From positions 35,865 through 99,864 of the IMG/VR virus record IMGVR_UViG_3300027816_000081: a stretch of 64,000 nucleotides of DNA. One strand, given 5' to 3'. Numbering within the stretch: the first letter of the stretch is position 1; each line of letters begins with the position of its first letter. This document shows, piece by piece, positions 1 to 64,000 of the stretch. A program made the translations under genes and the position numbers. This DNA is from a virus. A model generated the notes under the pieces. It was given only the letters and a program-made list of their open reading frames with translations, was not told the DNA's origin and did not search any database.

Positions 1-856
1 GAGCATTTTGATTTACTACTGTTATTGAGTAAGATTGAAGTGCCGTACCAAACGCTGAAACTAGTCGTAAAGTAAAGTCATAAGTTTGGATAGTTGGCTC
101 TCCTACCGAAACGTTAGGTAATGACACATCCATATATCCTACAGCATTGGCTAACACAACTACCGGGCCGCCTACTGTCGTTGATATAGTGAACGTAGTG
201 TTATTGATCACTTCTCTCACATAATAATTTTGTCCAGCAACGATTCCTCCTATTACTGAGTTAGTAAATGAGATAGGTCTACCTGGACGAAAACCCAATG
301 TGCTGTACGCCACGATAGTATTATCTAATGTCGCAATAGCAGCGGTATTGACAGAGCCTAAGTTTACATTAACTATAGGTGGCTTTGGATAACCTCGTAT
401 TAATCCATATTCATTGATTTCTAAGCCCGGCGGAAGCTGACCCTGAACTAACGCTATTAATACACTAGTGTCATTTATAGGAACACTATATTCAATCGGA
501 TATTCTACCCATAAACTGTCATTAGTGACTATTATGGTTCCGGCAGGTGTAGTAAAGTTGGGGGCATCAATACCAGAAACCAACATGGTAAAAGTTTTAT
601 CTCGTAAATTGCCGAGATTGTCTGTTGCCCTAACTGCAAACGTGTAATTCTGATTAGTAAATACCGGTTCTGTTAATCCATACATTAAGCCAGTTTCGTC
701 TATAGTCACCCCATTTGGTAAGGATCCGCTCAATAAAGAATACGTTACGGTTGTCGCCGGCAATACAGGTGACGCTGAAAACTGAAATTCAAGAACGGAT
801 CCTGATACAAATCCTACCAAATTGCTAGAGATTGTATTCCAAATGGGTTGTGACAT
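1..856 (-). CDS. Ig-like virion/tail protein, C-terminus cut by the window edge
   Basis: An open frame reads from the ATG at 856 through the left edge with no stop (285 codons seen). The start has a good Shine-Dalgarno (AAGGA, 6 nt upstream). Two segments match the putative-Ig (He_PIG) pattern of secreted and phage adhesive proteins: SGSLPNGVTIDETGLMYG near residues 46-63 and QGQLPPGLEINEYGLIRG near 133-150. The rest is Thr/Val/Asn-rich beta-type sequence without membrane segments. It lies next to the endolysin and the giant fibre, which suggests a tail, baseplate or fibre component. The exact T4 counterpart is not recognised. The Ig-like assignment is from motif; the virion role is inference. 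Confidence 0.7.
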   Translation of the reverse strand, partial: MSQPIWNTISSNLVGFVSGSVLEFQFSASPVLPATTVTYSLLSGSLPNGVTIDETGLMYGLTEPVFTNQNYTFAVRATDNLGNLRDKTFTMLVSGIDAPNFTTPAGTIIVTNDSLWVEYPIEYSVPINDTSVLIALVQGQLPPGLEINEYGLIRGYPKPPIVNVNLGSVNTAAIATLDNTIVAYSTLGFRPGRPISFTNSVIGGIVAGQNYYVREVINNTTFTISTTVGGPVVVLANAVGYMDVSLPNVSVGEPTIQTYDFTLRLVSAFGTALQSYSITVVNQNA

Positions 857-864
857 ATTATTCC

Positions 865-1491
865 TTAGTCTGCCAATGCCTTGAGGGCAATATCATAGTG
901 ATGCTTTCTGTCCGCAAGACCGATAGTACCACCATTGATACGTCGAGTTAGCCCTACGAAGTCGCCCTTGTCTGCATAGATATTTAACTTGTTTGCATCC
1001 CAATACCATCCAGCACTTGCTACAGCGCCTTCAGGGGTTTCAAGATATTTAACTGCTTCGTCTAGTGACATACCAATTGATCTTGCAAAACGGGTGTAGT
1101 TATCTTTACCAGTCAACTGAATCAATCCACGACCTCTAAACTTGAATCCATCACCACTTGCTTCTGTTCCGTTGCCCATACGATTTGCATACACTTTGTT
1201 AGCAATCTTTTGAGGATTACGGGCATATGCATTTGCAACAGTAACATTTGGAAATCTCTTTGGCCATGTCTTCATAAGTGCTTTAGCACTATAGTTTAAG
1301 CCCTCAGCAGTGAAGTTAAAGCCTCCTGACTCGTGTGCAATCTGTGCTAAGAATGCAGCCATTCTCTTTGGATTTTCAAATAGATCAAAATGTTCCCCGA
1401 TCTTATTCAATGGTTCTACATATTTTGCAAGAACCGTTGCCCTAGTCTTAGGACAAATTTCTCTTAGTAATTCTAATGTTACTTTCCCCAC
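865..1491 (-). CDS. Endolysin, glycoside hydrolase family 19 (chitinase-like lysozyme)
   Basis: The product (208 aa) is a GH19-type muralytic enzyme expected to cut host peptidoglycan at lysis. The GH19 core is clear: AQIAHESGGF near residues 49-58 holds the catalytic Glu, followed by the FRGRGLIQLTGKDNY block near 118-132 and a WYWD segment near 162. The start is GTG at 1491, supported by AAGGAG 9 nt upstream. No signal peptide is visible, so export would need a holin. The only holin-like gene in the window is 25 kb away (27023-27373). T4 itself uses an unrelated lysozyme (gpe), so this is a replacement lysis enzyme common in environmental phages. Confidence 0.9.
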   Translation of the reverse strand: MGKVTLELLREICPKTRATVLAKYVEPLNKIGEHFDLFENPKRMAAFLAQIAHESGGFNFTAEGLNYSAKALMKTWPKRFPNVTVANAYARNPQKIANKVYANRMGNGTEASGDGFKFRGRGLIQLTGKDNYTRFARSIGMSLDEAVKYLETPEGAVASAGWYWDANKLNIYADKGDFVGLTRRINGGTIGLADRKHHYDIALKALAD

Positions 1492-1510
1492 CTTATTAGC
1501 TCCTTTGTTT

Positions 1511-1678
1511 TTATGGTCTTCCTTGACCTCTGTATTTCTTATAGTTTCTACGCTTATGCTTATTCATAGTACTGAACTTAATCTGTCCCAAACCAATTGT
1601 AGTTCCGCCCTTATGATTTTCACTAAACGAAACTTTTTGACCTTTGTTTGAACTACCACCTGATTTTACTTTAGCCAT
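1511..1678 (-). CDS. Small basic protein (55 aa), unknown function
   Basis: ATG at 1678 is preceded by AAAGGA at a good distance and the frame ends with TAA at 1511. The product begins MAKVKSGGSSNKGQ and ends in a strongly basic tail (NKHKRRNYKKYRGQGR). It has no cysteine pairs or membrane segment. It fills the gap between the giant fibre and the endolysin and is probably co-transcribed with both. The charge suggests nucleic-acid or virion binding, but that is only inference. Confidence 0.65.
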   Translation of the reverse strand: MAKVKSGGSSNKGQKVSFSENHKGGTTIGLGQIKFSTMNKHKRRNYKKYRGQGRP

Positions 1679-1693
1679 TATAATTCCTTTCTA

Positions 1694-4600
1694 TTATGTC
1701 TTACCGACCATTATTTCAACGATTCCTAATTCACCGTTGAAGTTTTCTAGTGATTTACCTACGATTCTTCCTGCACTAGCAGCATTATTTGCATATGCAT
1801 ATCCTGGAATAGTCGCGGTAGTTAATAAGTCACCTTTATTGACGGGGCCCATTACCTTACATGGTACACGTCCAATAAGAGCAACTTCAACTACGTTTTC
1901 GCCTTCAAGCAAGGCGTTCATGATGTATGCAGGATTAGTAGTGACAACTCCTGCAACCTTATGCGAATCAGCAACATTTTCAATCGTTACTTCATTTTCG
2001 CCGCCGAGAACAACAACTGTCCCTGGCTCATAGGCTTCGTCTGCTACGTAACGTTCTGCAAGGTCAGCGTAAGTAGCTTGCCATCTTGAACCGGCAGTGA
2101 GAGTCCAGTTACCAGTTACTGTACCTGCTGTTGTGTTTGCGCCGGTTGTGATGTTTGCTGTTTGTAGAGCTCCGCTCAACACAGTTGTAGTTGCTGTAAG
2201 ATTGATACTAGATGTTACGTTGCTTGCGGTTACGATACGAATACCACCAGAAGCAGTTGACCACGGTGCAATAGTTAGGTTAGCATTACCCTGGGCAGAG
2301 CTATTAGCATACACGATCATTGCATCGTCAGCGCCGGTCAAATTATTATATGACCCTGCGCCGGCTCTTGGAATCAAACCTATATCTTGTGTACCATTAA
2401 CGGCTCTAATGATTTTAGTGGTACTTCCTGTCCCGGATGAATCTGTAGAAGCGAAACCTGTTGTCCCAGTAACTGCGAGCGTAGTTAGTGTACCGACACT
2501 CGTGATATTAGGTTGCGCCGCTGTTGTTACTGTGCCTGCTGTTGTTGCGCTTCCTGCGCTTGTTGCGAAAGTTGCGTTAGCTACAGTACCGGTGACATTT
2601 GCACCAGTAATTGATGCTAGATTTGCACCAGACAGTCCAGCAGCAAATGTAGCGGATGAGCCAATTGCACTATTCCAAGTACCGCTAGTAACTGTACCTG
2701 TAGTAGTTAAACTTGCTGAACCGGCTAGCGGGCTTGCGCCAATTGAGTTGTGTGATATAGTTCTAGCGGTGCCACCGTTAAATGTTGTACCACTCGCATC
2801 ACCAGTGCCACCGTTGTTGAATGTTATTGTTTGTGTAGTATTAGCTGTAACTGTACCCGAGCCGCCCAATGAGATAGCAGTGCCGTTAACAGTTAGTGAG
2901 CTATTAGCAAGTCTTGTTTGTGCTAGCGTACCAGTTGTGATGTTGCTTGCATTCAACGCAGATAGACCGCTGCCATTGCCTGTAAACACACCTGTATTGG
3001 CAGTAATATTAGCAGCGGTAATATTCCCGCTCACATCCAATGATGTTAGTGTACCAACGCTCGTAATGTTGGGCTGAGCCGCAGTAGTTACCGTGCCTGC
3101 TGTTGTTGCCGATCCGGCACTAGTTGCGAAGCCTGCGTTAGCAACATTCAAGTTTGCCACTTGAGTTGTGGATGTAACGACTAATGGAGCAGTGCCAGTT
3201 GCAACGTTACTGATCAATTGAGGAGCAGTTATGTTTGCTGTTGCAAGAACTTGTGCTGTTCCCAAATTGCCGACATTTGCGTTTCCTGTAGCATTCAGTG
3301 TACCAAATACGTTTGCACCAGTAGTGGTAACATTCATCATTGCAGTATTATTTGGTGCCAATGAGATTCTTGGACCACTAGTGGCACTGCCGGTAGCAAT
3401 TGTTGCGATTGAAACTGAAACGTTATCTACAACTTGAGTTCTGAATATAGTATTAGGTGAATTCAAGTCGTTATAGATGCCGGAACCAGTACCTGCGGTT
3501 CTGATGCCTAATTGTCCGGTGCCAGTTGCAATATCCAAGAAGTAACCAGAACCAAGACCAACGTTAATTGATAACGGACTGTTGGTTCTTACACCACTTC
3601 CTGCTACAACAAGAACGTTTGCGTTTCCTGCTGCTGAAATATTCACATTACCATTTGCAGCAGGAATACTGACATTACTGTTGCCGTTTGCAAAGACACC
3701 GAGTAGATTGCCGACGGTAACATTTCCTGTTACTGATAGTGAGGTTAGTGTACCTACTGAAGTGATATTTGGTTGTGCGGCTGTTGTTAAAGTACCAGTT
3801 AATAGACTTGCACCGATTGTACCTGAGTTGGCATAAACATTACCAGCAGTTACGTTACCGGTAACACTGGCGCTCGTTAGAGTACCGACGCTCGTGATAT
3901 TTGGCTGTGCCGCTGTTGTTAAAGTACCAGTTAGTAAACTTGCACCGATTGTACCTGCGTTAGCATAGACGTTGCCTGCGGTGACATTTCCAGTAACAGC
4001 AAGACTTGTTAACGTACCGACGCTCGTGATATTTGGCTGCGCCGCTGTTGTTACTGTGCCTGCTGTGGTTGCAGTTGTCGCACTAGTTGCAGTGCCGCTT
4101 AGTGAACCAACAAACGTAGTAGCAGTGATACTTGCATTAGCTAAGTTAGCACTAATTGCTGTATTGATTACTGCACTTGAATTTCCATTTGCGCTTGAAG
4201 TGCTAAATGTTGGGTATACAGTAGTTGCTGCTGAGGTATTTTGTAATAATGCACTAGCATTGGTTGCTGCTGTTGCGCTTGCTACAGTACCAGTAACATT
4301 AGCGCCCGGTATGTTAGACAAGCTCGTTGCATTACCACTGAACACATTAGCTGTAATAGTTCCTGATGTAACTGTGATGTTTCCAGCGTTGATATTACCA
4401 GAAACAATCAGTGATGTGATCGTACCAAGACTTGTAATATTGGGTTGGGCAGCAGTTGTCACAGTTCCGGCTGTAGTTGCAGTTGATGCAGTGCCGCTTA
4501 GTGAACCAACAAACGTAGTAGCAGTGATACTTGCATTAGCTAAGTTAGCACTAATTCCCGAGTTAACTACCTGCTGCGACCATCCATTTGATGCAGAGGT

Positions 4601-7600
4601 AACGAATGTCGGGAATGCGCTAGTTGCACTTGAAGTATTAGTCAACAAACTGCTTGCAGAAGCAGCATTTGCAACAGTTCCGGTTACGTTTGCACCAGGA
4701 ATATTACTTAGATTGGTAGCATTTCCTGAGAAAATATTAGCAGTAATTGTACCTGATGTAACTGTTATGTTTCCGGCGTTAATGTTTCCAGAAACAATCA
4801 ATGATGATATCGTACCAAGACTTGTGATATTTGGCTGTGCTGCTGTTGTTAAAGTACCAGTTAGTAAACTTGCACCGATTGTACCTGCGTTAGCGTATAC
4901 GTTTCCAAAAGTTGCAGTGTTTACAACTGTTAGTCCACCGCCTACACTAAGATTCCCAGTATTTTTGTTGAAGGTTAAGTTCGCATTACCTGCGTAAGTT
5001 GAGCCGCCATCATTGAAAATAACTTGTGTGTTAGCACCTTGTGCAGGAACTAATGTAGCGGTATCCCATGTTAGACTGCCTGAACCATTCGTTCTTAAGA
5101 AAGCACCGTTGGACCCGCCTGTAATAATTACGTTACTGTTGGGGCCTAGATTGCTCACACCAACTACGTTAAGACCAGTTAATGTACCCAAACTCGTTAC
5201 ATTAGGCTGCGCCGCTGTTGCTAGCGTACCGGTTACCAGTGTAGCAGAAATATTTCCTGCCGACAAATTACCTGTTACGTTAGCAGTGCCATTGATATTT
5301 GCACCAGTACCGGTTACGACTACAACGTTAGCATTTCCGGCGGAACTGATTCTCACATTGCTGTTAGCGTCAACTGTTACGTTTGAGTTACCGTTGACAA
5401 TGAAACTACCTGCACTAACTGCGATGTTAGTCAATAGACCACCGTCACCCTGGAAGAAGTTTGCAACTGCAAGATTGCCTAAGTTTGCATTTCCTGATGA
5501 TAGATTTCCAGAAACAGTCAATGAAGACAGTGTACCAACACTCGTAATGTTTGGTTGCGCTGCTGTAGTTACTGTACCTGCGGTAGTAGCTGCACCAGCA
5601 GTAGCAGCATTCAAGTTAGCAACTTGTGTAGTACTTGTTACTACTAGCGGAGCTGTACCAGTGGCAACATTTGATATTAGTTGAGGCGCAGTAACGTTAG
5701 CAGTTGCAAGAACTCGTGCTGTGCCCAAATTACCAACGTTAGCATTACCTGTTGCATTGAGTGTTCCTGCAATATTTGCACCGGTCCCGGTTACGACTAC
5801 AATGTTAGCATTACCGGCGGCGCTGATATTGACATTGCCATTTGCAGCAGGAATATTAACATTGCTGTTTCCGTTTGCCAAAGCACCTATGAAATTACCC
5901 GACGTAGTGTTTCCACTCACACTTAAACTGGTCAATGTGCCAACACTAGTAATGTTGGGCTGAGCGGCAGTTGTTACTGTACCTGCTGTGGTAGCACTCG
6001 TTGCTGTTGTAGCTGAGTTGGCAGTACCATAGAAATTACCAATGAAGAAATTAGCATTTACAGCATTTCCTAAGTTAGCATTTCCTGATGAGATATTTCC
6101 ACTAACAGACAGCGAAGTGAGAGTACCGACACTCGTAATATTAGGTTGAGAAGAAGTTGTTAACGTCCCACCTAACAATAGAGCACCGATTGTACCTGAG
6201 TTAGCATACATATTGCCAGCAGTTACATTACCCGTTACCGCAAGAGAAGTTAAAGTACCAACGCTTGTGATATTAGGTTGCGCTGCTGTTGTTACTGTGC
6301 CTGCTGTAGTTGCAGTAGTTGCACTAGGCACAGTGCCAGTCACGTTGGCGCCAGCTAGATTAGTAAGTCCTGCGCCATTACCAGTAAAGATTCCGGTATT
6401 TGCAGTGAATGCGACTGCGGTTACAGTTCCGTTTACACCAAGTGATGTTAGCGTGCCAACACTAGTGATGTTAGGCTGTGATGCAGTTGTCACAGTACCA
6501 GCAGTGCCCGCGGTAGCAGCATTCAAGTTTGCAACTTGAGTAGTTGATGTAACTACTAGTGGTGCAGTACCAGTTGCAATATTACTGATTAACTGCGTGC
6601 CTGAGATGTTTCCAGTAGCAATAACTCTGCCTGTACCTAAATTAGCAACATTAGCATTACCGGTTGCGTTTAACGTACCTGCTACGTTGACACCTGTACC
6701 AGTCATTACTACGACATTAGCATTTCCTGCAATGTCAAAATTGATGTTTCCGTTAGCAGCAGGAATAGCAATGTCTGAGTTGCCATTAGCAAGATTACCT
6801 ACAAAATTAGCAGCGGTGACATTACCCGTAACTGATAGACTTGTCAACGTGCCTACTGAGGTAATGTTTGGTTGTGCAGCGGTTGTTACGGTGCCGGCAG
6901 TAGTTGCACTTGTTGCTGCACCAGACAGAGCACCAACAAATGTAGTTGCAGTAATAGAGGCGTTACCTAAGTTCGCACTAATACCTGTGTTGATTACTGC
7001 ACTTGAGTTTCCATTCGCACTTGAGGTAGTGAATGTCGGATATACTGTTGTTGCAGTTGAGGTGTTCTGTAGAAGTGCGCTTGCATTTGTTGCTGCGCCT
7101 GCTGTGGCAGCATTCAAGTTTGCAACTTGTGTGGTTGAGTTGACAACAAGAGGAGCAGTACCAGTTGCAACGTTTGAGATTAATTGGGGAGCAGTGACAT
7201 TGGCAGTAGCTAATACTTGTGCAGTTCCCAAATTACCAACGTTAGCGTTACTTGTTACGCTTAATGCACCGGTGGTAGTTAAGTTGCCACCTGTGATATT
7301 TCCAGTTACGTTAGCGGTGCCTGTTGCAACAATTGATGTAGTTCCCAAATTACCAACGTTAGCGTTACCTGTAGCATTTAATGTACCAGTAATGTTAGCT
7401 CCGGTTGCAGTAACGTTCATAGTAGCGTTACTTCCGATTACTATGTTGAGGTTTCCGCCGGAGACAGGGATGTTGGCATAGCTAGTGCCATTCAATATTC
7501 TTGTATTTGCAACTGCACTTACGTTGGTAAGATTACTTCCATCGCCGTACAAGAAATTAGCATTTACTATATTAGCATTGATGTTGCCGGCAACATTAGC

Positions 7601-8200
7601 AGTTGCAGCGGTAATTAGTGCAGTAGCATTAATATTTCCTGCATTGACATTTGCTGTAATGTTAGCATTGGCAGTAACATTCAAGTTACCAGTTACGTTT
7701 GCATTTGCACCTACTAGTATATTGTTGGTAATATTAGCATTGTTGGCATTAACATTAGCAGTAGTAGCTATGTTTCCTGTAAAGCTAGCGGTATTACCGT
7801 TGATTTGTAGATTAACATTGACGGTATTAGCGGTAAGAGTGTTTCCTATAGTGATATTTGAAACACCGGTGACATTTGCCGGCAAGTTAATAAAGAACGG
7901 AACTGAGCCGTTAGTAATAAAGGCTAGTGGGCCGGGACTAGCGGGTGAGCCAGTAGAAAGATCAAGAGTAGAACTTTCAATTCTGACTTGAGCGATGTTA
8001 GCACTTACAACAACATTTCCAGTAGGCGAGTTAACGGTGATACCTGCACCTGCGGTTCTATTAACCGAGATAACTGCCTGATCTTGAAGACCTGAAAATA
8101 ATTCGGTAAAATTCTGTTGAACTTTGTCAAATGCTGTTCTGATTGCATCTGCATTTGGATCGTCAGGAAAACTACCAAAGTCAATATTGCGTTGTGCCAT
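1694..8200 (-). CDS. Giant repeat-rich tail fibre protein (2168 aa)
   Basis: The N-terminus (MAQRNIDFGSFPDDPNADAI) is typical of long fibre proteins of T4-like environmental phages. The body is a low-complexity beta-type repeat array. I count 14 copies of AAQPNITSVGTLTSL-like units separated by VSGN/VTGN...GN stretches that differ in length. The last ~130 residues form a distinct globular domain (ATYADLAERYVADEAY...GGENEV...GRVPCKV) shared with the fibre at 29157-32216. A frame extension to GTG 8212 exists, but ATG 8200 fits the family N-terminus and has GGGTGA upstream. A late promoter lies at 8224-8231. Likely an extended host-recognition fibre. The terminal domain could be a chaperone or capping domain; that is inference. 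Confidence 0.85.
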   Translation of the reverse strand: MAQRNIDFGSFPDDPNADAIRTAFDKVQQNFTELFSGLQDQAVISVNRTAGAGITVNSPTGNVVVSANIAQVRIESSTLDLSTGSPASPGPLAFITNGSVPFFINLPANVTGVSNITIGNTLTANTVNVNLQINGNTASFTGNIATTANVNANNANITNNILVGANANVTGNLNVTANANITANVNAGNINATALITAATANVAGNINANIVNANFLYGDGSNLTNVSAVANTRILNGTSYANIPVSGGNLNIVIGSNATMNVTATGANITGTLNATGNANVGNLGTTSIVATGTANVTGNITGGNLTTTGALSVTSNANVGNLGTAQVLATANVTAPQLISNVATGTAPLVVNSTTQVANLNAATAGAATNASALLQNTSTATTVYPTFTTSSANGNSSAVINTGISANLGNASITATTFVGALSGAATSATTAGTVTTAAQPNITSVGTLTSLSVTGNVTAANFVGNLANGNSDIAIPAANGNINFDIAGNANVVVMTGTGVNVAGTLNATGNANVANLGTGRVIATGNISGTQLISNIATGTAPLVVTSTTQVANLNAATAGTAGTVTTASQPNITSVGTLTSLGVNGTVTAVAFTANTGIFTGNGAGLTNLAGANVTGTVPSATTATTAGTVTTAAQPNITSVGTLTSLAVTGNVTAGNMYANSGTIGALLLGGTLTTSSQPNITSVGTLTSLSVSGNISSGNANLGNAVNANFFIGNFYGTANSATTATSATTAGTVTTAAQPNITSVGTLTSLSVSGNTTSGNFIGALANGNSNVNIPAANGNVNISAAGNANIVVVTGTGANIAGTLNATGNANVGNLGTARVLATANVTAPQLISNVATGTAPLVVTSTTQVANLNAATAGAATTAGTVTTAAQPNITSVGTLSSLTVSGNLSSGNANLGNLAVANFFQGDGGLLTNIAVSAGSFIVNGNSNVTVDANSNVRISSAGNANVVVVTGTGANINGTANVTGNLSAGNISATLVTGTLATAAQPNVTSLGTLTGLNVVGVSNLGPNSNVIITGGSNGAFLRTNGSGSLTWDTATLVPAQGANTQVIFNDGGSTYAGNANLTFNKNTGNLSVGGGLTVVNTATFGNVYANAGTIGASLLTGTLTTAAQPNITSLGTISSLIVSGNINAGNITVTSGTITANIFSGNATNLSNIPGANVTGTVANAASASSLLTNTSSATSAFPTFVTSASNGWSQQVVNSGISANLANASITATTFVGSLSGTASTATTAGTVTTAAQPNITSLGTITSLIVSGNINAGNITVTSGTITANVFSGNATSLSNIPGANVTGTVASATAATNASALLQNTSAATTVYPTFSTSSANGNSSAVINTAISANLANASITATTFVGSLSGTATSATTATTAGTVTTAAQPNITSVGTLTSLAVTGNVTAGNVYANAGTIGASLLTGTLTTAAQPNITSVGTLTSASVTGNVTAGNVYANSGTIGASLLTGTLTTAAQPNITSVGTLTSLSVTGNVTVGNLLGVFANGNSNVSIPAANGNVNISAAGNANVLVVAGSGVRTNSPLSINVGLGSGYFLDIATGTGQLGIRTAGTGSGIYNDLNSPNTIFRTQVVDNVSVSIATIATGSATSGPRISLAPNNTAMMNVTTTGANVFGTLNATGNANVGNLGTAQVLATANITAPQLISNVATGTAPLVVTSTTQVANLNVANAGFATSAGSATTAGTVTTAAQPNITSVGTLTSLDVSGNITAANITANTGVFTGNGSGLSALNASNITTGTLAQTRLANSSLTVNGTAISLGGSGTVTANTTQTITFNNGGTGDASGTTFNGGTARTISHNSIGASPLAGSASLTTTGTVTSGTWNSAIGSSATFAAGLSGANLASITGANVTGTVANATFATSAGSATTAGTVTTAAQPNITSVGTLTTLAVTGTTGFASTDSSGTGSTTKIIRAVNGTQDIGLIPRAGAGSYNNLTGADDAMIVYANSSAQGNANLTIAPWSTASGGIRIVTASNVTSSINLTATTTVLSGALQTANITTGANTTAGTVTGNWTLTAGSRWQATYADLAERYVADEAYEPGTVVVLGGENEVTIENVADSHKVAGVVTTNPAYIMNALLEGENVVEVALIGRVPCKVMGPVNKGDLLTTATIPGYAYANNAASAGRIVGKSLENFNGELGIVEIMVGKT

Positions 8201-8223
8201 GTTAATTATCACCCATTATATTG

Positions 8224-8231
8224 TATTTATC
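8224..8231 (-). promoter_or_regulatory. T4-type late promoter for the giant fibre
   Basis: GATAAATA on the minus strand, 23 nt before ATG 8200, leaving a short conventional leader with GGGTGA. Confidence 0.7.
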
Positions 8232-8255
8232 GTTTTGGATTCATTTACGATTGGC

Positions 8256-8286
8256 AAAAAAAATAGCCGGGAACTAGCCCGGCTAT
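8256..8286 (-). terminator. Rho-independent terminator
   Basis: Perfect 9 bp stem (8263-8271 with 8278-8286, core AGCCGGG/CCCGGCT), 6 nt loop, followed on the minus strand by eight T. It closes the transcript ending with the gene at 8305-10797, just before the fibre late promoter. Confidence 0.92.
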
Positions 8287-8304
8287 CTTTAGATTTTTAT
8301 AGAC

Positions 8305-10797
8305 TTACTTGACTCCGGCAAGCTTTACCCAGTCATCAACTGAGTCGCTTACTGAACCCTGATGGTCATGCATTCTTTCAGTCTGACCAGCAATAACAGG
8401 AACAGTCGTCTGACCAGTTGACTTAGGCTTGTTGAGTCCACCTGCAATAACCTTGGTCATGAATTCAATGTCTGCTTCAAATGATGCATCAGTACCCTTC
8501 TTACCTGCATTGTTAGCCCACTCAGTAAGTTCTTCTTCTTTCAACTCGTCAGAAGTATCGTACCATGCTTTACCATAATCCGGGCCATCTTCTTCGTCGT
8601 CAAAATCCTTGTCATCTTTCTTGTCATGTTCAGGATGCTTTGGCTTATCGCCTGAACCTTCTGACAATTGATCAAGACGATCTAACAAATCAAAGAACGA
8701 TTCGTTTACGCTCTTAAGAGCAAGAGCCTTATCTTCTTCAGCTTCAGCTTCTTCGTCGGCAGTAGTTTCTGCTGCACCTGAATCGGGTGCGTTATCTTCT
8801 GCAACTTTGAATTCCATTTGATCTTCTGATTCTACTTCATCGACCATTTCTTTTGAACCGCAACTGTGTCCAGCTTCCATCATTCCGCCGCATTCCATGC
8901 AAGCTCCTTCGTTAGCTTCTTCTTTGTCACAATCACAATTGCCTTCTTCGCAGTCGCAACCACCTTCTTCATCAGCGTAGTCTTCTGCACCCGATGCTTC
9001 AACACCGCTTAATTTCTTCATTAGACCAAGCATATCATCTGAGCCATCAACTACATCAATATCTACGCCGCCTGCGCCAACTTCATCCGGAGCTCCATGT
9101 GCTGGCTGAATTGACATTGCACTTGATGGTTCATGTGCAGCTTCATCGCCGAACAAACCAAGACCAGCGTGCTTTACAAGTTGTAGTAGTTGGTCTGCTT
9201 CTGCATCTTGTGCAGTGATAGTTACTGAGTCAGGAGCATTCTGCTGACCCTTAGAAACTGATACTGAAAGACCTTCTGACAAATCTTCGCTTTCGTTAAG
9301 AAGTGCATTAAGCTGCTTGTCAAGTGATTCAAATGCATACTCGTCAATCTTTGCATCATGTGATGTACGATCAGTGTATGTCTTACCACCTACGGTGAAC
9401 TTGCCTCCCTTTGGAGTCTTTGCAAGTGCTGCGGTGAAAGCGTTGCCTTCATCCATTTCGTCTTCTTTATAGAAGCCGCCACCGCGTTGAAGATCCATAT
9501 CTGAATGTGACATTGCAGTAGCCGGGTCTTTCTTATGATAGTCATAAGCACCCTTTGCCATAGCGCCCGCGCCGGCAAGAGCGGCAGCGCCGCCAAGCGC
9601 AAGAGCAGCCTTACCCAGTCTGCCTTCTTCCATTTCATCTTCCATTGCAGGCATTGCAGGCATTGCAGCACTTGCCATTCCAGGAACAGTTGCTGGCATA
9701 GCAGTTTCATAAACGCCCTGACCATAGCATTCGTCAAGACCTTCTTTGTAGCCCTCGTGATATGCCTTCATTTCTTCTAGGTCTTCGTATCTCTTGCCAG
9801 AGTGTGCATGACCTCTTAGACCGTGTGATTTGCCCTCTAAGCGGGCTGCACTAATTCTGTGATTCATAGATTCATCTACCTTTTTCTTTTTCTTGTCGGC
9901 TGCCGCCTTCTTCATTGATTCTTTCTTGTTGCCATCTTTGTCAAGGTCTAAGAAGTCTGGCTTCTTACCTTCTAAAGTTGTTTGACTACGACCAGCACCT
10001 AGATTGGCACCTTGGGTATCAATGCCGTTAGTAGGAGCTATATCGCCTTCTTTTACTTTCTTGGGAAGCTTGCTTACCTTTTGTCCGTGACTTTTCTTGA
10101 TAAACTCTTTTGCAACCTTCTGACTTACACCAGTCTTCTTAGCAACATCTTTGTCATCAGCAGCAGCATACATTAATTTTGCTTGTTGCTGACTTGCAAA
10201 CTTTTCGTCAAGCTGTTCTTCTTGAACCTTACCCCAATCACTCTTAGCACGAATAGCAAACGCAAGTTCTCTCATCTTACCGAACTCTGGCGAACCCTTC
10301 TTGTGTGGGCCACTTGCCTTTAGTTTGTTATAAGCTTTAGTAAGTTCTGCCTTGTCTTTTCCAGCATACTTACCCTTCTCACTTGGAGCTACTTTAGTTT
10401 CAGCATCCCACTTTTCTTTCATTTGCATTTGACCAGCTGGTTGCTGACCAGTTGCACCTGCAGGTGCCGGCTGACCTGTTTGACCAGCAGTTGGAACAAC
10501 GATTTGCAATTTCTTCTGCTGAGCAAGATCACCTACTGCTTTGCTTAAAGCTTGTGCAGCAGGACTTGTATCGGTTACATTGATAAATCCTGCGCCAGTT
10601 TGTTGGGTGCCGCCTTCTTTTCCTACTACAGGAACAGGCTGTTTTGTTGCCATTGTCTCAAAAATGTCTTTAAGACGAGTTGGCTTAGTTTCAGCGTTTA
10701 TGGGTGGCTTAGTTGAATCTTCACTCAACATTTTTTTCTTAGTAACCTTAGGAGCAGTAGCTTCTAATTCAGTTAATTTACCTAGAATGTCTTTCAT
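8305..10797 (-). CDS. Large acidic virion-type protein (830 aa), unknown
   Basis: Not assigned to a T4 gene. The sequence alternates Lys-rich (near 280-315), Ala/Met-rich (near 365-415) and Asp/Glu-rich stretches. A Cys-rich acidic insert near residues 610-660 (CDCEEGNCDCDKEE, then CMECGGMM) could bind metal. The C-terminus contains YGKAWYDTSDELKEEELTEWA. A similar YGKAW segment occurs near the N-terminus of the 578 aa protein at 58722-60458. The start codon overlaps the stop of the upstream gene (TAATG), so translation is coupled. Length, composition and position among structural genes suggest a head-interior or ejected protein; this is inference. Confidence 0.6.
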   Translation of the reverse strand: MKDILGKLTELEATAPKVTKKKMLSEDSTKPPINAETKPTRLKDIFETMATKQPVPVVGKEGGTQQTGAGFINVTDTSPAAQALSKAVGDLAQQKKLQIVVPTAGQTGQPAPAGATGQQPAGQMQMKEKWDAETKVAPSEKGKYAGKDKAELTKAYNKLKASGPHKKGSPEFGKMRELAFAIRAKSDWGKVQEEQLDEKFASQQQAKLMYAAADDKDVAKKTGVSQKVAKEFIKKSHGQKVSKLPKKVKEGDIAPTNGIDTQGANLGAGRSQTTLEGKKPDFLDLDKDGNKKESMKKAAADKKKKKVDESMNHRISAARLEGKSHGLRGHAHSGKRYEDLEEMKAYHEGYKEGLDECYGQGVYETAMPATVPGMASAAMPAMPAMEDEMEEGRLGKAALALGGAAALAGAGAMAKGAYDYHKKDPATAMSHSDMDLQRGGGFYKEDEMDEGNAFTAALAKTPKGGKFTVGGKTYTDRTSHDAKIDEYAFESLDKQLNALLNESEDLSEGLSVSVSKGQQNAPDSVTITAQDAEADQLLQLVKHAGLGLFGDEAAHEPSSAMSIQPAHGAPDEVGAGGVDIDVVDGSDDMLGLMKKLSGVEASGAEDYADEEGGCDCEEGNCDCDKEEANEGACMECGGMMEAGHSCGSKEMVDEVESEDQMEFKVAEDNAPDSGAAETTADEEAEAEEDKALALKSVNESFFDLLDRLDQLSEGSGDKPKHPEHDKKDDKDFDDEEDGPDYGKAWYDTSDELKEEELTEWANNAGKKGTDASFEADIEFMTKVIAGGLNKPKSTGQTTVPVIAGQTERMHDHQGSVSDSVDDWVKLAGVK

Positions 10798-11426
10798 TAT
10801 CTGCCTCCCATTGCGCCTGTGCGAGGCTTTTCTGGTCTCGTGATCTTAGTCATTGGACTTTCTTTGCCCATTGTTGCCATTAGTGTTTCTGGCTTGAAAG
10901 GATCAAATGCATCAGGAGTCTTCTTGCCCTCATAAGGAATGTCAATCTTGTCATCCTTAGTTTGTTCTTTGATGCTGTCAAGATAGCTGTTACCATATGC
11001 TTTTGCAGCTTCTTTAGCACCGGGCTGTTCTTCAAGTTCTTCATGAGTTAGAACAGGGCTGTGATCCATTTGATTTTCATAGCCTTCCATTTCGGAAGTG
11101 ACGCTCTCATCATAGCCGGTTTTTACAAGACGAACCATGTTTACATTGTAGCCAAGCAATTGAGCAATCTGTTGGATCATAGGTTCTGTAGCAGGATATC
11201 TGAATTTTGCTCTGATTAAAGTTACTGGCTCGTTTGACACATCATTGAATCCATATGGACTCTTTTGAATAGGGGTAGTCTTTGGTTCTGACATTTCAAT
11301 TGGGTCAAACTTTTTAAGATTATACTTGAACATGTCAAGCCAGTTCTTATCAACCTGTCCCGCAATTTTGACAGTATAATCGTAAGTGTGAACACTTTCC
11401 ATGATATATTGTTTTAAGCTACGCAT
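10797..11426 (-). CDS. Unknown virion-module protein (209 aa)
   Basis: ATG 11426 has AAGGA upstream and a late promoter 26 nt away. The N-terminal half (residues 15-105) looks like a compact alpha/beta domain (HTYDYTVKIAGQVDKNWLDM...). The C-terminal half is charged and Pro-rich and looks disordered. Its stop overlaps the start of the 830 aa gene, so the two are probably made together and may work together. No catalytic motif or membrane segment is seen. Function unknown. Confidence 0.6.
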   Translation of the reverse strand: MRSLKQYIMESVHTYDYTVKIAGQVDKNWLDMFKYNLKKFDPIEMSEPKTTPIQKSPYGFNDVSNEPVTLIRAKFRYPATEPMIQQIAQLLGYNVNMVRLVKTGYDESVTSEMEGYENQMDHSPVLTHEELEEQPGAKEAAKAYGNSYLDSIKEQTKDDKIDIPYEGKKTPDAFDPFKPETLMATMGKESPMTKITRPEKPRTGAMGGR

Positions 11427-11452
11427 ATGGATCCTTGCAATATTATATTATG

Positions 11453-11460
11453 TATTTATC
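11453..11460 (-). promoter_or_regulatory. Late promoter
   Basis: GATAAATA followed by C on the minus strand, 26 nt before ATG 11426, with a Shine-Dalgarno in the leader. Confidence 0.7.
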
Positions 11461-11938
11461 ACTGTTCATTATTTTTGTTGGCGAGCATCTTAAGCAACTC
11501 GTTTCTATCAAATGCTTGCCCTTCGCCTAATGGAGTATTTTCTACTTCTTCATTTTTTGCTGCATTCTTAGCGTCAAGCTGTGCTTTCTTCATCTGTAAA
11601 TCAAGCATTTTAAGCTTTTTGTTGATCTTGGCTGTCTTAGCAGTGATAGCGTGACCAAGCATACTACTTGCACTGTTAAAGATTTCTGAACTAAAACGTG
11701 ATTCAACCTGCATACCCAAGTCCATAAGGTCTTTGTAACTTGCAGTGGCCATTGCGGCTAGATCATCCATTTCATTGTCAGCAGCTTCTAATCCTTTAAC
11801 TTGAGGCAATGCTGCCTCAATCTTATCTAACGTGCTTAGTGCATTTTCTGTCACTTCTTCAGTGACTTCAGGTAGAGGAATAGTGAGGTCATTGTCCCCA
11901 GATGATAGTTCAAATAATTCTTCAAGCTTTTTGGTCAT
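11459..11938 (-). CDS. 16: Terminase small subunit, gp16-like
   Basis: The 159 aa product has the gp16 plan: acidic N-terminus, then a long helical region with YKDLMDLGMQVESRF (near 69-83) and TAKINKKLKMLDLQMKKAQ (near 102-120), which would form the coiled-coil ring core, and a short C-terminal tail. In T4, gp16 recognises concatemeric DNA and stimulates the gp17 packaging motor. The large subunit is about 49 kb away (60477-62024), unlike the adjacent 16-17 order of T4. ATG 11938 has no Shine-Dalgarno and sits 4 nt after a late octamer. Similarity is by pattern, so certainty is moderate. Confidence 0.6.
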   Translation of the reverse strand: MTKKLEELFELSSGDNDLTIPLPEVTEEVTENALSTLDKIEAALPQVKGLEAADNEMDDLAAMATASYKDLMDLGMQVESRFSSEIFNSASSMLGHAITAKTAKINKKLKMLDLQMKKAQLDAKNAAKNEEVENTPLGEGQAFDRNELLKMLANKNNEQ

Positions 11939-11942
11939 AAAG

Positions 11943-11950
11943 TATTTATT
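11943..11950 (-). promoter_or_regulatory. Late promoter octamer 4 nt before ATG 11938
   Basis: AATAAATA on the minus strand ends 4 nt from the start codon of the gp16-like gene, one nt short of the 5 nt seen at six other leaderless candidates. It may serve this gene or only downstream ones. Confidence 0.4.
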
Positions 11951-12384
11951 TACTTAGAGCCATTCCTGAATATATCATCTTCGGTGATGACTCTAAAAGT
12001 TAATCCCTGCTGTTTACAATATGCAGCGGCTGCGCTCCATTTAGCATGATTGATCGCAACGATTGCTCTATCTTTCGCACTAGCAACTTTACTTTCAATT
12101 ACGCTCTGCTTTTTGGGCTTAATCTCAACTACCTCAGCCACTTTCTTGCCAAACTTGTTTTCATATACTACAAAAAAGTCCGGAACATAGATAGTGGGTT
12201 TACCGGTTAATGGATGCTTGTATGGGATACGCATAGCTTCGCTTGCCCAGTATATAATGTTTTTGTTGGTATCACAAAAAGTCATGAACGTGAGTTCCCA
12301 ACCAGAACGATATTTAGGCTTGTGTTTGCCTATGTACTTTTCTGGGTTTTTAGGTGTGTATATACCTTGCGCCCAATTACCCAT
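11950..12384 (-). CDS. 4: Head completion protein gp4-like (nuclease fold)
   Basis: The 144 aa product starts MGNWAQGIYTPKNPEKYIGK and continues YRSGWELTFMTFCD, the conserved N-terminus of T4 gp4 (gp50/65) head completion proteins. A PD-(D/E)XK-like core is present: E22-type helix residue in SGWE, PDFFV near 88-92, then EIKPKKQ near 107-113. In T4, gp4 acts at the end of DNA packaging and is needed for stable heads and tail joining. It lies between the gp16-like gene and tail genes. The assignment rests on these motifs and the matching length. Confidence 0.8.
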   Translation of the reverse strand: MGNWAQGIYTPKNPEKYIGKHKPKYRSGWELTFMTFCDTNKNIIYWASEAMRIPYKHPLTGKPTIYVPDFFVVYENKFGKKVAEVVEIKPKKQSVIESKVASAKDRAIVAINHAKWSAAAAYCKQQGLTFRVITEDDIFRNGSK

Positions 12385-12385
12385 G

Positions 12386-12742
12386 TTATTGTACTACGTT
12401 GCGCTGTACTGCTTCGTTCGGCTTAGGAATAATGCCCACTCCATATAGTGAAGCTTTGGGCCTAAATGTATTCAAGTAATAGCATATTACTTGATTAGTT
12501 TGCAGTTTAGTAGTCGTACCCTTGATAGTGGCTAATAGGTCCAGTACATTGAAGTTTCCTTCTTGTGCTATTCTAAACAAGAGTGATGCAAAGTTTCTAG
12601 CGATACCCTGATTCTTTGATGTTCCTAAAAAATAGGAATAGACTACATCCCAGTCTGCTGCGTTTACACGTAGCTTAGTGGTGTAGAAATTGTCAAAAAG
12701 TCTGACAGTTTGATCTAGATTTGTTACTGAGTATATAGCCAT
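12386..12742 (-). CDS. Conserved small structural-type protein (118 aa)
   Basis: Starts MAIYSVTNLDQTVRLFDNFYTTKLRVN. Middle helices (NFASLLFRIAQEGNFNVLDLL) are followed by YYLNTFRPKASLYGVG. I know this pattern from structural modules of T4-like environmental phages but not its role. The ATG has no Shine-Dalgarno; a late octamer (12748-12755) ends exactly 5 nt upstream, so the mRNA may start at the AUG. The stop codon of the upstream 422 aa gene is inside that octamer. Confidence 0.6.
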   Translation of the reverse strand: MAIYSVTNLDQTVRLFDNFYTTKLRVNAADWDVVYSYFLGTSKNQGIARNFASLLFRIAQEGNFNVLDLLATIKGTTTKLQTNQVICYYLNTFRPKASLYGVGIIPKPNEAVQRNVVQ

Positions 12743-12747
12743 AGTAG

Positions 12748-12755
12748 TATTTATG
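12748..12755 (-). promoter_or_regulatory. Late promoter giving a predicted leaderless mRNA (ATG 12742)
   Basis: CATAAATA, then 5 nt (CTACT), then ATG. If the octamer occupies -13 to -6 as in T4, +1 is the A of ATG. No Shine-Dalgarno is present. Confidence 0.6.
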
Positions 12756-14019
12756 TGTTTGTTATAGGTCCGGTACCAAAGATAGGTTCAGTGGGGAAAC
12801 CTGCTACGTCACTAAAGTCTTCTCCGTTATATTGTTCGCCCGCTAACGGTTCATTAGTGATTGGCGCCGGGCTTCTTTTTGCACCAATTGTGGGGAAGCC
12901 GGCTAGTCCTACCACACCAGGTGTTTGATTTGCGCCTGGAACTGAAAAAGGTGCATTTCTGTTCTTAGGAGTATTAGTAAGTGATGTTAGGAACGAATTG
13001 GTTAATTCTATCGCAGCAGTTTCTTTTAAGTTTGGATTTTTAAGCCCATTGTATACTGCATTTGCATTTAAAACGGCGCCGGCAGCATTTCCATCCTTCA
13101 ATGATTGGATAAACCCACCTGCTGCATCTATCAACCCACCCTGTCCCAGTACAGTACCATTTGCGCCCGGGGACATGATCGGACTTGGTGTTCTATCGTA
13201 ATTTTGTTCGCTACCAAATCCAGTAACAATACTTGCAGGATCTCTGCCGTCTAAGCTTCCATAATTATATACAACGGTTTCGTAGTCTATGGTCATCTTG
13301 TTTTCCATAACTCCATTACCAGTATCATAATTATATGTGTCGTGTGAGAAGTTAGTAATTACTGGATTTACCAAGGTGTATGCTGTGAAATTGTGTTGAT
13401 GAAGACCAAACACTGTTATGTTTCTAAAGAACGGAACCTTAACTCCGCTGTCAGCAAAATTAGCATTGTTACCACCACTGAATCCCCAATCGTAGTTTTT
13501 ATTTTCAGCTTTTTCGTAAATGTCTCTATAATTATAGTTTTCTATAGATTCAGTAATCTCACCGTCGAAGAACTGAGTTCTTTCTATAGGAGAGCCTCTT
13601 TCGGCTGGCAAAACTGCGCCGGGCTTTGAACCATCATTATAGTAGTAGCGATAATACGCTTCCCACATCTTTGTAACATTATTTCCGTTGTCATCGTGAA
13701 ATGTGATATCAATTGGCTCATATCTGATTTTTGTTTGAACAATACGTTTTCTATTGTATTGATTCATTTGTGCTGTCTGCAATGAATATGACGGGAGGCG
13801 CACTTCTTTTACTAATATTCCGAAATTAGTTGCCTGCGGATATGCTTCTGGATTAATATCAAAATAAGTATGAAATAAAAATTTAAACTTAGGCGAATTC
13901 TCATAAGAATTCGGTCTAAAAGTTTTTGAAGCGTGCGTGTAATCTCTAAGGTATTCGCTGCCGAAGAATTCTCCGGCAGCGGACCTAAGTAAACTTTCGC
14001 CCCAGTTACCTAGTGACAT
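12751..14019 (-). CDS. Tail/baseplate protein (422 aa), tube-related type
   Basis: ATG 14019 has TTAGGA upstream. Residues 35-170 contain FRPNSYENSPKFKFLFHTYF, VKEVRLPSYSLQTAQMNQYNRKRIVQTKI and ITFHDDNGN, the kind of beta-barrel core found in tail tube and tube-initiator proteins. Residues ~195-260 (FRNITVFGLHQHNFTAYTLVNPVITNF) continue that fold. The C-terminal ~130 residues are Pro/Gly/Asn-rich. It directly follows gp18-gp19 in the transcript, which fits a tube initiator or baseplate hub (gp48/gp54 role). No precise T4 orthologue can be named. Confidence 0.65.
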   Translation of the reverse strand: MSLGNWGESLLRSAAGEFFGSEYLRDYTHASKTFRPNSYENSPKFKFLFHTYFDINPEAYPQATNFGILVKEVRLPSYSLQTAQMNQYNRKRIVQTKIRYEPIDITFHDDNGNNVTKMWEAYYRYYYNDGSKPGAVLPAERGSPIERTQFFDGEITESIENYNYRDIYEKAENKNYDWGFSGGNNANFADSGVKVPFFRNITVFGLHQHNFTAYTLVNPVITNFSHDTYNYDTGNGVMENKMTIDYETVVYNYGSLDGRDPASIVTGFGSEQNYDRTPSPIMSPGANGTVLGQGGLIDAAGGFIQSLKDGNAAGAVLNANAVYNGLKNPNLKETAAIELTNSFLTSLTNTPKNRNAPFSVPGANQTPGVVGLAGFPTIGAKRSPAPITNEPLAGEQYNGEDFSDVAGFPTEPIFGTGPITNT

Positions 14020-14034
14020 AAAGTGTCCTAACTA

Positions 14035-14679
14035 TTAAGTAGTGCCACCGATACCTGTTGCGATACCAGTAGAACCGTTGAATGCACGACCAACTAGCTG
14101 ACCTACTCCGCTTGTTAGAGGTGCTTGAATTGCATTATCATAACGAATTTGTAATGCGATTGATACTGCTTCACTAGTTGCATAGTTTAGATTCTGATAG
14201 TTTGCCTGCTGAACGAAGCAACCATATAGTTCCCAAGTTTCAAGCACAGTAGGAGCAAGAGCGCCGTTACCACCGTCTAGAATCTCAATATTGGTTTGGA
14301 ACTTATAGTCTTGACCAGTAGCAGCAGATGCTTGCTCAACGAAATCCATCTGCTTCTGCAATTGCTGACCAATTGCTTTTGAAACTGACCCGGAAGCATC
14401 ATCACGGATGTTTACTGTTAGTGGGTTCCACGTGTGCTTACCTGCAAGATACATTCTTGAGTTGTAAACGTTTAGCGTTACTTCATCAAACTGTACCTGT
14501 GGTCTTGAGCAGTCCATAACCTGCTTAGTAAGCTGTAGTCCACCGTTAGCATCAACCCCAAAGTTCAAGAAGTTGACTCTAAAGCGGAACTGTAGTTTAG
14601 GCATCAACAGACCTTGGTTGCCGCCTGCGTTATCAGATGCTACGGTCATGTTGAACAATGATTGTGAGGCTGTTGCCAT
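14035..14679 (-). CDS. 19: Tail tube protein gp19
   Basis: The 214 aa protein has the gp19 signature: MPKLQFRFRVNFLNFG (near 26-41), TKQVMDCSRPQVQFDEVTLNVYNSRMYLAGKHTW (near 51-84), then IRDDASG and WELYGCFVQQANYQNLNY (near 148-165). It would stack as hexameric rings to form the inner tube inside the sheath. It sits directly downstream of the sheath gene with its own late promoter and Shine-Dalgarno (CAGGAG), which fits the high amount of tube protein needed. T4 gp19 is 163 aa, so this version is slightly long, mainly at the C-terminus. Confidence 0.92.
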   Translation of the reverse strand: MATASQSLFNMTVASDNAGGNQGLLMPKLQFRFRVNFLNFGVDANGGLQLTKQVMDCSRPQVQFDEVTLNVYNSRMYLAGKHTWNPLTVNIRDDASGSVSKAIGQQLQKQMDFVEQASAATGQDYKFQTNIEILDGGNGALAPTVLETWELYGCFVQQANYQNLNYATSEAVSIALQIRYDNAIQAPLTSGVGQLVGRAFNGSTGIATGIGGTT

Positions 14680-14699
14680 TTGTATTCTCCTGTTATAAG

Positions 14700-14707
14700 T
14701 ATTTATC
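14700..14707 (-). promoter_or_regulatory. Late promoter for the tail tube gene
   Basis: GATAAATA on the minus strand 20 nt before ATG 14679; the leader holds CAGGAG. Confidence 0.75.
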
Positions 14708-14714
14708 TTTTGTT

Positions 14715-14738
14715 AGTGGGGGCTAGGAAGCCCCCACT
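14715..14738 (-). terminator. Strong hairpin between sheath and tube genes
   Basis: Perfect 10 bp G/C-rich stem (14715-14724 with 14729-14738), 4 nt loop. The minus-strand sequence after it (AACAAAAG) lacks a T-run, so it may pause, partly terminate, or protect the sheath mRNA 3' end rather than act as a full terminator. Confidence 0.65.
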
Positions 14739-14744
14739 GCATTA

Positions 14745-17700
14745 TTAGCCTGAAATCTCACCAGTGTTGAATACACGAACCGGAATGTAGATGAATTCAA
14801 TTGCCTTAACAGGCTCAATTGCTACGTCTACCCAAAGCTCGTTTCTGTCAATACGGGCTGGTGTGTTGTTTGACTCGTCGCAGACTACGAGATAGTCATA
14901 AATACCTCTCTTAGCTACAAGGTCAACCATCAATGTCTCAATGACACCTGAGATTTCTTGTCTTGTCAATGCATCATTTGGTTCGAAGACGAACGGTCTT
15001 GCTGCAATTGTCAATTGGCGACGAATATAAGCGATAAGTCTTGCAACGTTAATTCTGTCAAGTGCTGACTGTGAATTGAAGCTTGACTTGTTACCATAGT
15101 TCAATAGTCCGTTTCCAGTGAAGAAGACAAGTGGGTTAATCTGATTCGTGTACAATACGTCACGAATTCCGATTCTTGTCTTAATGACTTGGAATTCACC
15201 GGTTGCTGCGTCAATGTATCCGATGCTTGTAGCATTGTCAATGACACCGCGGCGAGTACCAGCTGGTGCGAACCAAGGATACGCAATATTGTCGTTACGT
15301 AGCATAGTTCTGATCATCATGTGTGATGGGGGAACTGCTACAAGATTACCTGACAAGTCTGGGGCGATTCCTGATGGATAGAATAGACCCATATAAGTGT
15401 CACGAGTTACAAGACCATCTTCACCGGTTGAAGTTGCACCAGCGGCATTAGTTGCCCAAGCCTGAATGTCAGTAGCACTATCTGCTAGTCTCATTGGTGT
15501 ATCACCAATGATGAATCCAGTCTGTCCTCTATCGTTGTTGAGTACAACCATGTTAGGCTGTAGTTCAGGATAGTTAGGAGTTGCGAGCATGTTGAATGCG
15601 TTATCTTCGTCACGAATTGCAGTATTGGTGTCGATAGCTGCACGCATTGCCTGAACAACCATCGCTCTCTGAGCCTTGCGACCCATATAAGGTGCACCAT
15701 TTGACTGTAGCCCGCTTACTGATACCCATGCATCCTTTTCAGTTGGAAGCACTTCATCTGGGAATCTGTCAGCATTAAAGTAATTAGTGCGATACTGCTT
15801 AACATTGTAGCCAGAACGACGAGTATTAAACAATAGCATACCTACTGGATATAGATTAGCATTAGGTGCATCAACATCTAGGTAATTGCTTGTTAGTAAG
15901 CTTACGATTGATGGAATAGGATCATTTGCAGGATTTGTTGTGCCGTTAGTTGCCCAACGTGCATCTGCAAAGACGATACCTGATGAACTAGTTTGGTCGC
16001 TATTATCAATGCGAACCCACTTGTCAGTGCCGTCTACTGATTGCCAACGATTGATGATTGGATAGTTTTCAAGATCACTTACGTCAATCCAAATATCACC
16101 GTATACAAGAGCAGTACCGTCTGACTGTAGTGTTGGCTCACTTGCACTTACGAGTGGACCGTTAGGATCAGTTGCATTGACACCTGATGGTAGTGGGAAA
16201 CCATTGCTATCGTAATCAGCATTGCGATATCCTCTCCAACCTGCAGTTGTTTTAACCATGATATCAACTTCATCTACTACTGAGTAGAACCAGTTGGTTA
16301 AATTATCAGGTGATGAAACTGGTGCACCTTCATTAGCAGTCATGTCAAACTCTACCCAGTTTGAAAGCTGAGTCTGATACATAGGAGCAGCAGTCCCACT
16401 TACTACAGTAACTCCGGTCACTACGCCGGTGTTTACAGAAACTACTTTAACTACCAAATCGTTAGCAGGAGTAGCCCCTCCCAACTGAGTACCGCTGATT
16501 GTTACTGTATCTCCGACTACGTAGCCTGAACCACCATTCGGGAAAGTATTTGGGTTAACATAGTATTTTTGATACCCTACCTGTACATTCAATGACAAAC
16601 TGCTACCCACACCGCTAGTTGAAGTTTGGGTTGGCTGGAAGCTAGTAGTAAAGCTAGGACCTTCTTTGACACCGACTGTTGATCCGATTACAAATCCTGC
16701 ATCTTCAATCAAACCTGAACTTACACCAGTAGAATCATCAAAATCACTTAAAATAATTACACCGCCAGTAGTGTGAGTTAGCTGGATAGCATCCGCATCT
16801 GTTAGAGTCGCTGTGGTGTAAGGAATAGCAGAAGCGTTCCATGCATTGACAAAATCTGTTGCGTCGGTATTATCTCCCAAAGCCATGGTGTAGACTCCGT
16901 AGCTGGCGCTTCCGGGAATAGAAACTAAAACTCTTAAAGTGTACGAGCCATTAGTGAATGATGGGTTAGATACACTACCGGTGATAATAGTAGGTCCGGT
17001 TGCAATTCTTTCCCAGTAATATAGGGGAGGATCGTTATCAATAGCAACAGGATCAAGATTGTATGCATATTGTGTATAAACTGTTCCGGCTGGAATGTTT
17101 TGACCGCCGGTTGAGTCTAATGCACTAATTGCAGCTACGTCAGAGGTAGCATATGATACTGTCTTAGGAACCCAGTTAAGTGTTACCGCATCCCATTCTG
17201 AAACAACAGTGTTTAAACCTGATCCTGCTGAACCAACCTTAATCCATACTGAACCGGTTGGTCTAGGATATGTCTGTCCAGTTTGCCATAATGGCTGGAA
17301 TGCAGAAGTACCATATGAGAAACCGGGCTGTGAATACACACCTGAGGAAATTCCCAAATCAGCTAAAATAGTGCCGGTTCCTGAAATTCCTAATCTATAA
17401 GGTACGTTATTACTTAGTGTTGAAGCATTTTGTGTAGAGAACAGTTGAAGCTTTCCACCAACAACCGCGGCTGAAAGATAATCATAGTTCAATGCATTGA
17501 TCTGAGATACCAAATTAGCTACAGTATTATCTGGGCCTGCAGGAACAGTGATGGTTGGTCCTACTGCATTGTTAATAAGGATAGTTAACGTATTACCGGC
17601 TGTCAATGTAGAAGGAGCGTTAGTTCCTTGTACAGTTGGCCATGAAGCTAACCATGCTTGAGATCCGATTGATACCCAATTGTTTGCAGTGTTCTTGTAG

Positions 17701-18314
17701 AAGAATTGAACTGCACTTGCAGCAGTTGGGAAATCGTAAGTTGGAATTGCATTAACTGCATAGTCACCGGGGATACCCAAGCTCTGAACTGGATAACCGC
17801 CACTTAAGAACGTTGGATCAGTAATTACAATAGGAGTCTTCAAGTTAAACTGACCAGTTACTGAGTCAAACTCATTGATTCCCCAAGTTGAAGTTGTTGT
17901 ATCAAGCCAGTAAGCTCCGGCTGCTGGATTTCCAGTTGGTCTTGATGTTTGACCAACTAGACTTGCAAGATCAATGTCGGCTCTCAAGCAGAATACTCTG
18001 TTGGTGATTCCCAATGCAGAATATGCAGCTAGCAAACCATACTCGTTCAATTCATATCCCTGAATTGGAGTACCATTTGATGTAGAATAGAAGAACGGGT
18101 TACCGTATAGAGTAACAAGGTCACGCTGACTGGTTACTTGGAATAGCTTGCCTGCATTAGCGGCAGTTGTACCCTGAGCAATACCTGTACCAGTTGGGTT
18201 AGCTTTATTCTCTGCGGTTGCTAGAAGAATAAAGGGAATAGAGTTTGTCGGTGCTGGAAGGTATTGAGATTCGTCAATTACTGTAACTTCTACACCTGGA
18301 GATGCTAGTGCCAT
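14745..18314 (-). CDS. 18: Tail sheath protein gp18, with a large insertion (1189 aa)
   Basis: The N-terminus (MALASPGVEVTVIDES) and the C-terminal ~330 residues (GRKAQRAMVVQAMRAAI, then FNSQSALDRINVARLIAYIRRQL, WVDVAIEPVKAIEFIYIPVRV) are typical of contractile sheath subunits. T4 gp18 has 659 aa. Here about 500 extra residues lie in the middle (roughly residues 150-750), Ser/Thr/Gly/Asn-rich with beta-type character (TITVPAGPDNTVANL). These would form surface domains on the sheath. ATG 18314 has AAAGGA. A 5' leader of about 65 nt contains a hairpin. Function as contractile sheath is firm; the insertion's role is unknown. Confidence 0.93.
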   Translation of the reverse strand: MALASPGVEVTVIDESQYLPAPTNSIPFILLATAENKANPTGTGIAQGTTAANAGKLFQVTSQRDLVTLYGNPFFYSTSNGTPIQGYELNEYGLLAAYSALGITNRVFCLRADIDLASLVGQTSRPTGNPAAGAYWLDTTTSTWGINEFDSVTGQFNLKTPIVITDPTFLSGGYPVQSLGIPGDYAVNAIPTYDFPTAASAVQFFYKNTANNWVSIGSQAWLASWPTVQGTNAPSTLTAGNTLTILINNAVGPTITVPAGPDNTVANLVSQINALNYDYLSAAVVGGKLQLFSTQNASTLSNNVPYRLGISGTGTILADLGISSGVYSQPGFSYGTSAFQPLWQTGQTYPRPTGSVWIKVGSAGSGLNTVVSEWDAVTLNWVPKTVSYATSDVAAISALDSTGGQNIPAGTVYTQYAYNLDPVAIDNDPPLYYWERIATGPTIITGSVSNPSFTNGSYTLRVLVSIPGSASYGVYTMALGDNTDATDFVNAWNASAIPYTTATLTDADAIQLTHTTGGVIILSDFDDSTGVSSGLIEDAGFVIGSTVGVKEGPSFTTSFQPTQTSTSGVGSSLSLNVQVGYQKYYVNPNTFPNGGSGYVVGDTVTISGTQLGGATPANDLVVKVVSVNTGVVTGVTVVSGTAAPMYQTQLSNWVEFDMTANEGAPVSSPDNLTNWFYSVVDEVDIMVKTTAGWRGYRNADYDSNGFPLPSGVNATDPNGPLVSASEPTLQSDGTALVYGDIWIDVSDLENYPIINRWQSVDGTDKWVRIDNSDQTSSSGIVFADARWATNGTTNPANDPIPSIVSLLTSNYLDVDAPNANLYPVGMLLFNTRRSGYNVKQYRTNYFNADRFPDEVLPTEKDAWVSVSGLQSNGAPYMGRKAQRAMVVQAMRAAIDTNTAIRDEDNAFNMLATPNYPELQPNMVVLNNDRGQTGFIIGDTPMRLADSATDIQAWATNAAGATSTGEDGLVTRDTYMGLFYPSGIAPDLSGNLVAVPPSHMMIRTMLRNDNIAYPWFAPAGTRRGVIDNATSIGYIDAATGEFQVIKTRIGIRDVLYTNQINPLVFFTGNGLLNYGNKSSFNSQSALDRINVARLIAYIRRQLTIAARPFVFEPNDALTRQEISGVIETLMVDLVAKRGIYDYLVVCDESNNTPARIDRNELWVDVAIEPVKAIEFIYIPVRVFNTGEISG

Positions 18315-18355
18315 ATTATTTTTCCTTTTGTATGATTATGAGGTTTACCACCTAC

Positions 18356-18375
18356 CTTGATATATACATATCAAG
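18356..18375 (-). other. Hairpin in the sheath mRNA leader
   Basis: Perfect 8 bp stem CTTGATAT/ATATCAAG with a 4 nt loop, between the late promoter (18387-18394) and the Shine-Dalgarno. Probably a 5' stabiliser of an abundant late mRNA; no T-run follows. Confidence 0.5.
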
Positions 18376-18386
18376 ATTCTAATGAG

Positions 18387-18394
18387 TATTTAGT
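18387..18394 (-). promoter_or_regulatory. Late promoter for the sheath gene
   Basis: ACTAAATA followed by C on the minus strand, 72 nt before ATG 18314, giving a leader that contains the hairpin and AAAGGA. Confidence 0.6.
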
Positions 18395-18442
18395 TTATAA
18401 ATCAAAAAACTTGGTTTAACCGAACCTTTAAAGGTATAAATG

Positions 18443-18450
18443 CATAAATA
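18443..18450 (+). promoter_or_regulatory. Late promoter giving a predicted leaderless mRNA (ATG 18456)
   Basis: CATAAATA, 5 nt (ATATT), then ATG of the HNH gene. No Shine-Dalgarno. Confidence 0.6.
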
Positions 18451-18455
18451 ATATT

Positions 18456-18806
18456 ATGCTTAAGCGACCTATCTGTAGTAGTTGTAATAAGAATTACAGA
18501 GCAATCAATTATATCCGTAACGGAAAAACTTACTATCGCAGCATATGTGATAGCTGTGGTAAGAAGAAGGCTAAGAAAAAGCCACTAAGACCAAACTGGG
18601 AGAAGGCTGGATATAAAAAAAAGCCGCACTGTGATTTGTGCGGCTTCAAGAGTTTGTATCCTAGTCAAATGACCGTCTTTCATATTGACGGCGATCTTAA
18701 CAATGTTGCTTTCAATAATCTGAGGACTATCTGCCTTAACTGCGTTGAAGTAGTCAAGAAGAAAGAAGTCACTTGGAAGAGGGGCGACTTAACGGTTGAT
18801 TATTGA
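18456..18806 (+). CDS. HNH endonuclease-like zinc protein
   Basis: 116 aa on the plus strand against the local minus-strand operons. An N-terminal Cys4 pattern (CSSC near 8-11, CDSC near 31-34) is followed by a basic stretch (KKKAKKKP). A typical HNH core comes next: CDLCGF (59-64), FHIDGDLNN (near 75-83), NNLRTICLNC (near 87-96). The H-x-D-G-D and trailing CxxC are the metal and catalytic elements of HNH nucleases. It may be a homing-type selfish gene or a phage DNA-processing enzyme. Its 3' end overlaps the convergent dNMP kinase gene by 18 nt. Confidence 0.75.
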   Translation: MLKRPICSSCNKNYRAINYIRNGKTYYRSICDSCGKKKAKKKPLRPNWEKAGYKKKPHCDLCGFKSLYPSQMTVFHIDGDLNNVAFNNLRTICLNCVEVVKKKEVTWKRGDLTVDY

Positions 18807-19424
18807 TTCTATCTGCTTATGTAGATGGTCAATCGTATCGTTGTTGTCTAAGTCATAATCATATGCTATACCCACGCTGCTATACTCACTGGCGTGTACT
18901 CCATACTCATTTTCCAAAACAGCTTTAAGATTGTCCTTAACTATACTATTTGGTGTATGGTTAAACAATGCGGCTGTAGACAACCATTCAGGTTCTTCGC
19001 CGCGATGAGTTCGCATAGTGATACCACCTGCATTCTTAATGGCGACTAACTCGTTGGCAAAACGACAATCAGTAATAACGATATCGTCCTTGATATTTCG
19101 TAGTCTATTCTCTACGCTAGCAACCCAAATGTCATTGTGAAAGCTTTTACGAGCAACATCTGTTCCCCATTGCTGTAGTACCCAGCGGGGAGTAAGATGA
19201 GGGATATTAAGACGCTCTGCCCACCAAACGTCAACTTCCTCTCGCCATTCTCGGCTTGCTTTAGTTGAACCCTCAAGAAGTTCTCGGTCCCAATTGAAAA
19301 TGACTGCAACCGCATCCTTCAATGCGCCCGCAAAACTCATTCTCTTGAAACCATGAAAAGTGCAAAGATAGTCTGCGGCAGTGTCCTTGCCCGACCCGAT
19401 TAGTCCTGTAATTCCTATAATCAT
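18789..19424 (-). CDS. 1: Deoxynucleoside monophosphate kinase (T4 gp1-like)
   Basis: The product from ATG 19424 (211 aa) begins MIIGITGLIGSGKDTAADYL, with P-loop G7-L-I-G-S-G-K13-D-T, as in dNMP kinases. Later segments (RWVLQQWGTDVAR near 89-101, IVITDCRFANEL near 122-133) match the nucleotide- and acceptor-binding parts of the family. It would phosphorylate dNMPs for phage DNA synthesis. The frame extends to 19478, but the extension would cross the promoter. A near-consensus sigma-70 promoter ends 6 nt before this ATG and there is no Shine-Dalgarno, so a leaderless early mRNA is predicted. Confidence 0.85.
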   Translation of the reverse strand: MIIGITGLIGSGKDTAADYLCTFHGFKRMSFAGALKDAVAVIFNWDRELLEGSTKASREWREEVDVWWAERLNIPHLTPRWVLQQWGTDVARKSFHNDIWVASVENRLRNIKDDIVITDCRFANELVAIKNAGGITMRTHRGEEPEWLSTAALFNHTPNSIVKDNLKAVLENEYGVHASEYSSVGIAYDYDLDNNDTIDHLHKQIESIINR

Positions 19425-19430
19425 TCTTAT

Positions 19431-19459
19431 ACTATAACATAAGAATATTAGATTGTCAA
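19431..19459 (-). promoter_or_regulatory. Early sigma-70 promoter, predicted leaderless (ATG 19424)
   Basis: TTGACA (19454-19459), 17 bp, TATAGT (19431-19436), then 6 nt to ATG 19424. The A of ATG falls at the expected +1. Confidence 0.85.
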
Positions 19460-19462
19460 GCC

Positions 19463-20248
19463 TTATCCTTGAATCCAAGTTAGTGGTTGTGAATAATCCT
19501 GATACTTACGTAGATCGTCAATCAATCTTTCTTGCTCGGCTTTAGATTCAGCCTTCATAGCAGAACCATTCAAACTTGTGCCGCCGCCTGGGCCTGCAAT
19601 AGTTCCAAACTTTTCACGAGCTTCACCGATGATGCCCTTCAGAACAGCAAGAGTATAATCACCAATCCAAACACCTGCACCAGGATCCTGAATAAGTTCA
19701 ATTTCAGGACGCTGGATATCAGCCCAGATAAGAATGCGTTCACCTGAACCCTTGAAGTCACGAACCACTTTCAGTAGTTTGGTTACTGGGTTAAACGTGT
19801 AAGTTACATAACCACCAAACATACGTGCTGCAAGTTCAACATAACCGGCATAGAAGTCGTATGTAGCCATACCGCCTGTATAGTTATAGTTCAACAGGTA
19901 AGTGTTCAGAATGGCACTAGAGAACGGATCAAACGCAGTAGAGCTAGGTCCAGTTTCAAGACCTACTGTTCTACGGAATAATGCACGAACGTTGATAAAC
20001 TCTTCTGGCAGTGTGTACTCATACACGTTCTTCTCAACACGCATAAGGGTATAACTTTCAATCGTTGCGTTCTGCGCTCTTTGACGATAAAGCTTTACTG
20101 CATAGTTGTATGCAGCTTCGTAATGGTCTGGATCAAGTTCAAGATCAATGATATCGCCGCCCAAACGTAAACGAAGGTTCTCAAAGAGACCTTCCTTAAG
20201 CTGTGTTAGGTCGTAGTTAGTTGGTGTTGCTAGTGGGTCTGCTGCCAT
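19463..20248 (-). CDS. 13: Neck protein gp13
   Basis: The 261 aa product matches the gp13 neck family: N-terminal helices with YNYAVKLYRQRAQ (near 48-60), EYTLPEEFINVRALFRR near 76-92, and the hallmark C-terminal block LGEAREKF-type segment (IIGEAREKFGTIAGPGGGTSLNG near 205-228). gp13 and gp14 complete the head-tail connector in T4. ATG 20248 has CAGGAAA and a late promoter upstream. The dNMP kinase promoter lies just downstream of its stop. gp14/gp15-like genes are found 3.3 kb away on the other strand. Confidence 0.88.
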   Translation of the reverse strand: MAADPLATPTNYDLTQLKEGLFENLRLRLGGDIIDLELDPDHYEAAYNYAVKLYRQRAQNATIESYTLMRVEKNVYEYTLPEEFINVRALFRRTVGLETGPSSTAFDPFSSAILNTYLLNYNYTGGMATYDFYAGYVELAARMFGGYVTYTFNPVTKLLKVVRDFKGSGERILIWADIQRPEIELIQDPGAGVWIGDYTLAVLKGIIGEAREKFGTIAGPGGGTSLNGSAMKAESKAEQERLIDDLRKYQDYSQPLTWIQG

Positions 20249-20267
20249 AATCGTTTCCTGTTAAAGT

Positions 20268-20275
20268 TATTTATC
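20268..20275 (-). promoter_or_regulatory. Late promoter for gp13
   Basis: GATAAATA on the minus strand 19 nt before ATG 20248; leader contains CAGGAAA. Confidence 0.7.
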
Positions 20276-20311
20276 AGGAAACGTCATGACCTTTATTCTC
20301 TTTTAGGGTTA

Positions 20312-20551
20312 CTAAAGCTTAAAAGCTTCCTTCTCCTTAGTCTGCACACAGTTGACCACATCCTGAACAGTGTATAGATTTTCCGCTTCATCGTCGGTAA
20401 TGGAAATATTGAACGTTTCTTCAAGCGTCATTACTAATTCAATAACGTCAAGATCGTCGCCGCCCAAATCATCTACTAGGTGGTCCTGATCGCTGACTAG
20501 ATCAACCCCGAAGTGTTCAGCAACAACTTTTGAAATTACAGGGCAACTCAT
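20312..20551 (-). CDS. Acyl carrier-like protein lacking the phosphopantetheine serine
   Basis: The 79 aa acidic protein aligns along its length with bacterial acyl carrier proteins: VDDLGGDDLDVIELVMTLEE (27-46) matches the family's DLGADSLDTVELVMALEE, followed by DDEAENLYTVQDVV. The residue that should be the 4'-phosphopantetheine-bearing Ser is Asp33 (codon GAT). It therefore cannot carry an acyl chain in the usual way. Translation is coupled to the upstream MazG gene (TAATG). Possible roles are binding ACP partner enzymes such as the host's, or a structural helical adaptor; both are inference. A sequencing error would need more than one base change for most Ser codons. Confidence 0.85.
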   Translation of the reverse strand: MSCPVISKVVAEHFGVDLVSDQDHLVDDLGGDDLDVIELVMTLEETFNISITDDEAENLYTVQDVVNCVQTKEKEAFKL

Positions 20552-20964
20552 TATAGATCGCCCTCTTTGCGGTTTTCGCTGTAGTGAGCATCAAACTTAC
20601 CACCCGGATAGCGTGACTGTAGCTTGTCTACGTTTTCAGCAAGCACTTCATTAGGGTCAAGTCCGAGTGCGTTACAAGCATTAGCCCAGTACCAAGCAAT
20701 GTCGCCCAGTTCACGCTTCATATGGAAGATGTTGTCCTCATTGAGAGGTTTGCCCTGGAAGAGGATCTTCTTAACGATTTCTTCAAACTCGCCACCTTCA
20801 CTGCCGAGTCCAGTGCTTGCTGTCATTAGTAACGCAATATTGACGTTACTAGAAGCATCAAGCTCCTTAAGGCGTTCAATGAGGGCAGCTAGGTCCTTAC
20901 TCTGATCACTGCATACAGTGAGGACGAAGTCTGCGTACTTGTTTAGATCAATTTGGGTTGTCAT
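20551..20964 (-). CDS. mazG: MazG-type nucleotide pyrophosphohydrolase
   Basis: The 137 aa protein carries the all-alpha NTP pyrophosphatase signature: LGSEGGEFEEIVKKIL near 53-68 (ExxE), then HMKRELGDIAWYWANACNALGL near 82-103 (ExxD), ending with NVDKLQSRYPGGKFD. MazG enzymes hydrolyse NTPs or dNTPs, and phage versions are proposed to alter nucleotide pools or alarmone levels. ATG 20964 has AAAAGGA. It lies just downstream of the 386 aa gene and shares its early promoter. Confidence 0.88.
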   Translation of the reverse strand: MTTQIDLNKYADFVLTVCSDQSKDLAALIERLKELDASSNVNIALLMTASTGLGSEGGEFEEIVKKILFQGKPLNEDNIFHMKRELGDIAWYWANACNALGLDPNEVLAENVDKLQSRYPGGKFDAHYSENRKEGDL

Positions 20965-20975
20965 ATATTTTCCTT

Positions 20976-22136
20976 TTAGAATGCCTTAAGAATGATCATA
21001 TCAGCGTTGAAGCGACCATTAGGTACAGCCTCAACAGCCTTGATCTCCTTGAAATACTTACGAGCAGCAGGCTTACTACCCATCAGTGCCTTAATCTGTT
21101 CAACGGGCTTGCGAAGCGTCTTAACACCCGATTCCTTCTTGTCAAAGCCAATCACAGTGTTACCCTTAACCATCAGGCACTTGCTATAATCGTCTGCGAC
21201 ATAGTGATGCATCTTGCGCTTCTTAGTGTCATAGACCCAAGCTTCGGTGCTCTCATGAAGCTTAACGGGGCTTAGACCAGTCAATTCAAGCTTGAGTGCA
21301 TCATCCTTGAACGACTTGCAGTGCTTAAGCTTAGCAACGACACGCTCGACCGGAACAGCCTTCTTAGCACGGGGCTTCTTCACAGTCTTCTTGAGTGCGA
21401 TGTATCCATTCAGTTCTGCAACGATTTCTTCAATCAGCTTGATAGCATAGCGCATTTGCAGCTTGCCAATGTTAGAGTATGCTTCGTTAAGCTGTTCATC
21501 TTTGCCTGCCTGGGCTTCACGAAATTCATCAAGAAGATGGCCCCAACGCTTAATCGCAGCAGCGATATGCTGGGGAAGAACGTTGCGCTTTTCAAGAGCA
21601 GACATTGCACGACGGTTGAGATTGAAGTCCTTAGGATACTTAGCGTCAATGAATTCGTCCCAAATCAGTTCAATGTCGCTAAGGGCCTCGTCAGCCTTTT
21701 CACGCATTACTTCCTGAATGTTGACGACCTTTTTGGGCTTTTCTTCGCCGTCAGTTTCTTCCTTCTTAGCCTTGAGTTCTGCACCTTCGGCAGCAAGACC
21801 TTCAACCCACTTCACAATGCCAGTCTTGTAGTTGTCAGGGATAATGTCAGGATTGACTTCAAGCAAATGTGCAGTGGTAGCCCAATGACTATGCATATCA
21901 ACCTTCCAGTCGGGAAGACGATTGATCTTAGTCAAGTAGTCCTTAGGGAAATTCTTCTTGATGTATTCCTTGACCTTAGTACCGCAATCCTTGCGCTCAA
22001 GATCATAGTGGACAAAGAACCTTGCCTTTTCCCAATTGTCTGTAGGCACCAAGCTAAAACGGTTAACGCCACGACGAGGGGCACGGACAGTCTTCTTAGA
22101 AGCTTTAGCTTTAATGAGGGCGGGGCGACGAGCCAT
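20976..22136 (-). CDS. Unknown early protein, 386 aa, basic N-terminus
   Basis: Starts MARRPALIKAKASKKTVRAPRR, a strongly basic tail, then a mixed helical protein with DWKVDMHSHWATTAHLLE near 76-93 and a Lys/Glu-rich hinge near 118-140. The C-terminal part (KLHESTEAWVYDTKKRKMHHYVADDYSKCLMVKGNTVIGF near 293-332) looks like a small beta domain. ATG has CAGGAG upstream and a perfect early promoter. It leads the early operon with MazG and the ACP-like gene. The tail suggests nucleic-acid binding. No enzyme motif is seen. Confidence 0.65.
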   Translation of the reverse strand: MARRPALIKAKASKKTVRAPRRGVNRFSLVPTDNWEKARFFVHYDLERKDCGTKVKEYIKKNFPKDYLTKINRLPDWKVDMHSHWATTAHLLEVNPDIIPDNYKTGIVKWVEGLAAEGAELKAKKEETDGEEKPKKVVNIQEVMREKADEALSDIELIWDEFIDAKYPKDFNLNRRAMSALEKRNVLPQHIAAAIKRWGHLLDEFREAQAGKDEQLNEAYSNIGKLQMRYAIKLIEEIVAELNGYIALKKTVKKPRAKKAVPVERVVAKLKHCKSFKDDALKLELTGLSPVKLHESTEAWVYDTKKRKMHHYVADDYSKCLMVKGNTVIGFDKKESGVKTLRKPVEQIKALMGSKPAARKYFKEIKAVEAVPNGRFNADMIILKAF

Positions 22137-22167
22137 GTTTATCTCCTGAATTTCAGATTACTTATAC

Positions 22168-22196
22168 ACTATACAATAGCCATAGGTAATTGTCAA
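22168..22196 (-). promoter_or_regulatory. Early sigma-70 promoter
   Basis: TTGACA (22191-22196), 17 bp, TATAGT (22168-22173), 32 nt before ATG 22136, with a normal leader carrying CAGGAG. Confidence 0.9.
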
Positions 22197-22204
22197 CCAA
22201 AAAA

Positions 22205-22582
22205 TTACCTAATTTTGATTTCATGTAGTGGTTTGCGCCCGCTAAACATACAGACACCTTTTTCACGAGTTAGGTCTGCTGCATTTTGCGGGTTACTGTC
22301 CCACATGGCAAACAAATCTTCATTGGTGATACCGTCTTCACAATCCATGGCGTAGATTTCATAGTGGCGGCCGGGATTGAATCGTGCCCTAAGTTGCATG
22401 GACATAAGGATATCGTCAAGTGGATTCTTGCCCGGCTTATCACCCTTGAGAATATTCCAAGTATCAAACTTATCTTGTTCTTCATACTGTGTGATTGGCA
22501 CGATGGCTTCAATTCCATACTGATTCCACATGAAGAGGTATGCGTTAGTAGTCATAGTTGCTTCCGTCACCGGCAGTTCCAT
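22205..22582 (-). CDS. Unknown early protein (125 aa)
   Basis: ATG 22582 overlaps the stop of the upstream gene (TAATG). A second ATG at 22555 (MTTNAYLFMWNQYGIEAIVP) is also a possible start. The sequence LFMWNQYGIEAIVPITQYEE and NPGRHYEIYAMDCEDGITNEDLFAMWDSNPQNAADLTREKG has the look of a compact alpha/beta domain. It ends with SGRKPLHEIKIR. I do not recognise the family. It shares an early promoter with the 118 aa gene upstream. Confidence 0.6.
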   Translation of the reverse strand: MELPVTEATMTTNAYLFMWNQYGIEAIVPITQYEEQDKFDTWNILKGDKPGKNPLDDILMSMQLRARFNPGRHYEIYAMDCEDGITNEDLFAMWDSNPQNAADLTREKGVCMFSGRKPLHEIKIR

Positions 22583-22938
22583 TATCCAAAAATCTTCCGC
22601 TGTTCGGAATCATCGCCGTGGGTGAAATCGTAGTCATTCAACAGGCGGAGCTTCTGCCTCTGCAGGTCGTTGATTTCTTCGGCCTGCTTTAAAACCTCAC
22701 CCATCCGCTCAACGAGACTCTTAAGATCGTGAAGGCTTGCAGGAAGATCAATCTCGGTTGCACCTTCTGCGTGGGTGCGAGTGCGAAGATAACCCTTATA
22801 CTTGGTTTCCGGTTCAAATAGTCGGTTTACTTCGTCCTTAAAGAAGGGGAGGTAGCGTGTGATATACTCAGCCTTTTCATCAATCATATGATTGAGAACC
22901 TTGAACGCAGACGATTCTATGATTTCTTGTTCGGTCAT
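22582..22938 (-). CDS. Unknown helical early protein (118 aa)
   Basis: Start chosen at ATG 22938 (MTEQEIIESSAFKVL), with AAGGAG upstream; a TTG one codon earlier is less likely. The C-terminal half (ASLHDLKSLVERMGEVLKQAEEINDLQRQKLRLLNDYDF near 70-108) is a predicted coiled coil. No catalytic motif. First gene behind its own early promoter. Confidence 0.65.
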   Translation of the reverse strand: MTEQEIIESSAFKVLNHMIDEKAEYITRYLPFFKDEVNRLFEPETKYKGYLRTRTHAEGATEIDLPASLHDLKSLVERMGEVLKQAEEINDLQRQKLRLLNDYDFTHGDDSEQRKIFG

Positions 22939-22962
22939 CAATTGTCTCCTTGCTATAATCTT

Positions 22963-22991
22963 GTTATAGCATTTTGGGTAACCGTTGTCAA
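22963..22991 (-). promoter_or_regulatory. Early sigma-70 promoter
   Basis: TTGACA (22986-22991), 17 bp, TATAAC (22963-22968), then a leader with AAGGAG before ATG 22938. Confidence 0.88.
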
Positions 22992-22995
22992 CCGA

Positions 22996-23433
22996 TTAAT
23001 GAACTATTTTTCTTGCTGAATTCTTTTGGTTGGAAAAATCGTTGTTCATTACTGACTTTTTACCATGGCAGAGTTTACAAATGGTGTCTACGTTCTCCGG
23101 AACATTATTGAAATGGTCTCCGTCAAGATGCTCTAAATCCAATGCATTGAGCATGTCTAGATTTTTCCACGACTTTGATGGTACGGGGCATTTCCAACCC
23201 AGCCGGCCATCTGCGTTTTCACAGTATTCTTTTTTGTGAATCGTAATGCCCGCCATCGCCGGGCCAAAAAACCCAGTCGTTCTAGCTTTATAGCAAGTTC
23301 CGCATTCTGATTTGATAGACCAATTTTTCCAATCTCTAACCATCACCGGCCGAATGCATCCAGGATTGATACAAGTGGGCAGAGAATAACCTTCGCTAAA
23401 GAATTTTTCCTTCATTTGCGGGCCTAGTTTCAT
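22996..23433 (-). CDS. HNH endonuclease
   Basis: 145 aa. It has two CxxC-type pairs in the N-terminal half (C22...C27, CGTC near 44-47) and an HNH core LDLEHLDGDHFNNVPENVDTICKLCHGKKS near 98-127, with E-H-L-D-G-D, the central Asn and a final CxxCH. This is the arrangement of phage free-standing HNH nucleases. AAAGG precedes ATG 23433, and it has its own early promoter. Probable selfish or homing-type gene between the gp13 region and the gp14-like gene; alternatively an endonuclease VII-like enzyme. Confidence 0.8.
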   Translation of the reverse strand: MKLGPQMKEKFFSEGYSLPTCINPGCIRPVMVRDWKNWSIKSECGTCYKARTTGFFGPAMAGITIHKKEYCENADGRLGWKCPVPSKSWKNLDMLNALDLEHLDGDHFNNVPENVDTICKLCHGKKSVMNNDFSNQKNSARKIVH

Positions 23434-23467
23434 ATACTAACCTTTCATTTCTGTGGTTGCAATTACG

Positions 23468-23496
23468 CTTGTATCATTATTGCGAACCCGTGTCAA
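23468..23496 (-). promoter_or_regulatory. Early sigma-70 promoter, weak -10
   Basis: TTGACA (23491-23496), 17 bp, TACAAG (23468-23473). It drives the HNH gene and is back-to-back with the plus-strand late promoter at 23508. Confidence 0.65.
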
Positions 23497-23507
23497 CCGT
23501 TTTTTAC

Positions 23508-23515
23508 GATAAATA
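23508..23515 (+). promoter_or_regulatory. Late promoter giving a predicted leaderless mRNA (ATG 23521)
   Basis: GATAAATA, 5 nt (ACTAT), then ATG of the gp14-like gene, with no Shine-Dalgarno. Confidence 0.65.
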
Positions 23516-23520
23516 ACTAT

Positions 23521-25239
23521 ATGCCAAAGTTATCATTATACCGTCCGAATAAGCAAGACGATTATCGTTTTCTAGACAGAACTATCTCCGAGCAATTGAC
23601 TGTCGGAGGTACCGATCTGTATATTCACAAGTATTTAGGGCCGCAGACAGGAAACACTTCTACAGACTTCACGCAGCCCAATTATGATGCTTTGGATCCA
23701 CTAAACATCCAAGACTTGCTGTTCTTAGAGAACCGCGATAGAGTATATGACAAGAACATCTATCGCTTACGCGGTCACTACAATGTTCAGAATCTAGACT
23801 TTGACTTAAGCCAATTTGGTTTGTTCCTGAATAATGATATAATCTTTATCACTGTCCACTACAATGATATGATAGACATTGTAGGTAGAAAACTTATGGT
23901 CGGTGACGTACTGGAACTACCGCACTTGCTAGACTATAATCCTCTTAATGAGACTATTCCTGTTGCATTGAAGCGATTCTATCAAATCACCGATGCAAAC
24001 TATGCGAGTGAAGGCTTTACGCAAACTTGGTATCCTCATCTATGGCGTATCAAATGCGAACCTCTTGTCAACAGCCAAGAGTTTAGTGACATTCTTAAAG
24101 AACCAATCAATCAAGACAACTATCTTGGCAATTGGGATAAGGATAAAACATATCCGCCGGGCTACACAATTAACTTTGGTGATAAGCTCTATGAATCTAT
24201 CATTGAGGTCCCGGCGGGTGTCACACCACCTAATCCAACATATTGGAAAGAGATTGAGAACGGCAACCTTGCTGATATTCTGTCAACCTATAACAAGAAT
24301 ATAGCAATCAATAATGCACAGCTTGAAGAAGCCAAGCGAATCGTTCCTAAAGCAGGTTATGATACGAGTAAGCTATATGTAGTACCTACATATGGAAGAT
24401 ACGAGTCTAACAATGTATTGTCAGATAAGACCAACCAGCCTGCCCCGCCTGTTGATGTTATCACTTCAAGCAATACCGGAACTGCAATTCCAGTAGAAGG
24501 AACTGTGGTGTTTATGCGTAGTCAAAAATATAAGAATCCTAGTGTTGGTATAAAGATTAAAAAAGAAGTATTAACTAGCATTTGGGATATGACTGCTGAC
24601 ATGGATATAGAGGACAAGCTAGACAAGTTTGTTCAAGCTAGCTTGAATATGGTAGAAGAAGCTCCTGTTCGCACCGAAAGCGGATCCGGATCAGTAGAAA
24701 CTACTAAGTCATTAGCAGTGCAATCATTAGGAATTATTACTGGTCCATATGGTACTGCTGATAACACTTACTCAACGGCTGACCAAGACCCGACGCAGCC
24801 TGGCTTTACAGGTGATATCACTCAGCAGATGGATTATCGTGCAGACTGCGATCCTAGATTCCAATATATCACTAGGTCAAGTCCTAGAACGTTCGGTTAT
24901 AGTGCAGGATACATGACCGGTGACGGTACTGCACCAAATGGATTCCCCGTCGGAGCTGGAATAAGTTTCCCACAGAATCCACAAGTGGGTGACTATTTCT
25001 TACGCATTGACTATATGCCGCAGTTATTATATCGTTGGGACGGTAAATTATGGATTCGTATAAGTGAAAATGTAAGAACTGATACTGGATTTACTGCGGA
25101 AGACACTTCATTGTTGTCAGGCTTTATTAACAACCAGGGCGAAATCTATCTAAATAATGCGGGAGAAGTTGTACCCGAAGCACAACCACTGTCGTCTGTG
25201 TTGCGGCCTGCTCTTGACCCAATACCCCCGGAAGTATAA
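23521..25239 (+). CDS. 14: Neck protein, gp14-like (572 aa)
   Basis: The N-terminal 200 residues contain LRGHYNVQNLDFDLSQFGLF (near 82-101), VGRKLMVGDVLELPHL (near 118-133) and YASEGFTQTWYPHLWRIKCE (near 160-179), a conserved block of head-tail neck proteins in T4-like environmental phages. The FG...GDLV.P layout resembles T4 gp14. The C-terminal ~250 residues are longer than in T4 gp14 (256 aa in total). It is followed 3 nt later by the gp15-like gene, preserving the T4 14-15 order, which supports the call. It lies on the plus strand, unlike gp13. No Shine-Dalgarno; leaderless late start predicted. Confidence 0.6.
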   Translation: MPKLSLYRPNKQDDYRFLDRTISEQLTVGGTDLYIHKYLGPQTGNTSTDFTQPNYDALDPLNIQDLLFLENRDRVYDKNIYRLRGHYNVQNLDFDLSQFGLFLNNDIIFITVHYNDMIDIVGRKLMVGDVLELPHLLDYNPLNETIPVALKRFYQITDANYASEGFTQTWYPHLWRIKCEPLVNSQEFSDILKEPINQDNYLGNWDKDKTYPPGYTINFGDKLYESIIEVPAGVTPPNPTYWKEIENGNLADILSTYNKNIAINNAQLEEAKRIVPKAGYDTSKLYVVPTYGRYESNNVLSDKTNQPAPPVDVITSSNTGTAIPVEGTVVFMRSQKYKNPSVGIKIKKEVLTSIWDMTADMDIEDKLDKFVQASLNMVEEAPVRTESGSGSVETTKSLAVQSLGIITGPYGTADNTYSTADQDPTQPGFTGDITQQMDYRADCDPRFQYITRSSPRTFGYSAGYMTGDGTAPNGFPVGAGISFPQNPQVGDYFLRIDYMPQLLYRWDGKLWIRISENVRTDTGFTAEDTSLLSGFINNQGEIYLNNAGEVVPEAQPLSSVLRPALDPIPPEV

Positions 25240-25242
25240 TAG

Positions 25243-26619
25243 ATGGCACAGTATTTTTACGACAATCAGATAAGAAGGTTCTTAATTCAGTTTGCTAAAA
25301 TCTTTAGTAACTGGTATGTTACTAAGGGCAAGGATCCAAACGGAAATGATATTCTTGTTCGTGTGCCAATTATGTATGGAGATAGCTCTAGACAAGCATC
25401 AACGATTATTGCTAATAACTCGGCAAGCAATTTACCAAGTGCTCCGTTGATTACATATTATATCAGCGGACTAGAGTATAATCAAAAGTGGACGCAAGAG
25501 CCTACGTTTGTTGATAAAGTAAATGTTAGACAACGAGCATATAATCCCGAAACTCAGAGTTATGAAACTACGCAAGGTCAAGCATTTACAGTTGAAAGAT
25601 TGATGCCAGTTCCATATACGTTGCGTATTACTGTTGATTTTTGGACTACAAATTATCAACAGAAGTTAGAAATTATTGAACAGTTGGGAACATTATTCAA
25701 CCCAGCATTAGAACTTCAAAGTACTGATAACTTTGTTGACTGGACTTCTCTGAGTGCAGTATTCCAAGACGGATTAACTTTTACTAGTAGACAAATCCCA
25801 CAAGGCACTGGAAATCCAATAGACATACTAACTTGGAAGTTCTACATGCCCATATGGCTAACTACTGCCAGTAAGCTCAAGAAGATGGGAGTCATCCACA
25901 AAGTCATTGCTAGTATTTTCAAAGGATCTGCGCTGGACGATATTCAAGATGAAGATTTATTATTGGGTACTAGACAAAAGATTAGTCCATATGGATACAA
26001 AGTATTGCTGTTAGGCAATCAATTACAATTATTGCCTCAAGCCACTGCATTTTACCCGCCTAATAGTTCATTAGAGCAACCGGTAAATCCAAATACAGAT
26101 TTATATTGGACAAGTTTGTTAAACGTCTATGGGGCAATTAAACCCGGTATTAGTCAAATATGGTTACAAAATCCATATATGGAAGATGATATTGTAGGCA
26201 CAATTGTTCCTAATCCAGTTGATGATAGATTCTTAATCTATAATATTGACCCAGATACTCTACCGCAAAATACGCTTGATCCAATCAATGCTATTATTAA
26301 TCCCCAGTTGACCGGTCCTAATGCTGGATTGCCGGGGCCGTGGCCAAATGTTAGATATTTAATAGTTGAAGATATTGGGTTTGAGGGCGACGAAACTACT
26401 GCGTGGGGCAATTTAGTTGCTCAAGCCAATGATATTATTGAATACAATTCAACTAGCGGAGAGTGGGAAGTAGTGTTTTCCGCAGAAGAAGCCACTACAG
26501 TAGAGTTTGTGACTAATCTAACTACAAGCATACAATATAGATATGTACCGCAAGAAGGCATGTGGGTCAAATCGTATGAAGGCTGGTACAATGAAGGCGA
26601 CTATAGTATTGTAATTTAA
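25243..26619 (+). CDS. 15: Tail sheath stabiliser/completion protein gp15-like (458 aa)
   Basis: The N-terminus YFYDNQIRRFLIQFAKIFSNW (4-24) followed by ILVRVPIMYGDSSRQ matches the start of T4 gp15 (YFYNSSFRRY...LFSN...FIRVPITYAS). Later blocks PYTLRITVDFWTTNYQQKLEIIEQLGTLFNP and the WKFYMPIWLTT strand also fit. gp15 caps the tail and joins it to the neck. The C-terminal ~200 residues are an extension relative to T4 (272 aa). GGAAG precedes the ATG. Order and spacing with the gp14-like gene support the assignment. Confidence 0.75.
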   Translation: MAQYFYDNQIRRFLIQFAKIFSNWYVTKGKDPNGNDILVRVPIMYGDSSRQASTIIANNSASNLPSAPLITYYISGLEYNQKWTQEPTFVDKVNVRQRAYNPETQSYETTQGQAFTVERLMPVPYTLRITVDFWTTNYQQKLEIIEQLGTLFNPALELQSTDNFVDWTSLSAVFQDGLTFTSRQIPQGTGNPIDILTWKFYMPIWLTTASKLKKMGVIHKVIASIFKGSALDDIQDEDLLLGTRQKISPYGYKVLLLGNQLQLLPQATAFYPPNSSLEQPVNPNTDLYWTSLLNVYGAIKPGISQIWLQNPYMEDDIVGTIVPNPVDDRFLIYNIDPDTLPQNTLDPINAIINPQLTGPNAGLPGPWPNVRYLIVEDIGFEGDETTAWGNLVAQANDIIEYNSTSGEWEVVFSAEEATTVEFVTNLTTSIQYRYVPQEGMWVKSYEGWYNEGDYSIVI

Positions 26620-26620
26620 T

Positions 26621-27022
26621 ATGACAAAACAAGCAGCCGGCGTATTCTTCTACAGTCAATCAACTAACAGCTTTTTATATTTACTACGTACCGACAAGCA
26701 GAACCCTACATGGAGCATTCCTGGAGGAGGTATTGAAGTTGATGAGACATTAGCAGATGGTGTCAAACGAGAATGTATGGAAGAAATGGGTTTTATTGAT
26801 CCTGGAATGAAACTAATTCCTATACAAAAGTTCACAAATGGTAGCTTCACATATCATACGTTCTTCTGTCAGGTAGAAAATGAATTCATTCCTATACTGA
26901 ATAACGAACACTGCGGGTATGCTTGGGTGCGCTCAGGGCAATATCCAAAGCCATTACACCCCGGATTGTTTTCTACAGTGAATATTGATATTGTAATTGA
27001 AAAGTTGAATAGTCTTACTTGA
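26621..27022 (+). CDS. Nudix hydrolase
   Basis: 133 aa with a complete Nudix box at residues 36-58: G-x5-E-x7-R-E-x-x-E-E-x-G-F (G36...E42...R50 E51...E54 E55...G57). These enzymes hydrolyse a nucleoside diphosphate linked to another group; T4 has NudE and others also carry such genes. The substrate cannot be read from sequence. It begins 1 nt after the gp15-like stop without a visible Shine-Dalgarno, so it probably depends on coupling. It ends 1 nt from the convergent gene at 27023. Confidence 0.9.
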   Translation: MTKQAAGVFFYSQSTNSFLYLLRTDKQNPTWSIPGGGIEVDETLADGVKRECMEEMGFIDPGMKLIPIQKFTNGSFTYHTFFCQVENEFIPILNNEHCGYAWVRSGQYPKPLHPGLFSTVNIDIVIEKLNSLT

Positions 27023-27373
27023 TTACATACCAAGCATTTTGGATATAACAGGCCAGCCCAATGCGCCTGCTAAAATGCCTGCACCCATCATCATCCAGCG
27101 CCACTTTTCTAGAGCAGTTACTTTCTTTTCAAGTTCACCGTGCTGAGTTTTGTTTTCTTCTTGTAAAGTGGTGAGTGTTTCTTCAAAATGAGTTTTAGCA
27201 TTTTCAATGGCGGTGTTAATGTTTGCCATATGAGTGTCAATGTGATCGCGGAAGTCCTTCAGGTCAGCTTTTAAATCATCTACTTTTTCGTTTAAATGAG
27301 TATACTGAACCTGAAGGACCGCAATTTCGGTCTCAGTCTGCTTAAGTTTTTGAACCGTACTAGTCTGAGCCAT
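27023..27373 (-). CDS. Coiled-coil protein with C-terminal membrane segment, holin-like
   Basis: 116 aa. Residues 5-90 form a heptad-rich coiled coil (LKQTETEIAVLQVQYTHLNEKVDDLKADL...). Residues ~93-113 (RWMMMGAGILAGALGWPVI) form one hydrophobic segment. This architecture is seen in haemolysin XhlA-type holin-associated proteins and in phage membrane spanins or anchors. No signal peptide. It sits at the end of the fibre operon. A holin or lysis role is plausible because the window has an endolysin and no other candidate, but it is not proven. Confidence 0.6.
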   Translation of the reverse strand: MAQTSTVQKLKQTETEIAVLQVQYTHLNEKVDDLKADLKDFRDHIDTHMANINTAIENAKTHFEETLTTLQEENKTQHGELEKKVTALEKWRWMMMGAGILAGALGWPVISKMLGM

Positions 27374-27383
27374 CGTTTATTCC

Positions 27384-28628
27384 TTATGCGTTGCCAATTT
27401 GTACAATTGGGTAAGGCTGTGCATTTGCTACGTTTGCAGCAGCGGCAGCATTGAAGGTTGAGAATGCCGGGTTAGCATTCTGCAATACAATGTTACCTGT
27501 TGCAACTGGACCTGAGGTTGCAGTGAACAATTCAGCAGTGTGATCGCTCAAGCTCTGAACCTTAACAGTTGCACTGTTAGCATAAGTTGCAGTGATTGTC
27601 ATTGTGTTTGGAGTCAATGCAGCATTAGCAACGTTAGCAGTGAAGCAAGCACCGGTTAGACCAGTGGTTGTTCCTGTAACGAGATACTTTTGCTTGCCCT
27701 TTTGACGAACAATGTAACCTGCTTCCGGGGTTGCATAGATATATGCTGCTCCAGAAAGATTTGCACTTGCATCATTTACGAGAAGTGTAGTATCCTGAAG
27801 TGCATATGATTCTGCATCTTCGTTAGACAATCCAACATTTGCTCCGCCTGGTGCCAATGACACGGTGAATGCAGATGCGTTAGGAATTGCCTTAACAAAG
27901 TAAGTAGTTCCGGCACTTAAGCCACCGATATCAGCAGTTAGCACGACTGGAAGATTTGCAGTCAATGTCTGTGCGTTTCCTACAGTAGTCAAGAAGTTGC
28001 CAGTTGCGGTTGCATTTGAAATTTCAATGTTTGCAAGACCGGTTGCAGTGTCAACATAACCTAGGGTTACTGGTTGACCGTTAGCAGCAACATACTGAAT
28101 TACTGAACCTGCTGCAACGTTGCCTAAGTCAGTACCTAAGCCACCTACTACGTTGCTTGAATCAGATGCATATAGAGTACCTTCTCCATTCTGACCAATA
28201 GCAACATTGCAAAGTACTTGCTTACCGAATAGTGCAGTGTTACCACCAACTACTGAGTAAGTGTTTGCGTTTGTTGCTGGCCATTGTGGACCAAGTGGAT
28301 TGTTGAAATACATATCAACAGGAGCAACAGTTGTTGAAACTGTGCCTGATGCGGTTGACAAGTCTTTTGGAGTACTGGTTGGGTTAGCATTAAGTGGAGT
28401 TTCAGAAACAGTGAATGTGCTGTTGTTGCCAGCGTTCACTACCTTAAGAATCCAGTACAATGTACCAGCTACTAGGCCACCGATGTTAGTTGCAGTTACG
28501 AAGGGCATACCTGCAATAATACCAAGATTAGTGAAGTTTGCATTGGTTGTAACTAAATCAGTAGAGTTGGTTGTGTTTGTGATTGTGATGACTGCCTGTG
28601 CTTTGGCAATCTTTAGTGGACGACCCAT
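27384..28628 (-). CDS. Virion/fibre-associated beta-rich protein (414 aa)
   Basis: ATG 28628 has AAGGAG. Two repeats of an IGGL.AGT.Y.(V/L)K sequence occur (near residues 48-62 and again near 232-246), each with flanking TVS strand patterns, so the protein is at least partly duplicated. Composition is Thr/Ala/Asn/Val-rich, as in adhesin-like structural proteins. It lies between the holin-like gene and the second fibre. A role as fibre partner or decoration protein is inference. Confidence 0.6.
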   Translation of the reverse strand: MGRPLKIAKAQAVITITNTTNSTDLVTTNANFTNLGIIAGMPFVTATNIGGLVAGTLYWILKVVNAGNNSTFTVSETPLNANPTSTPKDLSTASGTVSTTVAPVDMYFNNPLGPQWPATNANTYSVVGGNTALFGKQVLCNVAIGQNGEGTLYASDSSNVVGGLGTDLGNVAAGSVIQYVAANGQPVTLGYVDTATGLANIEISNATATGNFLTTVGNAQTLTANLPVVLTADIGGLSAGTTYFVKAIPNASAFTVSLAPGGANVGLSNEDAESYALQDTTLLVNDASANLSGAAYIYATPEAGYIVRQKGKQKYLVTGTTTGLTGACFTANVANAALTPNTMTITATYANSATVKVQSLSDHTAELFTATSGPVATGNIVLQNANPAFSTFNAAAAANVANAQPYPIVQIGNA

Positions 28629-28683
28629 TTGTTTTCTCCTTATAGTTGCGGGTTCTAGCCGCTACGCAGTGGGTTCTGCATAA

Positions 28684-28706
28684 ACGTTCTCACTTGTTGA
28701 GAACGT
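28684..28706 (-). other. Hairpin in the leader of the 414 aa gene
   Basis: Perfect 9 bp stem ACGTTCTCA/TGAGAACGT with a 5 nt loop, just downstream of the late promoter. No T-run follows, so it is more likely a 5' mRNA stabiliser than a terminator. Confidence 0.55.
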
Positions 28707-28712
28707 GTAATG

Positions 28713-28720
28713 TATTTATC
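28713..28720 (-). promoter_or_regulatory. Late promoter
   Basis: GATAAATA on the minus strand, 85 nt before ATG 28628, giving a leader of about 80 nt that holds the 28684-28706 hairpin. Confidence 0.65.
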
Positions 28721-28734
28721 TTTATTGCGAAAAA

Positions 28735-29157
28735 TTAAGGAGCCCAGGGTCTACCTTCAAGTAGTCCCAATGGGTGTGGGTTAGGAGTAGAAACGTTTCC
28801 TATATACTGTGAGGGCAATTCTGTAATATCGTAAACATTATATGGATTGCCATCTTGTGTTCTGTCTAGTGTTGCCAAATCTAATTTAGCAAGTTGTCTG
28901 TCCTGTAATGTAGGGAGTCTGCCTATTAAATTACCAGTGCCTAAAACAGAACCATCTATGATATTATAACTAACAAGAGTGTTGGCATCATCTAACACTT
29001 CTTCATTAAAATTGACATTATACCAAGTTGAATCAGTACCGGTCGCAGTGTCAATGGTAGATTTTAATGTGGCAACGGTAATACCATCACTGACTGTATA
29101 CTCATCAAACTGTCCCGCGTTCAATAAGCTTTGAACGGTGATAGTAATAGTTGCCAT
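28735..29157 (-). CDS. Fibre-associated protein (140 aa), unknown
   Basis: The start overlaps the stop of the 1019 aa fibre gene (TAATG), so it is translated by coupling. N-terminal strands (MATITITVQSLLNAGQFDEYTV) resemble a ubiquitin-like beta-grasp pattern with a following helix (TVATLKSTIDTATG). The C-terminal part is Pro/Asn-rich. Position directly behind a fibre suggests an assembly partner or adaptor, as T4 gp38/gp57 genes sit near fibre genes. No motif proves that. Confidence 0.55.
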   Translation of the reverse strand: MATITITVQSLLNAGQFDEYTVSDGITVATLKSTIDTATGTDSTWYNVNFNEEVLDDANTLVSYNIIDGSVLGTGNLIGRLPTLQDRQLAKLDLATLDRTQDGNPYNVYDITELPSQYIGNVSTPNPHPLGLLEGRPWAP

Positions 29158-32100
29158 TATAGTCTACCTACTGCGACCTCAATTATGCCCTCATGACCAT
29201 CAAAGTCTTGTAATGCTTTACCAATAACTGTACCGATTGACGGGGACATATTTGATTTTGCGAAGCCACCGCCGGCTGAAACAAGCATATCACCCTTAGT
29301 AATCTTTCCGCGAACTTTACATGGTACACGACCCTGTAGCGCAATTGCAGTTAATAATCCTGGACATGTAGAGTTCATTACATAGGCTGGGTTGGTAGAT
29401 ACGACACCGGCTACTCTGTTAGTTTCGTCTTCTGCTAGAGAGACTTCCTTTTCGCCCCCGAACATTAATACGGTACCCGGAGTATAAATGTCATCGGCTT
29501 CATAGTATTCTGCAAGGTCAGCGTAGGTAGCTTGCAGTCTGGAACCACTAGTCAGTGTCCAGTTACCTGTAATTGTGCCGGCTGTAGTGTTTGCACCAGC
29601 AGTGATGTTCGTTGTAGTTAGCGCGCCGCTTACATTTAATGAGGTGAGTGTACCAACACTCGTGATATTAGGTTGGGCTGCTGTTGTCACAGTACCGGCA
29701 GTAGTTGCACTAGTGGCACTTGATACAGTACCCGTTACATTAGCGCCCGCAACCAATCCATTGAAAGTAACATTACTTGCTGTTTGTGTGATGGAGCCAA
29801 CCGGGGTGCTTGCAGCATTGAAGAACGTCATTAGGTTAGTAACGTCAACTGTTGGCTGCAGGGCCAAACCATATAATGTGCCGCCGCCGGTAAATCTGAT
29901 ACCCACTGCACTACTTGCGCCACCAATTTGAGTATAACCTCCTATTTCAAGTGCATTGCTAGTAGAAGTCATACTAGTTTTACCTGATACAGTAAGACTT
30001 GATAGCGTACCGGTTGAGGTAATGTTAGGCTGTGCTGCCGTTGTTACTGTGCCTGCGGTAGTTGCTGAGCTTACTGTACCGGTAACATTTGCGCCGGCAA
30101 TTGCACTCAAGCCACTACCATTACCAGTGAATACACCAGTATTTGCAGTAATGTTTGCAGCAGTGATATTACCACTAACACCCAATGATGTTAATGTACC
30201 AACGCTTGTGATGTTTGGCTGTGCTGCTGTTGTTACTGTACCAGCAGTTGTTGCAGCGCCTGACAGTGAACCAACGAATGTAGTAGAAGTGACACTAGAT
30301 AGGCCATCAACAGTTGTAACGGTAGAACCTAACGTCAACGCCGTGCTACCTAAAGTTACACTTGCATTCGCTAGTCTTGCTTGAGCAAGAGTTCCTGTTG
30401 AAATATTACTTGCATTCAACGCAGATAGACCACTACCATTGCCCGTAAACACACCTGTATTAGCAGTAAATGCAGGGGCAGTTATTGTACCGGCTACGTT
30501 TAAAGCCGCACTGACATTGGTGTTAGTAGCGTTTAAGAAAATAGTAGCAGTATTTGATACTGATTGTATTCTAATACCAGTGTTTCCGCTTGCCCAAGGA
30601 GCAATAGTTAAGTTTGCATTTCCTATAGCAGACGAGTTGCCAAAAGTAATTAATGTATCGTCTGCTGCGGTCAAGGTATTGTATGATCCGGCACCCGCTC
30701 TAGGAATAAGTGCAATATCCTGAGTACCATTTACCGCTCTTATTATCTTAGTAATTGAAGCAGCGGCTGAGGAATCTGTAGACACTACACCAGTAGTACC
30801 TGAAACAGCAAGTGTAGTTAACGTACCAACACTAGTAATATTAGGTTGTGCTGCTGTAGTGAGTGTGCCGGCTAATAGTGTTGCTGATAGCGCACCAGTT
30901 GCAGCATTAAAAGATAAGTTTGCGTTGGCAGCTAATGCTCTGTTTCCAGTAGAACTACTATTCACAAATACTGGGAAGAAAGTTCCTGTAGTTTGGGCAG
31001 TTACTACTCCAAAATCAGACACGTTGGCATATGAAACATTTAAGTTTGCTACACGAGTAGTAGAAGTGACTGTTAGTGGTGCTGTGCCAGTAGCAATGTT
31101 TGATATCATCTGAGTTGAAGTTACAATACCTGACGCATTCAAGTTTCCAACGTTAGCATTGCCTACAATGCCTAGTACCTTAGGACTTGCTCCAAAGTTC
31201 CAAGTAAAGTCGGCATCGCCATCTAACAAATTACTGTTGTTAAATTGTACTGTAGTGTTTGAACCTGCTGCACCGCTGCCGCCTCCGCCCGATGATACGG
31301 ATGCAATTGCGCGGCCTCCGGTAGCATATACATTAGCTCCGGTCAACGTAGCCGTAGCTAGCACTTTAATGTTACCTGCTACACCATTTGCTAATAATTC
31401 TTCTGATACAGTAATCGTTGTTCCGCTAGGCTTAGCTTTAATGTAGTATGAAACATTATTTTCTAGTCCACTAGTACTCAAATCTCCCAAGAAAAGAACT
31501 TCTTGGTTTAGATTGAATACTGCTGAGTTACCTATTGTAACTCTATTAGTTGACGCAGATGTGGAAGTTGCAGTAGTATAAGAATATGTGTTATTAGTAA
31601 ATGCAATAGAATTTACCGGGGTAGTTAAGCTAGGATCACTGTACAGTGAGAAAGTATTAGACGTTAATACATTAGCATAATAAGTATTACCATTTAGGTC
31701 AGTCATTCCTGCTGCATTTGTGATTGTGATTTCTGCGCCGTCAGTAAAGAAGTTGTCCTGCGTGGTAGTGACTACAGCTGGATTAGCAGTAGTAACGTTC
31801 TGAATAAAAGCGATAACAGTTGATTTAGGTGTCCAAGACAAATTACCCAAACCATCAGTCTCAAGAACATAACCGATTGCGCCGCCCGTAATCTTCACAT
31901 TAGATGCATCGCCTAATGTGATCAAGCCGCCGGCATCGCCGCCGCGATTGACCCAATTGTTTCCGTCAAATGTTAAGACTTGCCCATCAGCAACCGTAAC
32001 GTTACTGATATTTAAATTACCAACCGAACCATTGAGTTGGCTGTAATTAATCTGAGAGTATGAAGTCAATACTTCAATATTTTCGTTGGGGGTGGTTTTA

Positions 32101-32216
32101 CCGATAAAGAGACGCTTAGCGTCACTTGCCCAACCAAACTCTGCTTCGTCTAGTTGAGGTAAGTCAACTAGATTACCGGAACGTTGCTGAATCTTTGAAA
32201 TTTGGATAATTGCCAT
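29157..32216 (-). CDS. Second repeat tail fibre protein (1019 aa)
   Basis: The N-terminal region (MAIIQISKIQQRSGNLVDLPQLDEAEFGWASDAKRLFIGK) is a distinct attachment domain. The middle contains four AAQPNITSVGT-like repeats. A segment TKIIRAVNGTQDIALIPRAG and the last ~130 residues (ATYADLAEYYEADDIYTPGTV...VAGVVSTNPAY) closely match the giant fibre at 1694-8200, so the two are C-terminal paralogues with different N-termini. Its late promoter runs into a perfect hairpin directly before the ATG. Likely a fibre or baseplate-attached adhesin. Confidence 0.85.
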   Translation of the reverse strand: MAIIQISKIQQRSGNLVDLPQLDEAEFGWASDAKRLFIGKTTPNENIEVLTSYSQINYSQLNGSVGNLNISNVTVADGQVLTFDGNNWVNRGGDAGGLITLGDASNVKITGGAIGYVLETDGLGNLSWTPKSTVIAFIQNVTTANPAVVTTTQDNFFTDGAEITITNAAGMTDLNGNTYYANVLTSNTFSLYSDPSLTTPVNSIAFTNNTYSYTTATSTSASTNRVTIGNSAVFNLNQEVLFLGDLSTSGLENNVSYYIKAKPSGTTITVSEELLANGVAGNIKVLATATLTGANVYATGGRAIASVSSGGGGSGAAGSNTTVQFNNSNLLDGDADFTWNFGASPKVLGIVGNANVGNLNASGIVTSTQMISNIATGTAPLTVTSTTRVANLNVSYANVSDFGVVTAQTTGTFFPVFVNSSSTGNRALAANANLSFNAATGALSATLLAGTLTTAAQPNITSVGTLTTLAVSGTTGVVSTDSSAAASITKIIRAVNGTQDIALIPRAGAGSYNTLTAADDTLITFGNSSAIGNANLTIAPWASGNTGIRIQSVSNTATIFLNATNTNVSAALNVAGTITAPAFTANTGVFTGNGSGLSALNASNISTGTLAQARLANASVTLGSTALTLGSTVTTVDGLSSVTSTTFVGSLSGAATTAGTVTTAAQPNITSVGTLTSLGVSGNITAANITANTGVFTGNGSGLSAIAGANVTGTVSSATTAGTVTTAAQPNITSTGTLSSLTVSGKTSMTSTSNALEIGGYTQIGGASSAVGIRFTGGGTLYGLALQPTVDVTNLMTFFNAASTPVGSITQTASNVTFNGLVAGANVTGTVSSATSATTAGTVTTAAQPNITSVGTLTSLNVSGALTTTNITAGANTTAGTITGNWTLTSGSRLQATYADLAEYYEADDIYTPGTVLMFGGEKEVSLAEDETNRVAGVVSTNPAYVMNSTCPGLLTAIALQGRVPCKVRGKITKGDMLVSAGGGFAKSNMSPSIGTVIGKALQDFDGHEGIIEVAVGRL

Positions 32217-32246
32217 AAGTGTATTCTTTACCTACTGAATACACTT
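32217..32246 (-). promoter_or_regulatory. Hairpin directly before the fibre start codon
   Basis: Perfect 10 bp stem AAGTGTATTC/GAATACACTT with a 10 nt loop containing AGTAGG, the only Shine-Dalgarno-like sequence. The 3' arm abuts ATG 32216. The 5' arm begins at the end of the late octamer, so late transcripts would lack most of it. Confidence 0.65.
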
Positions 32247-32253
32247 ATTTATG
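32246..32253 (-). promoter_or_regulatory. Late promoter for the second fibre
   Basis: CATAAATA on the minus strand, 29 nt before ATG 32216, adjoining the hairpin 5' arm. Confidence 0.7.
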
Positions 32254-32258
32254 CTTGG

Positions 32259-32942
32259 TTAGAGGAACTTGGTGTAGTATTCCTCTACTCGCTTCCACCA
32301 ACGGTCTGACCAAGTATCAAACTCATTACCTTCTACGATAAACTCTTGATATTGATTGTCGGCACTGCACATAAAGATTACACCCTTGCGAATCTTAGTG
32401 CCATAGACTTCATTGTGAGCGTTTGCATATGCTGTTAGCTGCAAGAAATAGTCCTCAATCCATTCACGCTTCTTGGGTTTGTTAGTCTGCTTGTGGTCCA
32501 TGATAGCTTCGTCGCTACCATGCATGCCAACTAAGTCCGTGGTCCCAGCATAAACTTTAGGAAAATATAGAGATACTTCCGTACCCCAGAACTCGGGGCA
32601 GTTGGATAAGCCTTGAGATATGATTGTATGCGCCATCGTATGTGATTGCTTGCTATACGGATTGCTTCCGGGCTCACCAGTTTCTCCTTTAAGAACATAG
32701 TTCTCAAGATACTTATGCATTCTGGTGCCTCTTCCGGCTGCTTCGGCTGTAATTTCTTTAGCTTTTTGTTCGCCCACTCTGCGACGCCATTCAATCAATG
32801 CTTTCTTTGCTTCTAGTGGTTTGGTTGCGTCAAGAATCGTAGTGACACTTGGAAGTTTCTCGCCGTCAGGGGCGACATACTTACGTCCTTCAGTAGTTGT
32901 TTCACGCTTCATTTCAGCGTAGGGGAATTTTGCTGTTAACAT
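32259..32942 (-). CDS. PD-(D/E)XK nuclease, Cas4/RecB-like
   Basis: Start taken at ATG 32942, which overlaps the stop of the SGNH-like gene (TAATG). The frame extends 13 codons further but coupling and the motif order favour this start. The 227 aa protein has LPSVTTILD near 30-38, an Arg/His-rich helix AAGRGTRMHKYLE, TTDLVG near 153-158 and IMDHKQTNK near 166-174 (D-x-K), followed by QLTAYANAHNEVYG, the order of RecB-type exonuclease domains. It could act in recombination or degradation of host DNA. No helicase is fused. Confidence 0.78.
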   Translation of the reverse strand: MLTAKFPYAEMKRETTTEGRKYVAPDGEKLPSVTTILDATKPLEAKKALIEWRRRVGEQKAKEITAEAAGRGTRMHKYLENYVLKGETGEPGSNPYSKQSHTMAHTIISQGLSNCPEFWGTEVSLYFPKVYAGTTDLVGMHGSDEAIMDHKQTNKPKKREWIEDYFLQLTAYANAHNEVYGTKIRKGVIFMCSADNQYQEFIVEGNEFDTWSDRWWKRVEEYYTKFL

Positions 32943-33703
32943 TATAATATCCAGTCTCCGCGGCCCAAATTGCGGGCCCATGTTTGTTCTGATTGTGTGT
33001 AGAAGTCTTTAATTTTTAGGTATTCAGATGGTTCAACTGTAACGTTATACCTATCAGTTAATTGGTTGTATAGATATTCAGCAATTGATACTTGTGCAAC
33101 TGCATCATCATGTCCACAAGGCAACTTACCTAAAGTCCCGTTAAAGTCCAAATAGTCCTTGACATGATTATAATCATTCATCGTATAGTCAAACAATTTT
33201 GGATGTAATTGATTAAGCTCATTATCAATATCTTGGCCATTGGCAAGCATATCAACTGTAAGATAATTGATGTTATTTGCTTTAAACAGATTGATTATAG
33301 ATAACCAAATATCTAATTTTTGCTTTGCTAATATAAGAGGATCTGAATTATTTCGCAACAGACTCAATAATTGTGCTTCCCAAAATTGACTAGGGGGTTT
33401 ACCGATTAAATTGAGAGCAACGTAATCATTACGCTTTCTTAGATATTGCTCTAAGCGAGTGCATGAAGTCATGCCTATAATATAAAATGGATTGCTACCC
33501 GTGTCCTTAAAGAAATAATCCACAGATTTGCGATAGATTCTAAAGTTACTAGTTCCACCTAAAGCAATGTTTACAACTGGAACGCCTAACTTTTGTGCGA
33601 GTAAAGCAGGCCATCCTTGTGTGGCAGGACTGTCCAATCCCTCACAATAGGTAAAACTACACCCGTTAACCACTAAGTGAGAAATCGTTATTTCTTTTTT
33701 CAT
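32942..33703 (-). CDS. SGNH/GDSL-like hydrolase family protein
   Basis: 253 aa. Block I resembles the SGNH nucleophile: HLVVNGCSFTYCEG (9-22), with Ser16 in GCSFT. ALGGTSNFRIYRKSVDYFF near 47-65 corresponds to the Gly block, and a C-terminal PCGHDDAVAQVSIAEYLYNQL segment could hold a catalytic Asp/His pair. Such proteins in phages are annotated as lipase/acylhydrolase-like, and some act on glycans. The substrate is unknown. No signal peptide is visible. ATG 33703 has no strong Shine-Dalgarno. It is coupled to the PD-(D/E)XK gene. Confidence 0.6.
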   Translation of the reverse strand: MKKEITISHLVVNGCSFTYCEGLDSPATQGWPALLAQKLGVPVVNIALGGTSNFRIYRKSVDYFFKDTGSNPFYIIGMTSCTRLEQYLRKRNDYVALNLIGKPPSQFWEAQLLSLLRNNSDPLILAKQKLDIWLSIINLFKANNINYLTVDMLANGQDIDNELNQLHPKLFDYTMNDYNHVKDYLDFNGTLGKLPCGHDDAVAQVSIAEYLYNQLTDRYNVTVEPSEYLKIKDFYTQSEQTWARNLGRGDWIL

Positions 33704-33749
33704 TATTTTTTATGTTACACGATATGCTATACAAAAGCAACAGTTATGG

Positions 33750-34085
33750 TTAAGTTTTCATAGCTCTTTTGGCCATTTGAGCAACAGTTTTCTTGTCGTC
33801 GCTCTCAGGAGCATCATAGTTGGGGCTGGATTCTTCTTGACCCACAAATACTACTTTATCGCCCTGAATATTCTTAATTACAGTTTTGAGTGGGGGAACT
33901 TTGATCATGTTATATAGATCGTTAACATCTAATATAACATCATACTTTTGGAAGTAGTCCAATAATTGATCAACGGTGTAATCGGTACCGATCTCTCCGT
34001 CTTCTAAATCTTGCTTTAATTGACTGGTCAAGGCAACGATCTTTGCTACAAGAGCATCACCTTGATCAAGCTCAAACAGAAACAT
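33750..34085 (-). CDS. Unknown virion-module protein (111 aa)
   Basis: Coupled by TAATG to the 238 aa gene upstream. N-terminal helical half (MFLFELDQGDALVAKIVALTSQLKQDLEDGEIG), then YTVDQLLDYFQKYDVILDVNDLYNMI, and a C-terminal tail with acidic and basic clusters. The tail (DDKKTVAQMAKRAMKT) is short and basic. Acidic helical proteins of this kind are common in T4-like head modules. Function not recognised. Confidence 0.55.
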   Translation of the reverse strand: MFLFELDQGDALVAKIVALTSQLKQDLEDGEIGTDYTVDQLLDYFQKYDVILDVNDLYNMIKVPPLKTVIKNIQGDKVVFVGQEESSPNYDAPESDDKKTVAQMAKRAMKT

Positions 34086-34801
34086 TATCTTTTTGCACGA
34101 CCTGCTGCCGCAAGAGGTGCTTCTTCTTCATCGTCCATATCAGGAACAGGAGGAAGATCAAGATCGCCTTCAGGAGCATTCAATGCTGCTTCGTCATCAG
34201 CACCTAGATCAGCACCCATTTCTGCACCCATATCTGCATCCATTTCAGGTGCACCTGCTGCAAATGCATCGCCTGCACCCTGACCAGTTAATCCACCCAA
34301 TGCACCCTTAAGTGCAGTCTGTGCTTCTTGAAGTGAAGCATTCAATGTGGTTAGTGCTTGATTAGCTGCTTGGTTGAACGAGTCGCTTTCGTTTGCGCCG
34401 ATTTCGCTCTGGATTGAGTCAACAAGTGCTGGAAGTTCCTTAACGAGCATGTCATTAACATCTTCGTACATCTTCTGCACAGTGTCAATCATGTCCTGTG
34501 CAGCAAGGATAACCTGTGACTTTTCAACTTCTTCGTTCTCAACAACGATACGAGGGGCCTTAGCAACCTTCATATGCTGAGATAGGGCCTGTTCCATAAA
34601 CACAAGCTTCAAGTAAGCAGGGTTATGCTGAGCCTTGTGGAACTCAGGTGAACGCTTTGATTCGCCGATAAGCTTCTTTACCTTGTTGAGCATAGCAGCG
34701 GTCTTTGGCTTGTCTAGGCTTGACACATCAAAGTCCATAGCAAAGTTTTCTTTTAGTGCCTTTACAGGGGCGTTTGCAGTATCTAAATCAGTAAGTTTCA
34801 T
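34085..34801 (-). CDS. Helical protein with acidic Ala/Asp tail (238 aa), possibly virion core
   Basis: Residues 1-170 are helical, with a coiled-coil region around SQVILAAQDMIDTVQKMYEDVND. The C-terminal ~70 residues are almost entirely Ala, Asp, Glu, Gly and Met (DADMGAEMGADLGADDE). The composition is reminiscent of phage scaffold or core proteins, but this is only inference. ATG has GGAAG and a late promoter upstream. Confidence 0.55.
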   Translation of the reverse strand: MKLTDLDTANAPVKALKENFAMDFDVSSLDKPKTAAMLNKVKKLIGESKRSPEFHKAQHNPAYLKLVFMEQALSQHMKVAKAPRIVVENEEVEKSQVILAAQDMIDTVQKMYEDVNDMLVKELPALVDSIQSEIGANESDSFNQAANQALTTLNASLQEAQTALKGALGGLTGQGAGDAFAAGAPEMDADMGAEMGADLGADDEAALNAPEGDLDLPPVPDMDDEEEAPLAAAGRAKR

Positions 34802-34826
34802 AGGTTAGTCTTCCGTGTTGATATAG

Positions 34827-34834
34827 TATTTATC
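34827..34834 (-). promoter_or_regulatory. Late promoter
   Basis: GATAAATA followed by C on the minus strand, 26 nt before ATG 34801, overlapping the stop of the upstream 161 aa gene. Confidence 0.7.
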
Positions 34835-35318
34835 ACAGGTATTTAAATTTATGTTCTTTCTTGGTATTGAACTTTCTGCCCTGCAATGTCTTTGAATTAT
34901 TTATGTAAGTATCAATCTCTTTGATCACTGTTCTTCTTTTGAACGAGTCTTCCTGTAGCTTTATTTTGTATAGAAGCTTGGCATCAGAATCATTTGCTGC
35001 TTTTAATAGTTTACGATGTACTGCAATATCGGTGTATAAGCTGCAAAGCTTTAGGTCTAATGAGTGAAGCCTACGAGAATCAACATATTTGTTGCTGTCA
35101 AGTAAAATACACCAAGCCATAGCATACTTTAATGACGAAAACTCTACTGCCTCTTTTGTTTTGAAATCAGTTACTAAAAAGTATGACTTCTTTGGTTCAA
35201 TCATGAATCTACCAAATAGTTCATATACCCCATTATTAGAGACTATCAAGATTTTCTTTGCATCTTCAAGCTCTTGATCAAAGAATTTAGCTAGTTTGGA
35301 TATCTTTAGGTTAATCAT
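34833..35318 (-). CDS. Unknown protein (161 aa)
   Basis: Start overlaps the stop of the preceding gene (ATGA). Basic, helical protein with a beta segment in the middle (KSYFLVTDFKTKEAVEFSSLKYAMAWCILL) and a Lys-rich C-terminus (GRKFNTKKEHKFKYL). I have seen similar sequences in T4-like environmental phages but know no function. Probably translated together with 35315-35761. Confidence 0.55.
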   Translation of the reverse strand: MINLKISKLAKFFDQELEDAKKILIVSNNGVYELFGRFMIEPKKSYFLVTDFKTKEAVEFSSLKYAMAWCILLDSNKYVDSRRLHSLDLKLCSLYTDIAVHRKLLKAANDSDAKLLYKIKLQEDSFKRRTVIKEIDTYINNSKTLQGRKFNTKKEHKFKYL

Positions 35319-35761
35319 AAAGCCTCAAAGTAGATGTTTCTTAACTCATCTGTTATATCAAGAAAAGGAGTGATGCCATTAATCTGATTCGGACAAAGTA
35401 TCATAGGAACACCCTCACAATCTTTATAAAGTGCACCAAACGTAACTATACCATTTTCAAAAACGCTTGAGTGATGCACTTCAAATTCAAACTTCCAATA
35501 ATATTGTGTAGTGGTGTCATCTATATTAAACAAAAATCCAAACTTATCTAAGTCTGTTTCTTTAAGTTGAAACTTTGCTGGCGCCTTTGTAATGTCAGGT
35601 TGAGAGCGTAATGATATGACTTGTAGTATCGTATCGAAGTTGCATTGTGTATTTCTTTTTAAAATCCAATCTTGCACATCGGCTTCTTGTGGCTTTGACC
35701 TATTTAGGACGCCAGTTTGGGTAATATCAAAAAGTGTATAACAACATATACGATGTGACAT
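35315..35761 (-). CDS. Unknown protein (148 aa), predicted leaderless late gene
   Basis: Begins MSHRICCYTLFDITQTGV, continues with NTQCNFDTILQVISLRSQPDI and a beta-rich region (YYWKFEFEVHHSSVFENGIVTFG). The family recurs in T4-like environmental phages without a known role. There is no Shine-Dalgarno. A late octamer (35767-35774) ends 5 nt before ATG. The gene is followed by the ATGA-coupled 161 aa gene. Confidence 0.55.
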   Translation of the reverse strand: MSHRICCYTLFDITQTGVLNRSKPQEADVQDWILKRNTQCNFDTILQVISLRSQPDITKAPAKFQLKETDLDKFGFLFNIDDTTTQYYWKFEFEVHHSSVFENGIVTFGALYKDCEGVPMILCPNQINGITPFLDITDELRNIYFEAL

Positions 35762-35766
35762 ATATG

Positions 35767-35774
35767 TATTTAGA
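35767..35774 (-). promoter_or_regulatory. Late promoter giving a predicted leaderless mRNA (ATG 35761)
   Basis: TCTAAATA, 5 nt (CATAT), then ATG; no Shine-Dalgarno. Confidence 0.55.
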
Positions 35775-35778
35775 TAAT

Positions 35779-35809
35779 AAAAAGCCCGGAGACAATAATA
35801 TCCCCGGGC
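35779..35809 (-). terminator. Rho-independent terminator
   Basis: Minus-strand stem GCCCGG(G)GA/TC(T)CCGGGC including one G-U pair, 8 nt loop, followed by TTTTTATT. It ends the transcript of the gene at 35835-36209, just before the next late promoter. Confidence 0.85.
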
Positions 35810-35834
35810 CTTCGTAGATTAGTTTTACTAACTA

Positions 35835-36209
35835 TTAGTTAGTGAAAGTTGCAGTTGCAGTTACAGCAACGTTTGCTGAAGTCCATGCATTTGACAAAGC
35901 GTTGTCAAGTGTAGTGGTTGTCCATGCACCAACTGGATATACAGCAACAGCTAGAGTGTCATCAGTTGCGTTGGTGTATTCGTACATGTATACAGTTGCA
36001 AGCTGCTGAACAGTTTGGAATACTGCATTGATGTTGTCAGCTACCTGTGAACCATTACCAGTGATGGTGAAGAACTCAAGCTTTGGACCCTGAGGCTGTA
36101 CAGTTACAGCAGAATCAATTGCTGAGGTTGAACCTTCGTTGGTGTATGCTGGTGCATCCAAGTGTAGAACTTGCTGGAAGTCACCGTTGACGCGAGTAAA
36201 TTGTGCCAT
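35835..36209 (-). CDS. Small virion-type protein (124 aa)
   Basis: Starts MAQFTRVNGDFQQVLHLDAP and is Thr/Ala/Val-rich with alternating strand residues; one helix (NAVFQTVQQLATVYMYEY) in the middle. It has its own late promoter, a leader with a UUCG hairpin, a good Shine-Dalgarno (AAGGAAAA) and its own terminator. A single-gene late unit of this kind fits an abundant structural or decoration protein. Identity unknown. Confidence 0.65.
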   Translation of the reverse strand: MAQFTRVNGDFQQVLHLDAPAYTNEGSTSAIDSAVTVQPQGPKLEFFTITGNGSQVADNINAVFQTVQQLATVYMYEYTNATDDTLAVAVYPVGAWTTTTLDNALSNAWTSANVAVTATATFTN

Positions 36210-36230
36210 TTTCGTTTTCCTTATATAAAT

Positions 36231-36246
36231 GTGAGCCGAAGCTCAT
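36231..36246 (-). other. UUCG hairpin in a late mRNA leader
   Basis: Minus strand: 5-6 bp stem ATGAGC/GCTCAC closed by a C(UUCG)G tetraloop, directly downstream of the late promoter. Probable 5' mRNA stabiliser. Confidence 0.6.
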
Positions 36247-36251
36247 ACTAT

Positions 36252-36259
36252 TATTTATG
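36252..36259 (-). promoter_or_regulatory. Late promoter
   Basis: CATAAATA on the minus strand, 43 nt before ATG 36209. Confidence 0.7.
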
Positions 36260-36287
36260 CCTGAACGAAAAAAACACCGGTTTTGGG

Positions 36288-37433
36288 TTAGCGGCCTGCA
36301 AGATTTTGTCGTGAAAAGCCCATTCTATCTACAAACTTTAAGCCCTGACTCACGAAGCCTTCTTGGGTCTGTGTGCCATCTTGCAGATAGCCCTTAACAG
36401 GACTATTCTCTGCTGCCTTGTTAAGTTGCTCTACTACTGCCATCTTAAGATTGTAAATAGCAATCCAGACCTTGAATGCACCCAATAGTCCTTCCTTATT
36501 TTCTTGTAAGTGTTCGTTGATCTTAGCCTTCATCTTATCACTCATAGGGCGACTTTCAACGTGCTCCATGAATCCTCTGATAAGATTAGAAAGATTGCCT
36601 GATACAATTTTCTTATTGATGTATGTTGTGAACAACTGGTTGAATGTGTTCCTTGCTTGTGGAGCAGTGTTCATCAAATCACTGATAGCTGGGCCATATT
36701 GATTTAACTCACGTTCAGCGATGTTTACTAGACGTTTGGGAAGCTTCAACCTCGGAGTGATTGGCATCTTACTAGGAACAATAGCAACGTTGCTCGTGTT
36801 CTGTAGATTACCAATAGTACCATTCAATGGTGTAGCATCATCTGTACTAGCTGCATTAGCAGGAATAAACTGGTGAACAGCGATACCGGCTACTTTATCA
36901 GCTAACAGTTTACCTACGTCACTGTCGGTGTCAACAGTATATGCAATACCATTTGGATTGGCTCTAAACTTGAATACCCCATTTTCATCCTCTAATGGTC
37001 TGCTGAATAGAAGATCGCCCCAATAATAGCCGTTAGAGCCTCTATCTTCTGCTTCTAGACCAGGCCAAATTGTGTTAATTAGATTATACAATTCGCCGCG
37101 GTCAACACCTCTAGCTTTATCATATTCAACAAATGCTTTGGGACTGAATACTTGTCTACCAGAGCCATCTTTTTTATTGAACATGTGCTTATCCATTATA
37201 GTAAAGTTACCGTCAGGTCCTCTACCAAAAATTAATGCAGGATAACCATCCCATTTAATAGTAACTGTTTGTGGATTTTCAACTGTTTGAACGATAGCTT
37301 GAATAGCTCGTCTTGCGCCAGCTTCATCATCTAAAAATACCAAATCTTCTGGGTGGTCTAAGTGACCTTTAGCTTCCACAATAACTGTGTTGATTTCTTC
37401 AAGCTTGTTTAGTAATGATCTTATATCACTCAT
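36288..37433 (-). CDS. KxDG nucleotidyltransferase-like protein (ligase-type fold, tentative)
   Basis: 381 aa. Residues 20-165 carry a pattern like covalent nucleotidyltransferases (DNA/RNA ligases): TIKWDGYPALIFGR (58-71) has K60-W-D-G63 followed by a motif Ia-like FGR; YYWGDLLFSRPL (137-148) could be motif III; FKFRANPNGIAYTVD (154-168) could be motif IV. The C-terminal 200 residues are helical and of unknown fold. It resembles a family seen in T4-like environmental phages that lacks a tested function. The start overlaps the stop of the 360 aa gene (ATGA). An RNA/DNA ligase or other adenylyltransferase activity is inference. Confidence 0.6.
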   Translation of the reverse strand: MSDIRSLLNKLEEINTVIVEAKGHLDHPEDLVFLDDEAGARRAIQAIVQTVENPQTVTIKWDGYPALIFGRGPDGNFTIMDKHMFNKKDGSGRQVFSPKAFVEYDKARGVDRGELYNLINTIWPGLEAEDRGSNGYYWGDLLFSRPLEDENGVFKFRANPNGIAYTVDTDSDVGKLLADKVAGIAVHQFIPANAASTDDATPLNGTIGNLQNTSNVAIVPSKMPITPRLKLPKRLVNIAERELNQYGPAISDLMNTAPQARNTFNQLFTTYINKKIVSGNLSNLIRGFMEHVESRPMSDKMKAKINEHLQENKEGLLGAFKVWIAIYNLKMAVVEQLNKAAENSPVKGYLQDGTQTQEGFVSQGLKFVDRMGFSRQNLAGR

Positions 37434-38512
37434 TTAGTAGCAGCCTTAACTTTATTGAGTACTTCTTCACGCTCTTTTGGCTTAAGCGATGCTAAATCTG
37501 CGGCTAATTGATCTGGGTTTAATCTTTTGTTTGGGGCAGCAGGCGCAGCAGGAGCTGCTGGTTTAATGTCTTTGGCGCCGGCTGGTGGTTGTCCTGCAGG
37601 ACCTGATAATGCGAATGCTAAGCGTCCTAATTTTTCTAGTGCTGCTTTTCCTGAATCAGTCTTATATGTTTTTTCTACGTCTTTAATAGCAGGCATGACT
37701 ATGCTTTGCTTTCTTCTCCAATCTACACCCTGCATATAAAGATCAAACCAATCTGTCATATAATCAGATATGCTTTGTGCGCCGTCTGTTTCTACAATGC
37801 TTTCAAATATGTAATTTAATTTTGCATATTTTTTATCAGCAACGTAATAGTCTGTCCCTTCTTTAAGAACACATAGGCCAATTTGCTCCCAAGTGATTCC
37901 TACAGATTCTAAAAGCATGTTGGCAAAATAAATTCTCCATGCTTCTGACATTGTTTTTCCGGTCTTTAGATTGTTTATTGCGGCATTAGCAAAGCTTGAA
38001 TCCAGTCCGCTTCTTCTAATAATTTGCTGCACTGTTGCTACTGCATTATTCCATTCGGGAGTACCCTGACGGTCAGCCATTGTATTGACTAGTTCTTTTG
38101 CTAAAGCAATTTTTTGATTTTTGTCAGTAGTTTTATTGATAGCTTGCGCCGCGCCTCTGACATAATTATTAATATTCTGTGAGGTCTGTTGTTGTGCTTT
38201 ATATGCGGCTGCACCACTTGCTCCAGTGGCTGGTTTGCCCGGGGCCGTTGGTTTAATTGAGCTAGGATCAACCGGCTCTGCTGGCGCTGCGCCAGTAGTA
38301 GAAGTTGTTAGTTTAGGATCAACCAAACCAGACTTTATTCCATTATTCAATGAAACTGTTGCATCATCAATGAAGTCATCCAGGAAAAGACGCTCGGCTT
38401 CTGCGTGGCGATCTGTCTTTTTATATTTACCTGCTAATTCTGGACCCAATAATAGATCCATAAATGTGCCCTCGTTAAGATTCTTGGGTTGATTGATTTC
38501 ATTAATTTTCAT
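37430..38512 (-). CDS. Unknown virion-type protein (360 aa)
   Basis: Begins MKINEINQPKNLNEGTFMDLLLG. Two Pro/Ala-rich linkers (near 85-100 and 310-325) flank a helical core (YVRGAAQAINKTTDKNQKIALAKELVN, then KTMSEAWRIYFANMLLESVGITWEQIGL). A short TDYYVADKKYAKLNYIFE segment follows. The linkers and length suggest a modular virion or ejected protein. The ATG lies inside the 3' end of the 81 aa gene. Function not recognised. Confidence 0.55.
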   Translation of the reverse strand: MKINEINQPKNLNEGTFMDLLLGPELAGKYKKTDRHAEAERLFLDDFIDDATVSLNNGIKSGLVDPKLTTSTTGAAPAEPVDPSSIKPTAPGKPATGASGAAAYKAQQQTSQNINNYVRGAAQAINKTTDKNQKIALAKELVNTMADRQGTPEWNNAVATVQQIIRRSGLDSSFANAAINNLKTGKTMSEAWRIYFANMLLESVGITWEQIGLCVLKEGTDYYVADKKYAKLNYIFESIVETDGAQSISDYMTDWFDLYMQGVDWRRKQSIVMPAIKDVEKTYKTDSGKAALEKLGRLAFALSGPAGQPPAGAKDIKPAAPAAPAAPNKRLNPDQLAADLASLKPKEREEVLNKVKAATK

Positions 38513-38747
38513 TTTTCTTCCTCAAGGTCTTAGTGAATCTTGCCTGATCCTTACTTTTGATTGCACTCAAAAGCTTCTTTTCAAGAAGTTCAGCCTTTTC
38601 GGAAGAATATTGCTTTTGCATCAACTCAATTAAATTGATAGCACTAGTAATAATGTTGGATGCACGGGATTCAATGATATGATTCATATCCCTAGTGTCA
38701 CCAAAAGACTGTAATTCCTCAAGAAGGCTTTTTGTTTTCTTTTGCAT
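38502..38747 (-). CDS. Small helical protein (81 aa)
   Basis: Start chosen at ATG 38747 (MQKKTKSLLEELQSFGD) because a late octamer lies 22 nt upstream; the longer frame would begin at TTG 38780 inside the promoter. The product is an all-helical, charged coiled coil (ASNIITSAINLIELMQKQYSSEKAELLEKKLLSAIK). It lies between the helicase and the 360 aa gene. No function recognised. Confidence 0.6.
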   Translation of the reverse strand: MQKKTKSLLEELQSFGDTRDMNHIIESRASNIITSAINLIELMQKQYSSEKAELLEKKLLSAIKSKDQARFTKTLRKKNEN

Positions 38748-38769
38748 AATAGTAAAGATTCCTATATTG

Positions 38770-38777
38770 TATTTAGT
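38770..38777 (-). promoter_or_regulatory. Late promoter downstream of gp41
   Basis: ACTAAATA followed by C on the minus strand. It separates the late genes below 38747 from the replication genes above. Confidence 0.6.
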
Positions 38778-38783
38778 CAATCT

Positions 38784-40181
38784 TTAGTTTTTCTTGAGAG
38801 AATTTAACAGTGATTTTAGTTTTGCCCCTTCAGTATTTGATATGACTTTTGATTCTGTAGTAGGTAGGTTGTTAACAGTTTCGCTTACTGAACTCGTAGT
38901 TTTGATTTGATTCATTAATTGTGCTGGAGTCTGCGTATGAGTCCTGCCTTCTTCTGGATCCTCATCAGTAATACGCATAGTATCAATATTATATTCCAAG
39001 TCAATCTTTTGACCAACACCAGTAGAACTACGAGATTTCATACACTGAATTTGATACTTGCCTCGCTCACGCATAGAACGTGAAGTGAAGATACCAAACA
39101 CATAGTCCGCAGTATTGATCTTAGAGATACCACCTGCAATGTGACTGTGATCAAACTCAATTTCTTCAACAGCCGAACGATTCAACTGCGAGGCTGTGAT
39201 CATAAGAATGCCAAGCTCCTTCGCTAGATTGCGAAGTTCTTCCGACACATACTTGTCTTTAATGAACTGGTCATTTGGATTGACCTTGACACTGACAGGC
39301 ATAACAAGATCAAGATAGTCAATCATAACAAAGTCAATCTTGATGCCTGTCTGAATCTGCACTTCCTTGATATATGCACGAATAGCGTTGACGTTGCTTT
39401 GTGCAGGCAATGCCTTAACACGATACTGCCCCATCTTCTTGCCGTTCATCTTAACACGCAATGCAGTGTCTTCCATATTCTTACGAATATCCTTCGTACT
39501 CATACTAGTAAGCATGGCGTCAGTACGAAGCGAAGTCAATTCTTCTGAAAGTTCAAGGGTCACATAAACACCACTTAGACCCTGTGCAAGCCAGTTAAGT
39601 GCGATGTTCATCATAACAAGAGACTTACCAGAACCAGAGCCGCCGGCGAAGATGTTAAGTTCACCACGACTCATACCACCATACATAAGTCTGTCAAGCT
39701 GGGGCCAGCCAGTAGACACCTGACCACCCTGATTGAAGTACTTGTTCAATCGTTCTTGAGGATCAGCAAAATAATCTGTACCCATATCACGCTGCAAACT
39801 GATTTGCACTGCGTCCTTGACTAGCTTTTCAACCGGATCAAACTCGCCCTTCTCAAGCAAGTCTGCTGCCTTGAGAATAGCACGTTCAAGTTCCTGACGC
39901 TTAGTGAATGCTTCAAATTCTTCTAGAAACCAATCATAGTGTCCCTGATCAAGTTCAGGGATATGATCAATCGTTTCGCTAGTAGTTGCCTTGATTTGCG
40001 TAGGGTCAGGCATGATGGAGTACTTAGTAGTGTGCTCCACAATGAATTCTGCAACTGGACGTAATCTACGATCAAAGTTTTGAGGATTCATGATGTTCAT
40101 AACACGAGTATACAACTCAGCGTTAGTAACCATCATTCGTAAAAAGAGTTCCTGAACATCAGTATTATATTCTTTTAGCAA
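38784..40181 (-). CDS. 41: Replicative DNA helicase gp41 (DnaB-type)
   Basis: 465 aa, the length of T4 gp41. A helical N-terminal domain (1-125) is followed by a RecA-type motor: Walker A GGSGSGKS at 180-187, MIDYLDLVM near 286-294 as Walker B, and the ASQLNRSAVEEIEFDHSHIAGG region near 329-350. It is the hexameric 5'-3' helicase that pairs with primase gp61. Start is TTG 40181 with GAGGAAG upstream, overlapping the end of the primase gene by 17 nt, so helicase and primase are translated together. Confidence 0.95.
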   Translation of the reverse strand: MLKEYNTDVQELFLRMMVTNAELYTRVMNIMNPQNFDRRLRPVAEFIVEHTTKYSIMPDPTQIKATTSETIDHIPELDQGHYDWFLEEFEAFTKRQELERAILKAADLLEKGEFDPVEKLVKDAVQISLQRDMGTDYFADPQERLNKYFNQGGQVSTGWPQLDRLMYGGMSRGELNIFAGGSGSGKSLVMMNIALNWLAQGLSGVYVTLELSEELTSLRTDAMLTSMSTKDIRKNMEDTALRVKMNGKKMGQYRVKALPAQSNVNAIRAYIKEVQIQTGIKIDFVMIDYLDLVMPVSVKVNPNDQFIKDKYVSEELRNLAKELGILMITASQLNRSAVEEIEFDHSHIAGGISKINTADYVFGIFTSRSMRERGKYQIQCMKSRSSTGVGQKIDLEYNIDTMRITDEDPEEGRTHTQTPAQLMNQIKTTSSVSETVNNLPTTESKVISNTEGAKLKSLLNSLKKN

Positions 40182-41142
40182 TTTTCTTCCTCATCATTTC
40201 CAATTTGATTTTACTGTTAGTAGCTGATTGTAAGATACTTAGTAGTGTAGGGACTTTCCCGTACTTTCTTATAGCATCATTGGTATCCTTTATTTCCTCA
40301 CTCCAGTTTGGAATAGATACGTGAAATCCTAATTCTAATGCTCTGTCGCATACCTGCATCCCTGTCTTATCTAAGTCGGGAACAACTATAATTTTACGAT
40401 TTAGTCTACGCAATAATTCTGCTTGCTCATCGCTGATAGTGTCGTGTGTCAATGCACATCCATTGATACTCAGTGCGTCAAAAATACCTTCAACGACAAT
40501 ACACACTTCATATTCGGGCTTTTGTAAATCTAAGCCAAATACATATCCTAGCTGCTGCTCCTTGATATACTTAGGGATGCGATTGTCTAGATATCTGCTG
40601 ATATGACCTACGATCTTACCATCCATAGTATATGGAATAATAATTCTGTTGCTATTTCTTCCTTCTTCGTCAGGCGTAATCATGAAGGGATAATCTTTTA
40701 CAGATAATCCTCTATCATGAATGTAGTCTGCAAACTTTTTATGCTCTATATTATTCTCATCAATCAATATAGCATTTTCGGGAAGTTCAGTTTCCTTAAA
40801 TACAACTTTAAGTTTCTTGCGCTTGACTTTAACGTAGTCAATCAAATCCTTTTGCTGCAAGCTCTCAAAGTTGTATTTTGTAATTAATTCGTCTGATACT
40901 CCACAATACCCTAACAGTAGACGTAGATTTTTACTGAGTGACTTACCCAATGTGAATCTGCATTTGAAATCGCAGTTAAAGCAGTGATAGGACCAGTTGT
41001 CATCTTCGTCAAACTTGATGCCGCCGCGCATACGTCTGTCGGGTTTGTGACCGCGATTATGGCAGCAGACCGCATTGAAGCTTACCCAGCCCTTTGCAGT
41101 TGTTTTCTTTCTACCAGGTATGATGGTCAGTATATCAAACAC
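40165..41142 (-). CDS. 61: DNA primase gp61
   Basis: 325 aa. An N-terminal zinc-binding motif is visible: CCHNRGH near 26-32 and CFNCDFKC near 54-61. The TOPRIM core has IVVEGIFDAL (215-224, catalytic Glu218) and VPDLDKTG (254-261, DxD). gp61 makes RNA primers at the fork with gp41. The start is GTG 41142; there is no clear Shine-Dalgarno, but the N-terminal FDILTIIPGRKK fits the family start. Next to gp41 as expected for a primosome pair. Confidence 0.92.
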   Translation of the reverse strand: MFDILTIIPGRKKTTAKGWVSFNAVCCHNRGHKPDRRMRGGIKFDEDDNWSYHCFNCDFKCRFTLGKSLSKNLRLLLGYCGVSDELITKYNFESLQQKDLIDYVKVKRKKLKVVFKETELPENAILIDENNIEHKKFADYIHDRGLSVKDYPFMITPDEEGRNSNRIIIPYTMDGKIVGHISRYLDNRIPKYIKEQQLGYVFGLDLQKPEYEVCIVVEGIFDALSINGCALTHDTISDEQAELLRRLNRKIIVVPDLDKTGMQVCDRALELGFHVSIPNWSEEIKDTNDAIRKYGKVPTLLSILQSATNSKIKLEMMRKKIAKRI

Positions 41143-41166
41143 AAACTGATTGTAACATAATAAGAG

Positions 41167-41934
41167 TTAACGTGCAAGAATATTGGTTACCGCGCCCGAA
41201 TTGCTAGTAAATGCTACTTTAACATAAGGATGGTAGCCATGAATAGTATAACCTCTAGTCTCAGTTACATTGGCCAAGTCCGTGTCATTGAGAATATCAT
41301 ACCAGTCACCATCAACAATAGTAGAACCCTGAATAGTTATGTTGCCATAATATTCATCATACTTTGTTTGAATAGTCAATACTGGATTATCTTCTGTGTT
41401 GATTACACTAGTGTAGTAAACAACGTTGGTGTTGCCTGAGCTATTGCTAATATTGGGGAAGGGCTGTCCTGTTGGAATTGTAATAACCGAAGAAGGAACA
41501 AAGGAAGGAAGGATTGAGTTGACAATATTCATGTCTCCTCTTGCCCCTGCATTCTGATCAACGAATACTGGAAAGTCAAATGCGCCCTCAGGAATTTCTA
41601 ACGAGTAAAATGCTTTTTGTGCAGGAATGTCTTCAATTTCTGCTGCATTTAATCTTAAAGACGCAATTCCGGTTAAGGCATAATCTAAATCAAGTGCTTT
41701 TGAAACTAGGATCTCAGTGCCATCATAATTCAAGATTCTACAAGTAATGCTTTTTCCAGTAATATCTACGGGCTTCTGTTCCTGATTCAAGAACTGAAAT
41801 TGAATTCTGTTGTCAACACCCTTATGTAGAGTTAGTGGTTTAGCATATTGTGGCATATATTTTCTCGGTGAGTTTCCTGTTAGGAGTACTACGATTTGTC
41901 TTTGGACATATACAAAAACTGAGGTGGCGTACAC
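41167..41934 (-). CDS. Tail/baseplate-type structural protein (up to 255 aa)
   Basis: Two starts are possible. GTG 41934 has a strong AAGGAG and a late promoter 20 nt upstream. ATG 41856 (MPQYAKPLTLHKGVDNRIQFQFLN) gives the more natural N-terminus with a weaker GAGAAA. The core (DITGKSITCRILNYDGTEILVSKALDL) resembles the N-terminal Ig-like domain of baseplate upper proteins. The C-terminal part has beta strands ending NTEDNPVLTIQTKYDEYYGNI and YHPYVKVAFTSNSGAV. It is a late structural gene placed above the primase, an unusual mix. Confidence 0.65.
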   Translation of the reverse strand: MYATSVFVYVQRQIVVLLTGNSPRKYMPQYAKPLTLHKGVDNRIQFQFLNQEQKPVDITGKSITCRILNYDGTEILVSKALDLDYALTGIASLRLNAAEIEDIPAQKAFYSLEIPEGAFDFPVFVDQNAGARGDMNIVNSILPSFVPSSVITIPTGQPFPNISNSSGNTNVVYYTSVINTEDNPVLTIQTKYDEYYGNITIQGSTIVDGDWYDILNDTDLANVTETRGYTIHGYHPYVKVAFTSNSGAVTNILAR

Positions 41935-41954
41935 AAATCTTTCTCCTTGTCAAG

Positions 41955-41962
41955 TATTTATT
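41955..41962 (-). promoter_or_regulatory. Late promoter
   Basis: AATAAATA followed by C on the minus strand, 21 nt before GTG 41934; the leader holds AAGGAG. Confidence 0.65.
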
Positions 41963-41990
41963 ACTAAAATAAATAGTTTGGGTAAAACGG

Positions 41991-41998
41991 TGTAAATA
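41991..41998 (+). promoter_or_regulatory. Possible plus-strand late promoter
   Basis: TGTAAATA 10 nt before ATG 42009. An alternative octamer AATAAATA lies at 41968-41975. Which one is used cannot be decided. Confidence 0.4.
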
Positions 41999-42008
41999 GA
42001 TTAGAATT

Positions 42009-42386
42009 ATGAATGAAGAATTTTTCAAAAGACTAAGCGAAAACCACCCGTTCATTACTATATGTACATATAGTAACCAAGATTACGTGGGTATTATCCA
42101 AAACAGAGACGATACTGTTACTACAATGTATGACTATGGAGCGATAGTGCAGCCCGAACTTAGGGCTAAGTTCTTAGAATTAGGTGATATTTGGTGGTGG
42201 GAATCAAATAGATCAATTCCCATCAATATTTTTTTGAAAGAAGAATGGATTATCTTTAAGCCATTCATCAAAACATTCAACAACAAAGGGTTAGATATAG
42301 TTCACGGACCCGTCGTTAGTATGACAGACTTCACTAAGAAAAGAGCAAAGCGTAGAAGTATTACACTTGTAAAAAGAATGCCTTAA
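42009..42386 (+). CDS. Unknown plus-strand protein (125 aa)
   Basis: Starts MNEEFFKRLSENHPFITICTYSNQDYVGIIQNRDDT. It is a compact alpha/beta protein with a WWWES tryptophan cluster near residue 62 and a very basic C-terminus (FTKKRAKRRSITLVKRM). It is alone on the plus strand and overlaps the convergent 93 aa gene by 4 nt. The YVGIIQN...VTTMYDY strands could be a small Sm/SH3-like barrel, but that is a guess. No Shine-Dalgarno. Confidence 0.6.
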   Translation: MNEEFFKRLSENHPFITICTYSNQDYVGIIQNRDDTVTTMYDYGAIVQPELRAKFLELGDIWWWESNRSIPINIFLKEEWIIFKPFIKTFNNKGLDIVHGPVVSMTDFTKKRAKRRSITLVKRMP

Positions 42387-42664
42387 TCCCGATTAGGGAA
42401 AAGTGTAAGTGAAGAACACTTAATATATCTGCCATTGCTATCCTTGACAATGATTTGAATGTCATTAGTTTCATCATCTAGATTTACTTTCGCCGGATGA
42501 TCTTCTCCAAACTCAAGTTTGATATCTTGAATAATATTATCTAGCATTTCTTCTGACATTTGCTGATTAAGATATTTTTCCATAATGGACATTACCTTTT
42601 TACCAGTAACATGATCGGCAACACCGGCTAATGTATAGTTAGTACTCGTATCAAATGTTGACAT
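42383..42664 (-). CDS. Unknown acidic protein (93 aa)
   Basis: Starts MSTFDTSTNYTLAGVADHVTGKKVMSIMEKYLNQQMSEEM. It is largely helical to residue 55, followed by strands (NDIQIIVKDSNGRYIKCSSLTLF). Three nt downstream of the peptide deformylase gene in the same operon. No recognised motif. Confidence 0.6.
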   Translation of the reverse strand: MSTFDTSTNYTLAGVADHVTGKKVMSIMEKYLNQQMSEEMLDNIIQDIKLEFGEDHPAKVNLDDETNDIQIIVKDSNGRYIKCSSLTLFPNRD

Positions 42665-42667
42665 AGT

Positions 42668-43183
42668 TTAGTTCTTTCTAGCTTTCTTCTTTAGTTCTTT
42701 CTTTCTTTTATCCTTAGCCATCTTGTAAGTCAAGTCACCTACTCGTTGGTCAAACGTTACCCCAAACAAATGATCAAACTCGTGCAAGTACACACGGCTT
42801 TCTAATCCAGTCAATTCACGCTCAACAACCTCACCGGTTACTGTCTGATACTGCACATTGCAAGACCCTGCGCGTTTAACTTTCATGAACAAGTCAGGGA
42901 AGCTCAAGCATCCTTCCATATCAACAATTCTGTCTTCGGATAGTGACACAATCTTTGGATTGATACAAGCAACTAGTTTTTGAAAGTTGCCCATGATAAA
43001 GATTCTTTTCTGGATCCCAACTTGAGGGGCAGCAAGACCAACTCCCCCATTTTCAATCATGAACTTGAACATTGCCTTGATAAGTTCCTCAGGATTGCCG
43101 TCAACTTCAAAATCCCATTCAGTTGAAGTATCAAGTAATTGCGGATGGCCTTCAGGCAATAGTTCTAAGTTATATTCAGTCAT
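42668..43183 (-). CDS. def: Peptide deformylase
   Basis: 171 aa with all three family motifs: GVGLAAPQVG (47-56), EGCLS (90-94) and HEFDH (134-138), which bind the catalytic metal. It removes the formyl group from N-terminal methionine. Phage deformylases are known from cyanophages and other marine phages and are thought to speed maturation of phage proteins. The start overlaps the upstream gene by 8 nt. Basic C-terminus (KMAKDKRKKELKKKARKN) follows the catalytic core. Confidence 0.95.
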   Translation of the reverse strand: MTEYNLELLPEGHPQLLDTSTEWDFEVDGNPEELIKAMFKFMIENGGVGLAAPQVGIQKRIFIMGNFQKLVACINPKIVSLSEDRIVDMEGCLSFPDLFMKVKRAGSCNVQYQTVTGEVVERELTGLESRVYLHEFDHLFGVTFDQRVGDLTYKMAKDKRKKELKKKARKN

Positions 43184-43520
43184 TGGTTACGTCACCTTTT
43201 CTATAGCTATACCAAATTGTTTCAACAGGAGTTTCAACACTAAACGATTCCTGTTTCATTCCCTCACGGAGTAGTTCAGCAATCTCAATTGCTTTAGCAG
43301 TCAGTGTTGCAGGATCTGAAGGGAAGCGTGGGTAGTTAATTAATCCTACTTGTATCCCGTGTTCAGTTCCTCCCTTGTAGATGTATTCTACCATCTTGAG
43401 AGTGACACAGAATCCTACTTCGTCACAATACTTCTTTAGTATCTTTTCTGCTACGGGATAACTTCCGGCAATGTGAATAGTAATCGGAAATGATTTCTCA
43501 ACTTTAACTAATGGTTTCAT
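43176..43520 (-). CDS. Unknown conserved phage protein (114 aa)
   Basis: Starts MKPLVKVEKSFPITIHIAGSYPVAEKILKKYCDEVGFCVTL. It also carries a YKGGTEHGIQVGLINYPRFPSDP block. Alternating strands and two helices suggest a small ferredoxin-like domain. I recognise the family as recurrent in T4-like environmental phages but know no function. It sits between the DnaE-like gene (2 nt gap) and deformylase. Confidence 0.6.
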   Translation of the reverse strand: MKPLVKVEKSFPITIHIAGSYPVAEKILKKYCDEVGFCVTLKMVEYIYKGGTEHGIQVGLINYPRFPSDPATLTAKAIEIAELLREGMKQESFSVETPVETIWYSYRKGDVTND

Positions 43521-43522
43521 TT

Positions 43523-44095
43523 TTAATTCTTCTCTTGTAACAGGTTCATATGCACAACTACAAGCTGGGCGTAAGCAATGGCGTGACTTTTCTTGAAGCT
43601 ATAGCCATCACTATCCTTATCCCATACAGTCTTTGCGACTTCTTTCCATGTCAACCCTTGCAAGTGTTTTTTAGCAGGACGCATTACAGCAAGAAACATT
43701 GCCAGTCTAGGAATGCTATCAATTGGTTCGGGCATACGTTGCATGATGTTGAACGAGTTATTAAGGTGAATCAATTGCTCTACTGTAACACGATTTTTTA
43801 GCATAGTCCAATCAGGATCTTGCATCAACTTGACTAAATGCAACTCATCCCTGACATTTTCATAGACATGGACATTCAATAAATCTAGTTTAAAGTATCC
43901 GCGTTCTTCTGCTTCCGTGTAATCTAGCGAACACATATCATTTTCTGGATCGTAAGGAATATCAGTGATATATATACCACTAGGATGTTTACGCATAGGA
44001 GTGACATTACGCATTGCCGCAGGCGTATGAGCGATCAACTTTAATAGTTGTTCACGATCACCTACGTCAATGTCAATGTCACTGTCAATTCTCAT
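43523..44095 (-). CDS. Mini DnaE-like protein (C-family polymerase palm remnant or minimal core)
   Basis: 190 aa carrying, in the right order, motifs of bacterial polymerase III alpha. SDIDIDVGDREQLL (5-18) matches DnaE PDFDVDF..KRDQV with D8/D10 at the catalytic pair. H37-P-S-G40 matches the HxGG region. GYFKLDLL (66-73) matches GLVKFDFL with K69 and D71 at the lysine and third aspartate. AVMRP (136-140) and SFKKSHAIAYA (166-176) match LYRP and FNKSHAAAYA. PHP, thumb, OB and the N-terminal RGS phosphate-binding motif are absent. The start overlaps the DexA-like stop (ATGA). Function unknown; a reduced polymerase, a polymerase decoy or a nucleotide-binding relic are all possible. Confidence 0.75.
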   Translation of the reverse strand: MRIDSDIDIDVGDREQLLKLIAHTPAAMRNVTPMRKHPSGIYITDIPYDPENDMCSLDYTEAEERGYFKLDLLNVHVYENVRDELHLVKLMQDPDWTMLKNRVTVEQLIHLNNSFNIMQRMPEPIDSIPRLAMFLAVMRPAKKHLQGLTWKEVAKTVWDKDSDGYSFKKSHAIAYAQLVVVHMNLLQEKN

Positions 44096-44649
44096 CGGAT
44101 GTGAGTCAATCCAGCCTTAATCAGAATCTTGTATGCATCTTGAATAACACGAGCCTGATGAATTGCGTCTTCAACAGCTTTGTGAGTTGTCTTTGTACCA
44201 TACTTAGGATCCTTAAGGCTTACGCCAGCAAGATCATAAATCGTTCGGCAATCACGAATGTTCCAAAACTGCCATGGGAACTGCATACCAAGATCACGGA
44301 ATGCACTTTCTGCTACTGCGATATCAAAGATCGAACCGTTAGCCCAAACCTTGTCACAGTTCCAGCAGAATTTGTAAAGCTTTTCCATTGCTTCCCGATA
44401 ACTAATACGATCACGATCACCCATAGCTTCTTCAATAGCGTCAGGGCTTTGCTGACCCCACCAATCCATTGTAGCATCACTAATCGTGCGATTATAAATT
44501 TCTGTTTGTTCTTCCATTGTAGGACGAAGATCAAGAGTTTCAATCATGCCCATACCTTTCGGATCAAACGCAACTGCACCAATCGTTAGAATAACGGTCG
44601 ACGGCGCAGTGTCAAGCGTTTCCATGTCCAGCATAATGTGGCGGGCCAT
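44092..44649 (-). CDS. dexA: DEDD-type 3'-5' exonuclease, DexA-like
   Basis: 185 aa with the DEDDh layout: DMET (8-11, D8 and E10), SIFDI (106-110, D109), and THKAVED (155-161, H156 and D161). DexA of T4 is a 3'-5' exonuclease. The length is shorter than T4 DexA (227 aa). A perfect early promoter and AAAGG lie upstream. Its stop overlaps the start of the DnaE-like gene, so an exonuclease and a polymerase-like palm are made together. Confidence 0.85.
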   Translation of the reverse strand: MARHIMLDMETLDTAPSTVILTIGAVAFDPKGMGMIETLDLRPTMEEQTEIYNRTISDATMDWWGQQSPDAIEEAMGDRDRISYREAMEKLYKFCWNCDKVWANGSIFDIAVAESAFRDLGMQFPWQFWNIRDCRTIYDLAGVSLKDPKYGTKTTHKAVEDAIHQARVIQDAYKILIKAGLTHIR

Positions 44650-44680
44650 AAATTATATTACCTTTCTAAATGTAGTTTAC

Positions 44681-44709
44681 AATATACAGGATAAGTTGTC
44701 TGTTGTCAA
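44681..44709 (-). promoter_or_regulatory. Early sigma-70 promoter
   Basis: TTGACA (44704-44709), 17 bp, TATATT (44681-44686), 32 nt before ATG 44649. It drives DexA-DnaE-like-deformylase operon and is divergent from the HNH gene. Confidence 0.88.
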
Positions 44710-44718
44710 GAAAAAAAT

Positions 44719-44726
44719 GATAAATA
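44719..44726 (+). promoter_or_regulatory. Late promoter for the plus-strand HNH gene
   Basis: GATAAATA, 60 nt before ATG 44787; the leader contains AGGAG at a good distance. Confidence 0.6.
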
Positions 44727-44786
44727 AAAGTGTAGTTCGCGGAATGGGGATTCCCAACTACTCTAACGCTTTACAGGAGCATCAGC

Positions 44787-45317
44787 ATGACTATTTACAC
44801 CAGCAAGAACTACCGCAAAATATACGAGCAACATTACGGTCCTATTCCCAAGGATAGTGACGGTAGAACGTATGAGATACATCATATTGACGGTGATAGA
44901 AATAACAACGATCCTAGTAATCTATTATGTATATCAATCCAAGAACATTACGATATTCATTATCAACAAGGTGATTGGGCTGCGTGTCTTGTGATGGCCG
45001 GGAGAATGAAAATATCTCCGCAACTAAAGTCAGAATTATCACGCAAAGCACAATTAAACCTCGTAGAGCAAGGTATTCATCCTTCCTCCCGCCGAACATC
45101 ATCTGACTTTACTCCAGAATGGAGAGCTAACATTTCTGCTGCAAAGAAAGGCAAGCAAACTTGGAACAAAGGGATACTGAGAACTGAGGAAGAAAAAACT
45201 AAGATGAGGGAAGGACATTCTAAGCGTGAAAGAATAGAATGTCCTCACTGTAAAAGAACAATAGACAAACCTAACTTTACTAGGTACCACGGAGATAAAT
45301 GTAATTCTAAGTGTTAG
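44787..45317 (+). CDS. HNH homing endonuclease-like gene
   Basis: 176 aa. HNH core YEIHHIDGDRNNNDPSNLL (29-47) and CISIQEHYDIHYQ (48-60) match homing HNH enzymes. A DNA-binding NUMOD-like region follows (AAKKGKQTWNKG near 118-129), and the C-terminus holds a possible zinc knuckle CPHC...YHGDKC (151-172). It stands on the plus strand between minus-strand operons with its own late promoter and Shine-Dalgarno, which fits a selfish free-standing endonuclease. It overlaps the convergent dioxygenase gene by 11 nt. Confidence 0.85.
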   Translation: MTIYTSKNYRKIYEQHYGPIPKDSDGRTYEIHHIDGDRNNNDPSNLLCISIQEHYDIHYQQGDWAACLVMAGRMKISPQLKSELSRKAQLNLVEQGIHPSSRRTSSDFTPEWRANISAAKKGKQTWNKGILRTEEEKTKMREGHSKRERIECPHCKRTIDKPNFTRYHGDKCNSKC

Positions 45318-46026
45318 AACTCCAAATGTTGTCTATCTTTTTCACATCTTCCATTATATCACCGTTTAGGTAATTTAGCAAGAGCATAGGGCGAGGTTCG
45401 GGAAAATAATTGGGCATACTGCTGTGCAATAGTCTACAGTTATACATCAATACAGAACCTTTGGGCATGTATCTTTGCTCGTGGAAGTCCCAAAAATATT
45501 TGTTATATGCCCCGTTATAACACAAGTCAATATCCCAATCAGGTTCATGACTGTTGGGTACAAAGCCTGTTGCACCCATTTCAGGTGTAGTATCTTGTAA
45601 TGACACAATACACTGTACTCCTAGTAATCTAGGGTCCATATTCCATTGTTTGAACCTGTGCGGCGTGTCTACGTGCGGATTAACTAGATTAGTATTTCCG
45701 TTAATCGTAATAATGTCGCTCGTATACCAAACAGCATTGTCAAGTTCTTTATTGATACGAGTGATTAGAAAATCATTGATTAGTTTGACTTCCCACCAAT
45801 CCATAACCGTTTGGCTCCACCAATAACTAATATCGGTTAGCTTACTAATGTTCTCCCGTTCTTCGTAACGTTTACCTGAACTGGTTGCACGGACCGGATA
45901 TAACGTATCCAGTTTGCTATTAATGCCATCAATTAGTTCATCAGGTATCACGTTCTCAAAGAACAGATATCCTTCACCCTCAGTTAAATCATTCACATAA
46001 TTTCCAATGCGTGTATGTCTTTTCAT
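45307..46026 (-). CDS. 2-oxoglutarate/Fe(II) dioxygenase, phytanoyl-CoA hydroxylase type
   Basis: 239 aa from ATG 46026. The iron site reads H118-V-D120 (NPHVDTPHRF) with distal H201, and R212 lies 11 residues later for 2-oxoglutarate, the PhyH family layout. Hydrophobic strands around (GVQCIVSLQDTTPEMGATGFVPNSH) form the jelly-roll core. The substrate is unknown. 2OG oxygenases are frequent in marine T4-like phages and have been suggested to modify nucleic acid, protein or metabolites. The start overlaps the upstream gene by 38 nt. Confidence 0.85.
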   Translation of the reverse strand: MKRHTRIGNYVNDLTEGEGYLFFENVIPDELIDGINSKLDTLYPVRATSSGKRYEERENISKLTDISYWWSQTVMDWWEVKLINDFLITRINKELDNAVWYTSDIITINGNTNLVNPHVDTPHRFKQWNMDPRLLGVQCIVSLQDTTPEMGATGFVPNSHEPDWDIDLCYNGAYNKYFWDFHEQRYMPKGSVLMYNCRLLHSSMPNYFPEPRPMLLLNYLNGDIMEDVKKIDNIWSSNT

Positions 46027-46288
46027 CAAGAATGATATAGCCTGATACCTTGAACCATGGACCGAGATAGCGAGGTTCTTTATAATATTTGTAGCACCAT
46101 TCTTCTAATTCACTGGTTCCCCTAGCACGATGGTCTGCGTTGCGAATAGGTATACGAATAAATTGCCGTTCTTCCCACGCACCATTAACTGCAACTTGCT
46201 TTTTAATCTTCTGTTCTACGGGAACAGCCTCAATAATATCATAGTCAATATAGTCGGATGCTCTTAACCCCATGTTAGTTTGAACCAT
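45989..46288 (-). CDS. Tandem small protein, FKLRW-type family, member 1 (99 aa)
   Basis: The C-terminal half carries SELEEWCYKYYKE, then a strand ending YIILDEKTYTHWKLCE. The pattern E(I/L)xEW(C/V), a strand, (D/E)E and W(F)KL recurs in the next two genes. N-terminal part (DYDIIEAVPVEQKIKKQ) is extra. GAGAG precedes ATG 46288. Similar short proteins ending in FKLRW recur in T4-like environmental phages, without known function. Confidence 0.6.
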   Translation of the reverse strand: MVQTNMGLRASDYIDYDIIEAVPVEQKIKKQVAVNGAWEERQFIRIPIRNADHRARGTSELEEWCYKYYKEPRYLGPWFKVSGYIILDEKTYTHWKLCE

Positions 46289-46518
46289 ATATAATCTCTC
46301 TCGTATCTAAACTTAAATCGTAAGTAATTTCCCATATACCGATACCTAGTATGTTTTTTATATCCCTGTATATTCTCTTTTACCCATTCAGTTATTTCTG
46401 CATAGTTAATTACGGATTCGTTAGGATCATGAAAATGCAGTGCTACTTCATACCAACCAGGATTTGTTTCATCCCATCGCTTAACGTAGTCATAATTATC
46501 GTCTGGTCTATTACTCAT
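46264..46518 (-). CDS. Tandem small protein, FKLRW-type family, member 2 (84 aa)
   Basis: Start taken at ATG 46518; a TTG two codons earlier is less likely. Carries ITEWVKENIQGYKKHTRYRY and ends RDYIWFKLTWG. No catalytic residues stand out. It overlaps its upstream neighbour by 4 nt and the downstream one by 25 nt. Confidence 0.6.
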   Translation of the reverse strand: MSNRPDDNYDYVKRWDETNPGWYEVALHFHDPNESVINYAEITEWVKENIQGYKKHTRYRYMGNYLRFKFRYERDYIWFKLTWG

Positions 46519-46718
46519 AACCAACGCAACTTAAACCAATTAGTAGCTTCTTCGTTCTCAAATGTATAAGCGTAAATAACATCTGCATCATAACTAACAT
46601 CCGACACATCAGTAGCAACCACACTCAAGAAGCTAGCATTGTTGCGACACCATTCTTCTATTTCCTTAGGATTTTCAGGATCAGAAATTAATACCGTGCA
46701 TGGACCAAACAAAGACAT
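46515..46718 (-). CDS. Tandem small protein, FKLRW-type family, member 3 (67 aa)
   Basis: Begins MSLFGPCTVLISDPENPKEI. It has EIEEWCRNNASFL, then VIYAYTFENEEATNWFKLRWL, the clearest form of the family ending. Coupled to its upstream gene by TAATG. Confidence 0.65.
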   Translation of the reverse strand: MSLFGPCTVLISDPENPKEIEEWCRNNASFLSVVATDVSDVSYDADVIYAYTFENEEATNWFKLRWL

Positions 46719-46933
46719 TAGCGATATCTCAATAGAAAAACAGTATACTTGTGTTCATCTATGATTTCAAACGAACGATCTTGCCAGTCAATCAATCGTA
46801 GTCCATATTCGGGTTCTGAAATCTGATTGCAATAATCGTTTGAAATACCAATCTGTTGCCAATTATATGACTTAATGATCAGATTGTCAGTCCATGTATC
46901 AAACAACTTTTGATCCATATGAAAGTAGCGCAT
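46718..46933 (-). CDS. Tandem small protein, probable divergent FKLRW member 4 (71 aa)
   Basis: Begins MRYFHMDQKLFDTWTDNLI and ends FEIIDEHKYTVFLLRYR, which matches only the strand-DE-x-FxLRx ending of the family. The EW(C/V) helix is not clear. Coupled to the zinc-finger gene upstream by TAATG. Family membership is less sure than for the other three. Confidence 0.5.
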   Translation of the reverse strand: MRYFHMDQKLFDTWTDNLIIKSYNWQQIGISNDYCNQISEPEYGLRLIDWQDRSFEIIDEHKYTVFLLRYR

Positions 46934-47664
46934 TAGTATCCTCCGGCACTGAGCAATTCTTTTACCTGAGATACGCCGTCGGTATTACGATGAAACTTCA
47001 ATGCCCACTGTTCAGGATTGATATAATCAAGAACCATTTTTTGCTGCGTAATGTCAAGGTTCTCAAGCAATTCAATACCGCTTTCACTATGATAGAGCAT
47101 CCAAGGACTGATCTTACCATTAACGATCAAACTGCAAATGCGATTTCTGTTACCATATCGCAGATAATCTTTGCTTTTAATCTTTTCATTCTTAGCATGT
47201 TCAATCGTAGTTTCAATACTACGAGCGATAGCATCCAATGGATCTTCCTGCTTAAGATAATCAACCAAGAACTTGTCATAGTTGCTATCACTGCACCAGT
47301 TATCAATCTTGACATTGTTCTTCAATAGCCAATCAGCATAACGGTTGACATTAATGCACTTAATGTCAACGCAATAGTGACCAAACTTGACAAAGGCAAT
47401 GTAGTATGCGCTCTTAGCAAAGTCCTGATAAGTCTTTTGCTTCTTGCTGGCAGTGTTTCTTTTGTAGAACTCAAGCCATGATTGAAAGCCAATACGATTG
47501 CCTGGCATGTCGCGGTCTTGCCACCTGCGCTTTGTCTCGCACAGATGGCTCATCATGGTTGTTTCCTTCTGAAAATACCTATTACAGAATTCGCACTGGA
47601 ACTCTGTCTTAGTTACCGAAGGCTTCTTCGTACTCTTTGATATCTTCGTCTGTAATAAGGTCAC
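46933..47664 (-). CDS. C2H2-type zinc-finger protein (243 aa)
   Basis: FQCEFCNRYFQKETTMMSHLCETKRRW near residues 22-48 has the C-x2-C-x(n)-H spacing of a C2H2-like finger, with Cys as a possible fourth ligand. The rest is helical (WLEFYKRNTASKKQKTYQDFAKSAYYIAFVKFGHYC) and ends SQVKELLSAGGY. The frame starts at GTG 47664, without Shine-Dalgarno, 56 nt inside the gp62-like gene, so the true start is uncertain. A DNA-binding or replication role is inferred from the finger and from the neighbour. Confidence 0.6.
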   Translation of the reverse strand: MTLLQTKISKSTKKPSVTKTEFQCEFCNRYFQKETTMMSHLCETKRRWQDRDMPGNRIGFQSWLEFYKRNTASKKQKTYQDFAKSAYYIAFVKFGHYCVDIKCINVNRYADWLLKNNVKIDNWCSDSNYDKFLVDYLKQEDPLDAIARSIETTIEHAKNEKIKSKDYLRYGNRNRICSLIVNGKISPWMLYHSESGIELLENLDITQQKMVLDYINPEQWALKFHRNTDGVSQVKELLSAGGY

Positions 47665-48196
47665 TTAACAACTCAATCTCATCAAACTTTAATTCGGGGA
47701 ACTTATTAGCAAGATACATCTTTTTCTTGTGACTGTCAACAAATACCTCAGTGATTAGGGTAAGATCACTGTCACTTGATTTGGGATATACCTTCTTATA
47801 ATAGTCCTTAATTTCTTTGTGCTTTGGGCTTTCTTTAAGCTTACTTACACGCTCACGGATATGCGGAATCCATTGATGAAACTGTTTGCCTATACCCGGG
47901 CTTGCAGCACACAACATCAACCATTGTAGCTTAGGATGCTTTTGTACGTTCTCATTGAACAGATATCTATTGGCATGATAATCAGTGCTTTGTAGATAGT
48001 ATGATTGAATGTCCTTACTACCTTTAACTGCACTGATCCAATGAATCATCATGAATGGCACGAACTTCTTTTGCTGTTCGGGAGTTAATCTATCATAGTA
48101 CGAATAGTCCTTGCGATCAATAGCCGCAAGTGCGTCAAAGAGGTCAAACTCAACCTTCTCAAACTTTTCGTCCGCTGATAGTTTCTCTTTAGCCAT
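47609..48196 (-). CDS. 62: Clamp-loader small subunit, gp62-like (tentative)
   Basis: 195 aa, near the 187 aa of T4 gp62. The pattern fits gp62 relatives: FDLFDALAAIDRKDY (17-31), KFVPFMMIHWISA (44-56), HANRYLFNE (73-81), HPKLQWLMLCAASPGIGKQFHQWI (86-109), and a C-terminal ELLSDLITDEDIKEYEEAF. gp62 is the adaptor that helps gp44 load clamp gp45. gp44 and gp45 are not in the window. T4 gp59 (helicase loader) is a less likely alternative. ATG 48196 follows its upstream stop by zero nt (TAAATG). Confidence 0.5.
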   Translation of the reverse strand: MAKEKLSADEKFEKVEFDLFDALAAIDRKDYSYYDRLTPEQQKKFVPFMMIHWISAVKGSKDIQSYYLQSTDYHANRYLFNENVQKHPKLQWLMLCAASPGIGKQFHQWIPHIRERVSKLKESPKHKEIKDYYKKVYPKSSDSDLTLITEVFVDSHKKKMYLANKFPELKFDEIELLSDLITDEDIKEYEEAFGN

Positions 48197-48619
48197 TTAC
48201 GACTTCAACGCTTCCATAGTAAGAATATGTTCAACTGCCTGACCAATAGTTTGATCACCCGTAACGAGTACAAGTTCAGGACCATCATGTTCTTTATAGC
48301 GATCTTGCTTGTAATATTCAATGATGTTTCCGCCCTGTGCTGCATAAATGGTGAAACGAATGCTGGACTTGCCGCTGAGGCTGTCACGGGCACGAACCGT
48401 TTCTGTAGCATACACTTCTTCTTCCCGTGCGCTTTCCCAAGCTTGACGAACCCAATTATTAAACTTCTTTCTAAACCAACCCATCTTCTTTTCCTTCTCT
48501 TTTCTTACCTTGCGTGTCCTAGCAGTGTCAAGTCTAAACACACCAGCACTAGGAGGAATGCCAGCCATTGTTCTATTATACTTTGCCTGCCCTAACGATA
48601 TGCTACCACTACCGGACAT
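48197..48619 (-). CDS. Unknown basic protein (140 aa)
   Basis: Starts MSGSGSISLGQAKYNRTMAG; TARTRKVRKEKEKKMGWFRKKFNNWVRQAW near 29-58 is a basic amphipathic helix. The C-terminal half (SIRFTIYAAQGGNIIEYYKQDRY) is a small beta domain. The start overlaps the stop of the 45 aa gene (TAATG). No function recognised. Confidence 0.6.
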   Translation of the reverse strand: MSGSGSISLGQAKYNRTMAGIPPSAGVFRLDTARTRKVRKEKEKKMGWFRKKFNNWVRQAWESAREEEVYATETVRARDSLSGKSSIRFTIYAAQGGNIIEYYKQDRYKEHDGPELVLVTGDQTIGQAVEHILTMEALKS

Positions 48620-48756
48620 TATGACTTCTTCTTAGTCTTCTTCTTAATGAAAGTTTCAACTTCAATGTCAGGGAATAAAGTGCGAATCACTCCCATAACA
48701 TCACCTTCCTTCTTTTTCTTTGCACACTTCTTATACGATTCTAGAACACTGGTCAT
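48619..48756 (-). CDS. Tiny Lys-rich protein (45 aa)
   Basis: ATG 48756 has a strong AAGGAG 7 nt upstream and the stop overlaps the next ATG by TAATG, both good signs of a real gene. The product reads MTSVLESYKKCAKKKKEGDV, then FPDIEVETFIKKKTKKKS at the end, with Lys clusters in the middle and at the C-terminus. A nucleic-acid contact is possible. It is too short for reliable family assignment. Confidence 0.6.
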   Translation of the reverse strand: MTSVLESYKKCAKKKKEGDVMGVIRTLFPDIEVETFIKKKTKKKS

Positions 48757-48767
48757 TTGTTTGCTCC

Positions 48768-49268
48768 TTAATATGCCATTGAATAATCTACGATTTCACA
48801 ATTTCTACTGACTTCTTTAACAAAATAAATGCATCTAGGCTTTTCTCCATCATCAATAGGTACACATAAAAACTGACCATTTTTTAATCTTGGCGCATAC
48901 CAAGTAACTTCTGGATAGATATCTAATATCTCAATAGGTAAGAATGAAGGACTGAATGAACTTAATGGATTAAACTGAAACACATTGAATCCCCTGTCAT
49001 TGAGACTAGTAAGAGGTAGAGCTTCTAAGTCACCGTGTTCTTGTTCACCAATCAACACTTGCCAATCAATTGGCATCTTAATTATTCTATCTGCTACTTT
49101 CAATACAAGCGCGGGGCTATTAAATGATTCAAGAAAAATCAAGGGTATGTAATGATAGTCTACGTTTGCCGGAACACTATTATCTAGAATAGCAAAGCGC
49201 AAATCATCAATTTCGTCGGGTAGAGTTTCTAGGTTATAGAACTCGTTATCTAATGTTAGTATTCGCAT
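48768..49268 (-). CDS. Unknown early protein (166 aa), predicted leaderless
   Basis: Begins MRILTLDNEFYNLETLPDEIDDLRFAILDN and continues with acidic alpha/beta sequence; IYPEVTWYAPRLKNGQFLCVPIDD near 121-144 is distinctive. It is recurrent in T4-like environmental phages without known function. It begins exactly 6 nt after the -10 of an early promoter and has no Shine-Dalgarno. Confidence 0.65.
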   Translation of the reverse strand: MRILTLDNEFYNLETLPDEIDDLRFAILDNSVPANVDYHYIPLIFLESFNSPALVLKVADRIIKMPIDWQVLIGEQEHGDLEALPLTSLNDRGFNVFQFNPLSSFSPSFLPIEILDIYPEVTWYAPRLKNGQFLCVPIDDGEKPRCIYFVKEVSRNCEIVDYSMAY

Positions 49269-49274
49269 TGTAAT

Positions 49275-49303
49275 ATAATATCACGGTTGCTATAGGTTGT
49301 CAA
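49275..49303 (-). promoter_or_regulatory. Early sigma-70 promoter, predicted leaderless (ATG 49268)
   Basis: TTGACA (49298-49303), 17 bp, TATTAT (49275-49280), 6 nt (ATTACA), then ATG 49268. No Shine-Dalgarno. Confidence 0.8.
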
Positions 49304-49307
49304 CATT

Positions 49308-50765
49308 TTAATAATTTAATTTTTCCAAAGTGAAGGGATAATTAGCCTCTTTGTAATAAGCTTTGCGTTGCGTCAAGTGACGCTTTGCAAACTTACAGGA
49401 GCTTGTAATGTCCCAAATCTGTACGAAATCTTTATCTTCTGCTTTACGAATGCCGCGTCCTATTGACTGAATAACGCGGACAAACGATTTACCAGGCTCA
49501 ATAAGAACCAAATTAAAGATGCGAGGAATATTAATACCGACAGCCGCAACGCCATACGTAGCGACAATAATCTTGTCATCACTTGTCGCAACTTCGTCAT
49601 ATTCTTCCTTTCTTTCAGTGAGACTTGTAGAGCCATTGACAAACACTGCATTAGAACCTAATCTACTTACAATCTCTTTACCGGCATTAACTCTGTCCAC
49701 GAGAACAAGAGTATTGCCAGTCTCATTAACCTTCTCAATAAGTCCTGCAATAGTATCTAGTCTATTATCATCCTCTAGTAGATGCTTTAATTCACTTTGA
49801 TAATTAGTAAACTCTACATTATCCTTAAGCTGCACGATGTTCACATGACATTGTGCAAGAACACCCTTCTCTTGCAATTCACTTGCTGACAACTGCCCAA
49901 TGACAGGACCAAGTGAGACAAGCAATGATACCCGGTCCATTTCAGCCTTAGGAATAGTTCCTGTCAGTCCCCAACGAATCGGAATGTTACTGAACACGCC
50001 CGTAAGCATGGTCTTGAGAACATCAGCCTTAGCCATATGGACCTCATCAACTATGACACAAGCAATGTCTTCAAAGAAAAACTCATCAAGATTTTCTTCT
50101 CCTGCATCGGCTGTGTTCTTAAACAGATTGTTTAATGATTGCCATGTACAGATTGTATGCGTCTTGCCATAGTCTTTACGATCACCAAAGTAAACGCCTA
50201 CGTCAAGTCCTAGATTGATGTAGTCTGCTTCTGTCTGTACGACTAGGCTCTTGTTAGGGACGATTACGAGACTGCGGCCATACTTCTCTACACTCTTAGA
50301 TAGAGCAGCAGTCATAAGTGTCTTACCCGCACCCGTAGCGACTTCCTGCAAGCTCTGAGGATTGGCCAAGAAGTTGTTGATGATTTGAACCTGATAGTCA
50401 CGAAGCATGATAGGCTGTCCAGCCATTGGATGCTTGTCTGGCCATACCTTATCACTAAAGCTATCTTCACGTATTAGATCAAACTCTAGCTTACCGTGCT
50501 GTTCCCTGTTGTCTATCAGTTCAATGTCATAATTCTTATCGTATAGATATGTGATAACATCTTCCAGTAGGTTCAGATAAGTGCTACCTGCAAGACTGAA
50601 ATAACTGATCTTGCCATTCCAACGGCCCAAACGAACCGAAGGCAAATATCTTGCCCCCGGCTTTTCGTACTCAAACTTCTTCATCAATGCTCTTCGGTCT
50701 GACAATTCAAGACCTTCAATTTTCACATTGACTTCATCCTTAATGATGATTTTTGCTTCGTTCAT
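49308..50765 (-). CDS. uvsW: UvsW-type DNA/RNA helicase
   Basis: 485 aa superfamily 2 helicase: ATGAGKT Walker A (143-149), DEVH Walker B (240-243), GLTGTIP near 267-273, and QSIGRGIRK motif VI near 438-446. T4 UvsW remodels forks and R-loops and turns off origin replication late in infection. The N-terminal 100 residues are the UvsW-type DNA-binding domain (KPGARYLPSVRLGRWNGKIS). It overlaps the upstream 332 aa gene by 4 nt (ATGA), so the two are coupled. Confidence 0.93.
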   Translation of the reverse strand: MNEAKIIIKDEVNVKIEGLELSDRRALMKKFEYEKPGARYLPSVRLGRWNGKISYFSLAGSTYLNLLEDVITYLYDKNYDIELIDNREQHGKLEFDLIREDSFSDKVWPDKHPMAGQPIMLRDYQVQIINNFLANPQSLQEVATGAGKTLMTAALSKSVEKYGRSLVIVPNKSLVVQTEADYINLGLDVGVYFGDRKDYGKTHTICTWQSLNNLFKNTADAGEENLDEFFFEDIACVIVDEVHMAKADVLKTMLTGVFSNIPIRWGLTGTIPKAEMDRVSLLVSLGPVIGQLSASELQEKGVLAQCHVNIVQLKDNVEFTNYQSELKHLLEDDNRLDTIAGLIEKVNETGNTLVLVDRVNAGKEIVSRLGSNAVFVNGSTSLTERKEEYDEVATSDDKIIVATYGVAAVGINIPRIFNLVLIEPGKSFVRVIQSIGRGIRKAEDKDFVQIWDITSSCKFAKRHLTQRKAYYKEANYPFTLEKLNY

Positions 50766-51760
50766 TTTACCTCAATCGGTCGGCTATCTTTAAGCACGAC
50801 TGTTTTACTTATTTGCCCTGCAAAGGCATTGCGAATATCAATGTTGCTAGTATGCTGCAACAGCATGTTTACGCCCTCAGGAAGTTTACCGAACGCCATT
50901 GGACCAAGAGGATTCATGCCATATTTGGAAATAAGCTCGTTGAGAGTATCTTGATTTAACTGTGTACGTAGACCTCTACCGATAATCACATTATTGCAGC
51001 CCAAACTTTTCATCCACGAAATTGCCGTTTCTACCTGATCAATTTCCATTTCATAGACACGCTTGCTTGCAAACTCTAATTTAGGATTAGTCGCATAAAC
51101 ACGTTCATCAATATTGATTCCCATTAGTGACAACCTAAACAAGGTCTTTGGATCAACCTGAATAACCATGTCCTTAATCAACTCGCCCAAAACACTATTG
51201 ATGGCAACAATAATAGGCCTATCATTAACTACATATAATGTAGGATCGTATACCTCAGCATAATAGGTGTTGATATCATCAAGTAGGCTAGACAATTGAT
51301 CATCAAACCTAACAGTATCAAAATACTTACCAAGTTCAGTATTTGCTATTTTAAGTGCTGTGGTACTAAAAGGAGCACGATACATTTTGGTATCGCGGTT
51401 CCATTCAAAATTGTTGTTCTTGACCTGCCTAAATGCACTGATAAACGGCTTGTTGAACGGCACCTTGATAACAATATCATTGTCATACAGAGACACGGTA
51501 GCACCGGTATATTCTGGTGTGCTTTCAACTACCATAGTCTTCCATGGCAGTGCCTTCAAGGTGTCCTTATCAAAACCGTTCTTAGTAAGCTGCTTCTTAT
51601 ACTTACTGATAAGATTGTCAAAGAGAGTTGCCTGATTACTAGTAACCCTGTCCTTATTCTGGATCATAGTTTGCAGGTTAGCCATGAACTTGTAGTCATA
51701 CTGACTCAAGCTTATCTTGCCGTTTAGGAAGAAATAAAGAAGCTGTTCTTTGTTGTTCAT
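50762..51760 (-). CDS. UvsW partner protein (332 aa), possible HARP/SMARCAL1-like N-terminal element
   Basis: Start taken at ATG 51760, exactly 6 nt after an early -10; an in-frame ATG at 51766 abuts the -10 itself. The segment VVESTPEYTGATVSLYDNDIVIKVPFNKPFISAFRQVKNNNFEWNRDTKMYRAPF (near 72-125) resembles HARP-type domains that precede fork-remodelling SNF2/UvsW helicases: a strand, a KVPF loop, a helix and then a W..DTK.YR strand. The remainder is unassigned. It is translationally coupled to UvsW, which supports a shared fork role. HARP similarity is by eye. Confidence 0.65.
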   Translation of the reverse strand: MNNKEQLLYFFLNGKISLSQYDYKFMANLQTMIQNKDRVTSNQATLFDNLISKYKKQLTKNGFDKDTLKALPWKTMVVESTPEYTGATVSLYDNDIVIKVPFNKPFISAFRQVKNNNFEWNRDTKMYRAPFSTTALKIANTELGKYFDTVRFDDQLSSLLDDINTYYAEVYDPTLYVVNDRPIIVAINSVLGELIKDMVIQVDPKTLFRLSLMGINIDERVYATNPKLEFASKRVYEMEIDQVETAISWMKSLGCNNVIIGRGLRTQLNQDTLNELISKYGMNPLGPMAFGKLPEGVNMLLQHTSNIDIRNAFAGQISKTVVLKDSRPIEVK

Positions 51761-51766
51761 GTCCAT

Positions 51767-51795
51767 ACTATATCACTATCACGTGGTATTTACAA
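51767..51795 (-). promoter_or_regulatory. Early promoter, predicted leaderless (ATG 51760), with overlapping late octamer
   Basis: TTGTAA (51790-51795), 17 bp, TATAGT (51767-51772), 6 nt, then ATG 51760. A late octamer TGTAAATA (51787-51794) overlaps the -35. No Shine-Dalgarno. Confidence 0.7.
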
Positions 51796-51804
51796 GCATT
51801 CTGG

Positions 51805-51831
51805 AAAAAAGGGGGAGACCGAAGTCTCCCC
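51805..51831 (-). terminator. Rho-independent terminator with UUCG tetraloop
   Basis: Minus strand: perfect 8 bp GGGGAGAC/GTCTCCCC stem closed by UUCG (C(UUCG)G type), followed by C and six T. It ends the AAA+ ATPase transcript 36 nt after its stop and just before the next promoter. Confidence 0.95.
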
Positions 51832-51866
51832 TAGGTTACTATGACAAATACTCACCACGAGTTTCT

Positions 51867-52874
51867 TTATCCCCGCTTCATGCAAGTGCTTTCAGCAAGT
51901 GCCTTCCAGTTACGCGGGGAAATCTTGATAAGATCGGCAAGCTTGAGAGCCATACGAATTGACATTTCACGAAGCTTCTTCTGATTAGTCTGCATGAAGT
52001 CAAGCACTTCGGCGCCTTCGCCATTCTGAAAATTGTAGTCAGCGAACAGGCCACCTTCGGCGTCACGATCAACCTGACGAATGCGAAGCATCTTGTCACG
52101 CTGGGTGTCAATCGTCAAGTCAATGAAATGACAACGACTTTCAAGGGCTTCAAGGTGATCCTGCAACTTCTTGCTACGAACGTTTTCAAACTTGAGGTTC
52201 GTGATGAAGATAGCAGAACCATTGAAGTTGAAGCTGTTCGGAATACCCTCGTCACGCAGCAGGCGCGAGTCCGAGTTCCAGCAGATGCGCCGGCGCTTAC
52301 CACTGTCAAGAGCAGCCTTAAGAATGTTCAGGGCAAGTTCATCAGCAAACACGCTATCGCAATCGTCAAACACGAGGACGTTCTTCTTGTCGCTGTAGCG
52401 ATACAGCTGGGCATACAGACCGAGTGCAGTCATAGCACCCTTAACAACTTCATAGCGAAGCTTCTTGCCTGCAATCTTGTCAAACATAGAAGCCTTTTCA
52501 AGCTGTTGTTCAACACCAAACGACTTACCAACACCCGGAGGGCCCGAAACGATCATCGCACGAATGTCGCCGTTGATGCAAGCAGCCGACATTTCATCAA
52601 GGATCTGAAAACGAGTAGCAATACGATCCATTGCTTCTTCATCAGTTTCAGTAACGGTAGCAGTCGGGGTAGCATCACCGTCAAGGAATTCAACATCGCT
52701 AGTGTCAGCGATCTTGATGCGAACTTCATCAATGTTTACGGGGAAAGCACCGTCATTCTTGACAGTCACGAAAGTACCCTTCTTACCAGTCTGAAAACCC
52801 TTGACGAGAGTAAACTGGCTGTCGATGACCGGGTTGTTACGATATTCACCGTTCTTGATGAGAATGCGAGACAT
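51867..52874 (-). CDS. AAA+ family ATPase (335 aa)
   Basis: Start chosen at ATG 52874 (AGAGGAA upstream); the frame extends 20 codons but this would cross the promoter leader. The protein has GPPGVGKS Walker A (111-118), NVLVFDDCD Walker B (165-173), and IFITNLKFENVRSKKLQDHLEALESRC (sensor/arginine region). N-terminal ~75 residues form a separate beta-type domain (IKNGEYRNNPVIDSQFTLVKGF). It is not the gp44 clamp-loader. Similar single-gene ATPases occur in environmental myoviruses and are of unknown target. It has an early promoter and its own strong terminator, a one-gene unit. Confidence 0.85.
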   Translation of the reverse strand: MSRILIKNGEYRNNPVIDSQFTLVKGFQTGKKGTFVTVKNDGAFPVNIDEVRIKIADTSDVEFLDGDATPTATVTETDEEAMDRIATRFQILDEMSAACINGDIRAMIVSGPPGVGKSFGVEQQLEKASMFDKIAGKKLRYEVVKGAMTALGLYAQLYRYSDKKNVLVFDDCDSVFADELALNILKAALDSGKRRRICWNSDSRLLRDEGIPNSFNFNGSAIFITNLKFENVRSKKLQDHLEALESRCHFIDLTIDTQRDKMLRIRQVDRDAEGGLFADYNFQNGEGAEVLDFMQTNQKKLREMSIRMALKLADLIKISPRNWKALAESTCMKRG

Positions 52875-52905
52875 ATGAATTCCTCTGTGATGTGTTGATA
52901 TATTA

Positions 52906-52934
52906 GTTATAACAAAATGGGCATCCGAAGTCAA
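52906..52934 (-). promoter_or_regulatory. Early sigma-70 promoter
   Basis: TTGACT (52929-52934), 17 bp, TATAAC (52906-52911), 32 nt before ATG 52874. Confidence 0.85.
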
Positions 52935-52961
52935 CCAAAAAGTTGCCTCGGATGCCAGTTT

Positions 52962-53408
52962 TTATCCGTTCAAGCGAGCCTGAATTTCAAGAAAGAATTG
53001 ATTGTACTTTGCCATACGTTCAATGTCCTTCTGTGTGACGCCCTTGAGACGACGGATATCAGTGTTGTGACGAAGATCACAAAGCTTAACACGCATTGCA
53101 TCCTCGTTGGCAAACACTACTTCCTTGTATTCATCGTAGGTCTGACCGGGCTGCTTAGTCAGCGCCTTAACTCCGTTGATCACCCGTTCAGTGCAACCGA
53201 TTGCTTCAAGGTCTTTCCAAGTGGTTTTGGTATCTTCAACAACATCGTGAAGCAGTGCCATACACTGTAGTTCTTCATCGTCGGTCTTGAGATAATGCAT
53301 GACCTTTAGCGGGTGAAGAATGTACGGGTTGCCACCCCTGTCAAACTGACCTGCGTGAGCATTCGTAGCGAGAACTAGGACTTTGCCGAGTAGTTCACCT
53401 TTTTTCAT
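52962..53408 (-). CDS. HD-domain hydrolase, SpoT/MESH1-like
   Basis: 148 aa. The N-terminus NAHAGQFDRGGNPYILHPLKV (16-36) gives the first metal-binding His with the Q.DRGG.PYI.HP substrate loop, then ALLHDVVED (51-59) has the HD pair and E58-D59, and VKLCDLRHNT near 107-116 gives the third Asp. This is the layout of (p)ppGpp hydrolases such as SpoT/MESH1. It could lower alarmone levels or act on other nucleotides. ATG 53408 has AAAGGAG and an early promoter. Confidence 0.85.
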   Translation of the reverse strand: MKKGELLGKVLVLATNAHAGQFDRGGNPYILHPLKVMHYLKTDDEELQCMALLHDVVEDTKTTWKDLEAIGCTERVINGVKALTKQPGQTYDEYKEVVFANEDAMRVKLCDLRHNTDIRRLKGVTQKDIERMAKYNQFFLEIQARLNG

Positions 53409-53435
53409 ATATGCTCCTTTCTCTGTCTATAATTA

Positions 53436-53464
53436 ACAATAGCAAATCGTAGGAGATATGTCAA
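53436..53464 (-). promoter_or_regulatory. Early sigma-70 promoter
   Basis: TTGACA (53459-53464), 17 bp, TATTGT (53436-53441), 28 nt before ATG 53408 with AAAGGAG in the leader. Confidence 0.85.
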
Positions 53465-53469
53465 CCTCT

Positions 53470-53742
53470 TTATGGCTTTTTATTATTCATCGTAGACAAG
53501 ACTGACAGTGCAAATGATGCTAGGATCAATGTCAATACAAATGTAGCAGCACCATAGACTGCTAAGAACCATTGTGTTAGGACAACGATTACTGCCATAA
53601 GAGCAACCAAGCCAAACAACGCTGATAGTGTTTTGATGAGAACAAAAATTCCACTAGACCATCTGTTTGCAGTCTGCTCCAGTGCGGATAAAAAATTAGT
53701 AAGCCAAAGCTTTACTTGCTCACTGTTCCAATTGCTGTTCAT
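53470..53742 (-). CDS. Membrane protein with two transmembrane segments (90 aa)
   Basis: Residues ~35-60 (FVLIKTLSALFGLVALMAVIVVLTQWF) and ~62-84 (VYGAATFVLTLILASFALSVL) are hydrophobic segments joined by a very short turn; the ends are polar (NNKKP). Membrane hairpin topology is likely. It overlaps the upstream gene by 23 nt. It may be a holin-like or superinfection-exclusion factor, but nothing proves either. Confidence 0.65.
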   Translation of the reverse strand: MNSNWNSEQVKLWLTNFLSALEQTANRWSSGIFVLIKTLSALFGLVALMAVIVVLTQWFLAVYGAATFVLTLILASFALSVLSTMNNKKP

Positions 53743-53902
53743 AATGAGATATCTCTTCCTTTAATTTGAGTTTACGCTTTTTTAACTCTTGGATTTTTAA
53801 ATCATCAGCGTGAGTGTAAACAAGCTGATTTATTTCCAATTCTAAATGATGATGCCTATGCTTTAATTCTGCAATGTGCAGTTTTAGTTTATCACACTTC
53901 AT
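53720..53902 (-). CDS. Small coiled-coil protein, DUF465/YdcH-like
   Basis: 60 aa helical hairpin: MKCDKLKLHIAELKHRHHHLELEINQLV then LKIQELKKRKLKLKEEISHYEQQL. The LKKRKLKLKEEI stretch matches the DUF465 (YdcH) signature LKKxKLxLKDEI. The family's bacterial role is poorly known. It lies in a run of small overlapping genes. Recognition is by pattern. Confidence 0.65.
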   Translation of the reverse strand: MKCDKLKLHIAELKHRHHHLELEINQLVYTHADDLKIQELKKRKLKLKEEISHYEQQLEQ

Positions 53903-54341
53903 TGTAGTCCTTCTTTAATGCTTCTACAGTTCTATAATGCTCAACCATCTTATCATAGTTGTCGTAATTAACTGCTTGTAGTTCAGGATACTTTCGCTCA
54001 AGGTCACGATCAGTCATATCCAACCGATATCTAAACCAACGATCTTCGTACCCATGCGGGTCAACAAATTCTTTGAAAGAAATATAGGGCATTTTCTGAA
54101 ACTTATCATTTCCAAGATTAAATGACATATGTTCAGTAGATTGAATCATTCTACCATCACCCTCGCATGTACTACAAGGGGTTCGGTATGTGCTATACTC
54201 TCTCTTATGATAGTCTGTCAATTCGTCCTTCTCAAAGAATCCAAATCCATTGCAACGATCACACAGAATGACTTTGTTAGACCTTGACATAGAACCAGTG
54301 ATGGTCTTTGGTAGATCATCAAGTTCAATCTTCTGGGACAT
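53892..54341 (-). CDS. Protein with DnaJ-type zinc knuckle (149 aa)
   Basis: Start chosen at ATG 54341 (GGGAAA upstream); the longer frame begins at TTG 54410. CDRCNGFGFFEK near 26-37 and CSTCEGDGRM near 56-65 form two CxxCxGxG repeats, the zinc-binding motif of DnaJ and related proteins. The C-terminal part (MPYISFKEFVDPHGYEDRWFRYRLDM) looks globular. It has only one pair of repeats, not the four of DnaJ. Function unknown. Confidence 0.65.
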   Translation of the reverse strand: MSQKIELDDLPKTITGSMSRSNKVILCDRCNGFGFFEKDELTDYHKREYSTYRTPCSTCEGDGRMIQSTEHMSFNLGNDKFQKMPYISFKEFVDPHGYEDRWFRYRLDMTDRDLERKYPELQAVNYDNYDKMVEHYRTVEALKKDYNEV

Positions 54342-55053
54342 TGATTTCCCAACCACTAGCTTCGTAATATGCCCAAGTGTCCTTGTTTTTCTTTTGGAAG
54401 ATAGCTTCAATATAGGTTACGTTATTCTTGATATGATGCTCCCACAAGTTAGTGATGGGATTATTCTTGAGAAGCGGTAACATGATACGGACGCCATTTG
54501 TATCTTGAAACCAGTATTCATTTACAACTGAACGCTTGCGTCCATTATGAACCTTATTAATAAAGGATAGTGCTATTGTGCCTTCAACTCTACTAGGGCC
54601 CTTAACTTCCGAATATTCTCCACCAAAAATCTCTGTCAACGACATATCATATTCATAGAAGTAAGGAAGCTTGTAGATCATTCCTACAAACTTGGAAGTT
54701 ACGCGGCTAGGAGAGTCAGTTAGATAGGTCAACAAATCTGTTCTATATCTAGTAAAGTGTTCATTGCGTAGTTTGGCAACAAGCAACTTTGACTTATAAT
54801 AAGACCTAACAATCTCTGCAAAAACACGATCCTGATCGGTAATCTTAGATGCAATCTTATCAGTGTGTTCGGTCAATGACCAGTTTCTATACTGGTAGCC
54901 CTTCTCTGCATCCTTGGTCAAGCGATAAAGTGTGCAACTGACAAGCAGTGGATCTTGTGTAAAGTTATACACGATATCCGGATCGTTATCAGCAACGGAA
55001 GTTGTCAACAAATCGTCCCAATTTTGGACTATAGATACATTAATCTTGCTCAT
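54325..55053 (-). CDS. Unknown early protein (242 aa), weakly predicted leaderless
   Basis: Begins MSKINVSIVQNWDDLLTTSV. Mixed alpha/beta with a basic C-terminal part that ends KKNKDTWAYYEASGWEINVPED. No recognised motif. It has no Shine-Dalgarno and its ATG lies 6 nt after a weak -10 (TAGTGT) with a TTGATA -35 at 17 bp. Confidence 0.55.
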   Translation of the reverse strand: MSKINVSIVQNWDDLLTTSVADNDPDIVYNFTQDPLLVSCTLYRLTKDAEKGYQYRNWSLTEHTDKIASKITDQDRVFAEIVRSYYKSKLLVAKLRNEHFTRYRTDLLTYLTDSPSRVTSKFVGMIYKLPYFYEYDMSLTEIFGGEYSEVKGPSRVEGTIALSFINKVHNGRKRSVVNEYWFQDTNGVRIMLPLLKNNPITNLWEHHIKNNVTYIEAIFQKKNKDTWAYYEASGWEINVPED

Positions 55054-55059
55054 ATTTTT

Positions 55060-55088
55060 ACACTATCTTATATCGTGCCAAGTATCAA
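55060..55088 (-). promoter_or_regulatory. Possible early promoter, leaderless geometry, weak -10
   Basis: TTGATA (55083-55088), 17 bp, TAGTGT (55060-55065), 6 nt, ATG 55053. Three of six -10 bases match. Confidence 0.4.
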
Positions 55089-55096
55089 TAGCTAGG

Positions 55097-55555
55097 TTAC
55101 CCAATTGATACATCTTCCATACCAGCAGTTCGTAGACGGACAATGTGCCCTAACTGCCACTGTTTGGCGTCAATTCCTTTAATCACGCCAGTCCATTTAT
55201 TACGAAGCAATGCTACTTCGTTAATCAAGACTTCATAATCAATAACCTCATCTTCGCCGTCAACATATTTTTCGGCAATACGTTCGGTCAATTGTCTGTT
55301 ATATGCTTCTAGATATTTTTTATAATGCTTTCTACGAATCTTGCGTAACTGGATTTCTAGGTACCGTAATACCGCCTCAATCTCTTGAAGTTGATTGAAG
55401 CGATACTCCGTGACTCCGGGTAGTGCAGCAATGTTCTTTTCAACATTGCCGTACACCTTTACATCATTACGTGCGGATAACAATTCATTTTCATAATGGG
55501 TTATGAAGTCAGGAATGTGACTTAAATCACTTGTTATCTTACTATACCAGGTCAT
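55097..55555 (-). CDS. uvsY: UvsY-like recombination mediator (tentative)
   Basis: 152 aa. All-helical (LQEIEAVLRYLEIQLRKIRRKHYKKYLEAYN) with a basic middle, then VALLRNKWTGVIKGIDAKQWQLGHIVRLRTAGMEDVSIG, similar to the T4 UvsY ending AIKSRGFAIKHIQDMRAFEAG. UvsY loads UvsX onto gp32-coated DNA. Its place near UvsX and gp32 supports the call. The start overlaps the previous stop by TAATG. Identity is not certain because overall similarity is weak. Confidence 0.5.
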   Translation of the reverse strand: MTWYSKITSDLSHIPDFITHYENELLSARNDVKVYGNVEKNIAALPGVTEYRFNQLQEIEAVLRYLEIQLRKIRRKHYKKYLEAYNRQLTERIAEKYVDGEDEVIDYEVLINEVALLRNKWTGVIKGIDAKQWQLGHIVRLRTAGMEDVSIG

Positions 55556-55836
55556 TAGTATGGATCGTCGTCGTAATAATCGTCTTCGTCGTAGTAATCG
55601 TCTTCGTCAAAATCATCAGTTTGATCAAAGAGTACTCCTGATTCGGGTGTTTCTAGATAAAATTCAAGTGCTTCCTTGATATCCTTGTCACCTCTAAAAG
55701 TATTCTTGATTTCGTGTGCTGAATAATCTTCTTCAACTAGGTAATTAACTAGTGTTTCGGCTGCACCATCTACATCGCCAGCTTCAATACTAGACTTAAG
55801 AAGCTTCCAAACTTCACCGATTAATCCAATGCTCAT
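55555..55836 (-). CDS. Acidic-tail protein (93 aa)
   Basis: Starts MSIGLIGEVWKLLKSSIEAG with helices to residue ~65, then a tail of repeated Asp/Glu/Tyr (DDFDEDDYYDEDD). ATGA-coupled to the upstream gene. Acidic tails of this kind in phages can mimic DNA or mediate protein contacts (as gp32's tail does), but this is inference. Confidence 0.55.
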   Translation of the reverse strand: MSIGLIGEVWKLLKSSIEAGDVDGAAETLVNYLVEEDYSAHEIKNTFRGDKDIKEALEFYLETPESGVLFDQTDDFDEDDYYDEDDYYDDDPY

Positions 55837-56198
55837 TCTGCTAACTCCTTAAACTCAACTTTCAATTCATTCATTACTTCTTGAAAATCATTTTCAGGGA
55901 ATGCCATACGACCCAAGTTAAACATTCTTCTACATAGCCGAACATTTTCTTTACTGTAAGGTCCGGCATTGTCAAGACGTTCGGGACTAATAGCGAATGG
56001 ATGATGTTTAATTTTATTGTAGTTTGGGTCTAAAGGAAGACCTGACCAATAACACTTTCCACCTTGTTCACTGAACATATCTACTAGATCCTGAGGGGTT
56101 ATAGTGACCTCTTTTACTGGACGACCAGAGACTCGGTTCCTTCCCATACTATATGCAATGCCGGATAGCATCTTCTTTGCCAAACTAAGTTCCATCAT
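55833..56198 (-). CDS. HNH-like small protein (121 aa)
   Basis: Residues ~44-95 (GGKCYWSGLPLDPN, then FAISPERLDNAGPYSKENVRLCRRMFNLGR) follow the layout of HNH-type nucleases: C-x2-(S/C)G, a D/R..LDN element and YSKENVRLC with the closing Cys. The usual second His is replaced (ISPERLD), so it may be a degenerate or non-classical His-Me finger. It is directly coupled to uvsX (ATGATG overlap), unusual for a homing enzyme, so a recombination role is possible. Confidence 0.6.
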   Translation of the reverse strand: MMELSLAKKMLSGIAYSMGRNRVSGRPVKEVTITPQDLVDMFSEQGGKCYWSGLPLDPNYNKIKHHPFAISPERLDNAGPYSKENVRLCRRMFNLGRMAFPENDFQEVMNELKVEFKELAE

Positions 56199-57262
56199 TC
56201 TGCGCTGTCCTCTTCTTCAATCAGAGTAGCAGCAGTCTTGGCAGTCTTAGCTTCAAACTCAGCCATGATTGTATCCAAACAACCATCATCGTTTGCTTCC
56301 CAAGCCTTACGGAACTTCTTGATGATAGAACCATCAAGCTTAGTATAAACAAGACTGTTGCCTTCCTTACTTACCATGCCCATTGATTCTGCCATGTCAA
56401 GCATACCCGAATAAGGATTCATACCAGTTTCGTATGGAATCTTAATCTGCACGGATTCGAAGGGCTTTGCATAGCGGGTCTTCATGACCTTACAAGCACT
56501 ACGAATACCACGAACGTCACTGACCTTGTTACCTGATTCGTCTTCCTTAAGCTTAAGCTTACGCATAGCTACCACGATAGACGAAGCATAGATGAAGCCC
56601 TGACCACCTGAAATCTTATCGTCAGGGTCAAACATATCCTGCGATGCATAAGTGTGGTTAGTAGCAACAAGACCGACGTTGTTTGAACCAAACATGTTTA
56701 CGCAGTTACGAACAAGTGCAGTCAATGCTTTGGGCTTACGACCCATGTCACCCTTCATGTCACCGGCTTCAAACTGATTAACATCAGTCGGAGTTAGCAA
56801 CATGCCAAGCGAGTCAATGACGAACAGAACCTTAGGCTTGTCTTCTTCATTCATGGCTTTGTAGCCCTTCATGAATTCGCTGATAGTCTTAGCAACATCA
56901 TCAATCATTGCCATGTTCAACTTGAGGAGCTTATCCTCAGCAGTATCTACACCAAGAGCGTGAAGCCAGGCTTCGTCAAGTGCGTTTTCGCTGTCAATCA
57001 GAACAACATAGATACCCTGCTCTTGAGCATGGCGTACTAGGTTGCCCGAACAGATGTAGCTCTTACCTGATCCAGACTCTCCGGCAAAGACAGTAACTTT
57101 ACCAAGAGGAATCCCCTTATTAAAATCTCCACTAATTCTATAATTGAGTGCATAATTACCTGTACTTACCCAATCGGTTGGGTCGTTAAATCCGATACTA
57201 AGGCCGTCAATCGCCTTAGTAATGTCCTTGCGGAACTTACTAATATCAAATGGCTTTGCCAC
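56195..57262 (-). CDS. uvsX: UvsX, RecA-like recombinase
   Basis: 355 aa. Walker A GESGSGKS at 61-68, VLFVIDSLGML near 144-154 as Walker B, and SGGQGFIYASSIVVAMRKLKLKE near 212-234 (loop L2 and core). UvsX forms filaments on ssDNA with gp32 and UvsY for strand exchange and recombination-dependent replication. Start is GTG 57262 with AGGAG. It lies directly below the gp32 gene and the BPSL0761-like gene. Confidence 0.95.
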   Translation of the reverse strand: MAKPFDISKFRKDITKAIDGLSIGFNDPTDWVSTGNYALNYRISGDFNKGIPLGKVTVFAGESGSGKSYICSGNLVRHAQEQGIYVVLIDSENALDEAWLHALGVDTAEDKLLKLNMAMIDDVAKTISEFMKGYKAMNEEDKPKVLFVIDSLGMLLTPTDVNQFEAGDMKGDMGRKPKALTALVRNCVNMFGSNNVGLVATNHTYASQDMFDPDDKISGGQGFIYASSIVVAMRKLKLKEDESGNKVSDVRGIRSACKVMKTRYAKPFESVQIKIPYETGMNPYSGMLDMAESMGMVSKEGNSLVYTKLDGSIIKKFRKAWEANDDGCLDTIMAEFEAKTAKTAATLIEEEDSAE

Positions 57263-57274
57263 TATTTTCTCCTG

Positions 57275-57505
57275 TTATCTTACAATTTGTTTTAACTTAT
57301 CACCCGTTGAAGTTTTTTCAAGCACTTCGGGACAATTTTCTGCTAGTTCATCTAAGTGACTATCCCATGGATAATGACGTAGAATAGTTCTAGCACGGTC
57401 ACGAATGATACTTGGTACTCTGGGTGTTTTGCCAGGATCGCAAAGTTCTTCTAAAAGCTTTCTGCTTTGCTTCAAGGCTCTATATCTTTCATTTGGTAAT
57501 GTCAT
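57275..57505 (-). CDS. BPSL0761-like small protein (76 aa)
   Basis: The N-terminal half (MTLPNERYRALKQSRKLLEELCDPGKTPRVPSIIRDRARTILRHYP) matches the BPSL0761 family, small bacterial proteins of unknown role (TLPxERxRAxxQTRxFLxxLxDPxKTPRVP...ARxLLRHYP). It has AGGAGG ahead of ATG 57505. The family is mostly bacterial, so this is likely an acquired host gene in the middle of the gp32-UvsX recombination cluster. Confidence 0.8.
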   Translation of the reverse strand: MTLPNERYRALKQSRKLLEELCDPGKTPRVPSIIRDRARTILRHYPWDSHLDELAENCPEVLEKTSTGDKLKQIVR

Positions 57506-57523
57506 ATAAACCTCCTGTCAAAT

Positions 57524-57543
57524 GGGGAGGACTAAGCCTCCCC
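57524..57543 (-). terminator. Hairpin after gp32
   Basis: Perfect 7 bp GGGGAGG/CCTCCCC stem with 6 nt loop, 10 nt past the gp32 stop; only a short T-run (ATTTG) follows. Attenuates read-through into the BPSL0761-uvsX genes. Confidence 0.8.
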
Positions 57544-57553
57544 TATCTAAGTT

Positions 57554-58552
57554 TTACTTAGACTGACGGGCGCGGATCATTGCAAGAATGTCCTGAGCCT
57601 TGTCGCTTGATGTGTCCGACTTAGGAACAACTACTGGATCAGTTGCAGCCGGTGCTGCATCTTCGTCCCAAGGAACATCATTGTTGACTGCTGGAGCAGT
57701 TTGGGTAGTGCTGGTTTCAGCAGTCACCGCTGGTTCGTCCTGTGCTGCTCCAGCTGGGGCCTCAAGTCCATAAGGACGATAGTAAGCGCCCCACTTATCA
57801 GGATCATATGCACGACCATCAACAGATGCTTCAAACATTTCCTTGATAACACGAAGTTCTGCTTCGCTTGGCTTCTTCGGTAAGAAGTCCTTAAGATTGA
57901 AAAGACCATGTGCTTCAATAGCAGCAAGTTCTGCCTCAGTCAACGGGGATTCCTTACGGGCCCAGTTAGAAGTTGAGTAGTCAGCATAACCACCCTTTGA
58001 AGTCTTCTTGATGTTGAAGTCAAGACCACGAGCGTAATCAGTTGGCAATTCTTCCAACTCAGGATCCATCAATGATGCCTTGATTACAGTCTGAATCTGA
58101 GGACTGATTACGAAGCGACGAATAGGATTAGCCGGAGTTGCATCATCACCGAGAGGGTTTGCACGAACGAAGCCCTGATAGAGATAAGAACGCTTCTTCC
58201 AATACTTGTTAGCGAGGTCCTTAAGAGTGTCATCCTTGTACCAAGGACGAACTTCTGCGAGAACGGGGCAGTTGTCGCCATACATTTCTACGCAAGGAAC
58301 CTGAACGATTACCTGCTTAGCATCTGGCTGACCCTTAATGCCATTGAACGGAAGCTTAATGATCTGACGTTCAACCCAGAAAAAGTCGTTGGTGTTGTCG
58401 GCGTCAGGAAGGAAACGCACTGTTGCAGTTGCGCCTTCCGAAATATTCCAATGTGGGTAAATTGCATTATCAGACTGAGTACGTGGACCGTTGTTCTGAT
58501 TCTTGTTTTCTTGGGCTGCCAAACGAGCCCGGATTTCTGCTAGACTTGCCAT
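57554..58552 (-). CDS. 32: Single-stranded DNA-binding protein gp32
   Basis: 332 aa (T4 gp32 is 301). The N-terminus MASLAEIRARLAAQENKN is the basic LAST-type region for cooperative binding. The core has WNISEGATATVRFLPD (35-50), VQVPCVEMYGDNCPVL near 86-101 and KYWKKRSYLYQGFVR near 117-131. The C-terminus carries Ala/Pro/Asp-rich tail then SDKAQDILAMIRARQSK. It coats ssDNA in replication and recombination. A long leader has an early and a late promoter. The usual gp32 zinc Cys set is not complete here. Confidence 0.93.
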   Translation of the reverse strand: MASLAEIRARLAAQENKNQNNGPRTQSDNAIYPHWNISEGATATVRFLPDADNTNDFFWVERQIIKLPFNGIKGQPDAKQVIVQVPCVEMYGDNCPVLAEVRPWYKDDTLKDLANKYWKKRSYLYQGFVRANPLGDDATPANPIRRFVISPQIQTVIKASLMDPELEELPTDYARGLDFNIKKTSKGGYADYSTSNWARKESPLTEAELAAIEAHGLFNLKDFLPKKPSEAELRVIKEMFEASVDGRAYDPDKWGAYYRPYGLEAPAGAAQDEPAVTAETSTTQTAPAVNNDVPWDEDAAPAATDPVVVPKSDTSSDKAQDILAMIRARQSK

Positions 58553-58639
58553 TTTGTTTTTCTCCTTTTAAATGTGCCTAAGTTGAGCCTAAATGTGTTT
58601 TTATGTTTGTTGTTTGGAGACAACTTCAACACAAGTTAT

Positions 58640-58668
58640 GTTATAACTCATGTCAGAAGTATTTACAA
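58640..58668 (-). promoter_or_regulatory. Dual early/late promoter for gp32
   Basis: TTGTAA (58663-58668), 17 bp, TATAAC (58640-58645). A late octamer TGTAAATA (58660-58667) overlaps the -35. The leader to ATG 58552 is about 80 nt with AAGGAG. Confidence 0.7.
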
Positions 58669-58671
58669 TAG

Positions 58672-58716
58672 AATTGGGTGCATAATATAATATTATATTA
58701 CACTATGTACCCAATT
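58672..58716 (-). terminator. Long imperfect hairpin upstream of gp32
   Basis: Arms AATTGGGT.../...ACCCAATT with an inner palindrome TAATATAATATTATATTA; about 19 pairs with one mismatch and a 5 nt bulge. It lies between the stop of the 578 aa gene and the gp32 promoter, so it can terminate or insulate. It could also extrude as a cruciform. Confidence 0.6.
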
Positions 58717-58721
58717 TGTTA

Positions 58722-60458
58722 TTATCTTTTGAAAAGTGCCATTTCTATGATACGAGCTAATTCTGGATCAATCTCTGTTGATTCGCTGGCACCAACTAAT
58801 TTACCGATATTGTTGTTCTTTACCTTCTCAGTAGGACCAAGTTGACCTACACGCTTTTGTTCTGGACCCAAATCTTCTTCAAGCTGGATTCCCATTTCCG
58901 CAGAATATTGAGGATCAAGTCTAATGTTTCCGAATCCATTATCACGCAATGTTTGTACTACTTGGTCTAAGGGAACTTTCGCCTGAAATATAGTATTTTG
59001 TATTCCCCATTTAGTATGGCGACCTGTAATACGAGTATCATTAACGTAAACTGCACCTTTATCAGTAACTTCTACATTTACCTTTTTGGTGCGGGCTTCT
59101 TCAACTTCTTCTTCTGCTACTGTTTGGGGTGCCATGCTGATAAAGTTTTCTTCAACATCGCCCTTGAATGCTTTGTCAAGAGTCTTTCTAGCATCCTTCA
59201 TAGCTTTTTTAGCAGCTAGCATCTTAGCAGTCTTATCTGGACCTCTTGCATTGTCAAAGTCACGCTTTGACCCGTGTTCTTTGTCCATTTCGTTTACATC
59301 ATTTGCAGCGTGAGGTTTACGATTACGCATTTCTTCTTCACGCTCAAAGTCTTCTTCTGATGGAATCCAGCTATCGTCATCATCGTCATCTAAATCATCA
59401 TCTTGCTTCTTCTTGAACGGGACAACATCGCCCTCGTCAAGTTCTAGCTTCTCATTGATAACGCTGTCTGCCCATTCTGCTAGAGTATCAATTTCTTCCA
59501 TTTCAGTTACTGGCTTCTTGAGTCTTGATAAGATTGGCATTGCTGATTCAATGCGAGGGTCTACCATTTCTTGAACGAACAAGTCATTGATTGATTCGTC
59601 AAGTTCGTCTTCCATTAGTGTAGGAGTCCAAGATTCAAAATAATTTTGATATCCTTTGTGAGTAGTCAACTTGTGTAGTGTTTCACGCAAGCTAGTATAG
59701 TGATTGATACCTTCGTTTACTAATTCTTGTGCTGATTCATTGAACTGACCATTACGAGTTGCACGAACAAATCCAGCCATCTTGTTATAGTCTTCACATA
59801 CTGACTTGATATGATTCCACTTGTCATCATTGGGTACGCCGCCTTCTGCGATATGACGAGCATATACACGAGCGATGCCAGGGCGGGTAGTTGGAGCAAG
59901 GAATCTTTCACCTTCTTGGTTCTCAAGGAAAATCTTAGCTACGTTACGATAACGCTGTTCACCTTCTTCAAGTGCGCGGTTATGTTGTAGAATGATCTTT
60001 ACATTTGGAACTGCGTCATTATAACTTGCTTTTCTACCCATTGGATGGTAGCTCTCGCCTAGCTTTTCTTTCATCTTATAGTAATCCCGTTGTCTCATAT
60101 CGTCGCCTAGACGATCTTTGTTTGACAATTCAAAACTTAATTGTCTACGTTGTGCCCAATTCTTTAAATGCTTTAAGAACCCAGTCCAACTATCGTCATA
60201 TTCTGCGCCCGGAGTAGTAGTGCTGGGGCTTTCTTGCTGTTCTTCGTCATAGTATACAATGACGTTAGCAGCATCATCAATTGATACCCATGCTTTGCCG
60301 TAATCTTTACCGTCTTTATTGAAAGTAAACTGAATAACATCAGCAGCCTGACTAGCAGGAACTCGTTGATTCTTACTGTCTAGTGGAACAGGTTGATACC
60401 CTCTTACTTTGAGAAGGTCGTATAAGTCGCGGTTGAATGATTCGTTGTCAGTGGCCAT
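58722..60458 (-). CDS. Large late virion-type protein (578 aa), predicted leaderless
   Basis: Starts MATDNESFNRDLYDLLKVRGY and includes a compact domain (ADVIQFTFNKDGKDYGKAWVSIDDAANVIVYYD), then helices. The middle is rich in acidic runs (DDDLDDDDDDSWIPSEEDFE near 360-380) and in Lys-Ala repeats, and the C-terminus looks globular (VNVEVTDKGAVYVNDTRITGRHT). Repeated DYGKAW and EWA(D/N)... fragments are shared with the 830 aa protein. No Shine-Dalgarno; late octamer 5 nt from ATG. Likely a head-interior or tail-tip protein; the role is inferred. Confidence 0.6.
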   Translation of the reverse strand: MATDNESFNRDLYDLLKVRGYQPVPLDSKNQRVPASQAADVIQFTFNKDGKDYGKAWVSIDDAANVIVYYDEEQQESPSTTTPGAEYDDSWTGFLKHLKNWAQRRQLSFELSNKDRLGDDMRQRDYYKMKEKLGESYHPMGRKASYNDAVPNVKIILQHNRALEEGEQRYRNVAKIFLENQEGERFLAPTTRPGIARVYARHIAEGGVPNDDKWNHIKSVCEDYNKMAGFVRATRNGQFNESAQELVNEGINHYTSLRETLHKLTTHKGYQNYFESWTPTLMEDELDESINDLFVQEMVDPRIESAMPILSRLKKPVTEMEEIDTLAEWADSVINEKLELDEGDVVPFKKKQDDDLDDDDDDSWIPSEEDFEREEEMRNRKPHAANDVNEMDKEHGSKRDFDNARGPDKTAKMLAAKKAMKDARKTLDKAFKGDVEENFISMAPQTVAEEEVEEARTKKVNVEVTDKGAVYVNDTRITGRHTKWGIQNTIFQAKVPLDQVVQTLRDNGFGNIRLDPQYSAEMGIQLEEDLGPEQKRVGQLGPTEKVKNNNIGKLVGASESTEIDPELARIIEMALFKR

Positions 60459-60463
60459 GTTAA

Positions 60464-60471
60464 TATTTATG
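60464..60471 (-). promoter_or_regulatory. Late promoter giving a predicted leaderless mRNA (ATG 60458)
   Basis: CATAAATA, 5 nt (TTAAC), then ATG; no Shine-Dalgarno. Confidence 0.6.
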
Positions 60472-60476
60472 CCAAC

Positions 60477-62024
60477 TTAGCCCAAGACGGCAAAGAATGG
60501 TAACGGTGCAATCACTTCATCGTGGTCTCTAATTTGGCTTTCTAAATCGCCATGGAAGTCTGCTAACTGTGTCATCATACGCACTGCCAGGAGAGTTGAC
60601 ATTACTAAGTCATCTGTGTCTCCGATCTTAGCAGCGTAACTGCCGCCGCTGGCAACAAACGCTTTCAATTCGCTAATGAGAGAGCGACTATGTATGGTCA
60701 TCTTCTTTGATTCTAGCAGTGTTTTGAACTTAGCGCAAGCAGCTAGCTTAGGCTTATTAGAAGTGTTGAACCCTCTACGTCCTTTGCCCTTCTCAGATAT
60801 AAAAATGCCAGGAATATTTGACTCACCATACTCGTTGAGTGAAACAACCGCAGCCTCACCTACGCCATTATTTTCAATGCTGTAGTAAATGCTATTTGGC
60901 TCTTTTGTTATTTCTGAGATATATTTGCAAATCTCAGCAAGTAACTTAATCTGACTAGGAATATCAGTCTTATTGTGTTTCCATTCACCGATCTGTGTAG
61001 TAGTGCTTGCGTCAAATACTTGAATAGCAGCCGGATCGCCGCCTGTACCCAATGACGGATCAAGTGCAACTACATAAATTCTACCCTTTTCGGGCTGTTT
61101 ATACCAGCGAACCTGACCTAATCTATTGATAGGTTCAATGCCTTCAAGCATTACTAAGGTGTTTGGATTGATAAGTGTTTCATCTGCGATAATGAACTCA
61201 CAACCGATTTCACGATTGAATCTGTCTTCACCTAACTGAGCCTTCATCTCAGCAGCCCATTTCTCATCTCTGCCGGGCTGTTCGTGCCAGTATGCTCTGT
61301 AGGCTCTAAAGCCGTTGACGCCTAACTCAGTTGTGTTACCAAACTCGTCTTCGGTCTTGTTAGCCATCTTCCAGATAAGAGCGAATTGATCTTCGTCGCT
61401 GTTTGGTGTTGATGTAATGATTGCTTTACCACCAGTTGATAGCGTAGGAGTAATAGCAGTCCAGAATTCTTGTGCGATTGAGGGGCGAACGAACGCAAAT
61501 TCGTCAAGGTATAGTAGTGTGATAGACATACCACGACCTGTGTTTTCAGTCGTAGTAGCAGACACGATACGGGAACCGTTCTCAAAGTCAAGTGAGCCTT
61601 TGTTGTATGTAGTTACCCCGGCTTTGATGTGGTCCGGGCAGTTTTCATATGCATAACGAATACGCTGCATAATTTCTTGGGCACCGGTGTACTTGTGTGC
61701 TGCAATTAGAATAGTAGAGTCAGGTACGAACATGGCGTACCAAAGCAAATACCCTGCTGCCGATGTTGACTTACCTGACTGTCTAGGCATTAGACTGATA
61801 CTGAAACGATAGCGATGGTATGTGTCAATTAGTCTTTCTTGATATGGCCAAGGGTGATAGTTCATTGATCCTTTAGTAGGATGCTGAATCATGAAGAAGT
61901 TATCCATGAAGTATAGATAACCCGTTTCAGGGTCGCAGCACTTCATAAACTCACCAAGTTCCTTTTGGTTCTTGAATACAGTTTTCTTGTATGGATCCTT
62001 GATTAGTGTTGGTGTGTTTGCCAT
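60477..62024 (-). CDS. 17: Terminase large subunit gp17
   Basis: 515 aa (T4 gp17 is 610). ATPase motor: LMPRQSGKS Walker A (78-86), LLYLDEFAF Walker B (170-178), ITSTPNSDED coupling motif (203-212). The RNase H-like nuclease has VVALDPSLGTGGDP (313-326). It packages and cuts the DNA concatemer through the portal. ATG 62024 has no Shine-Dalgarno and lies 5 nt after a late octamer. The gp16-like subunit is far away at 11.5 kb. Confidence 0.96.
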   Translation of the reverse strand: MANTPTLIKDPYKKTVFKNQKELGEFMKCCDPETGYLYFMDNFFMIQHPTKGSMNYHPWPYQERLIDTYHRYRFSISLMPRQSGKSTSAAGYLLWYAMFVPDSTILIAAHKYTGAQEIMQRIRYAYENCPDHIKAGVTTYNKGSLDFENGSRIVSATTTENTGRGMSITLLYLDEFAFVRPSIAQEFWTAITPTLSTGGKAIITSTPNSDEDQFALIWKMANKTEDEFGNTTELGVNGFRAYRAYWHEQPGRDEKWAAEMKAQLGEDRFNREIGCEFIIADETLINPNTLVMLEGIEPINRLGQVRWYKQPEKGRIYVVALDPSLGTGGDPAAIQVFDASTTTQIGEWKHNKTDIPSQIKLLAEICKYISEITKEPNSIYYSIENNGVGEAAVVSLNEYGESNIPGIFISEKGKGRRGFNTSNKPKLAACAKFKTLLESKKMTIHSRSLISELKAFVASGGSYAAKIGDTDDLVMSTLLAVRMMTQLADFHGDLESQIRDHDEVIAPLPFFAVLG

Positions 62025-62029
62025 AGAAC

Positions 62030-62037
62030 TATTTAGT
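62030..62037 (-). promoter_or_regulatory. Late promoter giving a predicted leaderless terminase mRNA (ATG 62024)
   Basis: ACTAAATA, 5 nt (GTTCT), then ATG; no Shine-Dalgarno. Confidence 0.6.
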
Positions 62038-62042
62038 TAGTG

Positions 62043-63665
62043 TTAAGTTATCTCTTGCCATTCTATGCTTGCGTACACATCTTGGTTAGTACCAGTAGTA
62101 GCCATTGTGATCACATACTCATACATTACCCCAGTAAATGGTTCTCTTTCAAGTTGATACTCAAATCCAAATGCTTCTTGTACCGGTGCACTACTACTTT
62201 GATTGCTTGAGTTAATAAATGATTGTTCAGCAATGTCGCCACTTACTAACGTGGCAGGTGCAAGATTGTATTGTACTGCACTATCTGGTGCACTATCTAC
62301 CCAAGTACCACCTGAGGTAATGGCTCGTTTAAAAACACGGTATTGGAATATGCTCTGTGCAGCCGGCACTAGTGAATAGTTGATAGGAATAACAACTGCA
62401 TCTGACATTGTGCTTTTTAGTCTTATTGCTATTACTGGTTTAAAACTTAGATCATTTGGCAATCTTACCGGAGCACTAAGCGTATGCGATGCTGCTCTTG
62501 GGTTACCTGAACCTGATAGCTGGAAGCCGCCCTCACTAATCACACTGGCACAAATCTGTCTCATCAAGCTTGGACTTGCGGTTGCACCAGTATTCGTAAG
62601 TTCACAACGCAATGGTAGTGTCGCAGTGGTCATATACGTAGTAGTGTTATCAGTAGTCGGAGTGCTTATCACGTTTGCGTGATGGAATGAGTGACAAGTG
62701 ATATAAACGCCGTCAATAATGAAGCCCACTCTAACAGTTCCTACGCCCAACCATTCAACGTCAATCCAAAAAATCTGATCTAGCGCAGGGTTTAGTGTGA
62801 TGCCGCTTGGGTTATTAGCCCCGCCGGCGCCATTTAGTCTGTCACCGTTCCATTGACTTTGCGGGATTCTATCTTCTACAAGTACACCTGTGCTACTACT
62901 TCTGATTACCATGTTGAGCGTAGTGCCGGCAACTTCAAAATATATTCCGTTCTGTGCTCCGAAATATCCGATTCTTTGGCGAAGATTTGCTTTGGGAGTA
63001 CTCATACTGAATGAAGAAAGAATCAACAAACTCTTACCTGGTTGGTATGGGAAGGTCTTAGTTGTTTCTCGTAGAACACTGTCTCCTGACCCTTGTCCTA
63101 CTGTAAGTTCATATGAACTTGAGTTGGCATCATACTCAACATCTGCGGTGCCAGTGATACTATTACTAAATTGTTCATGATCATAATATCGTGCTTGCGT
63201 ATCATACAGGGTGTATGGGTTACTAACTCTTAGTCTACCAAAAGCATCTGTCGCTTCCTGAGCAAATGATACTTGTGCAGTACCAGTAATAGCAACATTA
63301 CCTTCAACCATCCAAGGATCAGTGCCCTGAGTAACTTCAACACTGTTGTCAATATTCACATTACCAGTGACGTTTGCGTTGACATTACCTTCAACCATCC
63401 AAGGGTCAGTACCCTGAAATACAGTAACATTACCTGCATCTATGTTGATATTGCCACTGACGGGCATTGTGTTGCCAGAAACATCAATGTTTCCGATTGC
63501 ATCTACTGTAACATTGCTAACGATTACGTTACCTGCAATAGTAACGTTACCGCCCACAATGCTTGACCGCATGTAAACATTACCGGTTGTTTCATCCAAC
63601 CCTAAGGCTTGAGTGATATTGCGTAAGTACCAAGGGCTCACATTTGCTGGATTAGGCTCGGCCAT
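62043..63665 (-). CDS. Tail fibre or appendage protein (540 aa)
   Basis: Begins MAEPNPANVSPWYLRNITQALG. Residues 25-125 are beta-helix-like GNVT/VSGN repeats and contain a direct repeat QGTDPWMVEGNV. The rest (DAFGRLRVSNPYTLYDTQARYYDHEQFSNSI, then WIDVEWLGVGTVRVGFI) looks like a concanavalin/lectin-type beta domain found in several virion proteins of environmental phages. Likely a receptor-binding or capsid-attached fibre. ATG 63665 follows a hairpin that contains the only Shine-Dalgarno-like GAGAG. Confidence 0.75.
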   Translation of the reverse strand: MAEPNPANVSPWYLRNITQALGLDETTGNVYMRSSIVGGNVTIAGNVIVSNVTVDAIGNIDVSGNTMPVSGNINIDAGNVTVFQGTDPWMVEGNVNANVTGNVNIDNSVEVTQGTDPWMVEGNVAITGTAQVSFAQEATDAFGRLRVSNPYTLYDTQARYYDHEQFSNSITGTADVEYDANSSSYELTVGQGSGDSVLRETTKTFPYQPGKSLLILSSFSMSTPKANLRQRIGYFGAQNGIYFEVAGTTLNMVIRSSSTGVLVEDRIPQSQWNGDRLNGAGGANNPSGITLNPALDQIFWIDVEWLGVGTVRVGFIIDGVYITCHSFHHANVISTPTTDNTTTYMTTATLPLRCELTNTGATASPSLMRQICASVISEGGFQLSGSGNPRAASHTLSAPVRLPNDLSFKPVIAIRLKSTMSDAVVIPINYSLVPAAQSIFQYRVFKRAITSGGTWVDSAPDSAVQYNLAPATLVSGDIAEQSFINSSNQSSSAPVQEAFGFEYQLEREPFTGVMYEYVITMATTGTNQDVYASIEWQEIT

Positions 63666-63698
63666 AAAAAAATACTCTCATATTGCTATGAGAGTATT
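63666..63698 (-). terminator. Hairpin-terminator overlapping the late promoter and RBS
   Basis: Perfect 12 bp stem AATACTCTCATA/TATGAGAGTATT, 4 nt loop, followed by a T-run running up to ATG 63665. The late octamer GATAAATA (63695-63702) overlaps the 5' arm and GAGAG lies in the 3' arm. Confidence 0.85.
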
Positions 63699-63702
63699 TA
63701 TC
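63695..63702 (-). promoter_or_regulatory. Late promoter inside the terminator hairpin 5' arm
   Basis: GATAAATA then C on the minus strand. The start point falls in the hairpin 5' arm, so late transcripts would lack part of that arm. Confidence 0.65.
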
Positions 63703-63705
63703 TTA

Positions 63706-64000
63706 TTACTTGATATCTAAGGGTCGTGCTTTAGTAGCAACAATACAATAGTATGTTTCTTTAGCCTTAGTAGTCTTTTCAGGGTCTTCTGGGTCGGGCA
63801 TGTTGAGGTCAAACTCAAGATTGTTGAAGTTGTCAATGTTGAACCCGCAACGAATTAACAATGCAGCCAACTGATTTGCACCAAAGATACTATAGTGATT
63901 AAGATTGAATTCGTGCTTGCGATCACAATCAGGTGCAGGGACTTCAATATAAATCTTTGCACCCTGCTTCAATACACGATTGTATTCCATCAATGAGAAG
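63706..64000 (-). CDS. SAM-dependent methyltransferase, N-terminus cut by window edge
   Basis: The frame is open to the right edge and ends at 63706. The visible part MEYNRVLKQGAKIYIEVPAPDCD matches the E..RVLKPGG...EVP block of class I methyltransferases, followed by NHYSIFGANQLAALLIRCGF. The SAM-binding motif lies outside the window. Target unknown; phage methyltransferases may modify DNA, glycans or lipids. The hairpin at 63666-63698 ends its transcript. Confidence 0.75.
   Translation of the reverse strand, partial: FSLMEYNRVLKQGAKIYIEVPAPDCDRKHEFNLNHYSIFGANQLAALLIRCGFNIDNFNNLEFDLNMPDPEDPEKTTKAKETYYCIVATKARPLDIK

Follow-up and report, generated by a model that had tools for sequence, protein, structure and literature searches.

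A 190-residue viral protein is very probably one half of a split minimal DNA polymerase III alpha core

What is a protein of only 190 residues with the motifs of C-family replicative polymerases doing in a virus? The gene in question lies in the window, by which we mean the whole analysed stretch of 64,000 nucleotides from virus record IMGVR_UViG_3300027816_000081. Its product, hereafter the C-unit, displays the motifs S5-DIDID-V11, H37-x-x-G40, K69-x-D71, R139-P140 and F167-KKSHAIAYA, and thus a palm with the DxD pair and third aspartate that mark the C family. Searching PHROG with the protein returned phrog_11778, annotated as DNA polymerase (E=3.9e-54), and, more weakly, families of full-length phage Pol III, while Pfam and NCBIfam searches with the C-unit alone returned no family. 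Across 139 distinct homologues, residues D6, D8, D10, H37, G40, K69, D71, Y78, R139, P140, K142, W158, F167, H171 and Y175 are identical in every sequence, including the three aspartates whose conservation the original prediction had proposed as a check. The gene evolves with a dN/dS of 0.04-0.10 relative to its close relatives. Given the PHROG match, the complete invariance and the low dN/dS, the motifs are not a product of chance, which confirms that the C-family palm signature in this small protein is real.

We then asked whether the structure tells the same story. AlphaFold modelled the C-unit with a pLDDT of 92.3 and a pTM of 0.80, and a fold search of the PDB with this model gave bacterial Pol III alpha as all of its first 11 matches, among them the Taq, M. 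tuberculosis and E. coli proteins (best probability 0.99, E 0.009), with no other protein above a probability of 0.1. The structural match to the C-family palm that the original prediction called for is therefore present. The matches are modest, with TM-scores of 0.42-0.55, as is expected if part of the domain sits in another chain. At the sequence level, a PDB search with the single C-unit sequence found only a designed helical repeat (E=0.11), and one with the C-unit profile alone found no chain, because a half active site of this length and divergence escapes recognition; the joined profile described below solved this problem.

The C-family palm also requires a GRGS loop, located before DIDID. 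The C-unit starts at DIDID, has only 26 residues between D10 and H37, and contains no GRGS motif in its chain. The motif is present and invariant in a separate protein of the same genome, the N-unit, an N-terminal NTP-binding unit of 175 residues whose gene lies on the same contig at a distance of 47 kb from the C-unit gene. The N-unit is assigned to phrog_11127 and matches PF07733 (E=7.6e-8, 32.7 bits), GRGS is invariant in two alignments (A3 and A4), and its profile finds Pol III alpha in the PDB (E=7e-4), covering Taq DnaE residues 381-454 up to FERFL. Predicted alone, the N-unit folds poorly (pLDDT 73.8, with the GRGS and C-terminal segments below 50), and a PDB fold search with this poor model gave no match. 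Neither unit has a PHP domain by Pfam search, and a thumb is likewise absent. The statement that PHP, thumb and RGS are missing thus holds for the 190-residue protein itself, but the contig does encode an RGS-bearing part at another place, and this second gene for the GRGS-bearing N-terminal half explains both the missing RGS and the one-sixth size of the C-unit. The positions of all these features are collected in Table 1.

Table 1 Features of the split Pol III alpha locus and its surroundings; positions are those of the window unless a contig is named.
Feature	Position (strand)	Length	Assignment or basis	Remark
C-unit	43523..44095 (-)	190 aa	phrog_11778	very probably the C-terminal Mg2+-binding palm and reduced fingers unit of a split minimal Pol III alpha
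DxDxD metal-site segment (D6, D8, D10), codons of residues 4-12	44060..44086 (-)		invariance in 139 sequences; alignment to Pol III alpha DIDID in joined profile	
K69-L70-D71 codons	43883..43891 (-)		invariant	third catalytic acidic residue and preceding Lys
F167-K-K-S-H-A-I-A-Y-A176 codons	43568..43597 (-)		joined-profile alignment and homologue invariance	FxKSHAxAYA fingers motif
DexA/Rv2179c-type DEDD 3'-5' exonuclease	44092..44649 (-)	185 aa		stop overlaps C-unit start by 4 nt (ATGA)
Sigma-70-like promoter match TTGACA-17-TATATT	44681..44709 (-)		11/12	upstream of exonuclease and C-unit
DnaB-type replicative helicase (gp41-like)	38784..40181 (-)			downstream of C-unit, same cluster
DnaG-type (Toprim) primase	40165..41142 (-)			downstream of C-unit, same cluster
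UvsW-type helicase	49308..50765 (-)			upstream, same replication cluster
UvsX/RecA-like recombinase	56195..57262 (-)			replication cluster
Single-strand DNA-binding protein	57554..58552 (-)		phrog_1192	replication cluster
N-unit	contig G000:C1:31534-32061 (-) = L179:11535-12062 (-)	175 aa	phrog_11127, PF07733	outside the window, which starts at C1:35865

The two halves meet at a precise junction. The N-unit ends in GLEIDEFLK, corresponding to GLLFERFL of DnaE, and the C-unit begins with MRIDSDIDID, corresponding to PDIDID; since one ends at FERFL and the other starts at DIDID, together they cover the palm of DnaE with hardly a gap. Joining the profiles of the two units raised the PDB match to E=1.7e-11, with a single alignment that spans the junction with a 2-residue insertion, and joining the proteins raised the PF07733 score from 32.7 to 42 bits. 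Past the junction, KMDFLG, ALYRPGP and FNKSHA follow in order, each of these later stretches being weak individually, and the K69-L70-D71 region aligns with GLLKMDFLG of a solved mycobacterial-type DnaE. A search of 104 phage records revealed neither a fusion of the two units nor a case of neighbouring genes; in the genomes inspected, the distance between them is about 29 kb or greater.

Co-occurrence points in the same direction. Among 50,697 phage records, 90 contain a relative of the C-unit, most of them from jumbo phages of Escherichia, Pseudomonas, Klebsiella, Erwinia, Salmonella, Agrobacterium, Sinorhizobium and Vibrio. Environmental sequences add at least 592 stretches with a relative. 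We took six complete or near-complete jumbo phages as references (CBB, XaC1, Vibrio 2.275.O, Paride, Phosso and Atu_ph07). The N-unit accompanies the C-unit in all six, and likewise in each of the six C-unit-bearing environmental contigs with a length of 229 kb or more; the five C-unit contigs with no N-unit match are all 201 kb or shorter, below the size of any reference genome tested. Each of these 12 large genomes and contigs also encodes a B-family polymerase that has its own exonuclease domain, and the window's own record holds the C-unit, the N-unit and a 906-aa frame for a family B polymerase, which is likely the main replicase.

Both genes sit among replication genes. Within about 3 kb downstream of the C-unit, the six reference phages have a primase gene, or an unnamed gene matching it in size and location, and after it a DnaB helicase gene, while in most of them a helicase and RecA-like or SSB genes precede the C-unit; the order in the window is SSB, UvsX, UvsW, exonuclease, C-unit, primase and DnaB helicase. 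Downstream of the N-unit, a clamp loader or AAA ATPase gene lies within about 3 kb in CBB, Phosso, Atu_ph07, Paride and the record of the window; in some cases a GroES-like gene stands between the two, and the window's record reads N-unit, GroES-like gene, gp44-type clamp loader. A peptide deformylase (window 42668-43183(-), PF01327, E=9.1e-39) lies two genes downstream of the C-unit, and a deformylase follows the C-unit in 43 of the 144 loci tested. A 114-aa downstream gene was considered as a constant partner and rejected, being present in only 4 of 144 loci. A PhyH-type 2-oxoglutarate dioxygenase is encoded at 45307-46029(-) (PF05721, E=6.3e-12; no PHROG match). Elsewhere in the window, two very long low-complexity proteins of 2172 aa (1694-8212(-)) and 1019 aa (29157-32216(-)) contain near-repeats such as TAAQPNITSVGTLTSL and share a similar C-terminal stretch at the end; they are probably tail fibre-like.

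Taken together, homology, near-seamless tiling, an active site invariant in both halves, co-occurrence and placement in replication clusters support a split core, and the 190-residue protein is very probably the C-unit of the split minimal Pol III alpha described for jumbo phages. In the mechanism that we propose, the two units would bind each other and rebuild the nucleotidyltransferase palm: the GRGS loop of the N-unit should hold the nucleotide triphosphate, while D8, D10 and D71 of the C-unit should hold two Mg2+, with the C-unit also supplying the K-x-D lysine and the reduced fingers. The core would do so with no PHP, no thumb and no DnaE domain beyond the fingers. Judged from the invariant catalytic residues of both sequences, the halves probably assemble into an active, nucleotide-transferring core of the polymerase type, working beside the B-family replicase. 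Because one half is encoded near the primase-helicase and the other near the clamp loader, it would most likely act as a polymerase over short distances close to the primosome, extending primers, filling gaps or serving in repair. Lacking thumb and clamp-binding domains, such a core would be a weak polymerase, and the invariant residues are also compatible with nucleotide and metal binding without polymerisation.

The strongest alternative starts from the same assembly: the halves would come together and bind metal, nucleotide or DNA, yet serve as another nucleotidyltransferase or, within the B-family replisome, as a subunit with a structural or regulatory role. The absence of a thumb and of anything beyond reduced fingers speaks for this, as does the B-family polymerase with its own exonuclease domain in every one of the 12 genomes. 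On the other hand, the three catalytic aspartates, the K-x-D lysine and GRGS are all invariant and the C-family motif order is kept through the fingers; for a purely structural subunit the triad would be unnecessary. We regard this alternative as less likely than an active polymerase-type core, while taking it seriously.

The original prediction had proposed that the C-unit forms a two-part machine with the exonuclease encoded next to it. The exonuclease itself is well supported: it matches the Rv2179c-like family PF16473 (E=6.9e-38, residues 4-170 of 185) and phrog_255, and the predicted 4-nt overlap is an ATGA shared by the two genes. A DexA-type exonuclease lies just upstream of the C-unit in 119 of the 137 loci with enough upstream sequence, 82 of the 119 having a 1-13 nt overlap or similar, although these 137 loci are mutually related and do not count as independent events. 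No such exonuclease precedes the C-unit in the six reference phages, nor in the more remote relatives (loci L164-L175), and the pairing is conserved in the close clade only. RaK2-like phages have a DnaQ-type exonuclease instead, in the same cluster a few kb upstream, and this type is absent from the six large contigs of the window's clade. When CBB, XaC1 and Vibrio 2.275.O (L084, L087 and L086) were compared with the window's clade, stand-alone DnaQ-type (PF00929) and DexA-type (PF16473) exonucleases near the replication cluster showed nearly complementary distributions. With one type in the close clade and the other in RaK2-like phages, a stand-alone DEDD exonuclease near the cluster is recurrent rather than universal, and it may serve as a proofreader. 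A polymerase-proofreader pair made of the C-unit and the DexA-like exonuclease alone is nevertheless very unlikely: despite the overlap and the frequent adjacency, the neighbour is missing from the references and the distant relatives, and the exonuclease could not supply the missing GRGS, which the N-unit does. The C-unit is thus probably part of a two-part machine as predicted, but its partner would be primarily the N-unit.

The near-perfect promoter predicted upstream of the exonuclease corresponds to a promoter-like site that matches 11 of 12 consensus positions. The window holds nine promoter-like sites of this quality against about two in simulated sequence, yet just 14 of the 91 relatives have a match of 10/12 or better in the 110 nt preceding the exonuclease, against 1 of 91 for an internal control. 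The promoter is thus plausible in the window and no constant of the family. Six minus-strand sites, with first hexamers at 19459, 22196, 22991, 44709, 46890 and 49303, all score 11/12 with a spacing of exactly 17 nt; being commoner than chance, they may mark one promoter class of the phage. An HNH homing-type endonuclease (PF13392) is encoded on the opposite strand at 44787-45317(+), directly upstream of the promoter region.

The split-core model also has a more far-reaching, speculative and rather doubtful version. The core would be a second, short-range replicative polymerase whose halves are produced separately, one along with the primase-helicase and one along with the clamp loader, and the active site would arise only where these two groups of replication proteins come together; the window's environmental clade would have gained a dedicated stand-alone DexA-type proofreader on the same transcript.

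Two further readings fare worse and, like the exonuclease-only enzyme, were considered and rejected on the evidence against each. That the C-unit is a decoy or inhibitor of host Pol III, as had also been suggested, might seem natural for a small, separate protein resembling the host DnaE. Its catalytic residues are invariant, its gene lies inside the phage replication cluster, it is kept with its own N-unit across phages of very different hosts, and it has none of the DnaE parts that contact clamp and tau, all of which makes a decoy highly improbable. Decay of a dnaE gene captured from bacteria, for which one could cite that only about one sixth of DnaE is left, is contradicted by the low dN/dS, the invariant active site and the matching N-unit kept in every near-complete genome tested, and is scarcely credible.

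Should the two halves prove to work as an enzyme, the virus would possess a C-family polymerase of very small size whose division falls within the active site, next to a replicase unrelated to it. One could then test whether the fold of the bacterial replicase started out as a small palm with no PHP, thumb or clamp domains, an origin proposed by Iyer and colleagues in 2021 (PMC7824862). With a precise junction and clear catalytic residues, the window's pair of units lends itself directly to co-expression, co-folding and mutant assays.

How does this system relate to those already known? Compared with bacterial DnaE, the two phage halves keep GRGS, DxD, K-x-D, RP and FxKSHAxAYA in order, yet DnaE has about 1,160 aa in one chain and the halves about 365 aa in total, without the PHP, thumb, clamp-binding, OB and tau-binding domains and with reduced fingers. 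A family B polymerase like T4 gp43 is likewise encoded on the window's record, but its palm fold is unrelated to that of the C-unit. In phage CBB, gp328 (CBB_328, 172 aa) was noted in 2017 as a truncated DNA polymerase III alpha (PMC5259590). This protein is the N-unit of CBB, and the C-unit is gp287, a second half that finds no mention in the available text of that paper. A split minimal Pol III alpha in group 2.2 jumbo phages was described by Iyer et al. in 2021 from genome comparison (PMC7824862), and their group includes Atu_ph07, which has both halves in our analysis too. According to the text of that paper, a C-family piece alongside a B-family polymerase is a described trait of the group, and hence not unexpected as first thought; on this point the original prediction does not hold, for the decoy it finds no support, and its interpretation overall is partly supported. 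Beyond the 2021 paper, we found no experimental follow-up, assay, pull-down or complex structure in the literature covered, which leaves out most subscription journals and preprints. As far as the text of PMC7824862 goes, nothing essential separates the window's C-unit from the Iyer system (PHROG 11778 plus 11127), an assignment based on that text, on the shared member Atu_ph07 and on all tested features; the DexA-type exonuclease gene that overlaps the C-unit in the window's environmental clade is not reported there. The split Pol III alpha is thus already known, and what our analysis adds is the exact junction, the active site invariant across both halves, and the conserved placement near the clamp loader and the primase-helicase.

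Follow-up and report, generated by a model that had tools for sequence, protein, structure and literature searches.

A candidate promoter-broken hairpin before a virion gene, with two sister hairpins, in a distant relative of phage T4

A gene 49-like leader beside the terminase gene

In T4 genes e, soc, I-TevI and segB and in Aeh1 mobE, the ribosome-binding site (RBS) is sequestered by a hairpin in early or middle read-through RNA, and RNA made from a late promoter is without the 5' arm of that hairpin (PMC3014915, PMC2988022), a mechanism that has been shown experimentally for gene e and I-TevI. The leader of T4 gene 49 (endonuclease VII) belongs to a class described in PMC3014915: the 5' arm begins with the octamer AATAAATA, the 3' arm carries a Shine-Dalgarno (SD) sequence near the AUG, the RBS is hidden in the long RNA and the late RNA begins past the 5' arm. 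The mechanism itself is therefore known from T4 genes e, soc, 49 and I-TevI. Genes e, soc and 49 had been named as precedents in the first-pass annotation of the locus described here, correctly according to both papers, and our scan recovered the gene 49 leader, which has the same layout in sequence.

The DNA analyzed (the window) comprises the final 64 kb of an IMG/VR virus record of 99,864 bases. Its terminase shares ~50% identity with the terminases of Pseudomonas phages PA5oct and Paride and of Sinorhizobium phage Phosso, which places the phage in the T4 superfamily, distant from T4. On the minus strand, a gene for a 540-aa virion structural protein (phrog_1645, 62043..63665; gene 63665, after the position of its ATG) is followed by TerL (60477-62024) and preceded by the 3' end of an upstream gene (63706..64000), whose stop codon near 63706 lies immediately ahead of a T4-type late promoter octamer, GATAAATA (63695..63702), that is conserved in orthologues. 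The minus-strand sequence here reads ...TAATAAGATAAATACTCTCATAGCAATATGAGAGTATTTTTTTATGGCC and comprises a 5' arm AAATACTCTCATA (63687..63699), a 4-nt loop GCAA (63683..63686), a 3' arm TATGAGAGTATTT (63670..63682) and a run of seven T up to the ATG (63666..63672; three paired, four beyond the stem), a possible terminator U-tract. As had been noted from the letters alone, the octamer overlaps the 5' arm, with which it has AAATA in common, and the sole SD-like stretch, GAGAG (63675..63679), a weak SD nine bases ahead of the ATG, lies within the 3' arm. The first-pass annotation had also described a perfect 12 bp stem with a T-run directly before the ATG; stem, T-run and position stand, but AAATACTCTCATA/TATGAGAGTATTT forms 13 perfect Watson-Crick pairs, not 12, and includes only three G-C pairs.

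A chance match of the octamer can be dismissed, because it precedes many structural genes on the minus strand with a bimodal octamer-ATG spacing; the exact sequence TATAAATA was not found in the 64-kb window, where the first base of the octamer is mostly G or C. The hairpin RNA has a minimum free energy of -18.6 kcal/mol (z = -4.7, no shuffle equally good), and none of 5000 dinucleotide shuffles matched the stem in a test that counted only stems with most of the 5' arm ahead of the predicted late start. Compared with T4 gene 49, gene 63665 differs in encoding a virion protein beside the terminase, in its unrelated arms and in a longer U-run directly before the AUG. Taking layout, folding and conservation together, we consider it likely that the hairpin works as in T4 gene 49, as a promoter-broken riboregulator.

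Predicted late start and translation of the two RNAs

The T4 late promoter octamer spans positions -13 to -6, its first base being at -13 (PMC2988020), and in this register the predicted late start of gene 63665 (+1, the sixth base after the octamer) is 63689 on the minus strand. In this genome and in relatives, octamer-ATG distances peak sharply at 5 nt, with another hump at 18-26 nt; a 5-nt peak would be expected if +1 were the A of the ATG, and thus agrees with the T4 register. The octamer is so positioned that late RNA from the predicted start would be without most of the 5' arm, 10 of whose 13 bases lie ahead of 63689. We infer that late RNA starts at about 63689 and keeps approximately three of the 13 pairs while losing ten. 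The earlier claim that late transcripts would start inside the 5' arm and could not form the full hairpin is thus supported by the T4 register, from which the start is predicted.

We computed the RBS opening cost, the cost of exposing the 15 nt ahead of the ATG plus the start codon, for both RNAs. For gene 63665 it was 17.1 kcal/mol in the read-through RNA versus 4.3 kcal/mol in the late RNA, and for two further genes of the record with ATGs at 32216 and 20248 it was 12.8 versus 3.5 and 18.6 versus 1.4 kcal/mol, whereas 4.1-7.9 kcal/mol was needed in read-through RNA for the genome's remaining leadered late genes. A weak helix (-4.1 kcal/mol) can still form across this region in the late RNA of gene 63665.

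In a near-identical relative (G005), DHFR- and ThyA-like genes, recognized by eye from protein starts, are among the co-directional genes further upstream of the hairpin; MazG-like and acyl-carrier-like genes lie upstream of gene 20248, and an exonuclease gene lies immediately upstream of gene 32216. Metabolic genes of such kinds (DHFR, thymidylate synthase, MazG and others) are early or middle genes in T4, and the genes upstream of all three hairpin genes look to be of early or middle type. Since they are co-directional with the hairpin genes, read-through RNA into the latter is expected. A gp55-type late sigma factor is encoded in nine of 12 relative records, including G005, and was not found on the window's own contig, which is an incomplete fragment.

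In the scheme that these features suggest, read-through RNA from the upstream early or middle genes would carry both arms, whose pairing would bury GAGAG and the approach to AUG 63665, and the virion protein would not be made from it. RNA polymerase with gp55, acting at the octamer, would then produce a late RNA that begins inside the 5' arm, and the few pairs left would make ribosome loading possible. Given the U-run, part of the read-through RNA would likely terminate at the hairpin. Start site, read-through, repression and termination are all inferred here from sequence.

Sister hairpins and their conservation in relatives

Three of the 14 leadered octamer sites in the record (63702, 32253 and 20275) have stems that beat all 400 shuffles; with 5000 shuffles, the matching counts were zero, zero and three, respectively. 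The arm sequences of the three hairpins are unrelated to one another. At the second site (minus strand), the octamer (32246..32253) is followed by a tail-fibre-like gene (29157-32216), and the 3' arm of a 12-pair hairpin, ATAAGTGTATTC/GAATACACTTAT (32215..32248), extends into ATG 32216. At the third, also on the minus strand, the octamer (20268..20275) lies mostly in the loop of a nine-pair hairpin, CGTTTCCTG/CAGGAAACG (20252..20283), whose 3' arm is the SD AGGAAAC of the gene for the neck or head-tail adaptor Ad2 (19463-20248, ATG 20248). Both sister hairpins are without a T-run. A search across loci with a fixed hairpin pattern returned no match because the loops vary. Two other minus-strand hairpins, at 36259-36220 and 28720-28680, lie just past a predicted late start and hence are retained in late mRNA; the one near 28720 was rejected as not of the same design, since it comes after the late start and a separate SD follows it.

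Orthologues of gene 63665 retain octamer and stem; their arm sequences differ, their loops measure 3-7 nt, and the hairpin core is nearly invariant. Compensatory changes are visible in CTCAC/GTGAG (L013 and L020), in CTCTCT/AGAGAG (L015) and across the series CTCTCATA/TATGAGAG (window), CTCTCATA/TGTGAGAG (L002) and CTCTCACA/TGTGAGAG (L094). A MAFFT alignment of this stem gave no significant covariation (203 of 500 shuffles), because the core hardly varies and the loops misalign; the comparative support for this hairpin consists of the few visible compensations and an arm-swap test among related, non-independent sequences. Among the orthologues of gene 32216, pairing holds in 90% of cells and six of ten pairs have changed on both sides, with a covariation score of 0.373 versus 0.174 in shuffles; none of 500 shuffles and no slid pairing reached 0.373. 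The arms of gene 20248 orthologues change together (GTTTCCT/AGGAAAC, TTCCGAT/ATCGGAA, CCCCGATAA/TTATCGGGG), the alignment itself being left out of the count because of a one-position offset between two sub-types. Swapping arms between orthologues weakened the stems in all three families (p <= 1e-4, with related sequences non-independent). The hairpin is absent from orthologues of gene 63665 that are without the octamer (L022, L028), and also from L021, which has the octamer and a better SD (AAAGGA).

At the same threshold, G005 and a 244-kb relative (G001) have three such sites each, among them sites at a baseplate wedge gene and at an HNH endonuclease gene. In an HNH endonuclease-like gene (L312:3451-4206; G001 near 223413), the SD GAGGGG pairs with an arm upstream of the late octamer, as in T4 I-TevI and Aeh1 mobE. 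Before a phrog_12050 virion structural gene (L295 near 16846, L302 near 2165), the octamer pairs with an inverted copy just before the SD. Four loci (L132, L146, L142 and L150) have the same octamer-hairpin and the same upstream gene end followed by a different gene (MFDPFKQ...), so the element persists through gene exchange. The octamer-hairpin layout was not found in the Ad2 leaders of the cultured phages Atu_ph07, Phosso, PBECO4, Vibrio 2.275.O and Paride, nor at the S-RIM8 homologue of the 540-aa virion gene.

The register, the folding energies, the conservation and the two sister genes with compensatory changes all favour the earlier proposal that read-through RNA would be untranslatable and that the late promoter would release the RBS. 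At least three virion genes appear to be kept silent in long early messages by RBS-hiding hairpins. Compared with T4 e, soc, I-TevI and segB and with Aeh1 mobE, the design is found here, from sequence alone, at three or more virion genes of a distant T4-superfamily clade.

Termination, rival readings and leaderless late genes

The part of the first-pass annotation that had read-through RNA terminating at the hairpin fared less clearly. A U-tract follows the stem and most relatives retain the T-run, but the stem is not GC-rich and two lineages (L011, L017) keep the stem and have lost the T-run; termination here is plausible. In L148 and L154, octamer, stem and T-run are retained with TerL directly next and no abutting ATG, which points to a function in addition to RBS hiding, whereas L011 and L017 argue the opposite way. 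In these two TerL-adjacent loci (L148 5924-6010, L154 1829-1915), tandem octamers, each with its own overlapping hairpin, lie between the upstream gene and TerL, and the 540-aa structural gene is absent. In L055 and in cultured phage Paride a GC-rich, T-tailed stem has the octamer in its 5' arm and lies far from the start codon, with no RBS hiding. The Paride example, before the tail sheath gene (L315 near 36965) and likewise recognized by its sequence only, resembles the hairpin of gene 63665 in coming after an early-type gene, here for a dNMP kinase, and in having a T-tailed stem whose 5' arm shares bases with the octamer; it differs in being GC-rich and in a start codon ~100 nt away. Leaders at 6277 and 26011 of Paride are further candidates for the promoter-broken design. 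Together these patterns indicate that RBS hiding and termination are separable, and the hairpin of gene 63665 probably combines the two. A literature search, which reached little of the subscription literature, found no description of a promoter-broken RBS hairpin combined with a terminator. The novelty lies in the clade and its virion genes, in the comparative evidence and in the terminator with which the hairpin is likely combined.

The T-run and the stems of L148, L154, L055 and Paride would also fit an element whose main role is intrinsic termination of the upstream operon; the octamer would then simply lie in its A-rich 5' arm, and RBS hiding would be a by-product of tight packing. We regard this as unlikely, given the three G-C pairs among 13, the T-less stems of L011 and L017, and the sister hairpins that are conserved with compensation yet have no T-run. 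That the inverted repeat overlaps a promoter, and that autorepression of the I-TevI type is known at late promoters (PMC2988022), could point instead to a DNA palindrome bound as an operator by a late-promoter regulator; with loop lengths from 3 to 7, G-U pairs on the RNA strand (L002, L038) and unrelated arms in the three genes, such a role is highly improbable. Slighter still is the prospect of a 5'-end hairpin stabilizing the late mRNA: another late unit does have a hairpin just past its octamer, near 36259, but at T4 spacing the late RNA of gene 63665 would be without 10 of the 13 bases of the 5' arm. Least probable of all is a chance palindrome in an AT-rich spacer, although the leader is AT-rich and several A-T pairs come from the octamer and the T-run, for the shuffles (0 of 5000), the conservation and the recurrence at three independent genes speak against it, and the comparative data already refute it. 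The promoter-broken riboregulator is the reading that we retain.

Late-only translation may have a second form in this clade. At octamers +18443, +23508, -60471, -12755 and -11950 of the window the ATG follows exactly 5 nt after the octamer (4 nt at 11950), as it does 5 nt after the late octamer at 27801 and 4414 of G000, and across loci approximately 25 of 90 octamer-linked ORF families have a median octamer-ATG spacing of 4-6 nt, with six expected (binomial p 6e-10). Such spacing implies leaderless late mRNAs; the Paride stretches have no 5-nt peak. We tentatively propose, as a possibility somewhat short of an even chance, that, genome-wide in this clade, the late promoter itself confines translation of virion genes to the late phase in two ways, by promoter-broken hairpins, some of them also terminators, and by leaderless late mRNAs, in which the AUG would be at +1 and the octamer would occupy the place of the SD in read-through RNA.

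If the retained reading is right, the T4 trick of excluding late proteins from early messages would be widely conserved in uncultivated relatives and would serve not just lysis and homing endonuclease genes but core virion genes (neck adaptor, tail fibre, terminase-adjacent protein) as well. The compensatory changes would provide a sequence test of a mechanism hitherto shown for few genes, and the cultured phage Paride may be a source of candidates for direct tests.
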